Positions 1-64,000 of a stretch of DNA of 64,000 nt are shown piece after piece. The notes beneath the pieces are model-generated. The model saw only the letters and a list, made by a program, of their open reading frames with translations. It was not told the origin of the DNA and did not search any database. Every line of letters starts with the position of its first letter. Positions within the stretch are counted from its first letter, which is position 1. The stretch covers positions 54,506,282 to 54,570,281 of the forward strand of contig CM055098.1 in the NCBI GenBank assembly GCA_029204225.1, in the 5' to 3' direction. Origin of the DNA: Diphasiastrum complanatum. Its lineage: Eukaryota; Streptophyta; Lycopodiopsida; Lycopodiales; Lycopodiaceae. Both the position numbers and the translations under genes were made by a program.

Positions 1-1252
1 CTACCATCCAATTCCATGAAAAAAACAAGAAAAAATCATGAATTTTAGCCCTTCCTTGGTTTTTTCACCATGCACAATTGGAGATCAATGGCAAGAACAT
101 TTTCCAAAACCACATGCAATCCAAAATACAGAGTTATAAGCAACCAATTGATTTGATCTTGCTGGATTTTGAATTCTACCCTCAATTTTGTGCCAAAATA
201 ATGGAAAACAAGCCAAATTTGGCTACAAAAGAGCCTAGAATCCAAATACATGGGAAGATCCAACATGCAACCTGAATTTCAACTACTTCAAAGTGAATTA
301 ACTTGCTGGAAATTTCAGATCCTTCACTAGTTTTGAGCTACACATGCAAAACTCCAAAAAAGACACCAAAATTTATTTCCTAGCACAATTCTCCATAAAC
401 CACAATGAATTTGAGAGAGATATGGAACATGCAAATTGAATTTGGAAAGATCCACCAACTTGCAACCTTGCTCCTCTCCTTGGATGAGAATACTAGTTGA
501 ATGCCACCAAGCTCCAATGAAAAGCACCACCTCTCCAAGCTTGTAAGCCTTGCTCTGATACCACTATAAGGGAAGCTCCTTAGATCCTGCCTACAAATCC
601 TAAACACAAAAGGATAACACACTGTGGAGAAACCACCCAACCAAGTAGAAGCATCCAATCAATCTCTAAAATTCAAACTCTCTACCTAAAATTAGCTAGT
701 TTTCACAAACTTGCTAATTTGGGAGATTTAGCATCAAAACTGAAACGTAAGGCTCCAAAAACTGGTACCTCTACAGCCCACAACAAGTTTTTGTCCATAA
801 ATTTTGAGTATATCTATCCTATCCAACTAGCCACATCAAAATTAACTAAGACTTGCTAATTTGGGCTTAGTTTGATCAACTCCATCAAATCTCAATAAAT
901 CTTCTTGTACTTGGCTCTGATACCATGTGGGAATCTACAAAATTGGACCAAGAATGGATCCTAAAATGATCCACAAGAGTGATTGGATGTTAGATACAAT
1001 TGATCTATCAATCTACACAAGATTTAGATCAATCTAGATCAAATTTCGATGAGAAAATCTAACAAGAACAATCATAAATGAAAGGGAATTGTACTTGCTG
1101 GTTTCACACATGTGAAAATTTGTCAGTATGGACTGTAGCCTGAAATCAAATTACAATATGATAGGAACTCAAAACTATCAAGAATAGTCAAGACAAATGA
1201 TAAATTTGACAAGAATTGACTCCAAAACCAAGATTGGTGTTGCTTAATGATG
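1..1252 (-). mobile_element. Reverse-oriented LTR retroelement debris
   Basis: Two exact reverse complements of the plant initiator-tRNA-Met primer binding site (GCTCTGATACCA on the + strand) lie at 552-563 and 914-925. The second is followed at once by TG (926), as expected for a reverse-strand LTR ending next to its PBS. No coding domain is recognisable. The right boundary is inferred from copy 1 of the TIR transposon, whose similarity to copy 2 begins near 1253. The insertion or rearrangement therefore removed the left end of copy 1. The LTR outer end could not be fixed, because no second LTR copy lies in the window. Confidence 0.5.
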
Positions 1253-2256
1253 TATGATAAGGGATGAGCAGATATTTTGTTGCTGGTGTGAATCCACTAG
1301 TCAGACACTGTGACAATGTGTCATTTTTCTTGAAGGCCCGAAGCAAAAAATTACTCAGCACCAACAACTCGTTAGATGAATCTCTTGCAATGTCATATTG
1401 CAAGAGTGTAAGCTCGGGCTCTATCACAGGATCACTAATAGAAGCCCGTCTGTCTTTGAGATCCAAACAATCAAGAACTCTATAATTTATACTAAAATCA
1501 AGTTTATCTAGTCTAAAACAAAAAGGAGTACCAATTGTATCTATAGCATCGGATATTTCCTTCTCAAATTTAAGATAGTCATCGGAATCTATATGTATAA
1601 AGATTTGAGGGAGGAGGAGGAGGTGGTGGATGTGTAGTATCTACAGGGATTGAAGGGGTATCCAAAGCAGATGTAGCTATATGTACAACAATATCAAGAG
1701 CAGTGTTATCTACAATTGATTCCGAGTTAGGGTTTAGGGTTTCTGTGGTGTCTACCCTCCTTACTTTCTTTGGAGCTCTCTTTGGTGCTGCCTGCTTCCG
1801 AGGTCTCTTGGTAGGAAGATCAATCCTATCTAGAGGAGTTGGTTTGGGAGCAGCAGGCTAAGATACGTGCAATTTGCAAAACCTTTCTCTCATTCTCATC
1901 GGGAGCTGAAAATCCTTGGGCATTATGGTGACTCTCTTGGAATGGATTGCCAGCAAAAATGAATCTTCGAAAAACGGGCTTATGTAATCTTCAACAGCCT
2001 CCTGAAGGCACTGAAAAGCACTGGGTGTGAATCTAACCAACTGTTCGAAATCATTTCTAGTTATGTTTCTTACAGCACGGTAGAATGGAGCTCTTGGAAT
2101 CAACAGAGTGGTGGATCTTTGATACTTAATGTATCTCAGAGAGCCACCTACTGCGGTTGCACGTTCTAGGTCTGCAGGAGGTGTAATGGCAACCACAGGA
2201 GCTGAGGACGAGCTAGCAGAGAAGAAGTCCCTCCTTGTCTGCTTTTTCCTATCCAT
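1253..2256 (-). pseudogene. CENH3-like histone fold fused to Ulp1 protease, copy 1
   Basis: The first ATG (2254-2256) opens 132 residues. The N-terminus MDRKKQTRRD resembles the H3 tail MARTKQTARK, keeping R2, K4, Q5, T6 and R8. Residues about 42-131 are a full H3 histone fold (KYQRST, LLIPRAPF, FEDSFLLAIHSKRVTIMPKD). A TAG then interrupts at 1858-1860; copy 2 has CAG there. Beyond the stop the frame continues through a basic linker, a polyproline run (about 1602-1625), and the start of a C48 peptidase domain (SISDPVIEPELTLLQ), ending near PYHT. The catalytic exons are lost with the left end of the element. A one-base insertion relative to copy 2 lies before KYQRST. Histone identity is strong. 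CENH3 rather than ordinary H3 affinity is inferred from LLIPRAxF and KDF. Confidence 0.85.
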
Positions 2257-3071
2257 GGACGTGTACTATGGGATAATGAAGTTGTGCATGACGGCTAGGA
2301 TGAACAGAAGACCGATATGTATGGACAAAATGTACGGTATATCGGACCTGTGCGAGGTTATTACAAGAGAGATAGATTAGTATTGAAGAAAGGTGCACAA
2401 GTGCGATACAAGGAGACACGTAGGCAGATGTATCGGACCTGTGGGCATGGAAGGCATTAAGAAAAATATCGATTGTGAAGAATGTGCACAAGTGCGATAT
2501 GGGGCCGACGAAAAAAAGTGAAAAAAATTCATCTAAATTTGTGATTTTATATCGCGGTTCGCAGCTGCAAAAAGACGTCCTTGTCACACGTGTGGGAGTT
2601 GTATTGGTCCAATGCAAAGAGCGACACATGTCACTCTATCACTTTACTCGTGTGAGATTTGTACGAACGAATGCTGCGAGCGACACGTGTTGTCGAACAC
2701 TACGATATGAACATGAGACATGTGTACAGTTATCTTTTCACACGTGTCCAGGTGTCACCTCACACGTGCCAGTTCCTGTAGTCAACTGAAAGTAGACACA
2801 TGACTTTGACCGTTTACCACACGTGCAAAATTTAGTATAAAGGGCACAAAACTCGATTAATTTTTTACTTTTTCCTGTTCTCAAAATTCGCGGCATATAG
2901 GTCTTTGCTGCGCGCACATTGTTGTCTATCTGCTTCCACGCTACCCTAGTTGCGCACAAGTGCGATATTCGGTATCTACCTGCCGTACATATCTCTATCT
3001 GTGCGCAATCTTGATAGTTAGTTTTGTTTCAGTTCTCCCTCGTGCAACAAGTGTGATATCTACATATTTCC
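2257..3071. promoter_or_regulatory. Divergent promoter with iterons and CACGTG boxes
   Basis: This spacer separates the histone-Ulp1 gene (leftward) from gene C (rightward). Four direct near-copies of GTGCACAAGTGCGATAT lie at 2393-2408, 2484-2500, 2952-2968 and 3042-3059. A second repeat, TATCGGACCTGTG, occurs at 2340-2352 and 2431-2443. Between 2580 and 2830 there are also repeated CACGTG-type cores (CACACGTG and close variants). The corresponding spacer of copy 3 carries a different iteron at the same position, so repeat arrays here are a property of the family. Likely roles are transcription-factor or self-encoded protein binding sites. Confidence 0.6.
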
Positions 3072-4655
3072 ATGGCCTCATTCCTCAGGATCCTCACCGA
3101 GATCAGGCTTGAGTTCATTTCTTAGTGAAATTTGGGATTACTGAAAATCTAGACTACTTTCACAGCCTATTCAGGCCATATCTACATGTTTTCAGGAATG
3201 CACAACCAAATTCTAATGTATTTTATGAACATTATGTTAAATTCAGAGATATACTTAGTAAGCCCTGTTTTCTCCATAGGTTCACTCCAGTACATGCATT
3301 ATACTAATCTTGTTCATTTTCTTTCTCAGCTTTCAGACATAGACTACATAGAATGTTCACCAAATGTGTTGATCTTTTCAAAAGCAGTTCAATGTGTCCC
3401 CTTATTGCAACAAGAAATGTGATTGGTAGAATATCAGAATGATTTTGTACTTTTCCTTTTAGTTCAGATTCCAGATGATGAGGAAGTATCTGTTGCTGAC
3501 CATCCTTTTGCATTATCCTCTGTTCAGTCAGCTATTAAGGATATCAATCACTTCCTTATTGACACTCCTGATAAGGAAAGTGACTTTATTGATGTAAATA
3601 CTGATGTTCTCCCGACCGATTCTTTTATCGGCCAAAATACATCTGCTGATGAATACATCCCGATAGAGGAGTCTAAATGTCTTTTTCAATTTGTCTGTAT
3701 ATTATATTAATGACAATGTATAATTTACTACTGCTGATTTATGTAAATTTTTTTGACTATTGTGAAGATGATGGTTCTGATGTTTATTATCTGACACAAT
3801 TTTGAATTCTCCCGACTTTGTAGATTTTGAAACAGATGACCTTGTTGCTGTATTGATTTTGATGATGAGGAGGGGACTTATGATCGGTGAAGAATGTCTG
3901 ACTAAGGCTTTATCAAATATTGCTAAGGATGGACGAGGCAGACCATCCAATGAAGAATTCACGACATTTCAATCCCAGATGGACTTCCCTCATCCATCAT
4001 TAATGCATTTCGCTGATGATTCCACTTCAGTACGTGGTCATTATATTGATCATCTTGATCTGGTTGCTGCTGATGATGAAAAATGTGTAAGTGTTTTAAA
4101 CTTCCTTGCATTACAATGTTTTTAATCACTAAATGTGTTTTTTGCTAACATATTTCCTATTGCAGGATGCTCTCATATTTGATGACTTTGCTGCGAGACG
4201 AGGGTCATTTCAGACAACCACGCATCCTCGTTCCAGAGGAATAGTGGACTTGGCCACTATCTTAGGCTTTTCCTGAAGATATGAGATGCTGTATTGCTCA
4301 TTTCCACAGTTGAGCCTAGTTGGGGAGAATCTGATAATGGCAGTTAAAGCTTTATCATTTTACCTAGGAGGGACATAAATTTGTTAAGACAAATAAGATC
4401 ATTTTTGTCCAAAAGATTTTATGTTTTGAACATTTAGGTTTTACTAATGGAATGTTCCTTTAAGGAACTCTCATTATTCATTGTATTCCACTCATATTGA
4501 GCTTAGTGGAAATAAGAATAATGCACATCTATTAGTTGCATACGTTAGCAGAGAATTTCTTCATGACCAATACTACCATATGAATCTGATACTACGATCT
4601 GATGAATGAATAGTTGACACTTTGTATTTTTGATATAATACAATCAATACATTAC
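3072..4655 (+). pseudogene. Transposon gene C, copy 1 (unknown function)
   Basis: Multi-exon gene inferred by matching copy 3. Proposed exons: 3072-3257, 3330-3418, 3468-3678, 3824-4086, 4166 to about 4276, and a last exon from about 4312 to 4655. Most junctions have GT/AG signals. Exon 1 carries GITENLDYFHSLFRPY, matching DIPSEKLEYFSTIVFAPF in copy 3. Exon 4 carries RPSNEEFTTFQSQ, matching LPTEEEFWEFQKQ. Exon 5 begins DALIFDDFAARRGS, matching DALELGAFCMRHGG. The last exon carries NLIMAVKALSFYLGG, matching TVIMAIKSLSASLGG. The middle is rich in Asp/Glu. I recognise no domain. A frameshift follows MASFLRI in exon 1 and several stops break the last exon. Exon limits are approximate. Confidence 0.55.
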
Positions 4656-4739
4656 ATTGAGTATTTTCTCCTCTCTTGGTTCAATGAATTTGCAAAGCAA
4701 TTTTGAACATGTCATGATTTGATGACAATGATGATCTTC

Positions 4740-7173
4740 TAGCTCAGCAATCATCTAGTTTTCTCTTCCGGTATGAACTTGCATGCTTTTCTAAACTGTT
4801 GTATTGTGTAGACTTTGTTAATCTGAACACTCACGGTAGAAGCATTGAAAACAATTGACAATGTAGTTTTCATTTTCCTTGGTTCCTCCATGTTGTGTAT
4901 TTCGATGAAATGTTGCTCATGCTTTGCCAATGTGACTTCTCCCATCCCTTGTGATGACCATATACTCAAGCTTACATAGGTGTTGCAAAAAATGTTGTAT
5001 GATCCTCTTAGTATGTGCTGCATATGTCAAAATCATAATGTTAGTCTTATGTTTTGGATCTAAATATATATGAAAAATTGAAAGCATCTTGAAAATTTTT
5101 ATACTAACCATGTAATGAGTGATGTGATCTTCTCCCCATGCTTTTGGATATTGCATTAACAAACTTGACACAAGTCCTATTGGACAGCTTTCTTATCAAT
5201 ATCAGAGTATTTTTCTTTTTTTAAAATAGCAATCATACTATCAAGCTTCTTCCATATATTCAACTTTTAGTACTCTAGTTTTTACTGTCTTTTTTGAAGT
5301 CCTGAGTGACAACAATAATATCTGTCCAGACTGAGTGTTGAATATTAGAAGCCTTACCAATATGATTTGAAAGGAAACGACGTGCTTTTGCTCCTCCTAT
5401 GCTTGGCTTTAGTTGGCATGTTCCCATTCTTTCCCTGAAAGCTTTTCATCTTTTTGAATTTTGACATGTCCCTTATGGAGTCCTGCTTTTTGATAAAACA
5501 TCTTCTATACGAGAGATAGCTTCCTTTGCTAATGATGCTAGCTTAGTATTCCAAGCAAAAACTATATGAATATAATGAGCTTTTCTTATTAATCTATCTT
5601 TTGCATGAAGAGTGCAAACATGCACATTTTTCCAAGGGGATAGACAGCACAGGCTTCCAATTTGGATTCTGCATATTCTCTACTGATTCCTGTACTCCTA
5701 GTTATATCTTTTGCCATTTTCATGCTAGTACAACAAAGGGTGTTTGATGTAGCACCGTTGAGAGACATTATACATACATTTCAATGTTTTCAAATCACCT
5801 ACCACAGTGCCATTCAACATTGAAGTCTCCAACTCCCTAGGAACATGAGAAGTCCTCCATCCATATGGTTCTTGATGATCCTAGGATAAAGGTGGTCTTT
5901 GAGAATATCCATGATAAATATTCATGATCCTCCTTCAGAACCTGTCCCAAAGAATAATCAGACTTAGTTTACATGATTTAATACTATTCAATGAATGTAA
6001 TGTAATAATGAGGCTAGTATTATCGAATGCCTACCTACCACCATATCATTTTCTAACTGGACACTGAATCTGAATCTCTTCTTGGTTCTCCGTTTGTGAT
6101 AGAGCGCCAATCATGAGAGTTATACTAACTCTCTCCATCTTCTGCCCTTTCACTATTTCTGACTCATCTAACTTAAGTAATAGATTATTTTTTTCATTCA
6201 CCTTTTCATAGGTTATATCATAGAATGTGACGATGTATCTCAGCAAGTAATTTAGATCAACAAATAAGTTGTTTGATGAATTATAGATATCGATCTTTCC
6301 ATCAGTTTCATACACCTCCTCAATATGAAATGGAGTTCCAGTGATCTTATGCATACCTATGTTTAATGTATCTCTCTCTTTCTTCAAGTGATATGTCCTA
6401 GGGATTGGGAGTTTTCTAATTTGAACTTGTTTAAAAGCTTCTCTAATTAGTTTAAATATTGTTGCATATGCTTCCCTACTAATACCTGCAAAATCACAAG
6501 CACCCTGAACTATAGTCTTATCTAAAAAAATTTGAATGTCCACCATCAAAGACTCTGCTATTTTAAACTTTACATTTGAAATCCTATTGTTCATCATGAT
6601 ACACTCAGTGGATTTGCAAGTCAATATTGTGCCCAATGACATTCCTAGTGAAACATTGTCTTTAATATTCCGAGGAGCTACTAATGCAAGATCTGCAAAA
6701 AAAACAGATAGTTAACATAATATCACCATAGCTTAAATTAAATCCAAATGTCATTAAAAAAACATACCAAAAATTAGAAATATGCTTACTTGAATGCACG
6801 GATTCTTCTATTTCGATAAACCTCCTTTTGAAAGCGTTTTGAATATCCTTGCAACTTTGTCGCTTTTGCTTCTTACCTGTAAGCCTTTTTCTTTGCCAAA
6901 TCCACATCTTTCAATAATTGTAAGTTTTCAATATGCCCATTGCATATCCATGTAACTAAATGAGTTATTGAAGAGAATGTGGGATGTGTCAAAGTGTTTG
7001 GATCTTGTAAATATAATATTCCATCTATCCACAAATCCAAGTTTTTTTTTTCCTTCTGCCCTGAAACGAGAACGATCCTCAACAGATATTTGAATTCCTT
7101 TGCCTCCTCTTCTCTGCAAAGGTGCCAAATCAATAGGGATATCCACATGTAGATGATACAATGCCATCATCAA
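4740..7173 (-). pseudogene. DDE-type transposase, copy 1
   Basis: Read leftward. The N-terminal exon starts near 7173 (MMMALYHLHVDIPIDLAPLQ), followed by a stretch shared with copy 2 that here lacks about 240 bp encoding the coiled coil. The next exon (about 6046-6660) holds GISREAYATIFKLIREAF and the first acidic motif LLLKLDESEIVKGQKMERVS near 6130-6190. The second acidic motif, VVGDLKTLKCMYNVS, lies at about 5760-5805. It is followed by VLSIPLE and CTLHAKDRL in a shifted frame, then PSIGGAKARRFLSNHIGKAS (about 5340-5405). The third motif region, LSIWSSQGM, is near 4930-4960 and is frameshifted right after it. The order and spacing indicate a DDE/RNase H-fold transposase. I cannot assign a named superfamily. 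Frameshifts and stops make it nonfunctional. Confidence 0.7.
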
Positions 7174-7661
7174 AAAAACAATAGAGTAATCAGTTGCATC
7201 AAAGTACTATGACTAAATTATATGAAGCAAAACAAAATACTCATCTTTGATTATATTATATACTATGTACGATCAATCCAATCTCCATTCTTGTATGCTT
7301 GATTCAAATTTGGAAATGCCGCTCATTTTTTCATTCCAATAGGTAGTTGGCACTCATATTTCCATTCTCGTGGAAGGAATGCATATGTAAACATTTTGCA
7401 ATTTTTCCTGATTCGGATTTGGGGATGACGGTCATATTCTAGATCCAGTGAAAATATTGCCCTTTTCGTAACCAATGGAGAGAATATTTTTGAATTTAGT
7501 CAAGTTATATTGCGAACTGTTTACAGTTCTTAACTGTGACTATAAACACTATGGTTAGATCATTGGGAGTTGGGAGGCCTTGGGAGTGGTGGGGACAAGC
7601 AAATAAACAATATTATTTTTTTTATTTTGATATTTTTCCTATATCCTACATGGCATTCCTT

Positions 7662-7688
7662 AAAGGGTCTTTTTGATATTGAGAACTC
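7662..7688. repeat. Right TIR of transposon copy 1
   Basis: These 27 bp are identical to the right TIR of copy 2 (14675-14701) and to the reverse complement of its left TIR (9201-9227). The outer end reads GATATTGAGAACTC. The next 8 bp (CTCTAATG) are also shared with copy 2, so the true end may lie slightly further out. Confidence 0.85.
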
Positions 7689-7696
7689 CTCTAATG

Positions 7697-9097
7697 AACT
7701 TGAACACACATCCAAGCATCGCCATAAATGAAAACCTTACTAAAATAGCGACTAGCCAGTTCTGATACATGTGGAAAAAGTGGATCTTGAATGGATCTAA
7801 GATCCCAAATGTTTTGGCTAAGATCTTTGCACAACAAGCTACAAAAGCTAGAAATGGCAAAGCATCCCTAATGCTACCTTTGATACACATGAACTTCACA
7901 AAGCATTCAAGAGACAAAAGAAACTTATGAAGATACTAATGGAAACAAAAAATAATAGCAAACAGGTCGTGGAATAGCACCCTAGCACTTTTGGATAGCA
8001 CCCTAAGATCATACACAAGAGCTTGAAGACAATACACAAAACAATGCTTACAATGGAGGAAGAAACTGTGACAATGATTTATTGATCTCTCTCAACAATA
8101 CAATAAGTTTCTCTAGCCTGTTTCTCCACACATTTTCTACTATTTATGGATGAGGAAGATGACTCTCCTCTCCTCTCTCTAAAAGGTACTTGACCCTAAA
8201 TATTCCTTATACAGGAAAAATAGCTAAAAATGACATATATGACCAAAATACATCAAAATGGTCTCATGAAGGGTCTAAAGTTTGACACTTTTCCATACTG
8301 AAAAAATACAGTAAATAAAAAACTTTAGGCCTGGTTCACACGTGTAAAACTCCAATACCAAAACTATGTACAAAAATTGCCAATTAAGGTCTCAAACTAG
8401 CTAGGAAATGTTGACAATTTTCACAAACTTCATGGAAGATGTGACAACATATCTGATCAACTAGTGGCGAGCCAAGTGCTCCTTTTACTGAATCGGCAGA
8501 GTGCCGAGGGATCGGCACTACTTCAGGATGTGGGTCGTGTTGGGGATATTCCCAACACAATGTGAGCAAAGGGATAAATTTAATAATAAATGTATTGCGA
8601 GGGCATGGCTTCTTGCGCATATAAGTCCATGGCCCAATGAGCACACGAGCTAATTGTAAATAGAAATAATAGACTTGGGCCCTTTATAATTAAAATAAAA
8701 CTTGAGGCCCAAAGTCATTTGAAAACTTAGAGTTTACTTTTTAGAGTTGGGTCCTTTTTTGGACTCACATGAATATGGTAAATTTTAATGTACTTTTTAT
8801 GGACCCTTGGACCAAGTTGGGTCCAAGATGAATGGATAGGATCATTGTGAATATTAGCCAATAAAATTTTGCAGCAAGGGCCTTCCCCATTTATAAAAAG
8901 GCATCATTTGTACTCTATTTGCATGCTTAATGGGAAGGAAAAAAACTCTACCATTTTTGGAAGAGAAGCATCCTCATTTGCTATTCAATGCTTGCTATTG
9001 CTCTTGTTGTTTTCATTTGCTTTCAAGTTCATGCTTTGTTGGTTTCATTAGTTTATGTTTCTCCTTAGCAAGTACAATGAGCAAGTGAGCTAACCTC
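7697..9097. other. Intergenic, no gene recognised
   Basis: No coding similarity is visible on either strand. The only local structure seen is a short perfect hairpin around 8511-8529 (GTGCCGA, GGGA loop, TCGGCAC). Confidence 0.5.
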
Positions 9098-9107
9098 CCT
9101 CCTCCTC

Positions 9108-9200
<93 letters not shown>
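9098..9200 (+). repeat. (TC)n microsatellite
   Basis: An imperfect CT/CCT tract runs directly up to the left TIR of transposon copy 2. It creates spurious Arg-Glu repeat ORFs on the other strand. Because it abuts the transposon it obscures any target-site duplication. Confidence 0.95.
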
Positions 9201-9204
<4 letters not shown>

Positions 9205-9227
9205 TCTCAATATCAAAAAGACCCTTT
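9201..9227. repeat. Left TIR of transposon copy 2
   Basis: The sequence begins GAGTTCTCAATATC and is the exact reverse complement of 14675-14701. Similarity weakens after 27 bp. Subterminal sequence nearby (9400-9570) carries short motifs such as CTGCCCGAC and CAGTAACTGTG that recur beside gene A of copy 4 (37430-37490). Confidence 0.9.
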
Positions 9228-9658
9228 GTAAAGATACTTTTATTTTTTTTCTTTAGTTTCGACCGTCACCAGGCCCAATCAAAATGAATAGATTTGAAAT
9301 CTACGTAACGTAGTTCAAATTAAGTAAAAAATAAAAATGCAGTATAGAAAACTTTGAAATTTGTGTCCAGGCAGCATGGACGTATCCCATTGGTTTCTTC
9401 TTCCTGCCCGACACGTGCTAATCTGTCCGACGTCAATATCTCAAGTTAAATTTACTTTACTATGCTGGTTAGTATAATGAAATTTTCTAACTATACTAGT
9501 TACAGTTATAGAAATATAGTATGTACAGTTACATAAAATATGGTATACGCAGTAACTGTGACTATGTTGGCATTCACATTAGATTAAATGTGATATGAAA
9601 AATTAAAATTAAGTAACATATCAGAGAGATTTTTGGCGCCCAAGCTTTGAAAATAGCA

Positions 9659-11032
9659 ATGGCGAGGAGACCCAGATCTACAATCGATTCTGTGATTCTT
9701 TACAATGAGAAAGATGAAGCTGATAACTGGAAGCCAACAAAATATACGAAGAACTCATGGGTATTGCTGCATCCATCATCAAAGGGCAATTTTTGACAAA
9801 AGAAAAGAGCAAAAATGACTTACAAATCTTATTGGAAAGCAAAAATTTTGGAGTTTAAGACTACCCCGAGAGATCAATGGATATCAGAATTCTTAGTGCA
9901 ACATGTATATATGCATTCAGAAATCAAAGTACATGATATCAATTATCATGATCATAAAAAATGTAATTGTAAGTATATCAAAACATATGCACTCTACAAC
10001 AATCATAGGTGATTTCCTTTATTGATGCTCTTCAGATTATGATTTAAATGCTTCAACATTGTTTTTTTCTTTCAGATTCATATCCATCATGCATAAGTGA
10101 ATGGGAGCCCGCACAATCACTTGCAGGAATATTAGATGTGATTCACTCTGATGTTGGAAAGCTACAATACAGAGGAAGAAGTCCAAAGGAACTTGTAGAT
10201 TGTGGTATCTATTTTTATGAATCTTTATATACGCCACAAACAAATGGAGGTTTTGGCAAGCTCGAAGCAATTCCATTGCCTAGTTTTCAAAGTGATGAGT
10301 GGCCTACTCCTGACAGCATTGTTTCTGAATCCTTGAGATGCAAGCTACTCATTGATATTAAAAATGCTATGAAGATAAGCACAGGCTCGAAAATTGTTCA
10401 CCTAAGTTGGTTTATCTCATTTGCATACATTTGTTGATTTTTTCTCGAGTGCTAGTGTTCGTAGGACACCAACTTTATTTGTTTGCAAGGATTTATCAGA
10501 TGAGACTTTGTCAGATCTCATGGATCAAGGCTGGGATAGTAAAACAAATAATGACATAGAATGCAGGATTAAAAAGTCCTCAATGATCTTCCGTTATCAT
10601 ATCGAAAAGCAAATGCTCAGTCTCACATTTAGCTACCAGAGATACAAGAAAATTGAAGGTACATGGCTACCACTGGATCAAGACTTTGAACTAAATGATC
10701 ACACAAACCGAATGGAGATAAGCATTATCTACAATGAGGAATATTTGACTATGGTTGAGGTGGAAGAGCACTGGAAGCTTGATTTTATCAAAACAGAACT
10801 CATGCTATTACAAACCAATCTACCAACATATTTCAGATTTATCATCAACGGAAGACTCGTAAGTACTTTATGTTTATTGCCATTTCAAAATAGAACAAAA
10901 TAATAGAAAATGTCATCATTTACAATTGCACATTCACTAATATTTGCCATGTCACAGATGCGAAAAAGACAGGAGCTGATAATGTGCTACAAAGATCTAC
11001 CTACAACAATCACCATTGTGGGAGAACAATAG
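9659..11032 (+). pseudogene. Transposon gene A, copy 2 (unknown function)
   Basis: Three exons are supported by splice signals and by copy 4: 9659-9968, 10076-10858 and 10958-11032. Joining exons 1 and 2 keeps the frame. The product, about 385 residues, begins MARRPRSTIDSVILYNEKDE. It has a short HDHKKCNCK motif at the end of exon 1, then GILDVIHSDVGKLQYRGRSP, then VDFFSSASVRRTPTLFVCKD and WLPLDQDFELN. All of these have counterparts in copy 4. The protein ends MRKRQELIMCYKDLPTTITI. I recognise no known domain; the Cys/His cluster could bind a metal. Two defects are visible: an in-frame TGA after SSKGNF (9794-9796) and a one-base frameshift near 10425. Both are absent from copy 4, so the ancestor was open. 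Confidence 0.65.
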
Positions 11033-11226
11033 TTTCAAATAAACTTTAGTAAAAATCTGTGTATACACCCTTTCATTCAATAAATGAAAGCCCAAGTTGG
11101 GCATCTATACATGTATTTTGTGCTCCCAAATTCATAAACTGGAGCAACATATGATATATCAATGTATATTTTTCTATGAAGTCTATACATGTATTTTTGT
11201 TCTATGCTATCTATATTTTTTCTATC

Positions 11227-12951
11227 TTAATTTAGTACAACTACATCATCCTTTGCACCATCATCAATAATGGGAGGCTGAAGCCTTGCCCTAGCCAGTA
11301 TACTCAGGATAATTTCTTGTCTAAATCTGTACACCTAGCTTGATGTGTACTCAGGAAGTGTAAACTGCAAAATAGAACATTCATGTATTAGTAATGGCCA
11401 ATAACATCACCGGGATAGAAAACTAATCATGATTTCAAAATAAGAATAAACAAAATTTATTACCTTAGAAATATCAACATCTTGTTGAAGGATGAACCAC
11501 TCAAAAAACAACTTGGCATTGTACAATGTGTACCACCCACAGTTGAATGAATCATTTTGCTGGGGTGACTGCAAAATAATTCAGCACACAAGAAATCAAT
11601 TATGAAACAGAATGAATTAGATTGAAAATATTTCATTAGAATACTGATTTCAAAATGCTATTAAGAAAGACAGAATTTACCTCCAAGCTAACGATCTGCC
11701 AGTCCACGGAATGGGGAACATCTGTAGGAATATATTTACTTAGATATGGAATGTATATATCTACATCCTTATGCATATTTCTTGCCAAATTCATCTTGAC
11801 ACAAGAACATTTAATAATATTATTTACAATTTTCTTAATAGAGATCAGGTTTAAACTCCAGTGGCCACTGCAAAATTAGATTGAAAGTACTTTAGCGGCA
11901 ATTCTGAGAACTATTTAAATTGAAAATGTAATGCATAAAACAGAAAAAAGCACTTAATATATCTTACTTGGTATGATAAAGAATGACCAGATGCTTTGTT
12001 GTTGGTGTGAATTCACTTGTCAGACACTGTGACCATGTGTCATTATTCTCCTTGAAGGCCTAGAGCAGAAAGTTACTCAGCACCAACAACTTGTTTGATG
12101 AATCTCTTGCAATGTCAAATTGCAAGAGTGTCAGTCCGGACTCTATCACAGGATCACTGATAGAATCCCGTCTGTCTTTGAGATCCAGGCAATCTAGAAC
12201 TCTAAAATTAATACTAAAATCAAGTTCATCTATTCTAAAAGAAAAAGGAGTACCAATTGTATCTATAGCATCCGATATGTCTTTCTCAAATTTAAGATAA
12301 TCATCCGAATTTATATATGTATAGAAATTGGGAGGAGGAGGAGGAGGAGGAGGTGGATGTGTAGTATCCATAGCAATTATAGGAGTATCCAAAACAGAGG
12401 TAGCTATATTTACAGCATTATCAACAACAACATTATCTACAATGGATTCTGGGATAGGCTTCACAGAATCTGAAGGGTTAGGCTTCACTTTCTTAGGAGC
12501 ACGCTTGGGGCTGTCTGTCCTAGGACGCTTCGTAGGAAGATGAGTCCTATCTACAAGAGTTGGTCTAGGAGCAGCAGGCTGAGATACATGTAACCTACAG
12601 TACCTATCCCTCATTCTCATCAGAAGCTGAAAATCCTTGGGCATTATGGTAACCCTCTTGGTATGGATGGCAAGCAAAAAAGAATCCTCAAAAAAAAGGC
12701 TAATATAATCTTCAGCAGCCTCTTGAAGACACTGAAGAGCACTCGGTGTGAATCTAACGTGTTGTCCGAGATCATTTCTTGTTATGTTCAGGATAGCACG
12801 GTAGAATGAAGCTCTTGGGATCAACAGAGCTGTTGACCTCTGATACTTGCGTATCTCAGAGAGCCACCTGCTGCGGTTGCGCGTTCTAGGTCTAGGATGA
12901 GGATGAGCTAGGAGAGAAGAAGTCTCTCCTTGTCTGCTTTCTCCTATCCAT
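11227..12951 (-). pseudogene. CENH3-like histone fold fused to Ulp1 protease, copy 2
   Basis: Read leftward, the exons are 12951-11968, 11867-11681, 11568-11464 and 11364-11227, all with GT/AG junctions; the exon 1/2 join keeps the frame and yields YHTNGHWSL. The H3 fold (12585-12866) has SEIRKYQRST, LLIPRASF, VRFTPSALQCLQEAAEDY and LLAIHTKRVTIMPKDFQ. A basic KRPR/KRAPKKVK linker and nine prolines follow. The protease part shows SISDPVIESGLTLLQ (compare Ulp1 WLxDxVI), catalytic His in GHWSL, an Asp-containing DVDIYIPYL, and QQNDSFNCGWYT with the Gln and nucleophile Cys of the C48 family. Defects: TAG at 12060-12062 (open in copy 1), a frameshift between the start codon and the fold, and a TAG in the last exon. 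A SUMO/ubiquitin-like protease acting on chromatin is inferred. Confidence 0.88.
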
Positions 12952-13163
12952 GGGCGTGAACTATGTGATACCGGACACCTTTCATAGGTTATATCATAGA
13001 ATGTGACGATGGATCTCAGCAAGTAATTTAGATCAACAAATAAATTGTTTGATGAATTATAGAATATCGATCTTCCATCAGTTTCATACAACTCCTCAAT
13101 ATGAAATGGAGTTCCAGTGATCTTATGCATACCTATGTTTAATGTATCCCTCTCTTTCTTCAA
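12060..13163 (-). other. Chimeric open frame: transposase fragment joined to histone fold
   Basis: The internal deletion of copy 2 placed a transposase fragment directly upstream of the histone gene, and one 367-codon frame runs through both. Residues 1-61 are transposase (HIEELYETDG, NNLFVDLNYLLR); about 62-97 read the histone gene's own start region in a different frame; about 100-192 are the H3 fold; then come the basic linker, polyproline and start of the Ulp1 domain. It is a by-product of the deletion and need not be expressed. It is listed because it is the longest open frame of the element and could be mis-annotated as one gene. Confidence 0.7.
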
Positions 13164-14184
13164 GTGATATGTCCTAGGAATTGGGACTTTTCTAATTTGA
13201 ACTTGCTTAAAAGCTTCTCTAATTAGTTTAAGTATTGTTGCATATGCTTCCCTACTAATACCTGCAAAATCACAAGCACCCTGAACTATAGTCTTATCTA
13301 AAATATTTTAAAGGTCCACCATCAAAGACTCTGCTATTTTACACTTTACATTTGAAATCCTATTGTTCATCATGATACGCTTAGTGGATTTGCAAGTCAA
13401 TATTGTGCCCAATGACATTCCTAGTGAAGCATTGTCTTTAATATTCCGAGGAGCTACTAATGCAGATCTGCAAAAGAAACAGATAGTTAACTAAATATCA
13501 CCATAGCTAAAATTAAATCCAAATGTCATTGAAAAACTTACAAAATTTAGAATATGCTTACTTGAATGCACAGATCCTTCTATTTCGATAAACTCCTTTT
13601 GAAAGCGTTTGAATATCCTTGCAACTTTGTCGCTTTCGCTTCTTACTTTCAGCCTTCTTCTTTACCAAATCTACATCCTTTAATAATTGTAAGTTTTCAA
13701 TACGAATAGACTGTAAGACTGATTGCATTTGCTCTATTTCTGATTTTATATCAATTGCTATCTTCTGTAATAATTCATTATTTTTTTTAAGTTGTTCATT
13801 TTCTTCTAACGTCTTTTGGAGATGACAATCTCTATTCTGACAATAAGAGGATATCCGAATTAACTCACCTTCTAAAAAGTGAACTTTATTCATATAAAGT
13901 TGTTTTCCATGGTTTTGGAATCTTTCACAATATCCTAGTAATCCACTATGCCCATTGCATATCCATGTAACTAAATGAGTTATTGAAGAGAATGTGGGAT
14001 GTGTCAAAGTGCTTGGATCTTGTGGATATAATGTTCCATCTGTCCACAAATCCACGTTTTTCTTTCCTTCTGCCCTGTAACAAGAACAATCTTCAGCGGA
14101 TATTTGAACTCCTTTGCCTCCTCTTCTCTACAAAGGTGCCAAATCAATAGGGATATCCACATGTAGATGATATAATGTCATCAT
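12977..14184 (-). pseudogene. DDE-type transposase N-terminal remnant, copy 2
   Basis: The start is the ATG at 14182-14184, matching copy 1. Exon 1 (to about 13560) encodes DLWTDGTLYPQDPSTLTHPT, then THLVTWICNGHSGLLGYC, then a long coiled coil (repeated Leu/Ile/Glu/Lys from QKTLEENEQLKKN to KDVDLVKKKA) and a basic KKRKRQSCKD that may be a nuclear localisation signal. The following exon (about 13470 to 12977) carries GISREAYATILKLIREAF and HIEELYETDG. Sequence stops at DITYE, where it is joined to the histone gene, before any of the three acidic catalytic motifs. A TAG near the start (after DLAPL) is CAG in copy 1. Without catalytic residues it can only have had a DNA-binding or multimerising role. 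Confidence 0.7.
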
Positions 14185-14674
14185 CAAAAAAATAATAGAG
14201 TAATCAGTTGCATCAAAGTACTATGACCAGATTCTATGAAGCAAAACAAAATACTCATCTTTGATTATATTATATACTATGTACAATCAATCCAATCTCC
14301 ATGCTTGTATGCTTGATTCAAATTTGGAAATGCCGCTCATTTTTTCATTTCAATAGATAGTTGCCGCTCATATTTCCATTCTCGTGGAAGGAATGCATAT
14401 GTAAACATTTTGCATTTTTCCTGATTCAAATTTGGGGATGGCGGTCATATTCTAGATCGAGTGAAAATATTGCCCTTTTCGTAACCAATGGAGGGAATAT
14501 TTTTGAATTTAGTCAAGTTATACTGCAAACTGTTAACAGTTCTTAACTGTGACTATAGACACTGTGGTTAGATCATTGGGAGTTGGGGAGGCCTTGGGAG
14601 TGGTGTGGGCAAGCAAATAAACGATATTGTTTTATTTATTTTGATATTTTTGTATATCCTACATGGCATTCCTT

Positions 14675-14701
14675 AAAGGGTCTTTTTGATATTGAGAACT
14701 C
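14675..14701. repeat. Right TIR of transposon copy 2
   Basis: A perfect 27-bp inverted match to 9201-9227, identical to 7662-7688. It is followed by CTCTAATG, also seen after copy 1. Confidence 0.9.
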
Positions 14702-14789
14702 CTCTAATGTATCATCATATCAGTCGAGCATTGATCCCGTAGCCGGCTACTTGGGTTAGCCGAGTAGCCATATTGGTAGAAAATTAGCC

Positions 14790-15610
14790 TGTATAATGGA
14801 TTTTGGTTTTGTTATGCTATACTTGAGGGCATGTCTCGGGTATGTTAGTTATTTAGACCTTGTTGGTGCAAATTATTGTGTATGGAAGTTTAAAATCAAA
14901 ACGCTTCTAAAAGGTAAAGGGATATGGCTAGTGACCAATCTCACAAAACGAAAGCCTCCAGAGGAAGACTCAAATAGAGAAGAATGGATGAGGAAGGATG
15001 AGCGCGCAATGGATAAGGAAGGATGAGCACGCAATGGCGATCATCGTATCCTCCATATATGAAAAAATCCTCATGCAGATTGAAGATTGCGAAAGTGGCC
15101 ATGAAGCGTTTGAGAAGCTAAAACAGAAGTATGAAGTGAGGACAGCCGTGTTAGTGATGCACCTCCACAATCAACTACAAAGCTTGTGATGGGATGGCAA
15201 CAAGCTATTCAGCATGTTGACAAGATGAAAATGATCTTCGCTTAGCTCTCTACATCTGGTCAGGCGCATCAAGTCCCAGCACCGTAGCAACTGATGTACT
15301 TCATGAAACGTATTTAAGTATACCAACGTGCAGGGTTTTAAAATCAGAAAAAGCAAATGCAACCATGAAGTGTATTGGAAACAATGAAATTTCTATAAAA
15401 ATTGGGGTCTGAAAAAACTCCATCCAATATTGAATGGCCCCGCTCCTACATTGTCGCCTAATATGTTATCCTTATTTTCTAATTTACATGTATCTAATTT
15501 ATTAAGAGGAAGACCTATATTGGTCTTCGTCATCTTAAAACTCTATGTAGGACCTAGAGATTTAAGATGTGTATTTTTCAATTGTTCATACTGTACATAT
15601 TTAGGAGAAG
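14790..15610 (+). mobile_element. Ty1/copia relic (gag and integrase fragments)
   Basis: 14860-15189 encodes a copia-type gag N-terminus (GANYCVWKFKIKTLLKGKGI, then EAFEKLKQKYEVR and MHLHNQLQSL), frameshifted at a small tandem duplication. About 15520-15610 resembles the end of a copia integrase core (LYVGPRDLRCVFFNCSY; compare the family pattern PRxxKCVFLGYS). Reverse transcriptase is absent. The relic lies between transposon copies 2 and 3. Confidence 0.55.
14984..15036 (+). repeat. 26-bp tandem duplication in copia gag relic
   Basis: Two adjacent near-identical units of about 26 bp, each containing AAGGAAGGATGAGC or GAGGAAGGATGAGC. The duplication adds a stop and shifts the gag reading frame. 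Confidence 0.8.
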
Positions 15611-15659
15611 TTACAAATGCAAGTGTAGGGGGTGCAAGAAGTGATATAGATAATTCCTA

Positions 15660-16137
15660 AATGAATTATCATTAAAAAATGAATAGAATTTTGAATTTCT
15701 ACAGCTGGTTTTGAAGGAGAGGATGGAACTGGTCTGAAGTACTCAACAAATTTGCCATATGTGTTCCGTAGCCTGAACACAATGGTGAAATACTTCGACA
15801 TAATAGTCACTCTCTTGGCATGAACTGCTGCAACAATAGAATCTAAAAAGAATTTCACCTGGAAATCCTCATAAGTTATGTGCAGAGCTTCAACTATCAT
15901 GATTTTCCATCTCACATTATGAGAGAGGCTTCTTGTTACCTGTCTGATTGATATCTGGATGTGAGCTTTCAGAATCAAAAGATTATTTGTCTTCTGAAGC
16001 CTCCGGATATCCTTCAGCCATGGCAGATCATGTGGTCTGCCCCTTGGACTAGAAAGTAGTGGTAGATTTCCCTGGCAACCTCCTTGCATTGGGACACTTC
16101 CAGGATCAATCTGTGTTGTTTGCTTCATGAAGGCCAT
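15660..16137 (-). pseudogene. CENH3-like histone fold gene, copy 3
   Basis: The frame opens with MAFMKQTTQ, again like the H3 tail (MA, K4, Q5, T6 kept). Residues about 40-130 are an H3 fold: WLKDIRRLQKT, NNLLILKAHI, VRWKIMIVEAL, FFLDSIVAAVHAKRVTIMSK, FRLRNTYGKF. The VRW at loop 1 matches the Trp of plant CENH3 loop 1 that ordinary H3 lacks. The fold is followed by a short Pro/Ser linker (FRPVPSSPSKP), after which I see no Ulp1 domain; the element is broken there. The fold itself is uninterrupted. The protein is far more diverged from H3 than copies 1 and 2, with changes such as Asp to Tyr in the normally conserved MPKD turn (MSKY). Confidence 0.75.
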
Positions 16138-16897
16138 TCACAGACCCAATATCAAATCAACATGCGTGTAGAAAGGTCCCCAGTTACGAATGTAGTTCAG
16201 GCGCACCGAACCGATATCAGACAGAAAAGTCAAAAAATAGATGATAGCGAATGGACGCGTGGGAGTGTAGAACAAAAATATCACAATCGGGTTGGGTGCG
16301 CTGAACTGATGTCATGCTGGTCAAATGCTGAAAGTAAAAAATTTTACAATCATGTTTGTGTTTATATAGGGCGATAATCCATAATGATTGCCCTCGTGGA
16401 CATTGTAGATATCGAGGTATGGAATACGATGATCATCAAATTCGAAATCTTTTGTAATCTTGAAAATCAAATCATTAATAAATGTTTGTGGGTCAGCACT
16501 CATGATTAATTGAAAAGACTAATTATGGACCAATAATTACATTCCAGGTACATGTACAATGATTAGATGACATTTAAGGCCCCAGATTGCAATTCATGTC
16601 TTGTATGGCTGAGACTGATTGAGATAGGCCATAAATATCAGGAAAATTAATATTGTCATGATTTCAAGATCCTTTTTCCACTACGATATCGAATTGACAT
16701 GTGTCATCAGTATCTGAACTGATCATTCATCTATGGGGTGCACTGAACCGATAGTAGATTTGCAGAACTGTAATATCGGTTTAGCGCACGCCCTTGTTGA
16801 AGCTTTAGAATTGAATATTGAATCAACACGTGCCTTGTTCAAGGGTGGGGCCCCGACCAGAATCATTCACGCACGTTGAACCGATATTAGGTACAAT
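16138..16897. promoter_or_regulatory. Divergent promoter with five iterons, copy 3
   Basis: The spacer between the histone gene (leftward) and gene C (rightward) has near-copies of GTGCRCYGAACCGATAT at 16201-16217, 16296-16312, 16738-16754 and 16871-16887, plus an inverted copy at 16773-16789. A partial copy (TCTGAACTGAT) is at about 16713. One copy sits only about 10 bp before the gene C start codon. The arrangement parallels the different 17-bp array of copy 1. Confidence 0.7.
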
Positions 16898-18548
16898 ATG
16901 GCTAGTTCTTCAAGGTTCTCATACGACAAACTTCTAGATTTTTTGAATGGCAGTGACATTCCATCTGAGAAATTGGAGTATTTTTCCACTATTGTTTTTG
17001 CACCTTTTGATATCGATAAGCTAGTTTATGAGAATCATTATAATTTAATTTCTCTTATTGATAATATTTCTCAAATTATTACTACGGTTGTTAGAGATAT
17101 AGATAGTTTTTGTTTCGTTCATTTTCATGACCTTGTATATTCTCAACCATCCTCTAAGCACAAACGTGATAGAAAGTACACTAACTTGCATGAACATTTT
17201 AAGAGAAATATATATTGCGATATCCACAAGAGAAAATGTCGCCTTCTGATCAAAGGCATGGCATTTGTCTTTTATATATCTATAGAAACTCTAGATGACG
17301 AGTCTGTTGAATCTTCTGTTGTTCCCATAATTGAAGCATCCACATCTTCTCCAGATGATGTAGATGAAGTAGATACTGATATAGGAATTGAAGCCGAAGC
17401 ATCCATGGCTTCAGATTATGAGCAAACTCTCCCTCATTCTATAATCCTCTCTGGCTCGCTTCCAACTGCAACTCCCATTAATCCATTAATTCTACTCGAT
17501 GTTCTCGTATACTTTATAAATAATGATAGTTATAATTCTTTTAACGATATAGAAGATGTTTTGAATATATGAGAGGATGAAATTCTCTCAATGTTTGCAC
17601 AACATTTATCAGCATTTTCTAACATTATTGATTACACTTATAATGATCTTGAAAGTGAGATAGATTATGATAAAGATGACAATTGAAAATCTGGCAAGGA
17701 GGCATTAAAGGCCATAATTGAAAAATCGAAAGCCTATGAAAAAACTTTGCCTACTGAGGAGGAATTTTGGGAATTTCAAAAACAATATCCTCCAAGATTC
17801 AATATATCCCCTCAAGTAGTGTAGAGGCCATTGGAGGACATGACATTAGCAGAAAAGACATCGTTGATACGATGATAATGATCTGGTAAGTAGATAGTAT
17901 ATTGGTATTGATATTGTGTTGTTTTTTTTTTTTTCAAACAAATGTTGAAGTTTGAGGTTATTTTGTTATCTATCATGCTAAATTTATTTTCTTGACTCTT
18001 TTACATGATGCTCTTGAACTAGGTGCCTTTTGTATGAGACATGGAGGCCTTCGAAGTGTATCACATGGGAGAAAGGATATGTCTCTTTCTCATTATCTGA
18101 AAAATTTCAAGAAAATAAGATTTGTATATATCATTGATCTTTTAATCCATATGATGCCACTGTCATTATGGCCATCAAGTCATTATCTGCTAGTTTAGGA
18201 GGCCATACTTACTCCAGAGGAACATATAAAATAGTTTTTGTGAAAAGAGATTTGTCCATTGAAATATTGGGTTATACTCCCAATGATACTACAAAAAGAT
18301 CATCTCCAATGGCCCTTTATTCGGGTTACGTAGATATGACCAAAAGGAAAAATTTAGAATTTTTGGATCCATATGAAAGAAAATTATTCCTTCATGACAA
18401 TACCATCCGTTTGAATCTTGAAGAGGATGATGATGAAAATCAAACAATGTTCTGTGATAGATTATTGATATATTACAAGGATCTCTCTTTTGTTATGAAT
18501 TTGAATGCCTTACAAAAAATCATAACATTTGGCGAATTTTTAGCTTGA
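16898..18548 (+). pseudogene. Transposon gene C, copy 3 (unknown function)
   Basis: Start ATG 16898. The first 224 codons are open (MASSSRFSYDKLLDFLNGSD, DIPSEKLEYF, then an acidic Ser/Asp/Glu-rich region). The same frame then continues past TGA (17570-17572), a second TGA near 17683 and a TAG near 17822, including LPTEEEFWEFQKQ, which matches copy 1. A later exon near 18005-18110 begins DALELGAFCMRHGG and the last part (18140-18548) carries TVIMAIKSLSASLGG, ALYSGYVDM and RKLFLHDNTIRLNLEE, again matching copy 1. I recognise no known domain. The 3' end overlaps the transposase gene on the other strand by about 70 bp. The ATG context is shared with the gene C fragment of copy 4. Confidence 0.6.
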
Positions 18549-19962
18549 TATCTAAATTGTGCTCTTCTATAAACCCACTGAAAAAGTTGAGCTAAATATT
18601 TGTTTTTTGAATTGTGTCCACCATTATTTGTAGCTCTTTGAAATGCTTCTCTTGCTTGCCAATGTGATTTTTCCATGCCTTGTGATGACCAGATACTCAA
18701 GCTCCCATATTCCTTTGCAAAATAAGTTGCATGATGAAGAAACATGTGCTGCAAACAAGAGTTGAAATAAATAACATCAGTAGAAAAAAACATAATCATG
18801 AATGAGATAAGTACCATATAATGAAATAGATTAGTACCATGTAATGTGAACGTGATCTTCTCCCCACCAATCTCGTACAAATTTCACAAATGTTGTGCAA
18901 TGATTTTGCAAAGTCCTCATATCTTCATATGAATATGTGTAAGTTGTTCCACATTTGACTTCCAGTGTTCATGTGGCTTGAACAATTTCTTTTCAAATTC
19001 CGTATCTGACACTAGATTCTTTGAATGTGTGATTGGATAAGAATATTCTTGCTTTAGCACCTCCAATTGATGGCTTATTAGAAAAATTTTCTTTTTTTCC
19101 GAAGAGTTCACTTCTTTCAATGATGACATTTCCTTTAACATTTTTTAATGGAATTGACAACACACTTTTCAAATTTGGATCTTCTGCTTCTCGTGTTCTG
19201 GTCGTCCCAAATTTATATTGTAGCAATCCTTCATGCAATAAAAACATGGATGTTTTGGCGTTTCCCCATGAGAGACATTATACATACATTTCAATGTTTT
19301 CAAATCCCTTGCAAGGTGCCATTGAATTTGAAAACTTCCATGGTTTTCGACTGTAAATTTCTCACCCTCCAAATGTCTCTTTATAATCTCGCCATAATTT
19401 GATCATGAAAATATCCATGAAAGTCAAGTAATGCATGACATGGTAACAAAAAATGGCAATTTATTCAATGTTAATAATGATACTTAAAATAAAAAATTGA
19501 AAAGAAAACTTGGAATGCCGCCAACCACCATATGTGATTTTTTGATTGAACACTAAACGTTCGATCATCTGTATCTAATTTTTTCATCAAAGTGACACTC
19601 ACTTGATCCAACTTTTGACCTTTGATAATTTCAGATTCATCCAATTTTATTACTATAATGATCTTTACATTTACTTGTTGTTCGTCTAGTTTATAGAATC
19701 GAATAATGTATTTTAGAACATTTTCAATATCAAGGAAAATATTATTGCAATCGTTGTAATTGAGCTCACCATATTCTGATTTGTATAATTGAGTTATATG
19801 AAGTAGTTGGCCAACTACTTTGAACATTCCGTCATTATAATAATTTCTTGCTAGTCTTACCCGATATGGATGAGGAAGATAAGTTTTCTTCACCAACAAT
19901 TGAGAAAAGGCTTCTTTAACTATTCTAAAAAAAGTAGAATAAGCACTTCCAATTCCAATCAC
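18480..19962 (-). pseudogene. DDE-type transposase, copy 3
   Basis: Read leftward: 19962-19500 encodes SAYSTFFRIVKEAFSQLLVK, LLHITQLYKSEYGELNYND and the first acidic motif IKLDESEIIKGQKLDQVSVT (about 19600-19650). 19375-19170 holds QWHLARDLKTLKCMYNVSHG with the second Asp, followed by HPCFYCMKD, a CxxC probable zinc-binding element. Next come VLSIPLKNVKG and KPSIGGAKARIFLSNH (about 19020-19200, frameshifted). 18720-18560 holds SLSIWSSQGMEKSHWQAREA with the presumed catalytic Glu, then LAQLFQWVYRR. The set D, D-CxxC, E fits a DDE transposase. At least two frameshifts and some stops are present, and the N-terminal coiled-coil exon is missing. It pairs with copy 1 over its full catalytic length. 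Confidence 0.72.
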
Positions 19963-20006
19963 AAGAAAAAATTAATGATACCTCAAGGGGAGTCCTTGTC
20001 CACAAA

Positions 20007-23289
<3,283 letters not shown>

Positions 23290-23319
23290 ATTCTAGGGTA
23301 TTGGGTACTTGCAAGCATT

Positions 23320-23690
23320 ATAAATTGTCTACTAGATAGTATGGACCATTTTGGATTATAAGAAAAGTTGTATCTTTGGGTTATGAACTTGATCTTCAAG
23401 GCAAATCCATGACTCACCGCATTTTATGTACATTGATTGAAATTGAGTTTATATGAAGGTGATACACTGGGATTTGAAAAGGATCTAGCCCATTGGCAAG
23501 TACAAGTTCTATCGTTTAGTGTACATTTGGAAGCTAGAAAAGTAGTCCCGAAAAGATATAAACAATTGAGAAATCGTAGTACTTTTAAGTGTTTGATCAG
23601 ATGGGGAAGTTGGACTGAGGATAATGACTCTTGGAAAAGAAAAGATTTTCTAATTTTCATTTCTAAGGACATAAGCAGTTCAAGGGGAGA
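23320..23690 (+). pseudogene. Ty3/gypsy integrase C-terminus and chromodomain relic
   Basis: KLSTR, a stop, then YGPFWIIRKVVSLGYELDLQ (23326-23402) matches the conserved region after the integrase core of chromoviruses (pattern RYYGPYxIxxKIGxVAYxLxLP). About 120 bp downstream, in another frame, KQLRNRSTFKCLIRWGSW and NDSWKRKDFL match the chromodomain pattern LRNRxxxxxLVxWxxxxxxxxTWE. The protein fragments have a stop and a frameshift between them, and nothing upstream of the integrase C-terminus remains recognisable. Confidence 0.6.
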
Positions 23691-23719
23691 AGAATGTTAT
23701 GCCCATATTGGGTTATGAG

Positions 23720-26573
23720 GATTTGGAATAATAGTTGACATGGATATTAAGCCCCCTACTGTCAAGATTATGAATTTTGCCTGAAAATTCCATTCAAGGT
23801 CAATTTTGTAAATATTAATAACCTTTTGAGGATCCAAACACTCCTATAGTGACATGTGAAGCTGCACATGGTATGTGATAATTGCATGCATGTGAAGAGA
23901 CTCTACCTTGGTTATAGAGTGAGAGAAGACTGCATGGGGATTGCACGTCATCATGCATAGATTACCATAGGCTTTATCTTCTGCAAGAAGTGGTTTGGCT
24001 CCACTGTCTCCTTTAAATTGCTATTGTAGGTTTGATCTTTGGGGATCATTGGCAACACACTGACTTATAACTCCTTATTACAGATAGTTGGAATATTAAT
24101 AGCCAATATGCATTGTTAAGGTTTGACTTTGCTTACACGTGAGTAAGTAGCATATTGTCTCTTGAGCCTCTATACATGTGATCTTATAACCCCTCACCAA
24201 AATGAGTGCCATTTGTGCTTACACCCTTTTAGGCAACAAATTGTTGCAATGGCCTCCAGGAAGACACCTTGCGGAGGTCTAATTGTTATTTGGTATTGAG
24301 TCTACGCATGCTTACAATTTTCCAGTAGCGCAACACACTTGGAACTTTTTATGTCCATATCTCTTATCCAAGGGTCCCGATGAAAGGCTAGCATCATCTA
24401 CATACTAGTTGGCTATGATACTAGATGTAACAAAGGCACCTCAAAGGGAGTTGAGGACACCAACATGGCTTCCCATGTTTGACATTCTCCCTTCCAAGCT
24501 ACCCAACATACAAGCATCCAACATGGCTACATAAATTTGCATGATGATTGTCATATAGATTTAACCAACTCAACTATGTGGCGATCGTCGGAAACCAACA
24601 TAGCACCATTGACAAATTGGGTAGCTATAAATAAGTCATTTCCATCTAACTCAATCAATAGGTCATTACTAGAGCATTTTCCTAGTGCTTCAAAAACTCA
24701 CATTCATGCAAGGTACACTTAGAGCCACAAGTAGAAACACATGTATTGACAGCTAGGCCTAGATCATAGGGTCTTGAAGATATATATTAATTCTAAGAAT
24801 CAAATTGTCTTAAAATTATACTGAAAGTGTCAACAAAGATAACCTTCACTCCCGTGATTGGATAAAATATCTAGTGACCTTTCAATTGGCATTTCTATAA
24901 AACACTTAAAACCCAAGAAGTAATCATTTTTTTTGAGAAAATTTCACTTTATTAAGAAGATACATTTCAAGTGTGGGACCGACCCTGCCCTAGCCTTCAA
25001 GGCCATGGGCACATGACTAATGCCAAAACAGCAACATTTAAAGAAGGGGAGTCTTGATTGGAGCTCATCACTAGTCACATCTACATTGCCCTATAGATTT
25101 GATGCCATTATTTGCATCCTCTTAAAACAAGTTGTAACGTCTAATTTTGGTAAGGTTTTTCTCTCTTTAAAATCTATTGTTCACAAGGCTTCCTTTATTC
25201 TTGCCTAGGTAATGCTAGGTGGTGGCACTAAATGGAGCTCTCTAGAACTGCTAGAATGGTTTATGCTAGTGGCACTGAGAACAATGTTGGTGATTTTGGC
25301 ATTGGGAGCGAGGTTGCGGGCTGGCACTGGTGCCAACTTTAAAACACTACATCATCACAGAATCTCGAGCAACTTTCTTAGTTCAAATTTGTAGGCTTTT
25401 GGTGGTAGAAATCCCTCCTACTCAAAGCTTTATAGTTAAAGGCCATGGGAGAGTAAAGGGCTTTACGCCCACCAAGCTCATGACTTGGTGGCATAACATG
25501 CTCGACAACTTTAACAAATTAAATAGTGACATGTTTAAAAAATTTGGAAAAGGTGGTGCTCTCTTGCTCAAACCAACAAAAAGTCGACACACATTTCAAA
25601 TAGAAAATTGAAAATGAATTGCGATACTTACGCTCGATAAGGGCGGCGTCGAGTCGTGCTCTCTGAGCTCTGGGGGGCCCCCCTCATGGCCATAAAGCCG
25701 TAGCAGCGCGCGAGGAACTCGGTCACCCAACACTGGAAAGGAGGTGGCCCATGTGCATAAAGTGTTATTTCCCATTGGAGTGAAATGTGGAAGGGCCAGG
25801 CAGGGGCAGGGGGGATTGGGATGCCAGCAGCTCTCACCTACTAACGGTGACTGGAAAACCGGGTGTGTTGTGCTCAGCCTTGCCACCTGCTGCAGAAACT
25901 TTATAGAAAATAGAAAGGACTTTGGGTCCCCGTCCCCGTCTCCTTGTGGGTCCCCCGGACGGGGACTTAGGCACGTCTCGAGGAAACTCAGCGGTCGCTC
26001 GACACAGGACGTGCCAAAATTCCGTAAAGCTCAAAAGTAGACGATACAGTAACTAAATTTTGTCACTTCCCCATGGCCATTTACAACCCATCAAGCAGTT
26101 TCATTAAATTAGTAAGGAGAGACTTTGAATCTACGACCTCGCTTACTTTCTTCAACGCTTTAATGGCTATGGCTCATACTAGATCATATGCACAGGCAGA
26201 GCATCCTGACTCCTGATCGGTGTGTAAAAGTAACATACAACAACTTAATAATAACTTGATCAGTACTGTAACTGATCCATGTCTCTGGCATCAGCTCTTT
26301 CAATTGTGAATAGAAAGCTACAGATGCTTTCTGTTATCTCGAGGTTAATTCATGAATATGGTGACATAAATTGAAATCTAAGAGCTCAGAATTTGGTTTC
26401 ATGGTGACATGAATCGAAATCTAAGAGGTGAGAAGATCGGTTGAGAGTATGAGATGGTTTTTCTTTGCATCGATGTGGGAAATAGTTGATAGGGGTGTTA
26501 AAGCTGACAGAAACGTTTGAGGGAAGAAAAGGTTGGAAGGTTTGGATAAAGATTATAAGCTTTGTTGGGCGCG
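23720..26573. other. Intergenic DNA with a GC-rich patch
   Basis: No gene recognised. 25640-26000 is much richer in G and C than its surroundings (runs such as GGGGGGCCCCCC near 25670 and GTCCCCGTCCCCGTC near 25930). It may be an LTR or other mobile fragment with different base composition. The final 100-200 bp must include the SMXL promoter and 5' UTR, but I see no decisive element. Confidence 0.4.
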
Positions 26574-29500
26574 ATGCGAGCTTCAGTGGCGATTGCTCAG
26601 CAGACGTTGACAGCAGAGGCAGCAAGTGTGCTGAAGCATGCTGTTTCGGATGCTCAGAGGCGTGGCCATGCTCAGATTACCCCACTGCATGTTGCCTCAT
26701 CTCTTTTGACGATCAGTGGAAGTATGCTACGGCAGGCATGCCTTCAATCTCACCGCCATATGCCGCATCCACTGCAGTGCCGAGCTCTGGAGCTCTGCTT
26801 CAATGTAGCTCTGGAGCGCCTGCCCACGGTGCAAGCGTCACATGTGGCTGCTCCTCAGCCTTCTTTCTCAAACGCTCTCGTTGCCGCGCTAAAACGGGCG
26901 CAGGCACATCAGCGAAGGGGGTGTCCGGAACAGCAGCAGGTGCCTCTTTTAGCAGTGAAGGTGGAAATGGAGCAGCTGATCATATCGATCCTTGATGATC
27001 CAAGTGTAAGTAGAGTGATGCGTGAGGCTGGTTTTTCCAGTACTTACGTGAAGAATAGTCTCGAGGAAGCAATAGGATCGTCCTCCATGCATTCCTCAGC
27101 AAATGTAGATTTGTCACATCTGAAATTCAGCTACGCGGAGCCAATTGGTTTGAAGCTAGGAGGTGTTGGCAGCTTGGCAAAACATGCAGGTGCTTTTCAC
27201 AATTCGGATATAGGAGGATTATCAAGTATAGGGATAAGCCAGGCTAGAGATTGTACTACTTTTCTTCTACCTGTATTTCAAAGTGAGCAGCATAGAAGCT
27301 CCATAGCATCAAACTTGCTTGGAAGAGCTTCAGAGGTTGAGCTTGGAGGTTCCAGAGAACAAGCGGTGAGGGACGTTGTTGAGGTTCTCACGAGACAGCA
27401 TAAGAGAAATCCTCTCATAGTCGGTGAACCAGAGATGGCCACCAATGCAGTTGTTAAAGAGCTGCTTGAGCACTTGGAGAGAGGTGATATTGATGCCAAA
27501 CTCAAGGGAGTCAAGCTTGTCTCTCCGCAGCTCTCTACCAGTTATCAAAGCAAGGAGGAAATGGAACAGGAGTTCCTGCATCTTAGAAGGGTGGTGGACC
27601 AGAACCTATCCTCAGGAGTCATCGTGTTTCTAGGTGACGTGCAGTGGCTTGTGGATCGGATGGCTATGGGAGTTGCCAACAGTTTGGCACAGCAGGCAGC
27701 TGACGAACTGGAACGGCTTCTATTGCACTACGGAGGCCGTGGACGCTTGTGGTTCATGGGCACGGCAACAAGCCAGACCTATTTGCGTTGTCAAGGACGG
27801 AATCCTTCACTGGAAATTGAGTGGGGATTTCAGCCTGTGCGGATCTCTCTTGGATCCAACGTAAGAATGCTTCCAAGGTTGGATTTCGTCCTGTTTCTCA
27901 ATTTCTGAAGTCAACTTCTTCTGCACCTGCCACCCACATTCACCTATTCGAGCGTTGGTAAAATTATAATCAAAAGACATTTAACCTTTCGTCCTAGAGA
28001 TAACATCCAGAGCTGATTTCTTGATTTGCAAATACTCCATTCTCCGTTGCAGCTTGTACCTTCCATTGTAACTCTTTCGGTATTTTCTCTGACGGACAGC
28101 TAATTCCTAGTGATCATTTCTCTCCGTTCCTGTTTGATCTGATATCGAAAATTTCGCCTGCAACCACAAATTACTTCTTGTGAATTTTGAGTTCAGGTTG
28201 TTTATCGTCCATCAAGTTAGGCATCGTAATAACTGCTGATAAAGGTTATTTGCTTCATATATGAAAGAGTGAAACAGTAGCTAGCCGCATGCCTTCGTGA
28301 AAGTTTTATAGTCACTATCCGTTGTTGCTCCTCATCAATCTGAAGGTAGCGTCATGCACGTGCTGCACGTGTATGATACAAGGCGATAATGCCATTTTTT
28401 CGATTTTGTCAGTGATAAACTGTAAACTGTGTGCGATCAATGGTAGATTCCAGGAAACATTATACGTAACTAGAAACAAAAATTTCAGAAAAATCAAGCG
28501 AAGTAGCAAAATGGAGTGACAGATTTTAAGGAAAATAAATTCTAAGCTTGTGTTGTTCGACTGCTGCAGATTCGAGCATCCAGCTGATAAGGCTGAAGCA
28601 TCTGAAGTTTCCTTGCGTGGTGGTTGGTCCCAAGCAAAATCGCCCATCAATTTACTTAGATTGTTGGACGACTGTCCAGATGATTTGAGGTGCTGCCCTG
28701 AGTGCATATCCAATTTTGAAAACGAGTGCACTTTGTTGCAAGAACAAGAGCTAACATCCAACCCGGAATCTGTCCATTCCTCCTCTTCACCAGTGGATAT
28801 ATTCGGCGAAAAGCCTTTGTATGCTGAGCCTGCAATTCTATCAACTTGGCTGCAGTCGAAGTTTGATATTCACCATCCAAAGGAGGCAATGTCCGATAAG
28901 GTGACTCTTGGGATCTTATTTTAGAGTCTAGACTTTTTTTAGATTGCTTTCGGAAATAGATTCTGCCATACTGATCATATGTCTCCCCTTGAAACTCAAC
29001 AACTCGCCATTTTGCAGCAACAATCCCAGAAAATTTTGCATTGTTCTTTCTAGAGCCATCAAACTTTTTATTCTTGTGCCTCCTCATGAAACTAACGAAC
29101 GAAGTGTTATATTCAAAAACAGTTGGATAGACAGTCGTCTTCATTGGCACAGAAGTTGAGGAACTTGAGGGGTAAGTGGAACAGTATATGCCATACCCAG
29201 CATAAGGAGTTCCACAATTCTATGCAAGCAACTCCAATCCTACTTCATGAATCGGCTTCTTCATCAAGCAAAAATCCTGGCGGGAAATTTTTCGATGAGA
29301 GATTGCATCCGGAGAGCCCGAGATGTACTTCTCTAGATGTGTCTGGAGCTAGTTCGGAATTGGGAAGAGGATGCCATAAGCTTTCCATAGCCACAAAGCC
29401 GACATGGCTCTCTTTGCAACCCCAGCCCACATCCGAAGTTCTTATTGGCAGTGCAGGTGAACTGAACATAAGTGAGATGGGCCGTGCTGGATCTCTTGCA

Positions 29501-31213
29501 ACCTCAGCAGTTTGTCTGCGAGATTCTGAACGAAGCATCTCTCAAAAGGAAGATTTGAGTTACAGCTATTCAGCGGAAAAGCTTGATCAGCAGGAGTCCG
29601 AGTTGACCGTTCAGACAGATTTAGCTCTGGGCAGATCGGTGGAACAAGCTAAAGGTAGTGCTGATAGTGCTAGCACCATTCTGCTTGGAGGACGTAATGC
29701 TTTCTATAAACCACTAACAATTAGAAATAACAAGATCGCTACGCGAACGGCAGAGATGCCCATGTTTCCTTGGAAAGATCGCCTTAGATCTATACCTGTA
29801 TCCTTGCCTACAGACATCCGTCCATCAAATGATATAGCTGACAAGTTTAAGCATAACTCTTTTCCTTTCCGGGAAATGAAGCAAGTCGAAGGAGATGCAG
29901 TAAAGGATCTGCAAACAAAGTTGGATGCTAAAGTTCCTTGGCAGAAGGAAGCTATCAAAGCAATTGCCACAGCCGTATTGCAATGCAGATCAGGCACCGG
30001 GAAGAGAAGGGGAATCAATGTAAAGAAAGATACGTGGTTATTGTTCCTTGGCTCAGATTGTATAGGCAAAAGAAATATGGCCAAAGCTCTTGCTGAATCT
30101 GTCTTCGGATCTCAAAGGAAACTTTTTAGGATAAGTTTTAAGCAAGAAGATGCAAATTTCCCTTTTTGGGGAGATTCCCAGGAAAACAATCCGGACGAGA
30201 TCCGAGTATCAAATAGAGGCAAGACGATTTTAGATAGAATTGCAGAAGCCGTGAGGTTAAACCCTCTTTCTGTTGTGTTGTTGGAAGACATTGATAAGGC
30301 AGACAACGTGACAAGAAATGCTTTGAATAGAGCTATGGAGAAAGGCAGGTTACAAGAGTCAAATGGAAGGGAAGTTAATTTCTCAAATGTAATTGTTGCC
30401 ATGACCGCAAGTGTAGGTGCAGAAAATTGTCCTAAGCATCCGTGCAGTATGAACATTAGATTCTCTGAAGAGAGGCTACTAACATCTTTAGGTTGTGGAA
30501 TGAGGGTATCGTTTGAAAAAGAATCCGGCAAAGGTTTGTTTATCTTGAATAGCAACCACATATCAGTTGTGGATTATGCAAATTTGGAGCAAAATTCGCA
30601 AGGAGGTGTAAATCAATCAGCTCCACTTGTAGCCTGTTCTAAACGAAAAGCCAATACGGGGATTGAAGCAACATGCGATCAAGAGAAAAAAAGGACAAAA
30701 GAAAATCCTGCAGGACGACTATTAGAACTCGATCTGAATCTTCCTGTGAATGATGAGGAAGTATCTGCTTCTTCCTTTCTGGCTTCTAACCAGAATCTTT
30801 CAGATGCTGTACAAGATCGTGCACAGCATTGTCTGATGAAAGACTTCGGTAATCTATTTGACAGCGTTGTAACCTTTCAGTCTTTTAATTTTGACGAAAT
30901 CGCCAACAATGTCCTTGATCTGCTGAACAGAACTACATCTGTAGTGAGAGTTTCAAGGGCTTCCATGGAGATTGATATTACAGTGATTGAACATTTGGTT
31001 GCCGCTGTTTGGGAGGGATTGTGTGACAAACTAGGCCTTGAAAATTGGGCAGAGGAAGTTTTGAAACCAAGCATTTCTAACTTATTTCAAAACAGCAAAG
31101 TGTTACCAGGCATGGTGATGAAATTGGTATCTGAAAAAAGTGCTCTTTCAAAAGATTGTTTTACTATCTCAGGCTTGCCTAAATCCATCTCAATTGGGTC
31201 AGCAGGCGTTTAA
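26574..31213 (+). CDS. SMXL: SMAX1-LIKE (SMXL/D53-type) Clp-family signalling repressor
   Basis: Exons 26574-27860, about 28547-28900 and 29153-31213 give about 1,230 residues. The N-terminus (MRASVAIAQQTLTAEAASVL, then ITPLHVASSLL and HPLQCRALELCFNVALERLP) is the double Clp-N domain of SMXL proteins. WLFLGSD with IGKRNMAKAL is a degenerate Walker A. VSNRGKTILDRIAEAV contains the RGKT degron motif used for ligand-triggered removal by D14/KAI2 and MAX2. LLEDIDKAD is the Walker B region. LELDLNLPV is a clear EAR motif for TOPLESS-type corepressors. The family represses karrikin/strigolactone responses in the nucleus; the RGKT and LLEDIDKADN region look closest to the SMAX1 branch. Start: MRA is the family start; an in-frame ATG lies 12 bp upstream. 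The exon 2 acceptor is uncertain: a CAG at 28567-28569 breaks the frame while AG at 28545-28546 keeps it. No coding break seen. Confidence 0.93.
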
Positions 31214-33320
31214 ATTGCCCCTGCCTTGTAAGCATCAAGGCTATAATAACAGTTTGTATACCAGCTGCAAAGGTTCCACGTAAACAAAATGACAGCATTT
31301 CTTTGAAATGTCATGATATTCCAGACAACCTTTAACAATATCAATCAATAGCATGCTGCTCAGCAGCAAATGTATGATAGCTTTCAAATTCAATCTTCTC
31401 CTTTGCCAGAAGGAAGCAACTGTTTCACGTTATTATCTTGTAACAAATTCTACTCTCACTACTTGAGGAAATACACTCTGTCAGATTGAGTTCTAAAATG
31501 TTCAATAATGCTTTTGAGACATGACATTTGTTAATGGCCATTTTCAGCTCTTTGGTGTTTTTCTGTGAGGATTGCTAAGTACTTGAGGAAACCCAGTGTT
31601 TAGATATGACTTCTAAAAGGCTAAATTAGGGGAAATGCCTATTTTCAACTTTTTTTTTTGTGTGGTGTTTTGTTGATAATATTTAACATTTTGTGAAATG
31701 CCTATTTTGAACTCTTTAATCTTTCTATCCAAGAAGAACTCTTCAAATCTTTCACATGGTTCTAAAACAAACACACACACACACACACTCTGTCTCTCTC
31801 TTTCTCTCGCCACATGAATGAAGCCAATCCTGGCTGTGCATCTAGGAATTGGTGTTGGAAACTGGCTTTGGTGAGCCAGTCCCTAGCTGTGGCAGCATAG
31901 CCCAGATGCGCTTTTTTGCACACTCAGGAAGTGGCTAGAGTTCTCAGTGCACATCTAGTAACCAGGCTCAAAAAACTCAAGGATGGGCTGGGTGCCGGGC
32001 AGGGCGGGTCCAGCGCGTGGACCCTGGTTGCGCCGGGCACTCACAGACGCATAGAGATATGCGTGACTAGATATGTCTTTGCAAAAATCCCATCAAAATG
32101 CATATGCGATAATCTTTTGGCTGCCCGGACACGTGGCGCTCAAGCAGCCATTTTTTTATTTTTATTCTTTTAACATTTGGTTGAGGATGCCCCGGGGGCA
32201 AACCATGCTCATGCTCCTTAGATAAGAGGACCCCACTTCACACACAAAACACACACACACACACACACACACAAGTTGGCCACATGTAGGGGGCTAGAGT
32301 TGGGGCTTAATGGCAATGGGTACTTTATGCCCAATTGACAACTTTAAGTTTTGCTCTCCCATTGGATACTTGCCACTTGGGTGCTTTTCAAAGGTTAATT
32401 TAGAAAACGTGACATGATTGAATGTACAAGGTAGAGTCCCTAGAACATGTCTTTACCATGCATAAAGCCCAATCAAAGTTCTAGAAATTCTTAGATTGCC
32501 CGGCCCAAACCATAATACCTTGCCCAAATAGTCATGGCCCTTGTTTGCCCAAGTTGCCCTAGCAAAACTTCATGTGGAAAGAGGGCTTTATAATTTTTGA
32601 AAAAGCCAACAATGGTGGGCAGTCTTCAAATCATCTGAGCTAATTGTTAAGATACAAGGGGAGTCTACCTCCATTGTTGGCCTCAATTCAAATAAAAGGA
32701 TTGGCAATTTGGAAGCTCACAAGCAGTTGCATAACTCTAACAAGATATTGCATTAATAAATCTCAAAACTAGCTTAAGTACATTTTTTGTGGCAACTCTA
32801 CTGGAAAATTATAAATGCACAATCTCTCAAACAACACATCTACCTAATCTAAAATTGCTATGAAATAATATTATGAAATTGCAAATTTTAAAGCTAAATT
32901 AGACTTCGAGAAAGATCATACATTTGCTCGGAATATAGATCATAAAGAAACAAAAATATAATTGGAACTAGGCAATGTACACTGCTTTTATTAGAAAAAA
33001 ATCTAATTTAGACTTAAATTCTATAAAGGTAGTCACTACTGCATCTCTATATATTCCAATCTATAATGGATCGTGATCCTAACTCACTGAATAATCTGCT
33101 ACAATATCAACTTCTTTTCAACCAACTTAAAACATTGATGAATTACATGTATTTATAGTTGTGCACAATTGTCGTAATAGTCTCTATTGGCATTTCAATT
33201 TTTCTCGACAATTTTCAGAGATAGATTTTACTATCTAAATAACTAGTGTTTCTAGTCGAGGTGACGTCTTATGCCCTCTCCCTCGGTTACGCGTAAATAC
33301 TGATTATTTAGCTAAGTAAA
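31214..33320. other. Intergenic DNA with AC/TC microsatellites
   Basis: No gene recognised. Short AC tracts lie at about 31769-31789 (followed by TC) and 32245-32273. A GC-rich stretch is at about 31980-32050. The first few hundred bases should contain the SMXL 3' UTR. Confidence 0.5.
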
Positions 33321-34138
33321 ATGGCTGATCATATGCTAAGAGATACAATGTCTTTCAAAAAATTGAATGGAGAGAATTTTCTGATATGGAAATTGAAAAT
33401 GCAGGCTATTCTTGTGGAAAAGGATCTATGGTCAATTGTTATTGGCGAAATTGAACCCAGTGAAGGTGAAGCTGCTAAAGTTTGGATGAAAAAAGATAAT
33501 AAAGCTAGAGCACTAATTCAGTTGAGCTTATCAGATAGTTTACTTCTTCAAATTAGTAAATTTACAACTTCTAAAGCCATGTGGGGAGCATTAGTTGATT
33601 TATTATGGCTAACAAACTGTACGTGAAGAGGAAATTGATGCAATTAAAGATGAATGAAGGTAATTTACTCAGTGCAGATCATCTTTCTTCAGTACAAGCT
33701 CTTCTTGATCAGTTAGCTGCTATTGGAATTGAGACGAATGTTGATGAAGTGATAATGACTATTCTTGGTAGCTTACCTCCTTCATATGACTATTACACTT
33801 CCATTGTTTCAAGTCTAGTATCTGGATTAAGTGTAACAAGTGTGTCGGCATCACTCATCCAAGAGGAGCTAAGAAGAGGTAAATCTAAAGATATTGTTCT
33901 TGTTGAAGCTGCTTTATTTACTAAGGATAAGAGTAAGCACCAATTCAAAAGTAAATCAACAAATATAGATGATCGAGCTAAAGCTAAGAACAAGGAAAAA
34001 TGTACTTATTGTCACAAATTTGGTCATGTTGTTAATAAATACTGGAAAAAGGCCTATGATGATAGTGTGAAAGGGCAATCTTCATCAAGTCAGGAAACTG
34101 ATTTGTTTGCTCAATTTGAGAAAGACATACCTTTCTAA
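33321..34138 (+). pseudogene. Ty1/copia gag
   Basis: The frame starts MADHMLRDTMSFKKLNGENF and contains the gag core (FLIWKLKMQAILVEKDLWSI, then MTILGSLPPSYDYY). A frameshift near 33600 splits it into two overlapping frames, the second from 33605. The zinc knuckle reads CTYCHKFGHVVNKYWKK, with the last Cys replaced by Tyr. It ends at a stop at 34136-34138 with no protease, integrase or reverse transcriptase after it. The next recognisable part is a 3' LTR at 34387, so pol has been deleted. Confidence 0.8.
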
Positions 34139-34386
34139 TTGCTTACTGAAATAACATGTCTCTAATGTACACTTGGAAGCATCTTGGATGTATATGATAG
34201 CAAGATAGATTTTACATGGTAGGACAAATGATTGTAGTCGTTGTATGTAATCATGAGAAATGAAATGATCTTGATATACACAAGATGATGAGGGATAAAA
34301 TCATGTAATAGTAATGTAGAGATTTTGTGCATTAACAATAGACATGATAATATTAATGCTCAACCAAAGTTGTCATTAAGAGAGGG

Positions 34387-34650
34387 TGTTAGAATATCAG
34401 TAATATCCATCTTTGGTTATTCACTAGTAAAGGGCCTACGTGCCAAATGCTACTATTTAGGAAAATAGGCCTAATGTACCTCAAGCTATTTTGTGAGTCC
34501 TTACAATGTGAAACTGGTTATTTTGAACTGGTTAGATGTGATGGGACACAAATTCCTCTCTATCTCTCTCTCATGTACTCACTCTCATTGTATTGTGCTT
34601 TCTATAAAATACAAGCCATGGTGTTCTCTCTCTTCTCTTCTCCTGTGTGA
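34387..34650 (+). repeat. 3' LTR of the copia gag element (end uncertain)
   Basis: A purine-rich tract (AAGAGAGGG, 34378-34386) is directly followed by TGTTAGAATATCAG, the usual PPT-LTR junction. A TATA-like TCTATAAAATA is at 34601-34611. No 5' LTR was found and the 3' end of the LTR cannot be fixed. Confidence 0.55.
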
Positions 34651-35810
34651 TTGCTTATGTGCATGCTCTGATTTGAAACACCTAAGACCTTGTGATGAGT
34701 TGCCTGTACGTTGCTCTATCGACACAGGCTCCCTTTGTAATTCATCAACAAGAAATCTGTGCAATGATTTTGCCAAGAGACTTGGTAAAATCCTTTGGAC
34801 TTCATCGGTTGCCAATTTCTTGACTTTCTCAGTTACCATTGGCTTGATATATTCTACCAGCTCTGTCTTCTGTGATGTTCTTGTCGGTTTGCCCATGGGT
34901 GCATCTGCGTACTTTGGAACTTTTGTTAAATTGACTTCCTCACTTGTTTCATACTCAGGTGGCACTAAGATTTTTCGCTTATAGCACATGAAGTCCGTGT
35001 GTGGACTAGACAACACAGGTGCATGTTGATCTACATATGCCAAATGCCTATTGGCTATTTGTGACACAATCCAAGCATGGATAGTTAACTCCAGATTGTC
35101 CACACATAGGTTCGAATGTTGACGAATCACCTTAATGTGGGCATTCGGCTCGGCGATGTCTTCCTCCACATCCAAAGCATCGTACCGTGTGTAGTATACC
35201 ATCTCCTCGGAGTTGATAAGCATACATAGGTAATGGACGTCCCTTAGGATCTTCCACAAAGTAAACCGGTAGTCTACTATGGTCTTCTTGTGAGCTTGGT
35301 GACATGCAAGATGATATGACCAGGACTTTCACTTGGCCACCTTTCATTGGAGAAAGTTGTGATTCAGATGGATCACTTTGACATCCATCCACTTGGTGAA
35401 ATCCTTGTCGGCTTGATTTTATTTGTGATCTTTGAACCACCGGATCTTGCTGTTGAACTTGTTGCTCTACATTTTGTCTTTGTAATAAGCGTGGATACTT
35501 GATTGGACATCTTGTACTTAAATGGTCCTCAAAGCAGTATGTACATTCATCCTTTTCAAGAAACTTTGCCTTGCGAGCTTGAGCTTGAGGACATCCTGAA
35601 CTTGAATTGCAATGACTGCATCTTGATAGATCTATGGCAGTGAACTGTAGAATGCAAACTTCTTCATACCAGACTTGATCTTGTCGAATAGTCCGATATA
35701 GTAGTTCTTCATTATGGTCTCTAGGCTCAGTAGATCATTATCTTTCACCATATAGCACAATTGTCATGTGTATTGTTGAACTGACTCATCAGGAAACATC
35801 TGAAATGAAG
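34585..35810 (-). pseudogene. Ty3/gypsy-type gag remnant
   Basis: Read leftward from about 35800: a gag-like stretch (MVKDNDLLSLETIMKNYYIG, LFDKIKSGMKKF), then CSHCNSSSGCPQ and a zinc knuckle CTYCFEDHLSTRCP near 35510-35550. A Pro/Ser/Gln linker and a long frame to 34585 (HAWIVSQIANRHLAYVDQHA, KLATDEVQRILPSLLAKSLH) follow. At least one stop and one frameshift break it. Assignment to gypsy rests on layout; no protease or reverse transcriptase is visible. Confidence 0.5.
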
Positions 35811-36033
35811 TTAATCTGACAAACTCGGCAAGAAAAAAGAAGTAAATAAAAAATTGATCAGTGTGGATGAAAAAATATAAACAACAAAAATAGAAAGTCA
35901 CAGTAACAGGTGGATTTAACAAATGGATATCACTGATGAAAAAACATGAACATAGTGATTATGCAGATGGTGACTGATGTGAAGGAACAATGGTAACTAT
36001 GGTGTCGGGTGGGTGGGGTGATTGGTGTGTCAA

Positions 36034-36122
36034 GTCATTGTAGGGCGTCCCACACGTGTGAATTCAACATTAAAAAAATCCATAAGTTTGTCATCTGAGG
36101 CCATGGAGGAACTAGCCATATT
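36034..36122 (-). pseudogene. Gene C 5' fragment fused to gene A, copy 4
   Basis: Reading leftward, CAATATGGCTAGTTC is identical to the gene C start of copy 3 (16894-16908). It encodes MASSSMASDDKLMDFFNVEF, close to MASSSRFSYDKLLDFLNGSD. It is directly joined to gene A, with a stop soon after. This independently supports gene A and gene C pointing the same way in the ancestral element. Confidence 0.6.
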
Positions 36123-37490
36123 GAATCATCTTCCTCGACCTCAACCATTGCAAGAATGTTGTCATTTCTTTTCATTGTTATCTGAAGTTGCTCTTGAGGG
36201 TTTATACCAAAATCTTGATCAAGTGGCTTCCAAACATTTTTGCATTTTATCCATCTTCTATAATACAGCAACAAAGTGAGCATTTGTTTTTTGATGTGAT
36301 ATCTAAATGTCATGGATGAGTAACATACTCTGCACTCAATTTGCTGATTTTGTTTTGTATCCCAACCATCATCCAACAACTCATCGATTATATCAGCACT
36401 CAAGTCCTTACAAATAAACGTTGTTTTCGTTCTCCGAACATTGCATTTGGAAAAAAAATCAACAAAAATAGTAAAAGGTAGATACCAACTTAATCTATTA
36501 TTCTTTGATCCAGTGCTACATTTTAATATGCTCTGAATATCAATATATATCCTAGATCGAAAACTTTCTGAAATTGCTGCATCAGGAGAAATCCATTCCT
36601 CACTCGAAAAATCTGGTAGAAAATATGGCTCTAATCTACCAACTAAACCATTTTTATCAGGAAAATAGGTGTGATCATAAAAAAAAAAACTCCTGACTCT
36701 AAAAGTGATTTTGGAGAACGACCTTTATATTGTAAAATACCGATATCCGAATGTACGACATCAATTATTCCTGCAATCGATTGAACTGATTGAATGATGG
36801 ATACAAATCTGCAAAACCAACAAAAACATCTCAAGAAAAATATAATTCAAAGAAAATGCTAAATCTAAAGAAATTGAATCTGAAAACTTACAATTGCATT
36901 TCCTTCTATCATTTGGATTCAGATCATGAATGTTGAGCTCATTGTGAAGATAAGCATGTTGAACTAAAACTTTCGTGATAGATTGACCGGCAGGTGATAC
37001 TTTAAAATCCATTATCCTGCCTTTCCAAGAGCTTCTATATATGTTATCCGATTTTTTTCTTTTTCGAAATGAGCCTTTTGCAGAGGGATGCATCAAGATC
37101 CATTGATATTTTCGATATATTCTTGGTATCCATTGATCTTCTGCATTTTATTCATTGCAAATATTGATTGCATCAATGGTTCCTCTTGGTCTCCGATTAT
37201 GTGTAGCCATTAGTCGAAAATATGAGTACGCAAGCTGAGATCGGAGAGAATGTAGAGATTGCGAGGTGAACCTAAGAATGACAAGAAAATGAGAGATAGA
37301 TTGAAGAAAATGAGAGGTATACCTATGAATGACAAGAAGTTCCTTAACTACAAGGATTAGTTAACCACAGTTTATGATTATTGACGTCGAATCAACCTCA
37401 AGTGAACAATGACGGGTAGCATAAGTGTATTTGGACAGTAACTGTGGTCCAATCACAATTGTTTGTTCTGCCCGACGGGATATTTGAAGG
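36050..37490 (-). mobile_element. Multi-gene TIR-type transposon, copy 4 (small deletion derivative)
   Basis: On the reverse strand this copy carries gene A nearly complete (37216-36123) joined directly to the first codons of gene C (about 36122-36034). The histone-Ulp1 gene and divergent promoter that lie between them in the ancestral order are gone. Subterminal motifs next to the gene A start (CAGTAACTGTG near 37436, CTGCCCGAC near 37468) match those beside gene A in copy 2. No TIR matching that of copy 2 was found, so its ends are approximate. Confidence 0.6.
36123..37210 (-). pseudogene. Transposon gene A, copy 4 (unknown function)
   Basis: The start MATHNRRPRGTIDAINICNE parallels MARRPRSTIDSVILYNEKDE of copy 2. 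Exon 1 ends NDRRKCNCK followed by the same GTAAG donor as copy 2. Exon 2 carries GIIDVVHSDIGILQYKGRSP, VDFFSKCNVRRTKTTFICKD, DDGWDTKQNQQIECRV, WKPLDQDFGIN and MVEVEED. Identity to copy 2 is moderate, so the two come from different sublineages, yet the protein is conserved throughout. Breaks: an in-frame TAA right after NICNE and a frameshift at an A-run near 36685 (FFFF). The 3' end of the gene, after MVEVEE, is replaced by the start of gene C. Confidence 0.65.
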
Positions 37491-37661
37491 TCACAAAAAT
37501 CTGGCCAGAAAAGTTAAATACAATTTTCGTCCGTCAACCACTGTTACAGTTTGTCACAGATGGACACCATTCATTGGGACACATAAGCGTTGAAAGCGTG
37601 CGAAGTCAAAAACAGCATCTTGACAAAGGGCCCATTTTGAGTTCTAATATCCCCTAATGTT

Positions 37662-37925
37662 CCAGAGAGCCTGACAGCTACTGTGTCTCCCTCCCAGAAT
37701 CCCTGGGGGGTCGTTGGACATCTCATGTGCTCTCTTGTAATTGGACCAGGCCCACGCCACTAAGCTTGGGGTAAATCTATCTCACAAGGGCACCCAACTT
37801 GAATAATACCAAGCCCAATGGGAGACTTTCAAGGCATTCCGAATTCTACTCAACACGAGGTACATTGGTTGTTTTTCACTATTGTTGCATCATGGAATCA
37901 AGTATGAACATTATTGTTGCTAGGA
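37662..37925 (+). repeat. Interspersed repeat, inverted partner at 55300-55585
   Basis: Starting TTCCAGAGAGCCTGACAG and containing CACGAGGTACATTGG and TTGCATCATGGAATCAAG, this unit matches the reverse strand of 55300-55585 with few changes. No coding capacity is recognised. It is probably noncoding retroelement sequence. Confidence 0.7.
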
Positions 37926-38691
37926 TTGAACGATTCTCCTAGGTGTCATACTATAGTATATAAAATACGTGCTTTGTATGCTATGATATGGTAGAAATGT
38001 TGTCTTTTTATGAACATGCACACCTCTTATGGGCTAGAACACCCTTTGTCAAGTTTTATCTAATTGGAACACACCACATTATGGTTTCGTCCATTACAAT
38101 CTGTTTGCACTCAGGTCAATAAACTCGATCTCTTTGAAACACAAGAGCTGGCTGTCACCGTACGTGATTGAAATACATCACCTTGGGTAGGGGTCAGCAT
38201 AGTCACATCCATCGTTGGAACTGCCTAGCGAAATACCTAGGCTTGACGGTTGGAAAAATACCACCACCTATCAAAAAAGGCGACACATATAACTGGCACC
38301 CCCATGTTGCACGACAACTAACAAAGAGATGATGTCCTATTTCTATTTTGTGTGTGTGTGCTAGTTTCATCTTGTGTGCCTTAAAATTGTTGTTTGAGTG
38401 CTGATGAACATTTCATGAAAATTATAAGCACCATCATCTCTACCAAGTGCAGCCGTAGTGTAATGGGGATGTCCTTGATTACCCTCACCTAGAGCTATGG
38501 ATATCGAGAGTGTAGTTACACCTCCTTGCAGCTGTGCCTTTGGGGTGGAAAACCCTCATCGGCTAGGGAGCAGGGGGTGATTGAGATGGCCCTCAGGATT
38601 GGAAGTGGTATCCCTCAATCACTCACGTAAGGGCAGTGTGGGCCCTTCCCATGTAGGGCTTCCTGGCGAGACAAATTTTCCCTAACATTGG
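37926..38691 (+). other. Probable end of gypsy LTR; otherwise unrecognised
   Basis: The stretch ends CCCTAACA (38684-38691) directly before TTGGTGCGTCTGCC, which resembles a gypsy primer binding region. This suggests an LTR of unknown length ends here. No second LTR was found. Confidence 0.35.
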
Positions 38692-39386
38692 TGCGTCTGC
38701 CAAGAGTAATTTGATAAGGGAGTATTTTCTAAAAGGCAATGGCCTACAAAGAGTACATATTAGAAATTCACTATTTGAACGACTGTGTTGTCATTGCCAT
38801 CAGTTGCACAACTAACCCCTTAGTGTGGGCTACTTGACTAGTGTCGAATGTTGTTTCAAAAGACAATTAGTGGGTTAGTATAGGTTGAAGTGGTTAGCAT
38901 CACACATTGATGTGTGCTAATCCCACAAATAGCGTCGTGCACTTCTGATCATTATCCATAGGATGAAATTTGAGGTTGTTTCAATCTGAGGACCATACAC
39001 ACCCCTATCAGATCTGATGAGGGCCTCTTACCTCATAGAATTCTTAGTTGCATTATGGAAACTCTTACGATACGCATTAATCGGAAGTGCAGGTGGCCCA
39101 ACAGTTAGGACAATCACCTCCCAAACACTAGAGACCTAAGACTGATCGATCAAAAGTTTAGACTAGCCAAAAATGATCATCACATAGGAGGAACCATGGA
39201 CGAGGGCCTAATGTACGAGCATTTTGGATACATAGGTGTAGAAGCAGTATACCCACCTCCTAGTAGAACAAATGTCACCTATAGGAATTTCAGATCCTGG
39301 CTACAGTAAACAAACGACCGCATATGCCAATCCCTACACATACAAGTAGCCCCAACAAATAGAATATTGAGGGAGATATTCCACCC

Positions 39387-40142
39387 ATGGACGATGAACT
39401 GGAACCGAATTATAATGGGAATGATGGGGTATTGAGTACCGCCTTGATCCAAAACATACTCGATCATCCCCCTGGTGGAATAGATCGACCCACTAATGTG
39501 ATTAGTGAGCCATCAATAAGTGGATGGAGTGACCTATCTTTTGATCAACCAAGTACATCACTTGATATTGATGATGGAGACACAAGCCTATATCAGCCCA
39601 TCAATGATGATGAGAGTATAGGATCTGTTGATGTTATACCCGATGAGTACCCACAGGAGGAATCCTACGAGACTACTACCTTGTATTTGACATATCCTAT
39701 CTATGATCCTGAGATGCCCCCTCTAGAATTAGAGGATGAAGAGATGTTATGCATGCTTGATAAGACAATAGATATGCCCAAAATGGTAACCGAAGAGGAC
39801 CTTGCCGATACCATCAACTCGTTTTTAGAAATCTTTGACTAGGATGTGGTTGAAAAAGATGATATTACTCCAACGGACCTAGACTCTAAGGAAAAACATG
39901 TCATAATAGAAGATCTCTTGATTGAACCACAGATGGGACCACAACCGGCTGAGGACCCGCAATTGGATCTAGATGGATTTTCATACACAGAGCTAGAGCT
40001 GGCTATAGAAATTTCATTGCATGAAACTAGTCTACTACCTAGAGAAGCAAGCCCAACCACAAAGAGTGGAAGGAGTGCGACAAGAGATCCACCTCTCCTA
40101 CCTTTGAAAACTATTGAAACTCAAGCGCAATCACCACAAGAA
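39387..40142 (+). pseudogene. Acidic gag-leader ORF with a UIM-like motif
   Basis: Two adjoining frames (39387-39842 ending at TAG, and 39846 on, same frame) encode a very acidic protein beginning MDDELEPNYNGNDGVLSTAL. Near the end, LELAIEISLHE (39993-40025) preceded by acidic residues fits the ubiquitin-interacting motif pattern (hydrophobic-x-x-Ala-x-x-x-Ser-x-x-acidic). The frame is cut by the copia LTR at 40143. It is likely the N-terminal part of the gypsy gag polyprotein. Confidence 0.45.
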
Positions 40143-40922
40143 TGTTAAGATTGAAAAACAATCCATATTGATTTCTTGGCTTGCTACAAATGTTGTACCA
40201 TGCAAGTATGTAGCTCATAAATGCAAAATGCCAAGTTTGGCCTGCATAGAACTCAAGCTACATGGTTATGTAATATCTAGATTGAAGAATACAACTTGAA
40301 TATAGTTTGTAGACATAGAATTAGCAAAGTCATGCTTGTAGAAACTCGTGGCAATTCACATGCGTTAATTGTAAGTGATCCATAGTGACATGCAAGGCAT
40401 GCACAAAGTGTAATGGACACATGCATGATGATTTGTACTTTGTTAGTTAGAACTAGCACACTTGTAAAAAGTTGGTAGAATTTCATGCATGGCAAGTGAC
40501 AAATGTCACATAGACTCTAGATGTCATTTTGTAATGGATAGATGTGGTTCTACCTCGAGCTACCTCAAACTCCATAAATATGTGTAGCTCTCCTCACAAT
40601 CAATGATGAAGAACCAAAGTTTTGTAGCTATCTCATGCCATTTTGAATCTAAACTATTTTGCTTGTTATCTCTCTACTTTTCTCTCTCTAACTCGTGTTG
40701 AAGCCAATGCTTATACACTGATATCTTGTACTTTTGCTCATTATTGATTCATTGCTATCATATTCAGTTGCTTAGCATGCTAGATTGTGGTTAAGCCATT
40801 TCTTCTAAACTAGATCTTGCTAATCAATCTAGAATCAGGTTACTGTGCTAATCACAAAGCTTAATTAGATCCATCATACTTGTGGACATTCCCCACACGT
40901 GTGAAATCTGGAAATTTTGTCA
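40143..40922 (+). repeat. 5' LTR of nested copia
   Basis: 780 bp, starts TGTTAAGATTG and ends TTTTGTCA, followed by PBS TGGTATCATAGC at 40923-40934. Pairs with 45583-46363. Confidence 0.93.
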
Positions 40923-40934
40923 TGGTATCATAGC
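40923..40934 (+). promoter_or_regulatory. Primer binding site of nested copia
   Basis: TGGTATCATAGC, one mismatch from the initiator-tRNA-Met complement TGGTATCAGAGC. Confidence 0.85.
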
Positions 40935-41694
40935 CAAATTAAGCTTTGCATGCTAACATCTCTGATTGTACAAGAAATTGAGAGCTAAATCAAGAAAAAA
41001 AAAACAGTTTTGCACTTTTTTTTCACGTTTCTCTGAAGTGTATTTGGATCGAATCGGATTGGAACTGACTTTTCAGACCTGAAATGTGGTTGTACGGAAT
41101 TCTGAATTTCGCACGTGTGAAAATTAGATATTTTCAGTCCCTTTGTTCTCCTTGCTTATAGATCCAAGGATAGCGGTCTTCTATCTTGATGGAAAGCTTA
41201 TGATCTATACTTTCCATAGAAACTGAAACCAAATCAATTTGATGTGTCTAGCAAGAGTTATAAGCTCTTAAAGAGGATAGGGATAGGTCCAAAATTCGAG
41301 TGACAGCACTTTGATTTGATTCAATTTTGCTTTGTTCTGAATCCATTGTTTTGAGCATCCTACACAAGAAACTAAAGATCATGACTGAATTTGAAGTAAT
41401 GAACACCTTTTGAGCCTTCTAAGAGTCAATTGTGTTTTCTTTTGAAGCATTTCACACGTGCCAAAAGTAGGATTCAAACTAGCCAAAGTGTCTCAATCCA
41501 CTTTGTGTGTCTGATCTAGATAACTTGTCTTGTGGAATATTTGAGATTCATCTCAAATACAGTTGCAAGTGTCTCACATAGGAAGGTAGTACATCCTTGA
41601 AAATACCTATAGTGAAAGAGAGCAGCAACTTTAAGTCTGATTGGAACAAGCTCAAACATATCTCAATCCAAATAACTAAGAAGTCTTCATTAAA

Positions 41695-42902
41695 ATGGCA
41701 TCTTAGGGAGGATATCTTCTAGAAGCCAGTGAAAGACTAAACACTTCTAATTACTCAATTTGGAAGTTCAGAATGGAGTCTATTTTGATACTCCAGGATG
41801 TTGTGGATATTGTGCTTGGTGTTGAGGATGAGCCTCAAACATAGGCTGAAACTCCTACGTATAGGAAGAGAGCTAGAATGGCTCTACATTTCATTAAGAT
41901 GAATGTATCTAATGAAATTATGAGAGAGATAGGATCTTGCACTATAGCCAAAGAAGCTTGGGATGCACTAAAGTCCATCTATGAAGCAAAGAATACTTCT
42001 AGAATACTCACTCTTAGGAATCAGATTTTCCAAAGTTTCCAAAGAAGTGAAGAGAGTTCATCTAACTATGTTCTGAGAGTTAAAGATTTACATAGAGAGC
42101 TTTCCTGTGTTGGTGTTACTATTAACCAAGATGAGCTAGTTCAAGTCATACTGAATGGCTTCAGACATGACTATGATAATCTCGTTCAGTCTTTTGCTAT
42201 TAAGGAGGAGTTGCCTAATCTAGAAACTCTCCAAGGAATTCTTATTTCTGAGGAATCTAGACAAAGCTATAAACTCTCCAGAATGAACAAACTCAAACAT
42301 GGTGGAAGTGACAAAGCCCTCTTTGTCAAAGGAAAGCATAAAGGAAGTAGTAAGAACCAGTTCTCTCAAGCATCCAACAAAGACAAAGCCAAAGATCAAG
42401 ACAAAGATGGTGAAGAGGATGATGAATCTCATCCTTCTAACTCAAAGACCAAGAAGAAGAAAGTGAAGTGTTTCTTTTGTGGCAAGAAGGGGAACTATGC
42501 CTCTAACTGCTTTAAGAAGAAAAACCAACTCAAGCAAGCTAATCTCTCCAAAGAGATTGAAGAAGATTTTGTTGCAAGTGATGGAGAAGGATCACTCATG
42601 GTGTCCAGTTTTTCTTCATCACCTTTCAAGAAAGATGGATCTTGGTACATAGATAGTGGAGCTTATTCACATATGTGTTGTTCAAAGGAGTCATTTGACT
42701 CAATCTTACCTTACAAAGGACTCAAGAGATCTATTTATATTGCTAATGATCATGAGTGTCCAATAGAAGGAATTGGCAACATTCCATTGAAACTTGCTTC
42801 TTCAAAAGTTCTTGCACTCTCTAATGTTCTTTTCATTCCAAAACTTACAAAGAACTTAATTAGTGTGGGAAAGTTGCTTGATCTAGATGTGGTGGAATTT
42901 TG
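41695..42902 (+). pseudogene. Copia gag and protease region
   Basis: The gag (UBN2-type) begins near 41697 (MAS, then a stop) and is open from 41878. It contains EAWDALKSIYEAKNTSRILT and LNGFRHDYDNLVQSFA. The zinc knuckle CFFCGKKGNYASNC has Asn in place of His. The protease active-site region SWYIDSGAYSHMC follows at 42640-42680, with the DSG triad. The frame ends at a TGA at 42901-42903, after LISVGKLLDLDVVEF. Stops before 41878 (for example TAG near 41840) show that it is no longer intact. Confidence 0.8.
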
Positions 42903-44263
42903 AAGTTAAATTCTAATGAGAATGCAAATCTTTGTGAAGTTGCTTTGTTATCTAAGGAGGAGTTGTGGCATAGAAGGTTGGGTCATCCTAACTTTAAATC
43001 TATGTCTTCTATGGTTAAGAAGGTGAAGGCTATTGGTCTTCCAAAATCTCTTCCTAAAGATTTCAAGTCTTGTGAGGCTTGTGCCATTGCAAAGTCACAC
43101 AGAAAGCCATATTAGAAGTCTTTTATAAAGACTACTCATCCTTTGGAGCTTATACACTCAGATGTACATTTTTTCTCTTCTAAAAGTATTGGTGGTGCAA
43201 CATGTTTTGTCACCTTTATTGATGACTTTACTAGATATACTTGGTTGTATCTACTTTCTTCAAAGGCTACGGTTTTTTATCACTTCCTAATCTTCAAAGC
43301 TTATGTTGAGAAATAGTTTTCTTTCAAAGTTAAAGCTTTAAGATGTGATGGAGGAGGTGAATACATCTCCAACAAGTTTCATGATTATTGTGAAGGTGAA
43401 GGAATAAAGAGAGAGTTTTCTTGTGCTTATTCTCCATCTCAAAATGGAGTAGCTGAGAGGAAAAACAGATCTTTATGTGAATGTGCTAAAGCAATTCGAG
43501 TAGCAGCGAATATTGGGGTGAAGCTATAAATTGTGCAAACTATTTGTGCAGTAGATTACCTCACAATGCGCTTGCTAGAAAATCACCTTTTGAAGTCTTG
43601 TTTAAGAAGAAATCTAAGGTAGATCACCTTAGAGTTTTTGGTTGTGCTTGCTTCGTTAATGTGCCCTTGGAAACAAGGAGAAGAGATGATCCCAATTCTA
43701 TTAAAGGGATCATGGTTGGATATGCATCCAACAAGAAAGCTTACAGAATCTATGTTCCCTCTACCTCAACTATAATTCAGAGTAGAGATGTTATATTCCA
43801 TGAAGATAAAAAATACATTCTTGAGGAGGTCGAGTTCAAAGATTCTCACAAAGATACTCCAATCATCACTCTTGAAGACTATCATGGAGAGATGGGGCCG
43901 AGAATTGAGGAGGAGTCACCTCGAATCTTTTCACCAAGGAGATCTCAAAGAGAAAGATCCGAGCCTGGAAGGCTTACCTATGAAGATAGAGGCAAGCAAG
44001 TGGAAATCAATCACACTAATTGTGTTTATTTTATTTCTCATGAGGAGCCGAAGGATGTATATGATGCTCCCAACTCGAAGGAATGGTACCTTTCCATGAA
44101 GGATGAATATGATGCTTTGATGGCCAATAAGACATGGGAGCTTGTGGATCTTCCATCCAACAAGCACACCATTGGTTGCAAGTGGGTTTTTTGAATCAAG
44201 TATAATCAAGATGGCACAATCAACAAGTACAAGGCTAGGCTTTGTGCTAAAGGTTTTGCTCAA
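42900..44263 (+). pseudogene. Copia integrase region
   Basis: 42955-43115 has the pre-integrase zinc motif (ELWHRRLGHPNFKS, then CEACAIAKSHRKPY). The catalytic core runs to about 43500 (HSDVHFFSSKSIGG, FIDDFTRYTWLYLL, YSPSQNGVAERKNRSL) with stops near 43113 and 43314 and a frameshift near 43500. 43544-44194 holds the C-terminal part (VDHLRVFGCACFVNVP). The frame then breaks at a TGA before the reverse transcriptase. Confidence 0.8.
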
Positions 44264-45565
44264 GTGTATGGACTTGATTATGAGGAGACCTTTGCTCCAG
44301 TTGCAAAGATGGTATCAATTAGAATCATAATTTCTCTTGCTTGTTTTTGCAATTGGAAAGTTCTTCAACTAGATGTCTCTAATGAATTTCTAAATGGGTA
44401 TCTAGAAGAAGAGATTTATATGGATCAGCCTTTTGGGTTCATCCATGACAAAGAAAAAGTTTGCTTGCTCTTTAAAAGTTTATATGGATTAAAGCAAGCT
44501 CCAAGGTCATGGTATTCTCAACTTAACACCTTTCTTGAGTCACTAGGATTTAACCTTAGTAACTATGATCCTTCCTTATATGTCAAGATTTTTGATAAAG
44601 ATATTGTCATCCTTCTTATTTATGTTGATGATATCATTCTGACAGGAAGTTGTATCAAGTTAGTTGAGGAAACCAAGATTGCACTTGGAAAAGAGTTCAA
44701 GATGCAAGATCTTGGGAAAATTCACTATATTCTAGGACTAGAGATTGACTTTCTTAAAGATAAAGCTTTTGTATGTCAATCCAAGTATGTTCTTTCAATG
44801 TTAAAGAAGTTCAATATGTTGAATTGTAAGAGTATAGAAACACCTATGGAGCAAAATGTAAAGGACTCTAACAAAGGTGATGAAAGATTCTTCATGGACA
44901 TCACACTTTTTAGAAGTCTTATAGGCTCCTTAATTTGGCTCACAATAAATAGACCTGACATAAGCTTTAGTGTTCATAAGTTGAGCCAGGCTATGCAAAA
45001 TCCTTTTGTTTATCATTGGAAAATGGCCAAGAGAGTGCTTAGATATATATCTTCTACTTTTGATTTTGGTTTATTGTATAAAAGTGAAGATCTTTCTATT
45101 ATTGGTTATTCTGACTCGGGTTTTGCAAGTGATAGAACAGATCAAAAATCTACAAGTGCTTATGTCATATATCTTGGAGGAAACTTGATATCTTGGCTTT
45201 CCAAAAAGCAAGATACTGTATCACTCTCATCATGTGAAGCTGAGTACAAGGCACTCACTACAACAACAAAGGAAGTGCTTTGGATCAAGAGGTTACTAGT
45301 GGAGTTAAAGATAATCATGGAAGAGTATCTACATGTGATCATGTGTGACAACACTTCAGCCCAAGCCCTTGCCAACAACCCAATATTCCATGCAAGGAGC
45401 AAGCATATCGAAGTTGCACATCACTTCGTGAGAGAGAAGCTCATTGGAGGTGAAATCAAATTGGAGCACATCGACACATCATCCAAACCTTTGAGAAAAA
45501 GTTCCTTCATCAAGCATAGAGCCAATCTTGGAGTTATACCAAGATCCATGTTCAAATCAATATAG
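44264..45565 (+). pseudogene. Copia reverse transcriptase and RNase H
   Basis: A 433-codon open frame. MVSIRIIISLACFCNWKVLQ, LDVSNEFLNGYLEEEIYM and LLIYVDDIILTG give the RT palm with the YVDD catalytic motif. RNase H follows with GYSDSGFASDRTDQKST, LSSCEAEYKALTTTTKE and MCDNTSAQALANNPIFHARS. This domain is itself undamaged, though the polyprotein upstream is broken. Confidence 0.9.
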
Positions 45566-45570
45566 ATTAT

Positions 45571-45582
45571 TTTTAGGAGGAG
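45571..45582 (+). promoter_or_regulatory. Polypurine tract of nested copia
   Basis: TTTTAGGAGGAG sits immediately before the 3' LTR and would prime plus-strand synthesis. Confidence 0.8.
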
Positions 45583-46363
45583 TGTTAAAATTGAAAAACA
45601 ATCCATATTGATTTCTTGGCTTGCTACAAATGTTGTACCATGCAAGTATGTAGTTCATAAATGCAAAATGCCAAGTTTGGCCTACATAGAACTCGAGCTA
45701 CATGGTTATGTAATATCTAGATTGAAGAATACAACTTGCATATAGTTTGTAGACATAGAATTAGCAAAGTCATGCTTGTAGAAACTCGTGGAAATTCACA
45801 GTGCATTAATTGTAAATGATCCATAGTGACATGTAAGGCATGCACAAAGTGTAATGGACACATGCATGATGATTTGTACTTTGCTAGTTAGAACTAGCAC
45901 ACTTGTAAAAAGTTGGTAGAATTTCATGCATGGCAAGTCACAAATGTCACATTGACTCTAGATGTCATTTTGTAATGGATAAATGTGGTTCTACCTCGAG
46001 CTACCTCAAACTCCATAAATATGTGTAGCTCTCCTCACAATCAATGATGAAGAACCAAAGTTTTGTAGCTATCTCATGTCATTTTGGATCTAAACTATTT
46101 TGCTTGTTATCTCTCTACTTTTCTCTCTCTAACTCGTGTTGAAGCCAATGCTTATACACTGATATCTTGTACTTTTGCTCATTATTGATTCATTACTATC
46201 ATATTAAGTTGCTTAGCATGCTAGATTGTGGTTAAGCCATTTCTTCTAAACTAGATCTTGCTAATCAATCTAGAATCAGGTTACTGTGCTAATCACAAAG
46301 CTTAATTAGATCCATCGTACTTGTGGAAATTCCCCACACATGTGAAATCTGGAAATTTTGTCA
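45583..46363 (+). repeat. 3' LTR of nested copia
   Basis: 781 bp, TGTTAAAATTG to TTTTGTCA, near-identical to 40143-40922 with scattered substitutions. Confidence 0.93.
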
Positions 46364-46375
46364 TGGTATCAGAGC

Positions 46376-47493
46376 ATGCCAACTCTTCTTGACGATCAAG
46401 AAGATAGTACAGCCGATTTGCAAATAGCAATAGCACTCTCACTGCAAGAGTGGGAAACACCTTCAGATATCCAAATAGATGACATCCCATCAGAAGTAGA
46501 ATTAGGGGAATGCTTAACTCGATATGATAGTGATGGCGAGACATCTAATCTAGTTGAGAGCTACGGTGATATATCTGAGTGTGGGTGACAGGTGATGAAG
46601 CAAAAAATGATAAAGAGATGATGGATGATGATATACTGTCAGAAATGGGACCAATGGTAGAAAGTAAAGTTGAGCCAAACATGGGCCTTGAGGATCACAG
46701 TAATCAGAACACGGAAGAAGAAATTTTAGCTGAAAATGACCATCAAGCTCAAACTCAACCGACTGTGCAAACACCTAGCCCTCTATCTATTGCACCAATG
46801 ACACGAAGAATCGCTCAACCAATAGTTGTCCCGGATGACACCGAGAGGGTACCTAGTATAGTAGGCTCGCTACCGCAATTCCATGAAAACAATGATGAAG
46901 ATGCCCATGAGCATCTTGCAGATTTTGTGACACTAATGGTTGTTAATGCAATTGTGAATCCTGCGCATAGAATGATGCAATTTTCCACAACTCTTACAGG
47001 AGAAGCTAGGCGATGGTACTATAATCTACCCAAAGCTTCCATCACCGCATTGGAGGAATTTTTTCGATTGTTTTTAGCAAAGTTCGGACCCAGATACAAT
47101 GTTGATAGTCTAATGTTCACTCTAACCACAATACAACAAGAATCGGGAGATTTAGTACGCACGTATGTCAAACGACTCAAGGAGCTCATTCGCAAATTGA
47201 ACATAGGGCTAGCAACTGAGGTATCATCTCAATTAGTGCTCACCTTTTTCCTAAGGGTCCTACAACTGGATATACAATTAGTGGTACACCAATCTGGAGT
47301 CTCCTCTTTCAAAGAGGCGGTGTCTAGAGCCATGATTATTGAGTCAGCATACGTCGCTACATCTAAATGTCAAGAAATGAGGAATCCAATCCTAGATAGT
47401 AGCCGACAGACAGTTTGGGGTGAGTTGAATGTTATGAGAGAGCTACATCATACCTTCGAACCCCTAGGATCAAGACCACACTACGCACCTTAG
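46376..47493 (+). pseudogene. Ty3/gypsy gag (continuation after copia insertion)
   Basis: 46376-46588 continues the acidic leader (MPTLLDDQEDSTADL) with a second UIM-like motif, LQIAIALSLQE (46418-46450). After a frameshift, 46579-47493 carries the gag core: VGSLPQFHENNDEDAHEHLA, EARRWYYNLPKASITALEEF, FLAKFGPRYNVDSLMFTLTT and VRTYVKRLKELIRKLNIG. This is the retrotransposon gag domain of gypsy elements. The frame ends at TAG (47491-47493). Confidence 0.75.
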
Positions 47494-47502
47494 AGAGATA
47501 GT

Positions 47503-48540
47503 GTGATGCCGAATTGTCACACTCGAGACCAAGGGACTGAAAGGTATATTAGGCCTTTTAGTACACAAGAACAACACTGTGGAAATGAAAATGCCTATGA
47601 TATGGGATACGGGACTATTGCCAGAATTATACCCCCAGAACTACCTGAATTAGAACATGATGAAGTAGATAGAATATCAATCGAGGATCTTGAGATATCT
47701 CAAGAAGAACCTTATCATTTAGAAGATTGTGTCTAGACACAAGAAGAGGATTATGGGTCAGATCTACATTGTTATGGGATAGTTAATTGTGGAATACAAA
47801 CTGATAGAAATATAGACCTATGGACTAAGCCTTCATGATGACACCCCTCAGGATAGACGAGCTAAGACCAACGACAACAAGCCCCCTACACATTTCAAAA
47901 AACCAAGCATACCCAAAGAGGCTAGGGCGAGCATACTGACGATAACCCGAAGTGAGTTACGAGCAGACCCCCCTAGAAAAAAGCGGATGCAAGAGAGTGA
48001 CAGGCGAGTAAGTCTTGGGAAGGCCACTAAGTCTGAGGAGCCAGCACCATCAATGTTTAGCGACCAACTTGATCAAGTTGTACCTCCAGACAAGGGCAAC
48101 AATAGCATTTTAGAATGGGCATAAATTGACGAACCCACATAGACGACCCCAATAGACTACCCTCCTCAATTTTGACCACTAGATCTAGATGCACCGACTT
48201 TTGGTAGCAGAAATACTACCCCCCCTATTCCTGATGACATTAATCAGGAGGAGTCATATGATATACGGAACCTATTCAAAGATCATAAGAATGTGGGGAA
48301 CAAGAGTACATCGATACACACTAACGAGGATGGGTACCAAAACTATACCCAAAAAATCCAAGATATACCCCATTGGGAAGAGGACATGCCGGGCTATATC
48401 TCCGAAGTTGATATCAAGAACGAAGGGCATGAGCCAGAAATCAGAGAAGAGATGAGGAATACTCCACCTCCAACCATGGATATAAATAATGGGAATGAAC
48501 CCTATGATATGGGAAGGATATTTTAGGCTACAAATGCAGA
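47503..48540 (+). pseudogene. Downstream gypsy gag-like frames
   Basis: Several short acidic frames with stops between them (47503-47736: DEVDRISIEDLEISQEEPYH; 48293-48526: MDINNGNEPYDMGRIF). They share the composition of the preceding gag leader but no recognisable domain. The end near 48540 is where this composition stops. Confidence 0.35.
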
Positions 48541-49394
48541 AATTCCATTTGTACCATGGAACTGAAACATACACCAAAATCACCCACATCAGTTGAGAGA
48601 TCTGAATAATTTAGCCTCCTATTCCATATATCACAATAAGACCTATAACAGAAGATGAATATCCTGACAACAAGATTGATGTTGGGTAGGCAACATGATG
48701 GAAGTCCACCATTATCCTTGATTTTACCTATGGGATAAGGAAAAATAGGAAGTTTATGTTCTATTTTTATTTGTTCATTTCTCTGCTTTACTAATCTTGT
48801 TGTTTGGTGAATTTCTTTTCCATTCTCTATGTTATGAAAAAAAAAAAAAGTTATTGTTGTTGTATGCACTAACACTTGTTGAAGTGCAGGAATCAAATAT
48901 CCAAAAGTCAAAATCATTTGCACCCACCATCACTGCACCCACATCACATTAGACACAATATGTTTGAAACATTTGTTGCAAGCTTGAGTGAATGCATCCA
49001 TCCATGCACTCCGCATATACTCTGAGCTGCATAGGGCATTGTGCATTGTTGTAGCGGGCATACGATTGATTGATATAGAAGCATATGGGGGGGTTAAGAG
49101 AGGAAAAATTTGGGAATGAAAACATGGGGAGGGGAGTGACTCAATTGCCCAATGGATAAAGCACAAAAAAAGAGAGGAGGTTTGATGATGCCTACTCCAT
49201 ATCGAATCCATACCCATTTGTGAGGTTCGATATCTTTCTCCCTACGCTTGAGATTTTCATGTAGATTCATTCTAAACAAAGTTTGTTGGTCAGAGACACA
49301 CTGGTATCACGAGTGCAGCTCTAGTCATCAATATGTGTGAAAATTCTTGATGAGTAGTGTACAATTTATTCTTCATAAATATCCTAGCAATTCA
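48541..49394. other. Intergenic, no gene recognised
   Basis: No coding similarity seen on either strand; a short poly-A run is at 48836-48849. Confidence 0.45.
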
Positions 49395-49684
49395 TGTTAG
49401 AAATCCATAAATCATAATATGGATGGAACAAACAAATATCCTAAGGGCGGTTACCAACTTTGTACATATACAAAACTGGAGTAAATGACATTTAAGGCTT
49501 ACAAGATATTTGTCTCTCAACACTTGTAAATATATATACTAGCTGAATCAAGCTATGTAAGCGTGTTCCTTTTCAATCAGCGTTATTTGTAGCAAGTGTT
49601 ATTTATTATTTCAAGCCATTGTACTCATTATTTCACGCCTACGCTCAAAGCTTCCACTGCCGGTTATCCCCATGTTTTACGACA
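49395..49684 (+). repeat. 5' LTR of degenerate copia element
   Basis: Begins TGTTAGAAATCC and ends TTTTACGACA, directly followed by an exact PBS, TGGTATCAGAGC, at 49685-49696. About 290 bp. No second copy is in the window. Confidence 0.7.
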
Positions 49685-49826
49685 TGGTATCAGAGCACGC
49701 ATTTTGGTAATCTGCATTTCTATTGCAGATTATCAGTCTTGTTTCTATCAAGATGCCTTTTAAGCAAACGCGCAGCCAACAGTATTTCGACAATCGTTGT
49801 TTCTACCAACCATCTCGTTCAACCAG

Positions 49827-50655
49827 AATGGATCCATCATCTAGTTCATCTCTCATTGACAAACTCGATGGAGATAACTACCATCTTTGGAAATTTAAGA
49901 TGAAGGTTATACTTCTATCCAAAGAACTGTGGGACATCGTTGATGGCACAGAGCTCAAACCAGAAGGTGATACAACCATCATCACCAAGTGGAGACTGAG
50001 AGATGGCAAAGCATTTGCCATGATCACCCTCAACATCAAGAATACGCGGATCAGCCGCATACGTGCTGCTCAGACTGCTAAGGATGCATGGGACATTCTA
50101 GCAACTCTCTACGACATCAGAGACATTACTTCCAAGTTTCATCTGAGGAAGAAATTTTTCACCCTCAGAATGTTTGATGCAAATAGTGTTGCGAGTCATC
50201 TCAACACCTTAAAAAATCTTATATAGCAGATGATTGCAACTGGCTCAGTCATAGAAGATTTTGATGCAATCATGATTCTATTATCAAGTCTACCTAAAGC
50301 CTACAAAAATTGGGTAATGGCAATTTCTACCCAAGAGCACCTCACTCAATTAAGAGTAATTTCGCTGCTCCTACAAGAGGAGATCAGAAGATCAACATCC
50401 TCCTCAGGCTCAAGAGTGGATCCTCAAGCTCTATATTCAAAAAATCAGAAGTTTAGATCCAAGAGATCTACAAAGTCAGGCTATACTGACAAGAAGAGCA
50501 ACATGCAATCTGGACCAAATTCCGATTCAGGATCGAATTCAAGCTCTTCATCATTCCAACCAGTGCAGAAACTTTTCTGTAGATACTGTAAGAGGACTGG
50601 CCACGAAATCAAGGATTGCCAAACTTTGAAATACAACAACAAAAAGAAGAAATAG
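49827..50655 (+). pseudogene. Copia gag with zinc knuckle
   Basis: From MDPSSSSSLIDKLDGDNYHL through KDAWDILATLYDIRD and LLSSLPKAYKNWVMAISTQE to the zinc knuckle CRYCKRTGHEIKDC near 50580-50620. A TAG near 50224-50226 interrupts it. Gag family membership is clear from the DGDNYHLWKFKMK start and knuckle. Confidence 0.8.
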
Positions 50656-50699
50656 TTCCAACAACAAGCACATAGTGCTACAACCAGTCACTCAAATTA

Positions 50700-53390
50700 G
50701 CAACAAGAAGAAGATGAAGCAGCTTTCATGACCAAAGTTGGAGAACAAAAGGATATCGATTCCTAGTATCTAGATTTTGGAGCAACTCAACACATGACTC
50801 ACCATCACGACTGGTTCAAAGACTATAAGTCATTTACCCACTCTCGAGTTGTGCAACTTGGAGACAACTCATCACATTCAATTGAAGGCGAAGGAACAGT
50901 CAGAGTTGAATTCAAAAGAGGTGAGGTCAAGTTGTTGTCCAATGTTCTCCAAGTTCTAAGTCTGACCAAGAATCTGTTCTCAGTTAGCAGAATCACCGAT
51001 TCAGGTCGGAGGGTCGAATTTGATACAGAAGGCCGCACAATTCTTGACAAATCTCGGAAGGTTCTAGCCTATGGAAGAAGAAGCAGCTATCTTTAGAAAC
51101 TCAGCCATTGCTACTCTTCTAATAGTCAAGCTCTTCACACAGCCACTTCTGAATTAACTGATATGTTGTGGCATTTCAGACTTGGCCATCTTAACTTCAA
51201 CAGTATTTAGTAAATGTCAACTCAGAGTCTAGTACAAGATCCGTCTTCTGTCAGCAAGCCAACTTCTCCATGAAAAAGCTGTATTATCAGCAAGCATGTT
51301 AGGAGTCCCTTCATTTCAGACTCAATTCATACATCCAAGAGCTTGCTTGACCTTGTACATAGCGACATTTGTGGCTTGATGTAGACTGCTTTCACAGAAG
51401 GAGCTCTCTATTTTCTAACCTTTATCGACGACTTCTCTTGAAGGACTGCTACCTACTTTATGAAGAACAAATCTAAGGCATTTAAGTTCTTCAAGCAGTT
51501 CAAGACATCTGCAAAAAATCAGACCCAGAGGAAGATCAAAGCTCTATGCACAGATGGAGGGAGGAGAGTATATCTCCACAGAATTCAAGGAGTTCTACAA
51601 GGCCAACGAGATACATCAACAATATACAACCAACTACTCACCTCAATCCAATGGTATAGCTGAACGAAAGAATCGAACACTCATCAAAAGTGCCAAGATC
51701 ATGCTAGCCCATGCCTCTCTTCCAAAGAAATTTTGGGCAGAAGCTGTTACTACAACTGTCTATTTGCAGAATCGATCCATCACCAAAGCCCTGAATGGCA
51801 AGACACCTTATGAGATGTGGACAGGATCAAAACCATCTCTAAAAAATATTCGAGTGTTTGGATGCATCACTTTCGCTCAGATCCCTGAAGATCTAAGAAG
51901 AAAGCTGGATGATAAGAGCAGAAAAACGAATTTTATCAGCTATTCCCTAGACCACAAGGAATACAAACTCTACAATTTGGATCCCGAAAAGGCATTCACC
52001 AGTAGAGATGTCATTTTTGTGGAAGACCAGTTCATCAACCACAAAGGGAAAGCTGTTGATAAATCCGACCCAAGGATCGAACAACCAGACAATTCCAATC
52101 TAGGGATTCAACTGCAGAATATCGACACTAACTTAGACAATTAGTCAGAACCTCAATGAGTCAACCCACATCAGAGGGCCAAAGCTCAACCCAGAAGGTC
52201 AAACAGGTCCAAATAGCCTCCATCCAGATTTATAGATGATTCGGCCTACTACTTTGTGCAGGAACCAAACACCATTTCTAAGGCAATGTCTACTCCTGAT
52301 GCTGGCCAGTGGAAAGCAGTGATGGACGTCGAATTTGATTTTCTGATGGAGAATCAAACGTGAACAGTCACTGAGCTGCCAAAGGACCAAAATCCAATTC
52401 CATGCAAATGAATATTCAAGGTGAAGTACGACGCTAAAGGAAGGCTAAATCGTTACAAGGCTAGGCTAGTCGCCAAAGGATTTTTTTCCAAATTTTAGAT
52501 CTTGATTATTCAGAAACTTTCAGCCTAGTTTTCAAACATGTTTCGATCCGCCTACTCCTCTCCTTTGCAGCCGCAACAGATCTTGAAGTCCACCAGATGG
52601 ATGTCCAGACTGCTTTCCTCAATAGAACCATCGAAGAGAAAATCTATATGACGTAGCCAGAGGGATACGAACTCAACGACAAGCATCAGCACCTTGTATG
52701 AAAAATCCACAAGGTGCTCTATGGGCTGAAACAGTCATCCAGAGCCTGGTTCCAAAATATTAACGCATTTCTGATAGATAATGGTTTTATTCCAAACTCG
52801 ACAGACTCGAATGTCTACTTCAAGTATGTATCAGATTACTTCATCATCATCACTCTCTATGTAGATGATACACTCTTATTCAGTAACAATCTGAATCTGA
52901 TGAATGATACAAAATGCATGCTGGCCCAAGAATACAAGGCCCAGGAATACAAGATGACTGACATGGGTCCAGCCCACTATTGTCTCGGAATCCAAATCCA
53001 ATGAGATTGACCCAACAGACTGATTATTATCAATTAGCAACGATATCTCAACAACGTGCTGGAAAAGTATAGAATGGCCAACTGCAAACCAAGTCATTTT
53101 CCACTCGACCGTGGACTAAAGTTATCAAAGGAACAGTCTCCTCAAACCGAGGCATAAAAGGAAGAGATGAAGTGCTACCCGTTTCAATCCATCATCGGCT
53201 CACTAATGTATGCAAAAAGTGAAGCAACGCGACTCAGATGGAGTTCAGATGTGGTCGCTGGATATTGCCAGCTGAATCACTCCTATAGTCCTCCAGAGTG
53301 TAGTCAGGCACTGCTGATCTACGTTTATAAATTAATGCAGCATTCAACAAATTCAACCAATGTGCGGAATTGAAATGAATGGGAGAATCA
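50700..53390 (+). pseudogene. Copia pol: protease, integrase, RT and partial RNase H
   Basis: 50760-51100: protease-like region (the expected active-site DSG reads DFG in LDFGATQHMTHH) and pre-integrase. 51420-51700: integrase core (FIDDFS, FYKANEIHQQYTTNYSPQSN, GIAERKNRTLIK). 51780-52020: LRVFGC-type region (IRVFGCITFAQIPEDLRRKL). 52500-53000: reverse transcriptase (VHQMDVQTAFLN, LYGLKQSSRAWFQNINAFLI, ITLYVDDTLLFSN). 53170-53300: start of RNase H region (SIIGSLMYAK). Numerous stops and frameshifts. The element is older than the nested copia. Confidence 0.8.
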
Positions 53391-53855
53391 GACACACAAA
53401 TAACAGCAGAAATGTTTGCATTCGAGATCATACAACGTAAAAGAAGACATGTGCACAATGGCTACAAGATCATCTATTGATTTTCTTTGATTCTTAGAGC
53501 ATTGCATACAGATCCACGCAATGCATTGGCGTGAGAGAAATATGGTTTCTCTCACGAATGGATGTGTCGCTTACTAGCGGACTTGTGGATCTCTATGGAT
53601 CCTGATCACAGAACTCGTCTCACACGTAGGCGGACTTCTTGTTTGTATTTTTTCTTGATTGCTTACTAGCATCAGACTGCTACACTATATGTGTGCTCTG
53701 TCTATGTCAAATATCATCCAGTAAGTATATAGTCGCTCTATGTAACTTTAGGATTAGAGTGACTAAACATCTACAACCAATCAAAAAATTACAAGAATGG
53801 CAAATTAGCCATGACCTAGGGTATAATTACTGATTTCATGCCATCAGATCAGATA
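53391..53855. other. Unrecognised spacer between opposing copia elements
   Basis: No gene or LTR pair identified. It may contain the LTR of the reverse-strand copia that follows, but its ends were not found. Confidence 0.35.
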
Positions 53856-54119
53856 TCTATACTTCTGAGTGCTTGCATGATCTTGGCTGGTACTCTTTGG
53901 AGCGTGAGGATAGAAAGTCTTTCGTGACATTTTTTGTGTTGTGTTGTTGGTTTCGTTTCCGTCGTCTGACTTTCTCGTGTTGGACCGCAAAAGATTCTCG
54001 TTCGCAAATCTTTCGCGTTCGTGTCTTCTTGACTTTCGTGTTCGTGAAACTTTCCTGCTTCGTGTCTCTTGACTTTTGTGTTCACGAACATCTTCGTCAA
54101 GCAGAGGGCTGAAAGCTAG

Positions 54120-55290
54120 CAAAGCTTTGTAATTAGAAACGTTTTGTTTCTTCAGCTCCCTCTCAAAGCATGATAGCTTTACAATCCCGAGACTGCTCCT
54201 TTGTCTCTCAAAGAGTCCTTTGTCCAGGGCTTTGGTGAAGATATCAGCAACCGTGTCCTTCATTCCGATGAAGGTGGTCTGAGCATCTTCTTTTCAATTA
54301 GATCCCTGATCAAGTGGTACTTGATCATACTTTGTTCTGGAATGGAACACGGGATCTTTCGTCAGGTGTATTGCAGAGGTGTTGTCCATGTGCAAGACCA
54401 GAGGCTCGTTCTTTGTTTCGTCCAATTCATCCAAGAACTGCCTTATCCAGATTATCTCGTTGGCCATCTTTGCTGCTGCAACGTACTCTGCTTCGCAGGA
54501 TGACTGGGCCACAATGGTCTGCTTCTTGCTGACCCAGAGAACTGCTGCTCCTGATGCGATGGTGCATCCTCCTGAGACGCTTTTACAATCGTCCTTGAGG
54601 GATGCATAACTAGCATTGCTATAGGAAAGTATCCTAAAACCTGCATCACGACAATAACACAATCTGTAATCCCTCGTTAATTGAGGATATTGCAAAATGT
54701 GTTTTGCAATCTTCCAATGTGCCGAGCCTAAATTTGTGCAGAATTGGCTCATCCTGAATACTGCATAAGCATTATCAGGGCATGTGTAGTCTGCAAGGTA
54801 CATCAGTGATCCTATCAGCTTCCTGTAAGGTGTGAGCTGCATCTGTTCTCTCTCTTCCTCAGTCTTTGGACAATCATCATTTGTCAGCACCATCCTTGCG
54901 AGCATTGGAGTATTTGCTCCTTTGCAGTTCAGCATCCCAAAATCCTCTAGGATCTTCTAGGTGTATCTGGATTGGTGAAGGTATAACTTACCTCCCTCAT
55001 AGTCCCTTTCAATTTGTAAGCCTAGGTAACACCTGGCTTCTCCCAGATCCACTATCTCGAAATGTTTCAAGATGTTTGTCTTCACTTCAGCAATTAGTTG
55101 TTAACTCTTGCAAAGTATCAGAGTGTCGTCCACATATACAACTACTATGATGATTTGCCCATCTGTAACTCTGACATATACATTGGAATCAACCAACAGA
55201 GGCTTGAATCCTAATGGTTTCAGGGCTTGATCTTTCTTTTTGTACCATCGTCGGGCTGATTGTTTCAGACCGTAAATGCTCTATGCATTT
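54120..55290 (-). pseudogene. Reverse-strand Ty1/copia RT and RNase H
   Basis: Read leftward from 55290: reverse transcriptase fragment with IIVVVYVDDTLILC (about 55110-55170), then LGLQIERDYEGGKLYLHQSR, and from 54935 RNase H with LNCKGANTPM, LIGSLMYLA, SSCEAEYVAAAKMANEIIWI and HMDNTSAIHLTKDPVFHSRT. 54263 continues with DTVADIFTKALDKGLFERQR near the pol C-terminus. A few stops (for example after SRYT near 54960) and a frameshift near 54300 disable it. The upstream part (gag, protease, integrase) is absent, replaced at about 55290 by an unrelated repeat. Confidence 0.82.
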
Positions 55291-55299
55291 TGCATGCAT

Positions 55300-55585
55300 A
55301 GAATAATGCTCATACTTGATTCCATGATGCAACAATAGTGAAAAACAACCAATGTACCTCGTGTTGAGTAGAATCCAAAATGCCTTGAAAGTCCTCCAAG
55401 TCATGAGTTCACACCTGTCCTTTGAGGCTGGGGCCTGGTATTCTTCAAGTTGGGTGCCCTTGTGAGATAGATTTACTCCAAGCTTAGTGGCGTGGGCCTG
55501 GTCCAATTACAAGAGAGCACATGAGATGTCCAACGACCCCCGAGGGATTCTGGGAGGGAGACGCAGTAGTTGTCAGGCTCTCTGG
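55300..55585 (-). repeat. Interspersed repeat, inverted partner of 37662-37925
   Basis: Reverse complement matches the unit near 37.7 kb. Here it abuts the 5' end of the copia RT fragment. Confidence 0.7.
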
Positions 55586-57901
55586 AATAAGCCAACGCTA
55601 ATGGTGAGCATGATTCGCTTGATTGGCATTGCAACTCTGAGATGGAGATCCCACGTTAATGGTCAAGTGCTTTTATAATGAGCCAGTGCTGATGGTGAAC
55701 ATGAATTGCTCGATTGGTAGTGAAGGCAGCAGAGGTTGCGCTGCAAATTTTGACAGATAGGTAGCAGAAGTTGTGCTACAAATTTACACAGACAAACAAC
55801 AAAATGCACTGGTTCCCAGTGTGGGCACCCACAATCAAATGTCTACTGATTCACATCTACAAGTGTCCTTCTCTCCATCTCCGTTTCTGATCACTCTGTC
55901 CTCTGGGATTTTCGCAAGTCCACACTGGAGGTATATTTTTTTGCTCAGTTGGGGGTGATTTACCGCATGGAGCTAGCACAACCCTGTTAGTCCGATTCAC
56001 TAAATTCACTCGTTTGGCTACGGTTCAGACATTGGTGATTAGTGTGAACACTCCTTGGTGAATTGAGGTGGTCATCATGCCTTTAAGAGCATGCTATCAT
56101 TCTTAACTCATCCACTTAGGAGCACCTTCAAGAAGATAGTGCTCACTCACCCACACTATTTTTCCCTCAACAATCTACTCTTTCTCTCACGCTTGCTTCA
56201 AAACATCCGATTAATAAGAAGCTATCTGAACTCTAAGCAAACACAACCGAAGAAGATTCATCCACTAACACAAAAATAAAACATTCTCTCCATGCTACAG
56301 GAAGATCCGAAAAGCTGGACGTGCATTCAAACCCACTCACATAAAGCATTCCCCAAAATCCAAAGACCCTACCACTCGAACATCTAAATCGCACTCTCAA
56401 CACATCCCAACATTAATCAATCAACATCACCACCAATGGCTAACAACACTCAACTCTCTCAAGGACACCAACAGCCCATTCCCTCACATAACATGCAAAG
56501 CAAAAGTTGTCTCTCCCATTTATAGGCATCCTTCAATCCTCCCCTTCATAATGCCAAATTTTCACCTTTCAATCCCTTCATGCCATGCGTCCCGCTTTGT
56601 ACAAGGTCTTTAACTTGGGATTGGACTTGAAGTGGTAGCCCCTTTGTCTTGAAAAGATGTTCTAATCACTAGTACAGGGGTACCACTTGTGTGAGCCACC
56701 TTCCTTTGTTGCACTTGTGGGTGGTGTAAATGGTAAGTACTTCACTTGATTATTATTCTTAATTGGGTAGTCCTTATGACTACTTGTGGTCAACCCCTAC
56801 CATTTTTAGATAGGATATTTTTATCAAGTGAGTTTGGCCCCTCTGCATTTTCATTTTGCATGTCCATGGCCCATGGTTTATGCCTTCGTGTTGGTCTGTC
56901 GGGGTGCCGCTTCAACTTGCACTGTCTATTGGGTGTATGTATCTTGCCTATATTTCCATTACAGCTTCCTTGACCCTATCCCATAATTTCCGACCATTTG
57001 TTGCGAGTTGATTTTTTTCATTGCCATTTTTTTGTGTATCGTTACTGGCAAGCACTCATGACTTGGGGTTCCTTTAGGGCAACCGGTTCCTTGAAAAACG
57101 TAGTAGACAATTTTTTATATTAATAAAAAGTAGTAGAGTACATTGGAAAATTCGCTCGACAATGTCGACTATTATAATCGGGCCAATTCTAAGGCCGTAA
57201 CCTAGTTTATGGGCCATTTCTAAGGCCTCAAATTTTGCTATAGCCACATTTTGGGCAGGCTAGGACCCCTATCTATAAGCAACTTTGTGCCGATTTTGCC
57301 ATTAGTAGCCGAGTTTTACATGCCGGTTTTTACAAAATAGTGAAAATCTCTTTAAACATAGCTCGATTTTTCGTGCAAAAATATCGGCTAACATTGGCAA
57401 CTGCACTGGGGAGTGTAGTCCCCACACGAACGAACTCAGAGTGCTCCTGGTGGTGAATTAAGTATAGTGGGCTCAGCAAACTTGCTGGGTGATGCTAACC
57501 ACAAGGATTTTGTATAGTATCTGCAATCACTTTCTTCCCAAAGGCCATTGGTTGAGCCCTTAGGATCCATCTGCAACTAATTGGTCTTTACTACAACATC
57601 TTCAAGTAATCTGGTGCCTACATACTTGCATTAAAACCCACCCATGACCTATATGGTGCTCCCACACCCATCAGATTTAAAGGAATGCCCATTTTTTAGA
57701 CCCATGCATGGAGGGATATGCGAATGCACTTCTCAATGTTATTGGTGGGATGATGTGGATGCAGGTCACCAATAGTGTGTCTAATATTGTGTGATTGATG
57801 TGTGTACATGCATTACAGGTCTACCAATTTCAACGAGATGTGATTGACCAAATCTAGAGTTATGAAGGTTTTAATATTTAATCTCTATTTTTTATCTGAA
57901 T
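55586..57901. other. Intergenic, no gene recognised
   Basis: Only short unrecognised frames on both strands. No RNA gene or paired LTR seen. Confidence 0.45.
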
Positions 57902-58045
57902 TGTTGGAATATCAATCCACACTCTAGAGAGAACTATCAAACAGGGTGGATAGCTCAGTGGTAGAGCATCCCATCTGGTATGAGGGAGGTCCTGGGTTCG
58001 AATTCTAGTCTGTCCATCCATATTATGATTTATGGGTTTCTAACA
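57902..58045 (+). repeat. Short LTR-like unit containing a tRNA-like sequence
   Basis: This 144-bp unit starts TGTTGGAATATC, ends TTTCTAACA (near-inverted ends), and is directly followed by TTGTATCAGAGC, one mismatch from the plant tRNA-Met PBS. That is the structure expected of a small LTR. Inside, 57944-58020 resembles a tRNA. It was not possible to find a second LTR. Confidence 0.5.
57944..58020 (+). tRNA. tRNA-like sequence (degenerate; probably SINE-like or LTR-embedded)
   Basis: A 7-bp acceptor stem (GGGTGGA with TCCATCC, one G-U), D-arm AGCTCAGTGGTAGAGC (A box) and GGTTCGAATTC (B box) are all present. The anticodon stem pairs only with a bulge and the T stem is poorly paired, so an anticodon cannot be assigned. 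Both internal pol III boxes look usable. Confidence 0.45.
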
Positions 58046-58395
58046 TTGTATCAGAGCCAAGTTAGACCTAATAGTTCACGGTGTCAAAGCCATGGTTAGG
58101 TGGTCTGCCAATGTAGCAAAAACCTGGAAAAATCGAAGGTGCTCTTAGACTGAAGGTATGTAAATCCCGAAGGTGCCTCTAGAGCGAAGGCAGAAAAAAT
58201 GTGAAAAAGACGAAGGTGGTCCTGAAATGGATTCCAAGACATTCTGGCCACTGTGTCGCATTTTTTGTGAAAGTGCAAAAAAGGCGAAAAAGGAGAAGGT
58301 GCCAGAAAACGTTTAAGGCACAAAAAAAATCTCAAAGGAGAAAAAATGTGAAGGTCTGAAACATGTAGTCAGCCTTCGATTTTTAGGATGCTCAT
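58046..58395 (+). other. PBS-like site and GAAGGTG-rich leader
   Basis: TTGTATCAGAGC at 58046-58057, then repeated CGAAGGTG or GAAGGTG words (for example near 58135, 58171, 58222 and 58299) among CGAAAAAGG-type sequence. A similar patch is at 63340-63500. No coding region recognised. Confidence 0.45.
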
Positions 58396-61300
58396 TATTT
58401 GAATGATTTGTTTAAGACTAAGCATAAGAAATCTAACAGTAGCCACCATCTAAAACCATGTGTATAACAATTTGGCCTAATAAAGTTTAGATTTAATTAA
58501 CATTTTAAATAGTTTGGGTTCCAACTTGAAACTTGGGCCCATTGAGCAATAGTTTACCAAATTTAATTCTCATACCTCAGGCATTTGAGTAGTACAATGC
58601 ACTGGCTATGGTGTCTAACTTCACCATTGGTTATCCTACTTAGTAGTTGCTTGTATTATTTATTAAGTCGGCCATGCTTAAGTAGTTGGTTGTTGTTAGG
58701 TCCAAACGTAGGGCCCCAAGACTTGTTATTTGCTTGTTGATTGGTTTTGTTGCTTGTCAACTTCTTAAATTGGCTTGCTCCTAGTAGATGTGTGATTCTA
58801 GACTGGCCCCATCAATTCCTCTTCATTGATGGTCTTTATTATTGCTTGAGGCCTTGATTATGTAAGTGCTATATATTTCTTCATAAGGTTCATTGTGGCT
58901 ATAATCTCCTTTTAAAAGTTTTTGTAGGAAGCTTAGAACAATTTATGAGGTAAAATGTACATGTTGGTGTACTCTCAATAGCTACTTTATTTGCAACATT
59001 ATTACCTTACACTAGCATCATCATGCACAATATTTACATAGTGCATCCACATTTTAAGCCAATTATAGAGCTTTTGCGTTTTTATTTGCTTTTGCACATG
59101 CAAATACTCATGCGGTCTCCATTGTCACCAAAAATCAGCACTCTTTCAACTTGGCTCACTCTCAATTTCTTCATCAATCAACTAAGTTGAGTGGTTTTCA
59201 TTTTGATTAAAAGTGTATAGTACTAGATTATATGTCTTTAGAGTTGAAAACTAAAGAAATATTGTAGCAAGTTATTGTCCCCATTGATAGGCTCATTCAA
59301 AGTCGATTATGAACAAGACTCCTATTGCAACACTTATACAAACTTTTACAAGGATATAGAAAGTATTTAAACACAATATATGAAAACTTGCATTATGAAA
59401 GTTTTGGAGTAATAATGTTTCGATCGTATACAAAAGAAAACAAAAAAAACTTTAGATAGCAAACATATAAACAATTTCCAGTTGTCATATTTTTAGATGA
59501 GGCACTTATTTTACTTTGTTATTTTCATCAATAAAAGTTGGATATATGGAGTCAAATTTTTTTCAACACTAGCTTATTATGAAAGTTGGTGATAATTTTG
59601 ATGTTACTCTTCCTCCTTGAAGGATATGTACAAATTATGTAATGATTTTGTATAAAATTTTTTCTCCTCTTGTATTTCTCCTAGAAAAATTAAGATATGA
59701 ACCAAAAAAACAATCATTTACCATTTCAAGTAAGCAAAAGATTCCAATAATGGTAAAAGGAATTCCATATGTTCATATCATTGAAATGTACAACAATTTT
59801 CATTTTATGTACAAATCCCAATGACATTATAATAAGCCAAAGTTTTGCTATCTTGTATTACAAGCCAAAATTTTCAACAACATGGCACAAAGTTCCAACC
59901 ATGACAACAATCTTCTAGATGTTGTGCACTTATGTGTTTAAGTAGAGTCAAGGAAAATCAAGCAAGGGAAAGAGCCTATCAATCAATATGGTATATGTGA
60001 GCAACAATGTATTTAAACTACAAAAAATCTTTTTGGGTATAAGAAGTTAGTGCTTGGGATTTGTACAGTGAGAATAGAATTTGTACAATGAGAATAGACG
60101 TACAAACATAATCAATTCATTAAGATGTATCAAGTTGATTATTTTTTTTTAAATGTATCTATTAGCTTTGAGAGAAGAGAAGAAGCTTTGTGAAGCACTA
60201 TCCATGATGTCTAGCACTTCTCCTCCTCACGTACTTCTATTGACTTGTAGGCCAATTTTGCCACCATGTTTGATTTTTGGAAATAAAGGGGGATGCCATC
60301 TAAACTTGGTTGGTAGTACTAGATTGTGAGGAATGAAATAGGCTAAGTGGTTTATGGATGGAAGACTATTTGTGCAGAAAAGGTCTCAACAACTAATTCT
60401 AAGAAGAAATCTTGTCGGCTTTTAAAGACTATAATCTAATAAGTTGCCAAAGGAAGAATTTAAGAAGAGAAAGTGGGCTTTTGAAGTGGTGCTTCATACG
60501 TAGAAATTTGGAGGTCAAAGTAATTATTTTGTGGATCTATATACATAAGGAAGTTTTGTCTTTTGAGTTGCCACAATGGGAGGAGAAAAGCTTATCAAAA
60601 GCCCAAAGGTTTAAATTATCATGTGCTTAGTCTAGTGATTGATCCTTTTGGTGATTCTTGTTAGATTTCAAAATCTATAAAAGATGACTTTTAATCATGT
60701 GTTTGTTTATGTGGAAAGCTTGAAGTTTAGAAAGCTATTGTTGAATCTTGATTCCATTAAGAAGTTTTCTATGTGACATTCATGTGAGATGAGCTAACTA
60801 ATATTTTGTTCTCTTAGCCATTGTTTGGTTGTTGATCTAGGGTTTTTCCTAGGAGTTTAAACACCTCCAATCTTTCAAGTGATTTTGTGATTGTAATTAT
60901 GACCTTATGTTGACTGTACATTTGTTGTTTTTCTTAAGAAAAAAACTATTTCTTTGATATGATAAAGATGAACCATGCTACATGTAGCTTTCATGTCATA
61001 TCTAATAACTTTTTCATACAAAATGTTGCTACACTAAAATTTATTTCAATGGAAGGTACACTTGATAGCTTTCATAATATTTATATCATTTCATTCATGA
61101 GATAAGAAAAATAAAGATTTGAAAACTTTAATATAATATGAGATATTAAAAAGTTATAGTTATCCTTTTTCATTTATTGGTCCTATAATGTGTGAAACAA
61201 AAGGCACATGACATCATTTGGTCATGCATGATACTGGAAGGCTAGTTGATGTTAGGCATGATGAGCCAAGCATATCACTCACTTGCACTATGTGAAACAT

Positions 61301-63339
61301 TGCAATCAAAGTAGTCTTGGAAAGTAATCACAAAACATAATTGTACAAAATTATCGGAGATGTACTGTTACCACTTTCCAACACAAGGACAATAAGCTCA
61401 AGGAGAAGCTTATTGAAAACTTGTAAATCTTTTAACCTTACAAAAGTCCTAATATCCTTTCTTGTATAACCTATCAAAGAAAGTGAATTTTTAATAACAA
61501 ACATGCTATTTTTTTACCAAGGATAGATAATGTCTTATTTTCTTTAAAAGTGTACCATAACATACTCATGACTTTCTCCGATATCATTAATAATGACCCA
61601 AAAAGTTCTAGTCTACATAATAGCATTGCCAATATTCACACGGTAAGAGGAAGTGAAGGGGTCTTTTGATAGATTATGATGGGAAGTGATTGGACGGTGG
61701 AGATGGCGATGGCACTACATTCCAATGAGATACATACAAGAGAAATTTTCTTCATTGTCATGATGATGGGTTGACATGGTAATTTTAGCTCCACATAATA
61801 AAACTCTTCATGAACATAATGATGATGTGGCAACTAAGGACTAGGTTATTTATATTGCTAAAAAAAAAAATTTATCACAACCAACATGTCACCCAATCAA
61901 CAATAAATCAAAAGTTAATATACATAAAAACTGGCAAATTTGAAAAGGTGGCTTGAAATCAAAAGTTGATACACTTGCACAACATATTCATCATGCAACA
62001 AAAACTAAACCAAGCCTTAGTAGCTTTAGTCAACAGGCTCACCTTCTCTCATGTTCTCAACTTGATAAGGTACTTGGGCTCATATAAAATGTTCAAAAAT
62101 ATGAGCTTTCCATGTATGTTTCTTGAAAACCAAATTGAGAGCATCAAAGGACAAGTCCTTGGATCTAGAGAGCAACGTGCCATCAAAAGAGAGAGGCACA
62201 TATCAATCTATATATACTAGCAGCGTGCCATCAAAAGAGAGGGGCACATATCAATCTACACGTACTATCACATCTTCAAAAACTCATGGAACAATCTTAT
62301 AGATTATGAAACAATTTCTAGTAATTATTTCAAAGGCCAAGGAGTTGTCAAGCGAAGCTAAATACTAGCAAAAACTTTTATTGTCTCCTCAAAGTATCAT
62401 TGTTTATTTCATGAAAAGGATATTCTTTGAAACGAGCTTGAAAGCCTCAACGTGATTATTATTCTCTCTCCTTCTTGATGGGGCAAGGGAGATGGAAGAA
62501 CACGAATGGAGAAGAGAGCAGGAATATTGCGGAATAGCTCTCCCGTTACAATCAGCTGCTAAATGCAAAAACAATCTAATAGAAAGCTTATGCAAAATGT
62601 AACCACAACTTTAAGTGTTCTAATTGCCCAACAGGATCTTAAAAATTAGTTTATACTAAAAAACTATAGTATAGTCCACCGAAGAGATTAGAGATAGTTT
62701 GTGTGTGGTATTACTAAAAAATGGATTCAATGTGAAGTTTAGTTCTCAAATATATGGAAAGAGCAATATGATATCGCGAGTTCCTCAGGCGCCAAAGACA
62801 GCCATCGTCTAATCAGAAATTGAGGAGTCGTAGACGCCCGTGTTCTGATCAGAGTGAGTAAACAAGCACGATCAAATAATGATAGAGTGCATTCAAATCA
62901 CAATAAGCATTCACCTACGTTATACACATATAGAAAAGCGTATTGTTGCTATATTACACTGAAGCACAACAATCACAATTACAATCATAATGATGATGTA
63001 ACTGGGAGGCTCAAAATCATATGTCTCATGGACATAGCGTCTCATGTAATTAGTGTTGGAACGATCTATTTATAGATTGCATCCAAGATTAACTACATTA
63101 AATGATTGTCACCTAATTAGGTAAGCCGTTGTACTTGGAAGTATATGGCTTCTGTGACAACTGTACAGAATCTATACTGTCAACCCGTAGGGAATGTTAA
63201 CGTGGACGAGGGCGTCGCAAATTCTCTCACTTTGCATTTTACGTGAAGTGGTTTTCTCTCACTTCACAAATTTCGAGAAGTGGCTAAGAACGTTCCTCAT
63301 TCAAAATAGACGACCTTCAGCATTTTCTCTCTCTTTAGG
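58396..63339. other. Long AT-rich stretch, no gene recognised
   Basis: No recognisable coding region, RNA gene, LTR pair or TIR on either strand. A direct duplication of about 40 bp lies at 62171-62257 (GCGTGCCATCAAAAGAGAG and following). Confidence 0.45.
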
Positions 63340-63510
63340 TTTTTTGCGAAAACACCGAAGGTGCCCTTAAAAAGGCGAAGGTGTCCTTAAAAAGGCAAAG
63401 GTGTCCTTAAAACAGTTTAACTCATGAAAATAGAGACCTTCGAGAATTTTCTCTCTCTTCGCATTTTGTGAGAAAATGCGAAAAAGCCGAAGGTGTTAAA
63501 AAGAGTTAAA
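63340..63510 (+). repeat. GAAGGTG tandem-like repeats
   Basis: Three consecutive units of about 20 bp (CGAAGGTGCCCTTAAAAAGG and variants, 63356-63415), then CGAAAAAGCCGAAGGTG near 63478. Related words occur near 58.1-58.3 kb. Confidence 0.6.
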
Positions 63511-64000
63511 TTTTTGAGCTGCACAAGTTAAACTTTTGAGCTGTACAAGTTTCGCGAAATAGTTTAAACTGTTGAACTATGCTAGTTTCACGAAACTATC
63601 GCAAACATAGTCCATTTATGCAGATTGTCGCGAAAGTAATGTATTTCTACAAACTTGTTCTAAATGCAAGTTTGTGGAAGTCCTTGAAGATGGCCAAGTC
63701 TTCAATGACTTCAAGTCATTAAACTAAACATCTGAACTTGAAATTATGACAAGATTGGTTACCCTTTGTTGGAGATCAGCCAGAAGCCCATTGTAGATGT
63801 TCTTCAAATAAATTGAAGCTATTTTTGTCTAGTTTCTGATGCAATCAGTTTCATTCCATTTGGTTGAGCCAATAAAAAGTTATAAGCTTTTGAAGAGGGT
63901 TAGGTAGGGCACCTAGACCTGGGTGGACACATTTGGTTTGGTCAAGAGATTGCTTGGTTGATCCAAAATCACAGCTGTATGCTTACCAATCTCATCTATA
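63511..64000. other. Possible copia leader at window edge
   Basis: 63885-63920 (AGTTATAAGCTTTTGAAGAG and following) resembles 41268-41300 in the leader of the nested copia (AGTTATAAGCTCTTAAAGAG). The window ends before any gag could be seen. Confidence 0.3.

Follow-up and report, generated by a model that had tools for sequence, protein, structure and literature searches.

Does a single transposon gene join a histone H3 fold to a Ulp1-type (C48) protease domain, and what could such a protein do for the element that carries it? The question is raised by a 64,000-nucleotide stretch of the Diphasiastrum complanatum genome (the window), in which an earlier note, made from the letters alone, had read one spliced gene of this kind within a transposon with terminal inverted repeats (TIRs). 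The gene, H3-Ulp, belongs to one (B) of three element copies in the window (A, B and C) and spans 12951–11227 on the minus strand; our four-exon model and the first reading agree on these limits to the base. The junctions are GT/AG and the frame is kept across them: (i) exon 1 (11968–12951) carries the ATG, a K4-type tail, the H3 fold (about 12866–12585), a basic/proline linker and the N-terminal Ulp half; (ii) exon 2 (11681–11867) carries the catalytic His region, which reads GHWSL in copy B and NDHWSL in most of the copies fetched from the genome; (iii) exon 3 (11464–11568) contains SPQQNDSFNCGWY, with the active-site Gln and Cys; (iv) exon 4 (11227–11364), whose 3' end was set by reference to the open copy L033, runs to the stop and contains one in-frame TAG in copy B. 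The histone fold of copy B matches PF00125 with an E-value of 1.9e-25 (Pfam; open frame 13307–12060) and H3 in the PDB with 1.4e-20 (phmmer), and its spliced Ulp half matches Peptidase_C48 (PF02902) at 2.2e-6, scoring 28.1 bits where the cut-off is 20.7. With Pfam matches to both domains and a frame kept across the exon junctions, the single gene described in the earlier note is borne out: the fusion of H3 and Ulp in one spliced gene is real.

Copy B is a damaged element. A 26-bp deletion shifts the frame of its N-tail, and its Ulp part holds two in-frame TAGs, one in exon 1 and the one in exon 4. The proposed setting in a TIR transposon holds, as perfect 27-bp inverted ends surround the copy (9201–9227, plus strand, and 14675–14701). 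The right TIR as a whole covers 14675–14709 (minus strand) and reads inward CATTAGAGGAGTTCTC...; the TIR of other copies is 35 bp long, and its outermost 8 bp are replaced at the left end of copy B by a CT microsatellite. Between the ends lie gene X (9659–11030, plus strand), frame-shifted and of no assigned function, and a 5' fragment of the transposase gene Z (12976–14220, minus strand), which an internal deletion ends at about 12976. The scar joining this fragment to the 5' flank of the histone falls at about 12970–12980. Two stretches of 12976–14709 are 94% identical to 6199–7696 and 11971–12970 is 82% identical to copy A (1252–2275); since these matches fall in separate parts of copy A, copy B has lost about 4 kb between them. 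The 415-aa open frame 13307–12060 was considered as a natural three-part protein and rejected, its upstream part being transposase Z joined by the deletion. The same junction occurs in three of the first 30 loci, all of which repeat a single block of contig C7, and at locus L008 a gene Z fragment is joined at another place.

Copy A comprises the broken 5' part of an H3-Ulp gene (1252–2256, minus strand; PF00125 1.2e-24), a broken gene Y (3073–4606, plus strand) that has longer open frames in related loci, a broken gene Z (4751–7206, minus strand) and a right TIR (7662–7696, minus strand). Copy C belongs to a second family: its H3 (15748–16137, minus strand; PF00125 4.5e-11) has the tail MAFMKQT and is 37% identical to that of copy B, and it is accompanied by an out-of-frame remnant of the Ulp N-half (15400–15660, minus strand), which by eye resembles locus L051, by a gene Y (16899–18550, plus strand) and by a gene Z (18476–19971, minus strand) that includes an exon with GSLSIWSSQGMEKSH. 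All three H3-Ulp copies of the window are broken. Gene Y adjoins H3-Ulp in a head-to-head arrangement in both families (2262–3073; 16137–16899), and the promoter of copy A (2262–3073) contains ACAAGTGCGATA four times with one mismatch allowed, against 0.18 expected in the whole window. The block with copies B and C has three near-identical occurrences on contig C7 (53.54, 53.72 and 54.52 Mb), probably a local segmental duplication. Elsewhere in the window are a diverged gene X copy (36035–37195, minus strand), 42–54% identical to gene X of copy B and containing a 56-bp match (82%) to the start of gene Y, a host gene of SMAX1-LIKE type (26559–31213, plus strand; NBD_SMAX1 3.3e-26, AAA_2 2e-15) and a Copia-type retrotransposon (40140–46375, plus strand), probably a young insertion since the 0.8-kb repeats that flank it are 97% identical.

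Two other origins of the arrangement, each named in the earlier note as refuting its reading, bear on the fusion: a host histone inserted once, at this locus, and Ulp exons that form a gene of their own. The genome searched (1.745 Gb) was that of the window itself. The histone query found at least 150 loci, the best 150 of 6454 loose candidates all having E ≤3.1e-46 and 87–100% identity, so that a one-off host insertion can be set aside. Twenty loci of about 10 kb each were fetched, two of them C7 repeats; four encode a fully open spliced H3-Ulp frame of 470 aa, a proportion that gives no genome-wide rate since the loci were partly chosen for an open exon 1. In an open 470-aa copy, one protein matches both Histone (1e-27) and Peptidase_C48 (1.1e-10, 42.2 bits), and C48 was found at E ≤0.01 in four of the five H3-Ulp copies scanned. 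Of the 120 splice sites in 20 copies, 114 retain GT/AG, and leaving out two of the three near-identical C7 copies gives 102 of 108; exons 2–4 are absent from L036. When exon 2 alone was used as the query and the best 150 of 3847 candidates were scored, at least 49 of these 150 followed a histone from the separate histone search, on its strand and 0.82–1.0 kb downstream of it; among the matches listed no histone and exon-2 match stood within 5 kb of each other in any other arrangement. A separate Ulp gene was rejected on these grounds: same strand as the histone, a narrow range of spacings and splice sites kept. Repetition of this linkage across the genome goes far beyond chance.

Nine complete elements of this main family were found, 7.8–9.7 kb long with 35-bp ends; the left end is CATTAGAG in all nine, and the right end is CTCTAATG, with one changed base in two. 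The six examined throughout have the gene order X(+), H3-Ulp(-), Y(+), Z(-). No Pfam family scored above cut-off in gene X or Y. Searches of protein databases for fused relatives showed none among the matches listed: the best 120 of 211 all covered at most 26% of the query, and a second search gave 93 matches with at most 63% cover, none above 57% identity.

The copy C histone, used as a query, found at least 150 loci at ≥70% identity, three of which are the copy C block itself. At one locus of this second family, L051, the H3 is followed by a Lys/Pro-rich linker and then by an Ulp half with similarity to that of family 1 at E 3e-10 (24% over 172 residues). It has an intron at the same place and in the same phase as family 1, before NDHW, and SQQIDSVSCGW further on; Pfam C48 gave no match on L051, either for the first half with a partial exon 2 or for a composite including SQQIDSVSCGW. 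Since fusion and intron are common to both families, as seen in this one locus and the copy C remnant, the fusion is, judging from this shared structure, older than the split of the two element families.

Substitution patterns bear on the worth of the gene to the element. Between subfamilies, dN/dS of the H3 fold is 0.07–0.12 at dS 0.56–0.77, with Fisher p-values of 4e-9 to 6e-11 in four overlapping comparisons (copy A against L033, with 15.8 changes over 208 nonsynonymous and 24.2 over 56 synonymous sites, p 4e-9; L049 against L033, p 6e-11); in family 2 it is 0.20. For Ulp the ratio between subfamilies is 0.24–0.41. For UlpN, three comparisons give p-values between 4e-4 and 2e-6 and a fourth gives 0.076; for UlpC, the single comparison possible gives 2.6e-5. 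Taken alone, the N-tail shows weak selection: of four comparisons, one gives a Fisher p of 0.023 and three give 0.12–0.31. Pooled over the main family (17 of 22 rows; A, L036, L031, L032 and B left out), dN/dS is 0.29 for H3, 0.32 and 0.43 for Ulp and 1.24 for the linker. Note that L049 looks mosaic (dS against L033 0.56 in H3 and 0.09 in UlpN) and that some copies are common to several subfamily comparisons, so that the per-domain rates come from few independent comparisons. Altogether, the H3 and Ulp parts are, as these ratios indicate, under purifying selection.

Such strong selection between subfamilies, together with a fusion and an intron common to two deep families, argues against passive cargo, that is, captured host histone and Ulp genes copied along with the element (transduplication) and having no function in it. 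Host gene capture is common in plant and fungal transposons, no fully open frame exists in 16 of the 20 loci fetched, and four close pairs of copies show little constraint in the H3 fold (dN/dS 0.18, 0.42, 0.64 and 1.53), all of which would suit such cargo; little constraint in close pairs is also expected when dead copies drift, and we regard the cargo reading as very unlikely. As for the way in which copies die, CAG to TAG makes up 11 of 21 premature stops in L031–L050 once two near-identical copies are set aside, and 15 of 25 when these are counted (A, L036, L041 and L046 left out), which fits C-to-T decay at methylated CHG sites and gives weak support to the anti-silencing reading set out below; five other stops are one GAG-to-TAG site, at residue 97 in five copies, for which C-to-T cannot account. 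Introns are no more diverged than exons overall (0.063 against 0.062).

The histone tail is unusual. It begins MDRRKQTRRD... in family 1, and MAFMKQTTQI... or, with the start codon lost, (T)AWTKQTACGH... in family 2. Across 22 family 1 rows, which include three near-identical C7 copies with the tail deletion, a K4-type Lys is present in 21 and a Lys at the K9 place in none; within residues 1–38 the K4-type Lys is the only one in 19 copies, two copies have one more and one has none. No ARKS motif was seen in the tails of family 1 or family 2. H3-Ulp thus has an H3 fold (PF00125 1e-27) but not the K9, K27 and K36 of a canonical H3 tail. The MDRR start presumably keeps its initiator Met, which in family 1 would spoil the reading of K4 by readers needing A1.

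The earlier note had also called the histone CENH3-like. Its motifs LLIP and KDF are indeed present, and family 2 also has a Trp at a CENH3-type place; CENH3 ancestry, by contrast, is not established. The histone is 51% identical to plant H3.1 and 46–49% to plant CENH3, hence no closer to CENH3 than to H3. In the best tree the transposon histones group together (85/84) and join plant CENH3 at 65/46, and the AU test does not reject a tree that joins them to canonical H3 (p-AU 0.163). If the protein were a true CENH3, of an element that sits in or seeds centromeric chromatin, the motifs and the best tree would be explained, as would a within-chromosome spread slightly narrower than uniform (0.212 against 0.215–0.286); the copies, however, are dispersed over relative positions along the chromosomes (KS p 0.20; 87 of the best 150, on contigs whose length is known, obvious pairs taken once), and with the identities and the p-AU value this makes a centromeric role quite unlikely. 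A CENH3 query of the genome did not find the host CENH3 gene: the 13 best matches were H3-like at 58%, and those after them were mostly transposon copies, judged by place and identity.

In the Ulp half, the active-site His is kept in 19 of 21 copies, the Gln in 20 of 20 and the Cys in 16 of 21. At the canonical Asp place, as located by alignment to yeast Ulp1, 20 of the 21 copies with letters there have Lys; the SENP2 alignment is gap-shifted and also shows no Asp there, and L051 has Asn by our own count. In both families, then, the C48 set of His, Asp and Cys with an oxyanion Gln is incomplete at the Asp, which makes protease activity doubtful. A chromatin-tethered pseudo-protease would account for this: a non-catalytic Ulp half that binds SUMO and recruits or shields SUMOylated chromatin proteins. 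Retention of His, Gln and Cys in most copies and selection on the Ulp domain speak for a working enzyme, and Cys-His-Asn sites can be active, as in papain; we give the pseudo-protease a real chance, though one well short of even.

The class of the element was sought in gene Z, whose relatives have a RAG1/Transib fold. Across 38 relatives, the key positions are D362 (32 of 32), D459 (37 of 37), C479 (35 of 37), C482 (36 of 37), H526 (37 of 37) and H531 (38 of 38), and the DDE core of the CMCT clade (EnSpm/CACTA, Mirage, Chapaev, Transib and kin), including its C(2)C and H(3-4)H motifs, is present, its last E being a putative one, assigned from a window exon and from RAG1. The termini are 5'-CA..TG-3', with CATTAG on the left and TG on the right in all nine complete copies, two of the nine having one changed base further in on the right. 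For a 2–5 bp target-site duplication, 2-bp matches were seen in two of nine copies at the CATTAG end, and none longer by eye. The Pfam scans showed no MULE family. VIA-align listed no fold for Z before about residue 232, a part that was barely probed. Pattern-based scans of IMG/VR, of limited reach, confirmed no relatives of Z or H3-Ulp, and a virus origin was rejected. The Adiantum nelumboides protein P0169 combines a DUF7794 domain with a segment resembling Z (58% over 23% of the query), which places the transposase family in ferns too. A Z-type transposase brings the RAG1/Transib fold into a land-plant element.

This fold also suggests that H3-Ulp could be a transposition cofactor, serving transposition or steering integration through marked nucleosomes read by Z or by X/Y, rather than an anti-silencing protein. 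In RAG, the partner RAG2 contains a reader of H3K4me3; the H3-Ulp tail retains hardly more than the K4 site, and the head-to-head placing of Y and H3-Ulp recurs in both families. Against such a cofactor, X and Y contain no PHD-like or other reader above the Pfam cut-off, and the family 1 tail begins MDRR, not AR. We place it on the unlikely side; with the pseudo-protease tether, it is the main rival to anti-silencing.

The reading that we favour, tentatively and at somewhat less than an even chance, is that H3-Ulp may be an anti-silencing chromatin protein of a multi-gene TIR transposon. The positions that mediate self-association and DNA contact in H3 structures are largely kept, and the protein would pair with host H4 and enter nucleosomes. 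Its tail would keep the K4 site, lack K9 and, being short, lack the K27 and K36 sites; without K9, H3-Ulp nucleosomes could not take the H3K9 methylation that feeds CHG methylation and silencing. At the same place, the tethered Ulp domain would strip SUMO from silencing factors or bind it there. The outcome would be local anti-silencing, in purpose like that of VANC in the VANDAL elements of Arabidopsis. The earlier note had raised escape from silencing; we infer it still, with better support from the selection and from the tail lacking K9. A bolder version, which we hold to be doubtful, is that the transposon builds its own chromatin, from a nucleosome part that has a K4 site and a tethered SUMO-protease-like arm and is without K9, K27 and K36, which would keep H3K9 methylation and the CHG loop from locking its DNA; given the RAG1-like transposase of the same element, this part might in addition label chromatin where transposition is to occur, remotely resembling the link of RAG to H3K4 methylation. 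Two questions become testable: whether a K9-unmethylatable histone suffices to interrupt the H3K9me2-CHG loop of plants, and whether transposons also counter silencing by removing or binding SUMO on chromatin.

How does H3-Ulp compare with known systems? Z shares about 12% identity with RAG1/Transib, and the element differs from these in that no 2–5 bp target duplication was found; the Transib ends and 5-bp duplication were not seen in it. As in SENP/Ulp1 SUMO proteases, a C48 domain extends over both Ulp halves, most copies retaining His, Gln and Cys; H3-Ulp differs in the replaced Asp and in being fused to H3. The H3L hAT element of Pyrenophora tritici-repentis offers a precedent for a DNA transposon that carries a histone H3 gene, with 26 H3L genes that are neither H3 nor CenH3 (Manning et al. 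2013, PMC3538342); there, in the accessible parts of that report, H3 stands alone with a hAT transposase in a fungus, the copies are nearly identical and no protease is mentioned. The Kaonashi (KIU) Vandal MULEs and VANC resemble the present case as plant DNA transposons with an Ulp1 accessory gene and an anti-silencing family (PMC13317346, PMC5735166); they differ in being Mutator-type and non-TIR and in having Ulp1 joined to VANC, not to H3, and the available portions of these papers mention no histone. The role of Ulp1 in Kaonashi elements is not known, according to PMC13317346. TET/JBP and SET transposons likewise encode proteins acting on epigenetic marks; these are enzymes on DNA or histones, and no histone is supplied (PMC12730594). 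Element-encoded anti-silencing proteins therefore have precedent, transposons fighting silencing through DNA-binding VANC, TET/JBP demethylation-type enzymes and SET methyltransferases (PMC13317346, PMC12730594). If our favoured reading is true, a selected H3-Ulp, in two deep families of at least 150 loci each, would be a new weapon that alters the nucleosome itself. We found no publication in open-access full text on an H3 and Ulp1 fusion in a transposon. An H3-bearing fungal transposon and plant MULEs with Ulp1 were already known; what is apparently new is their fusion.
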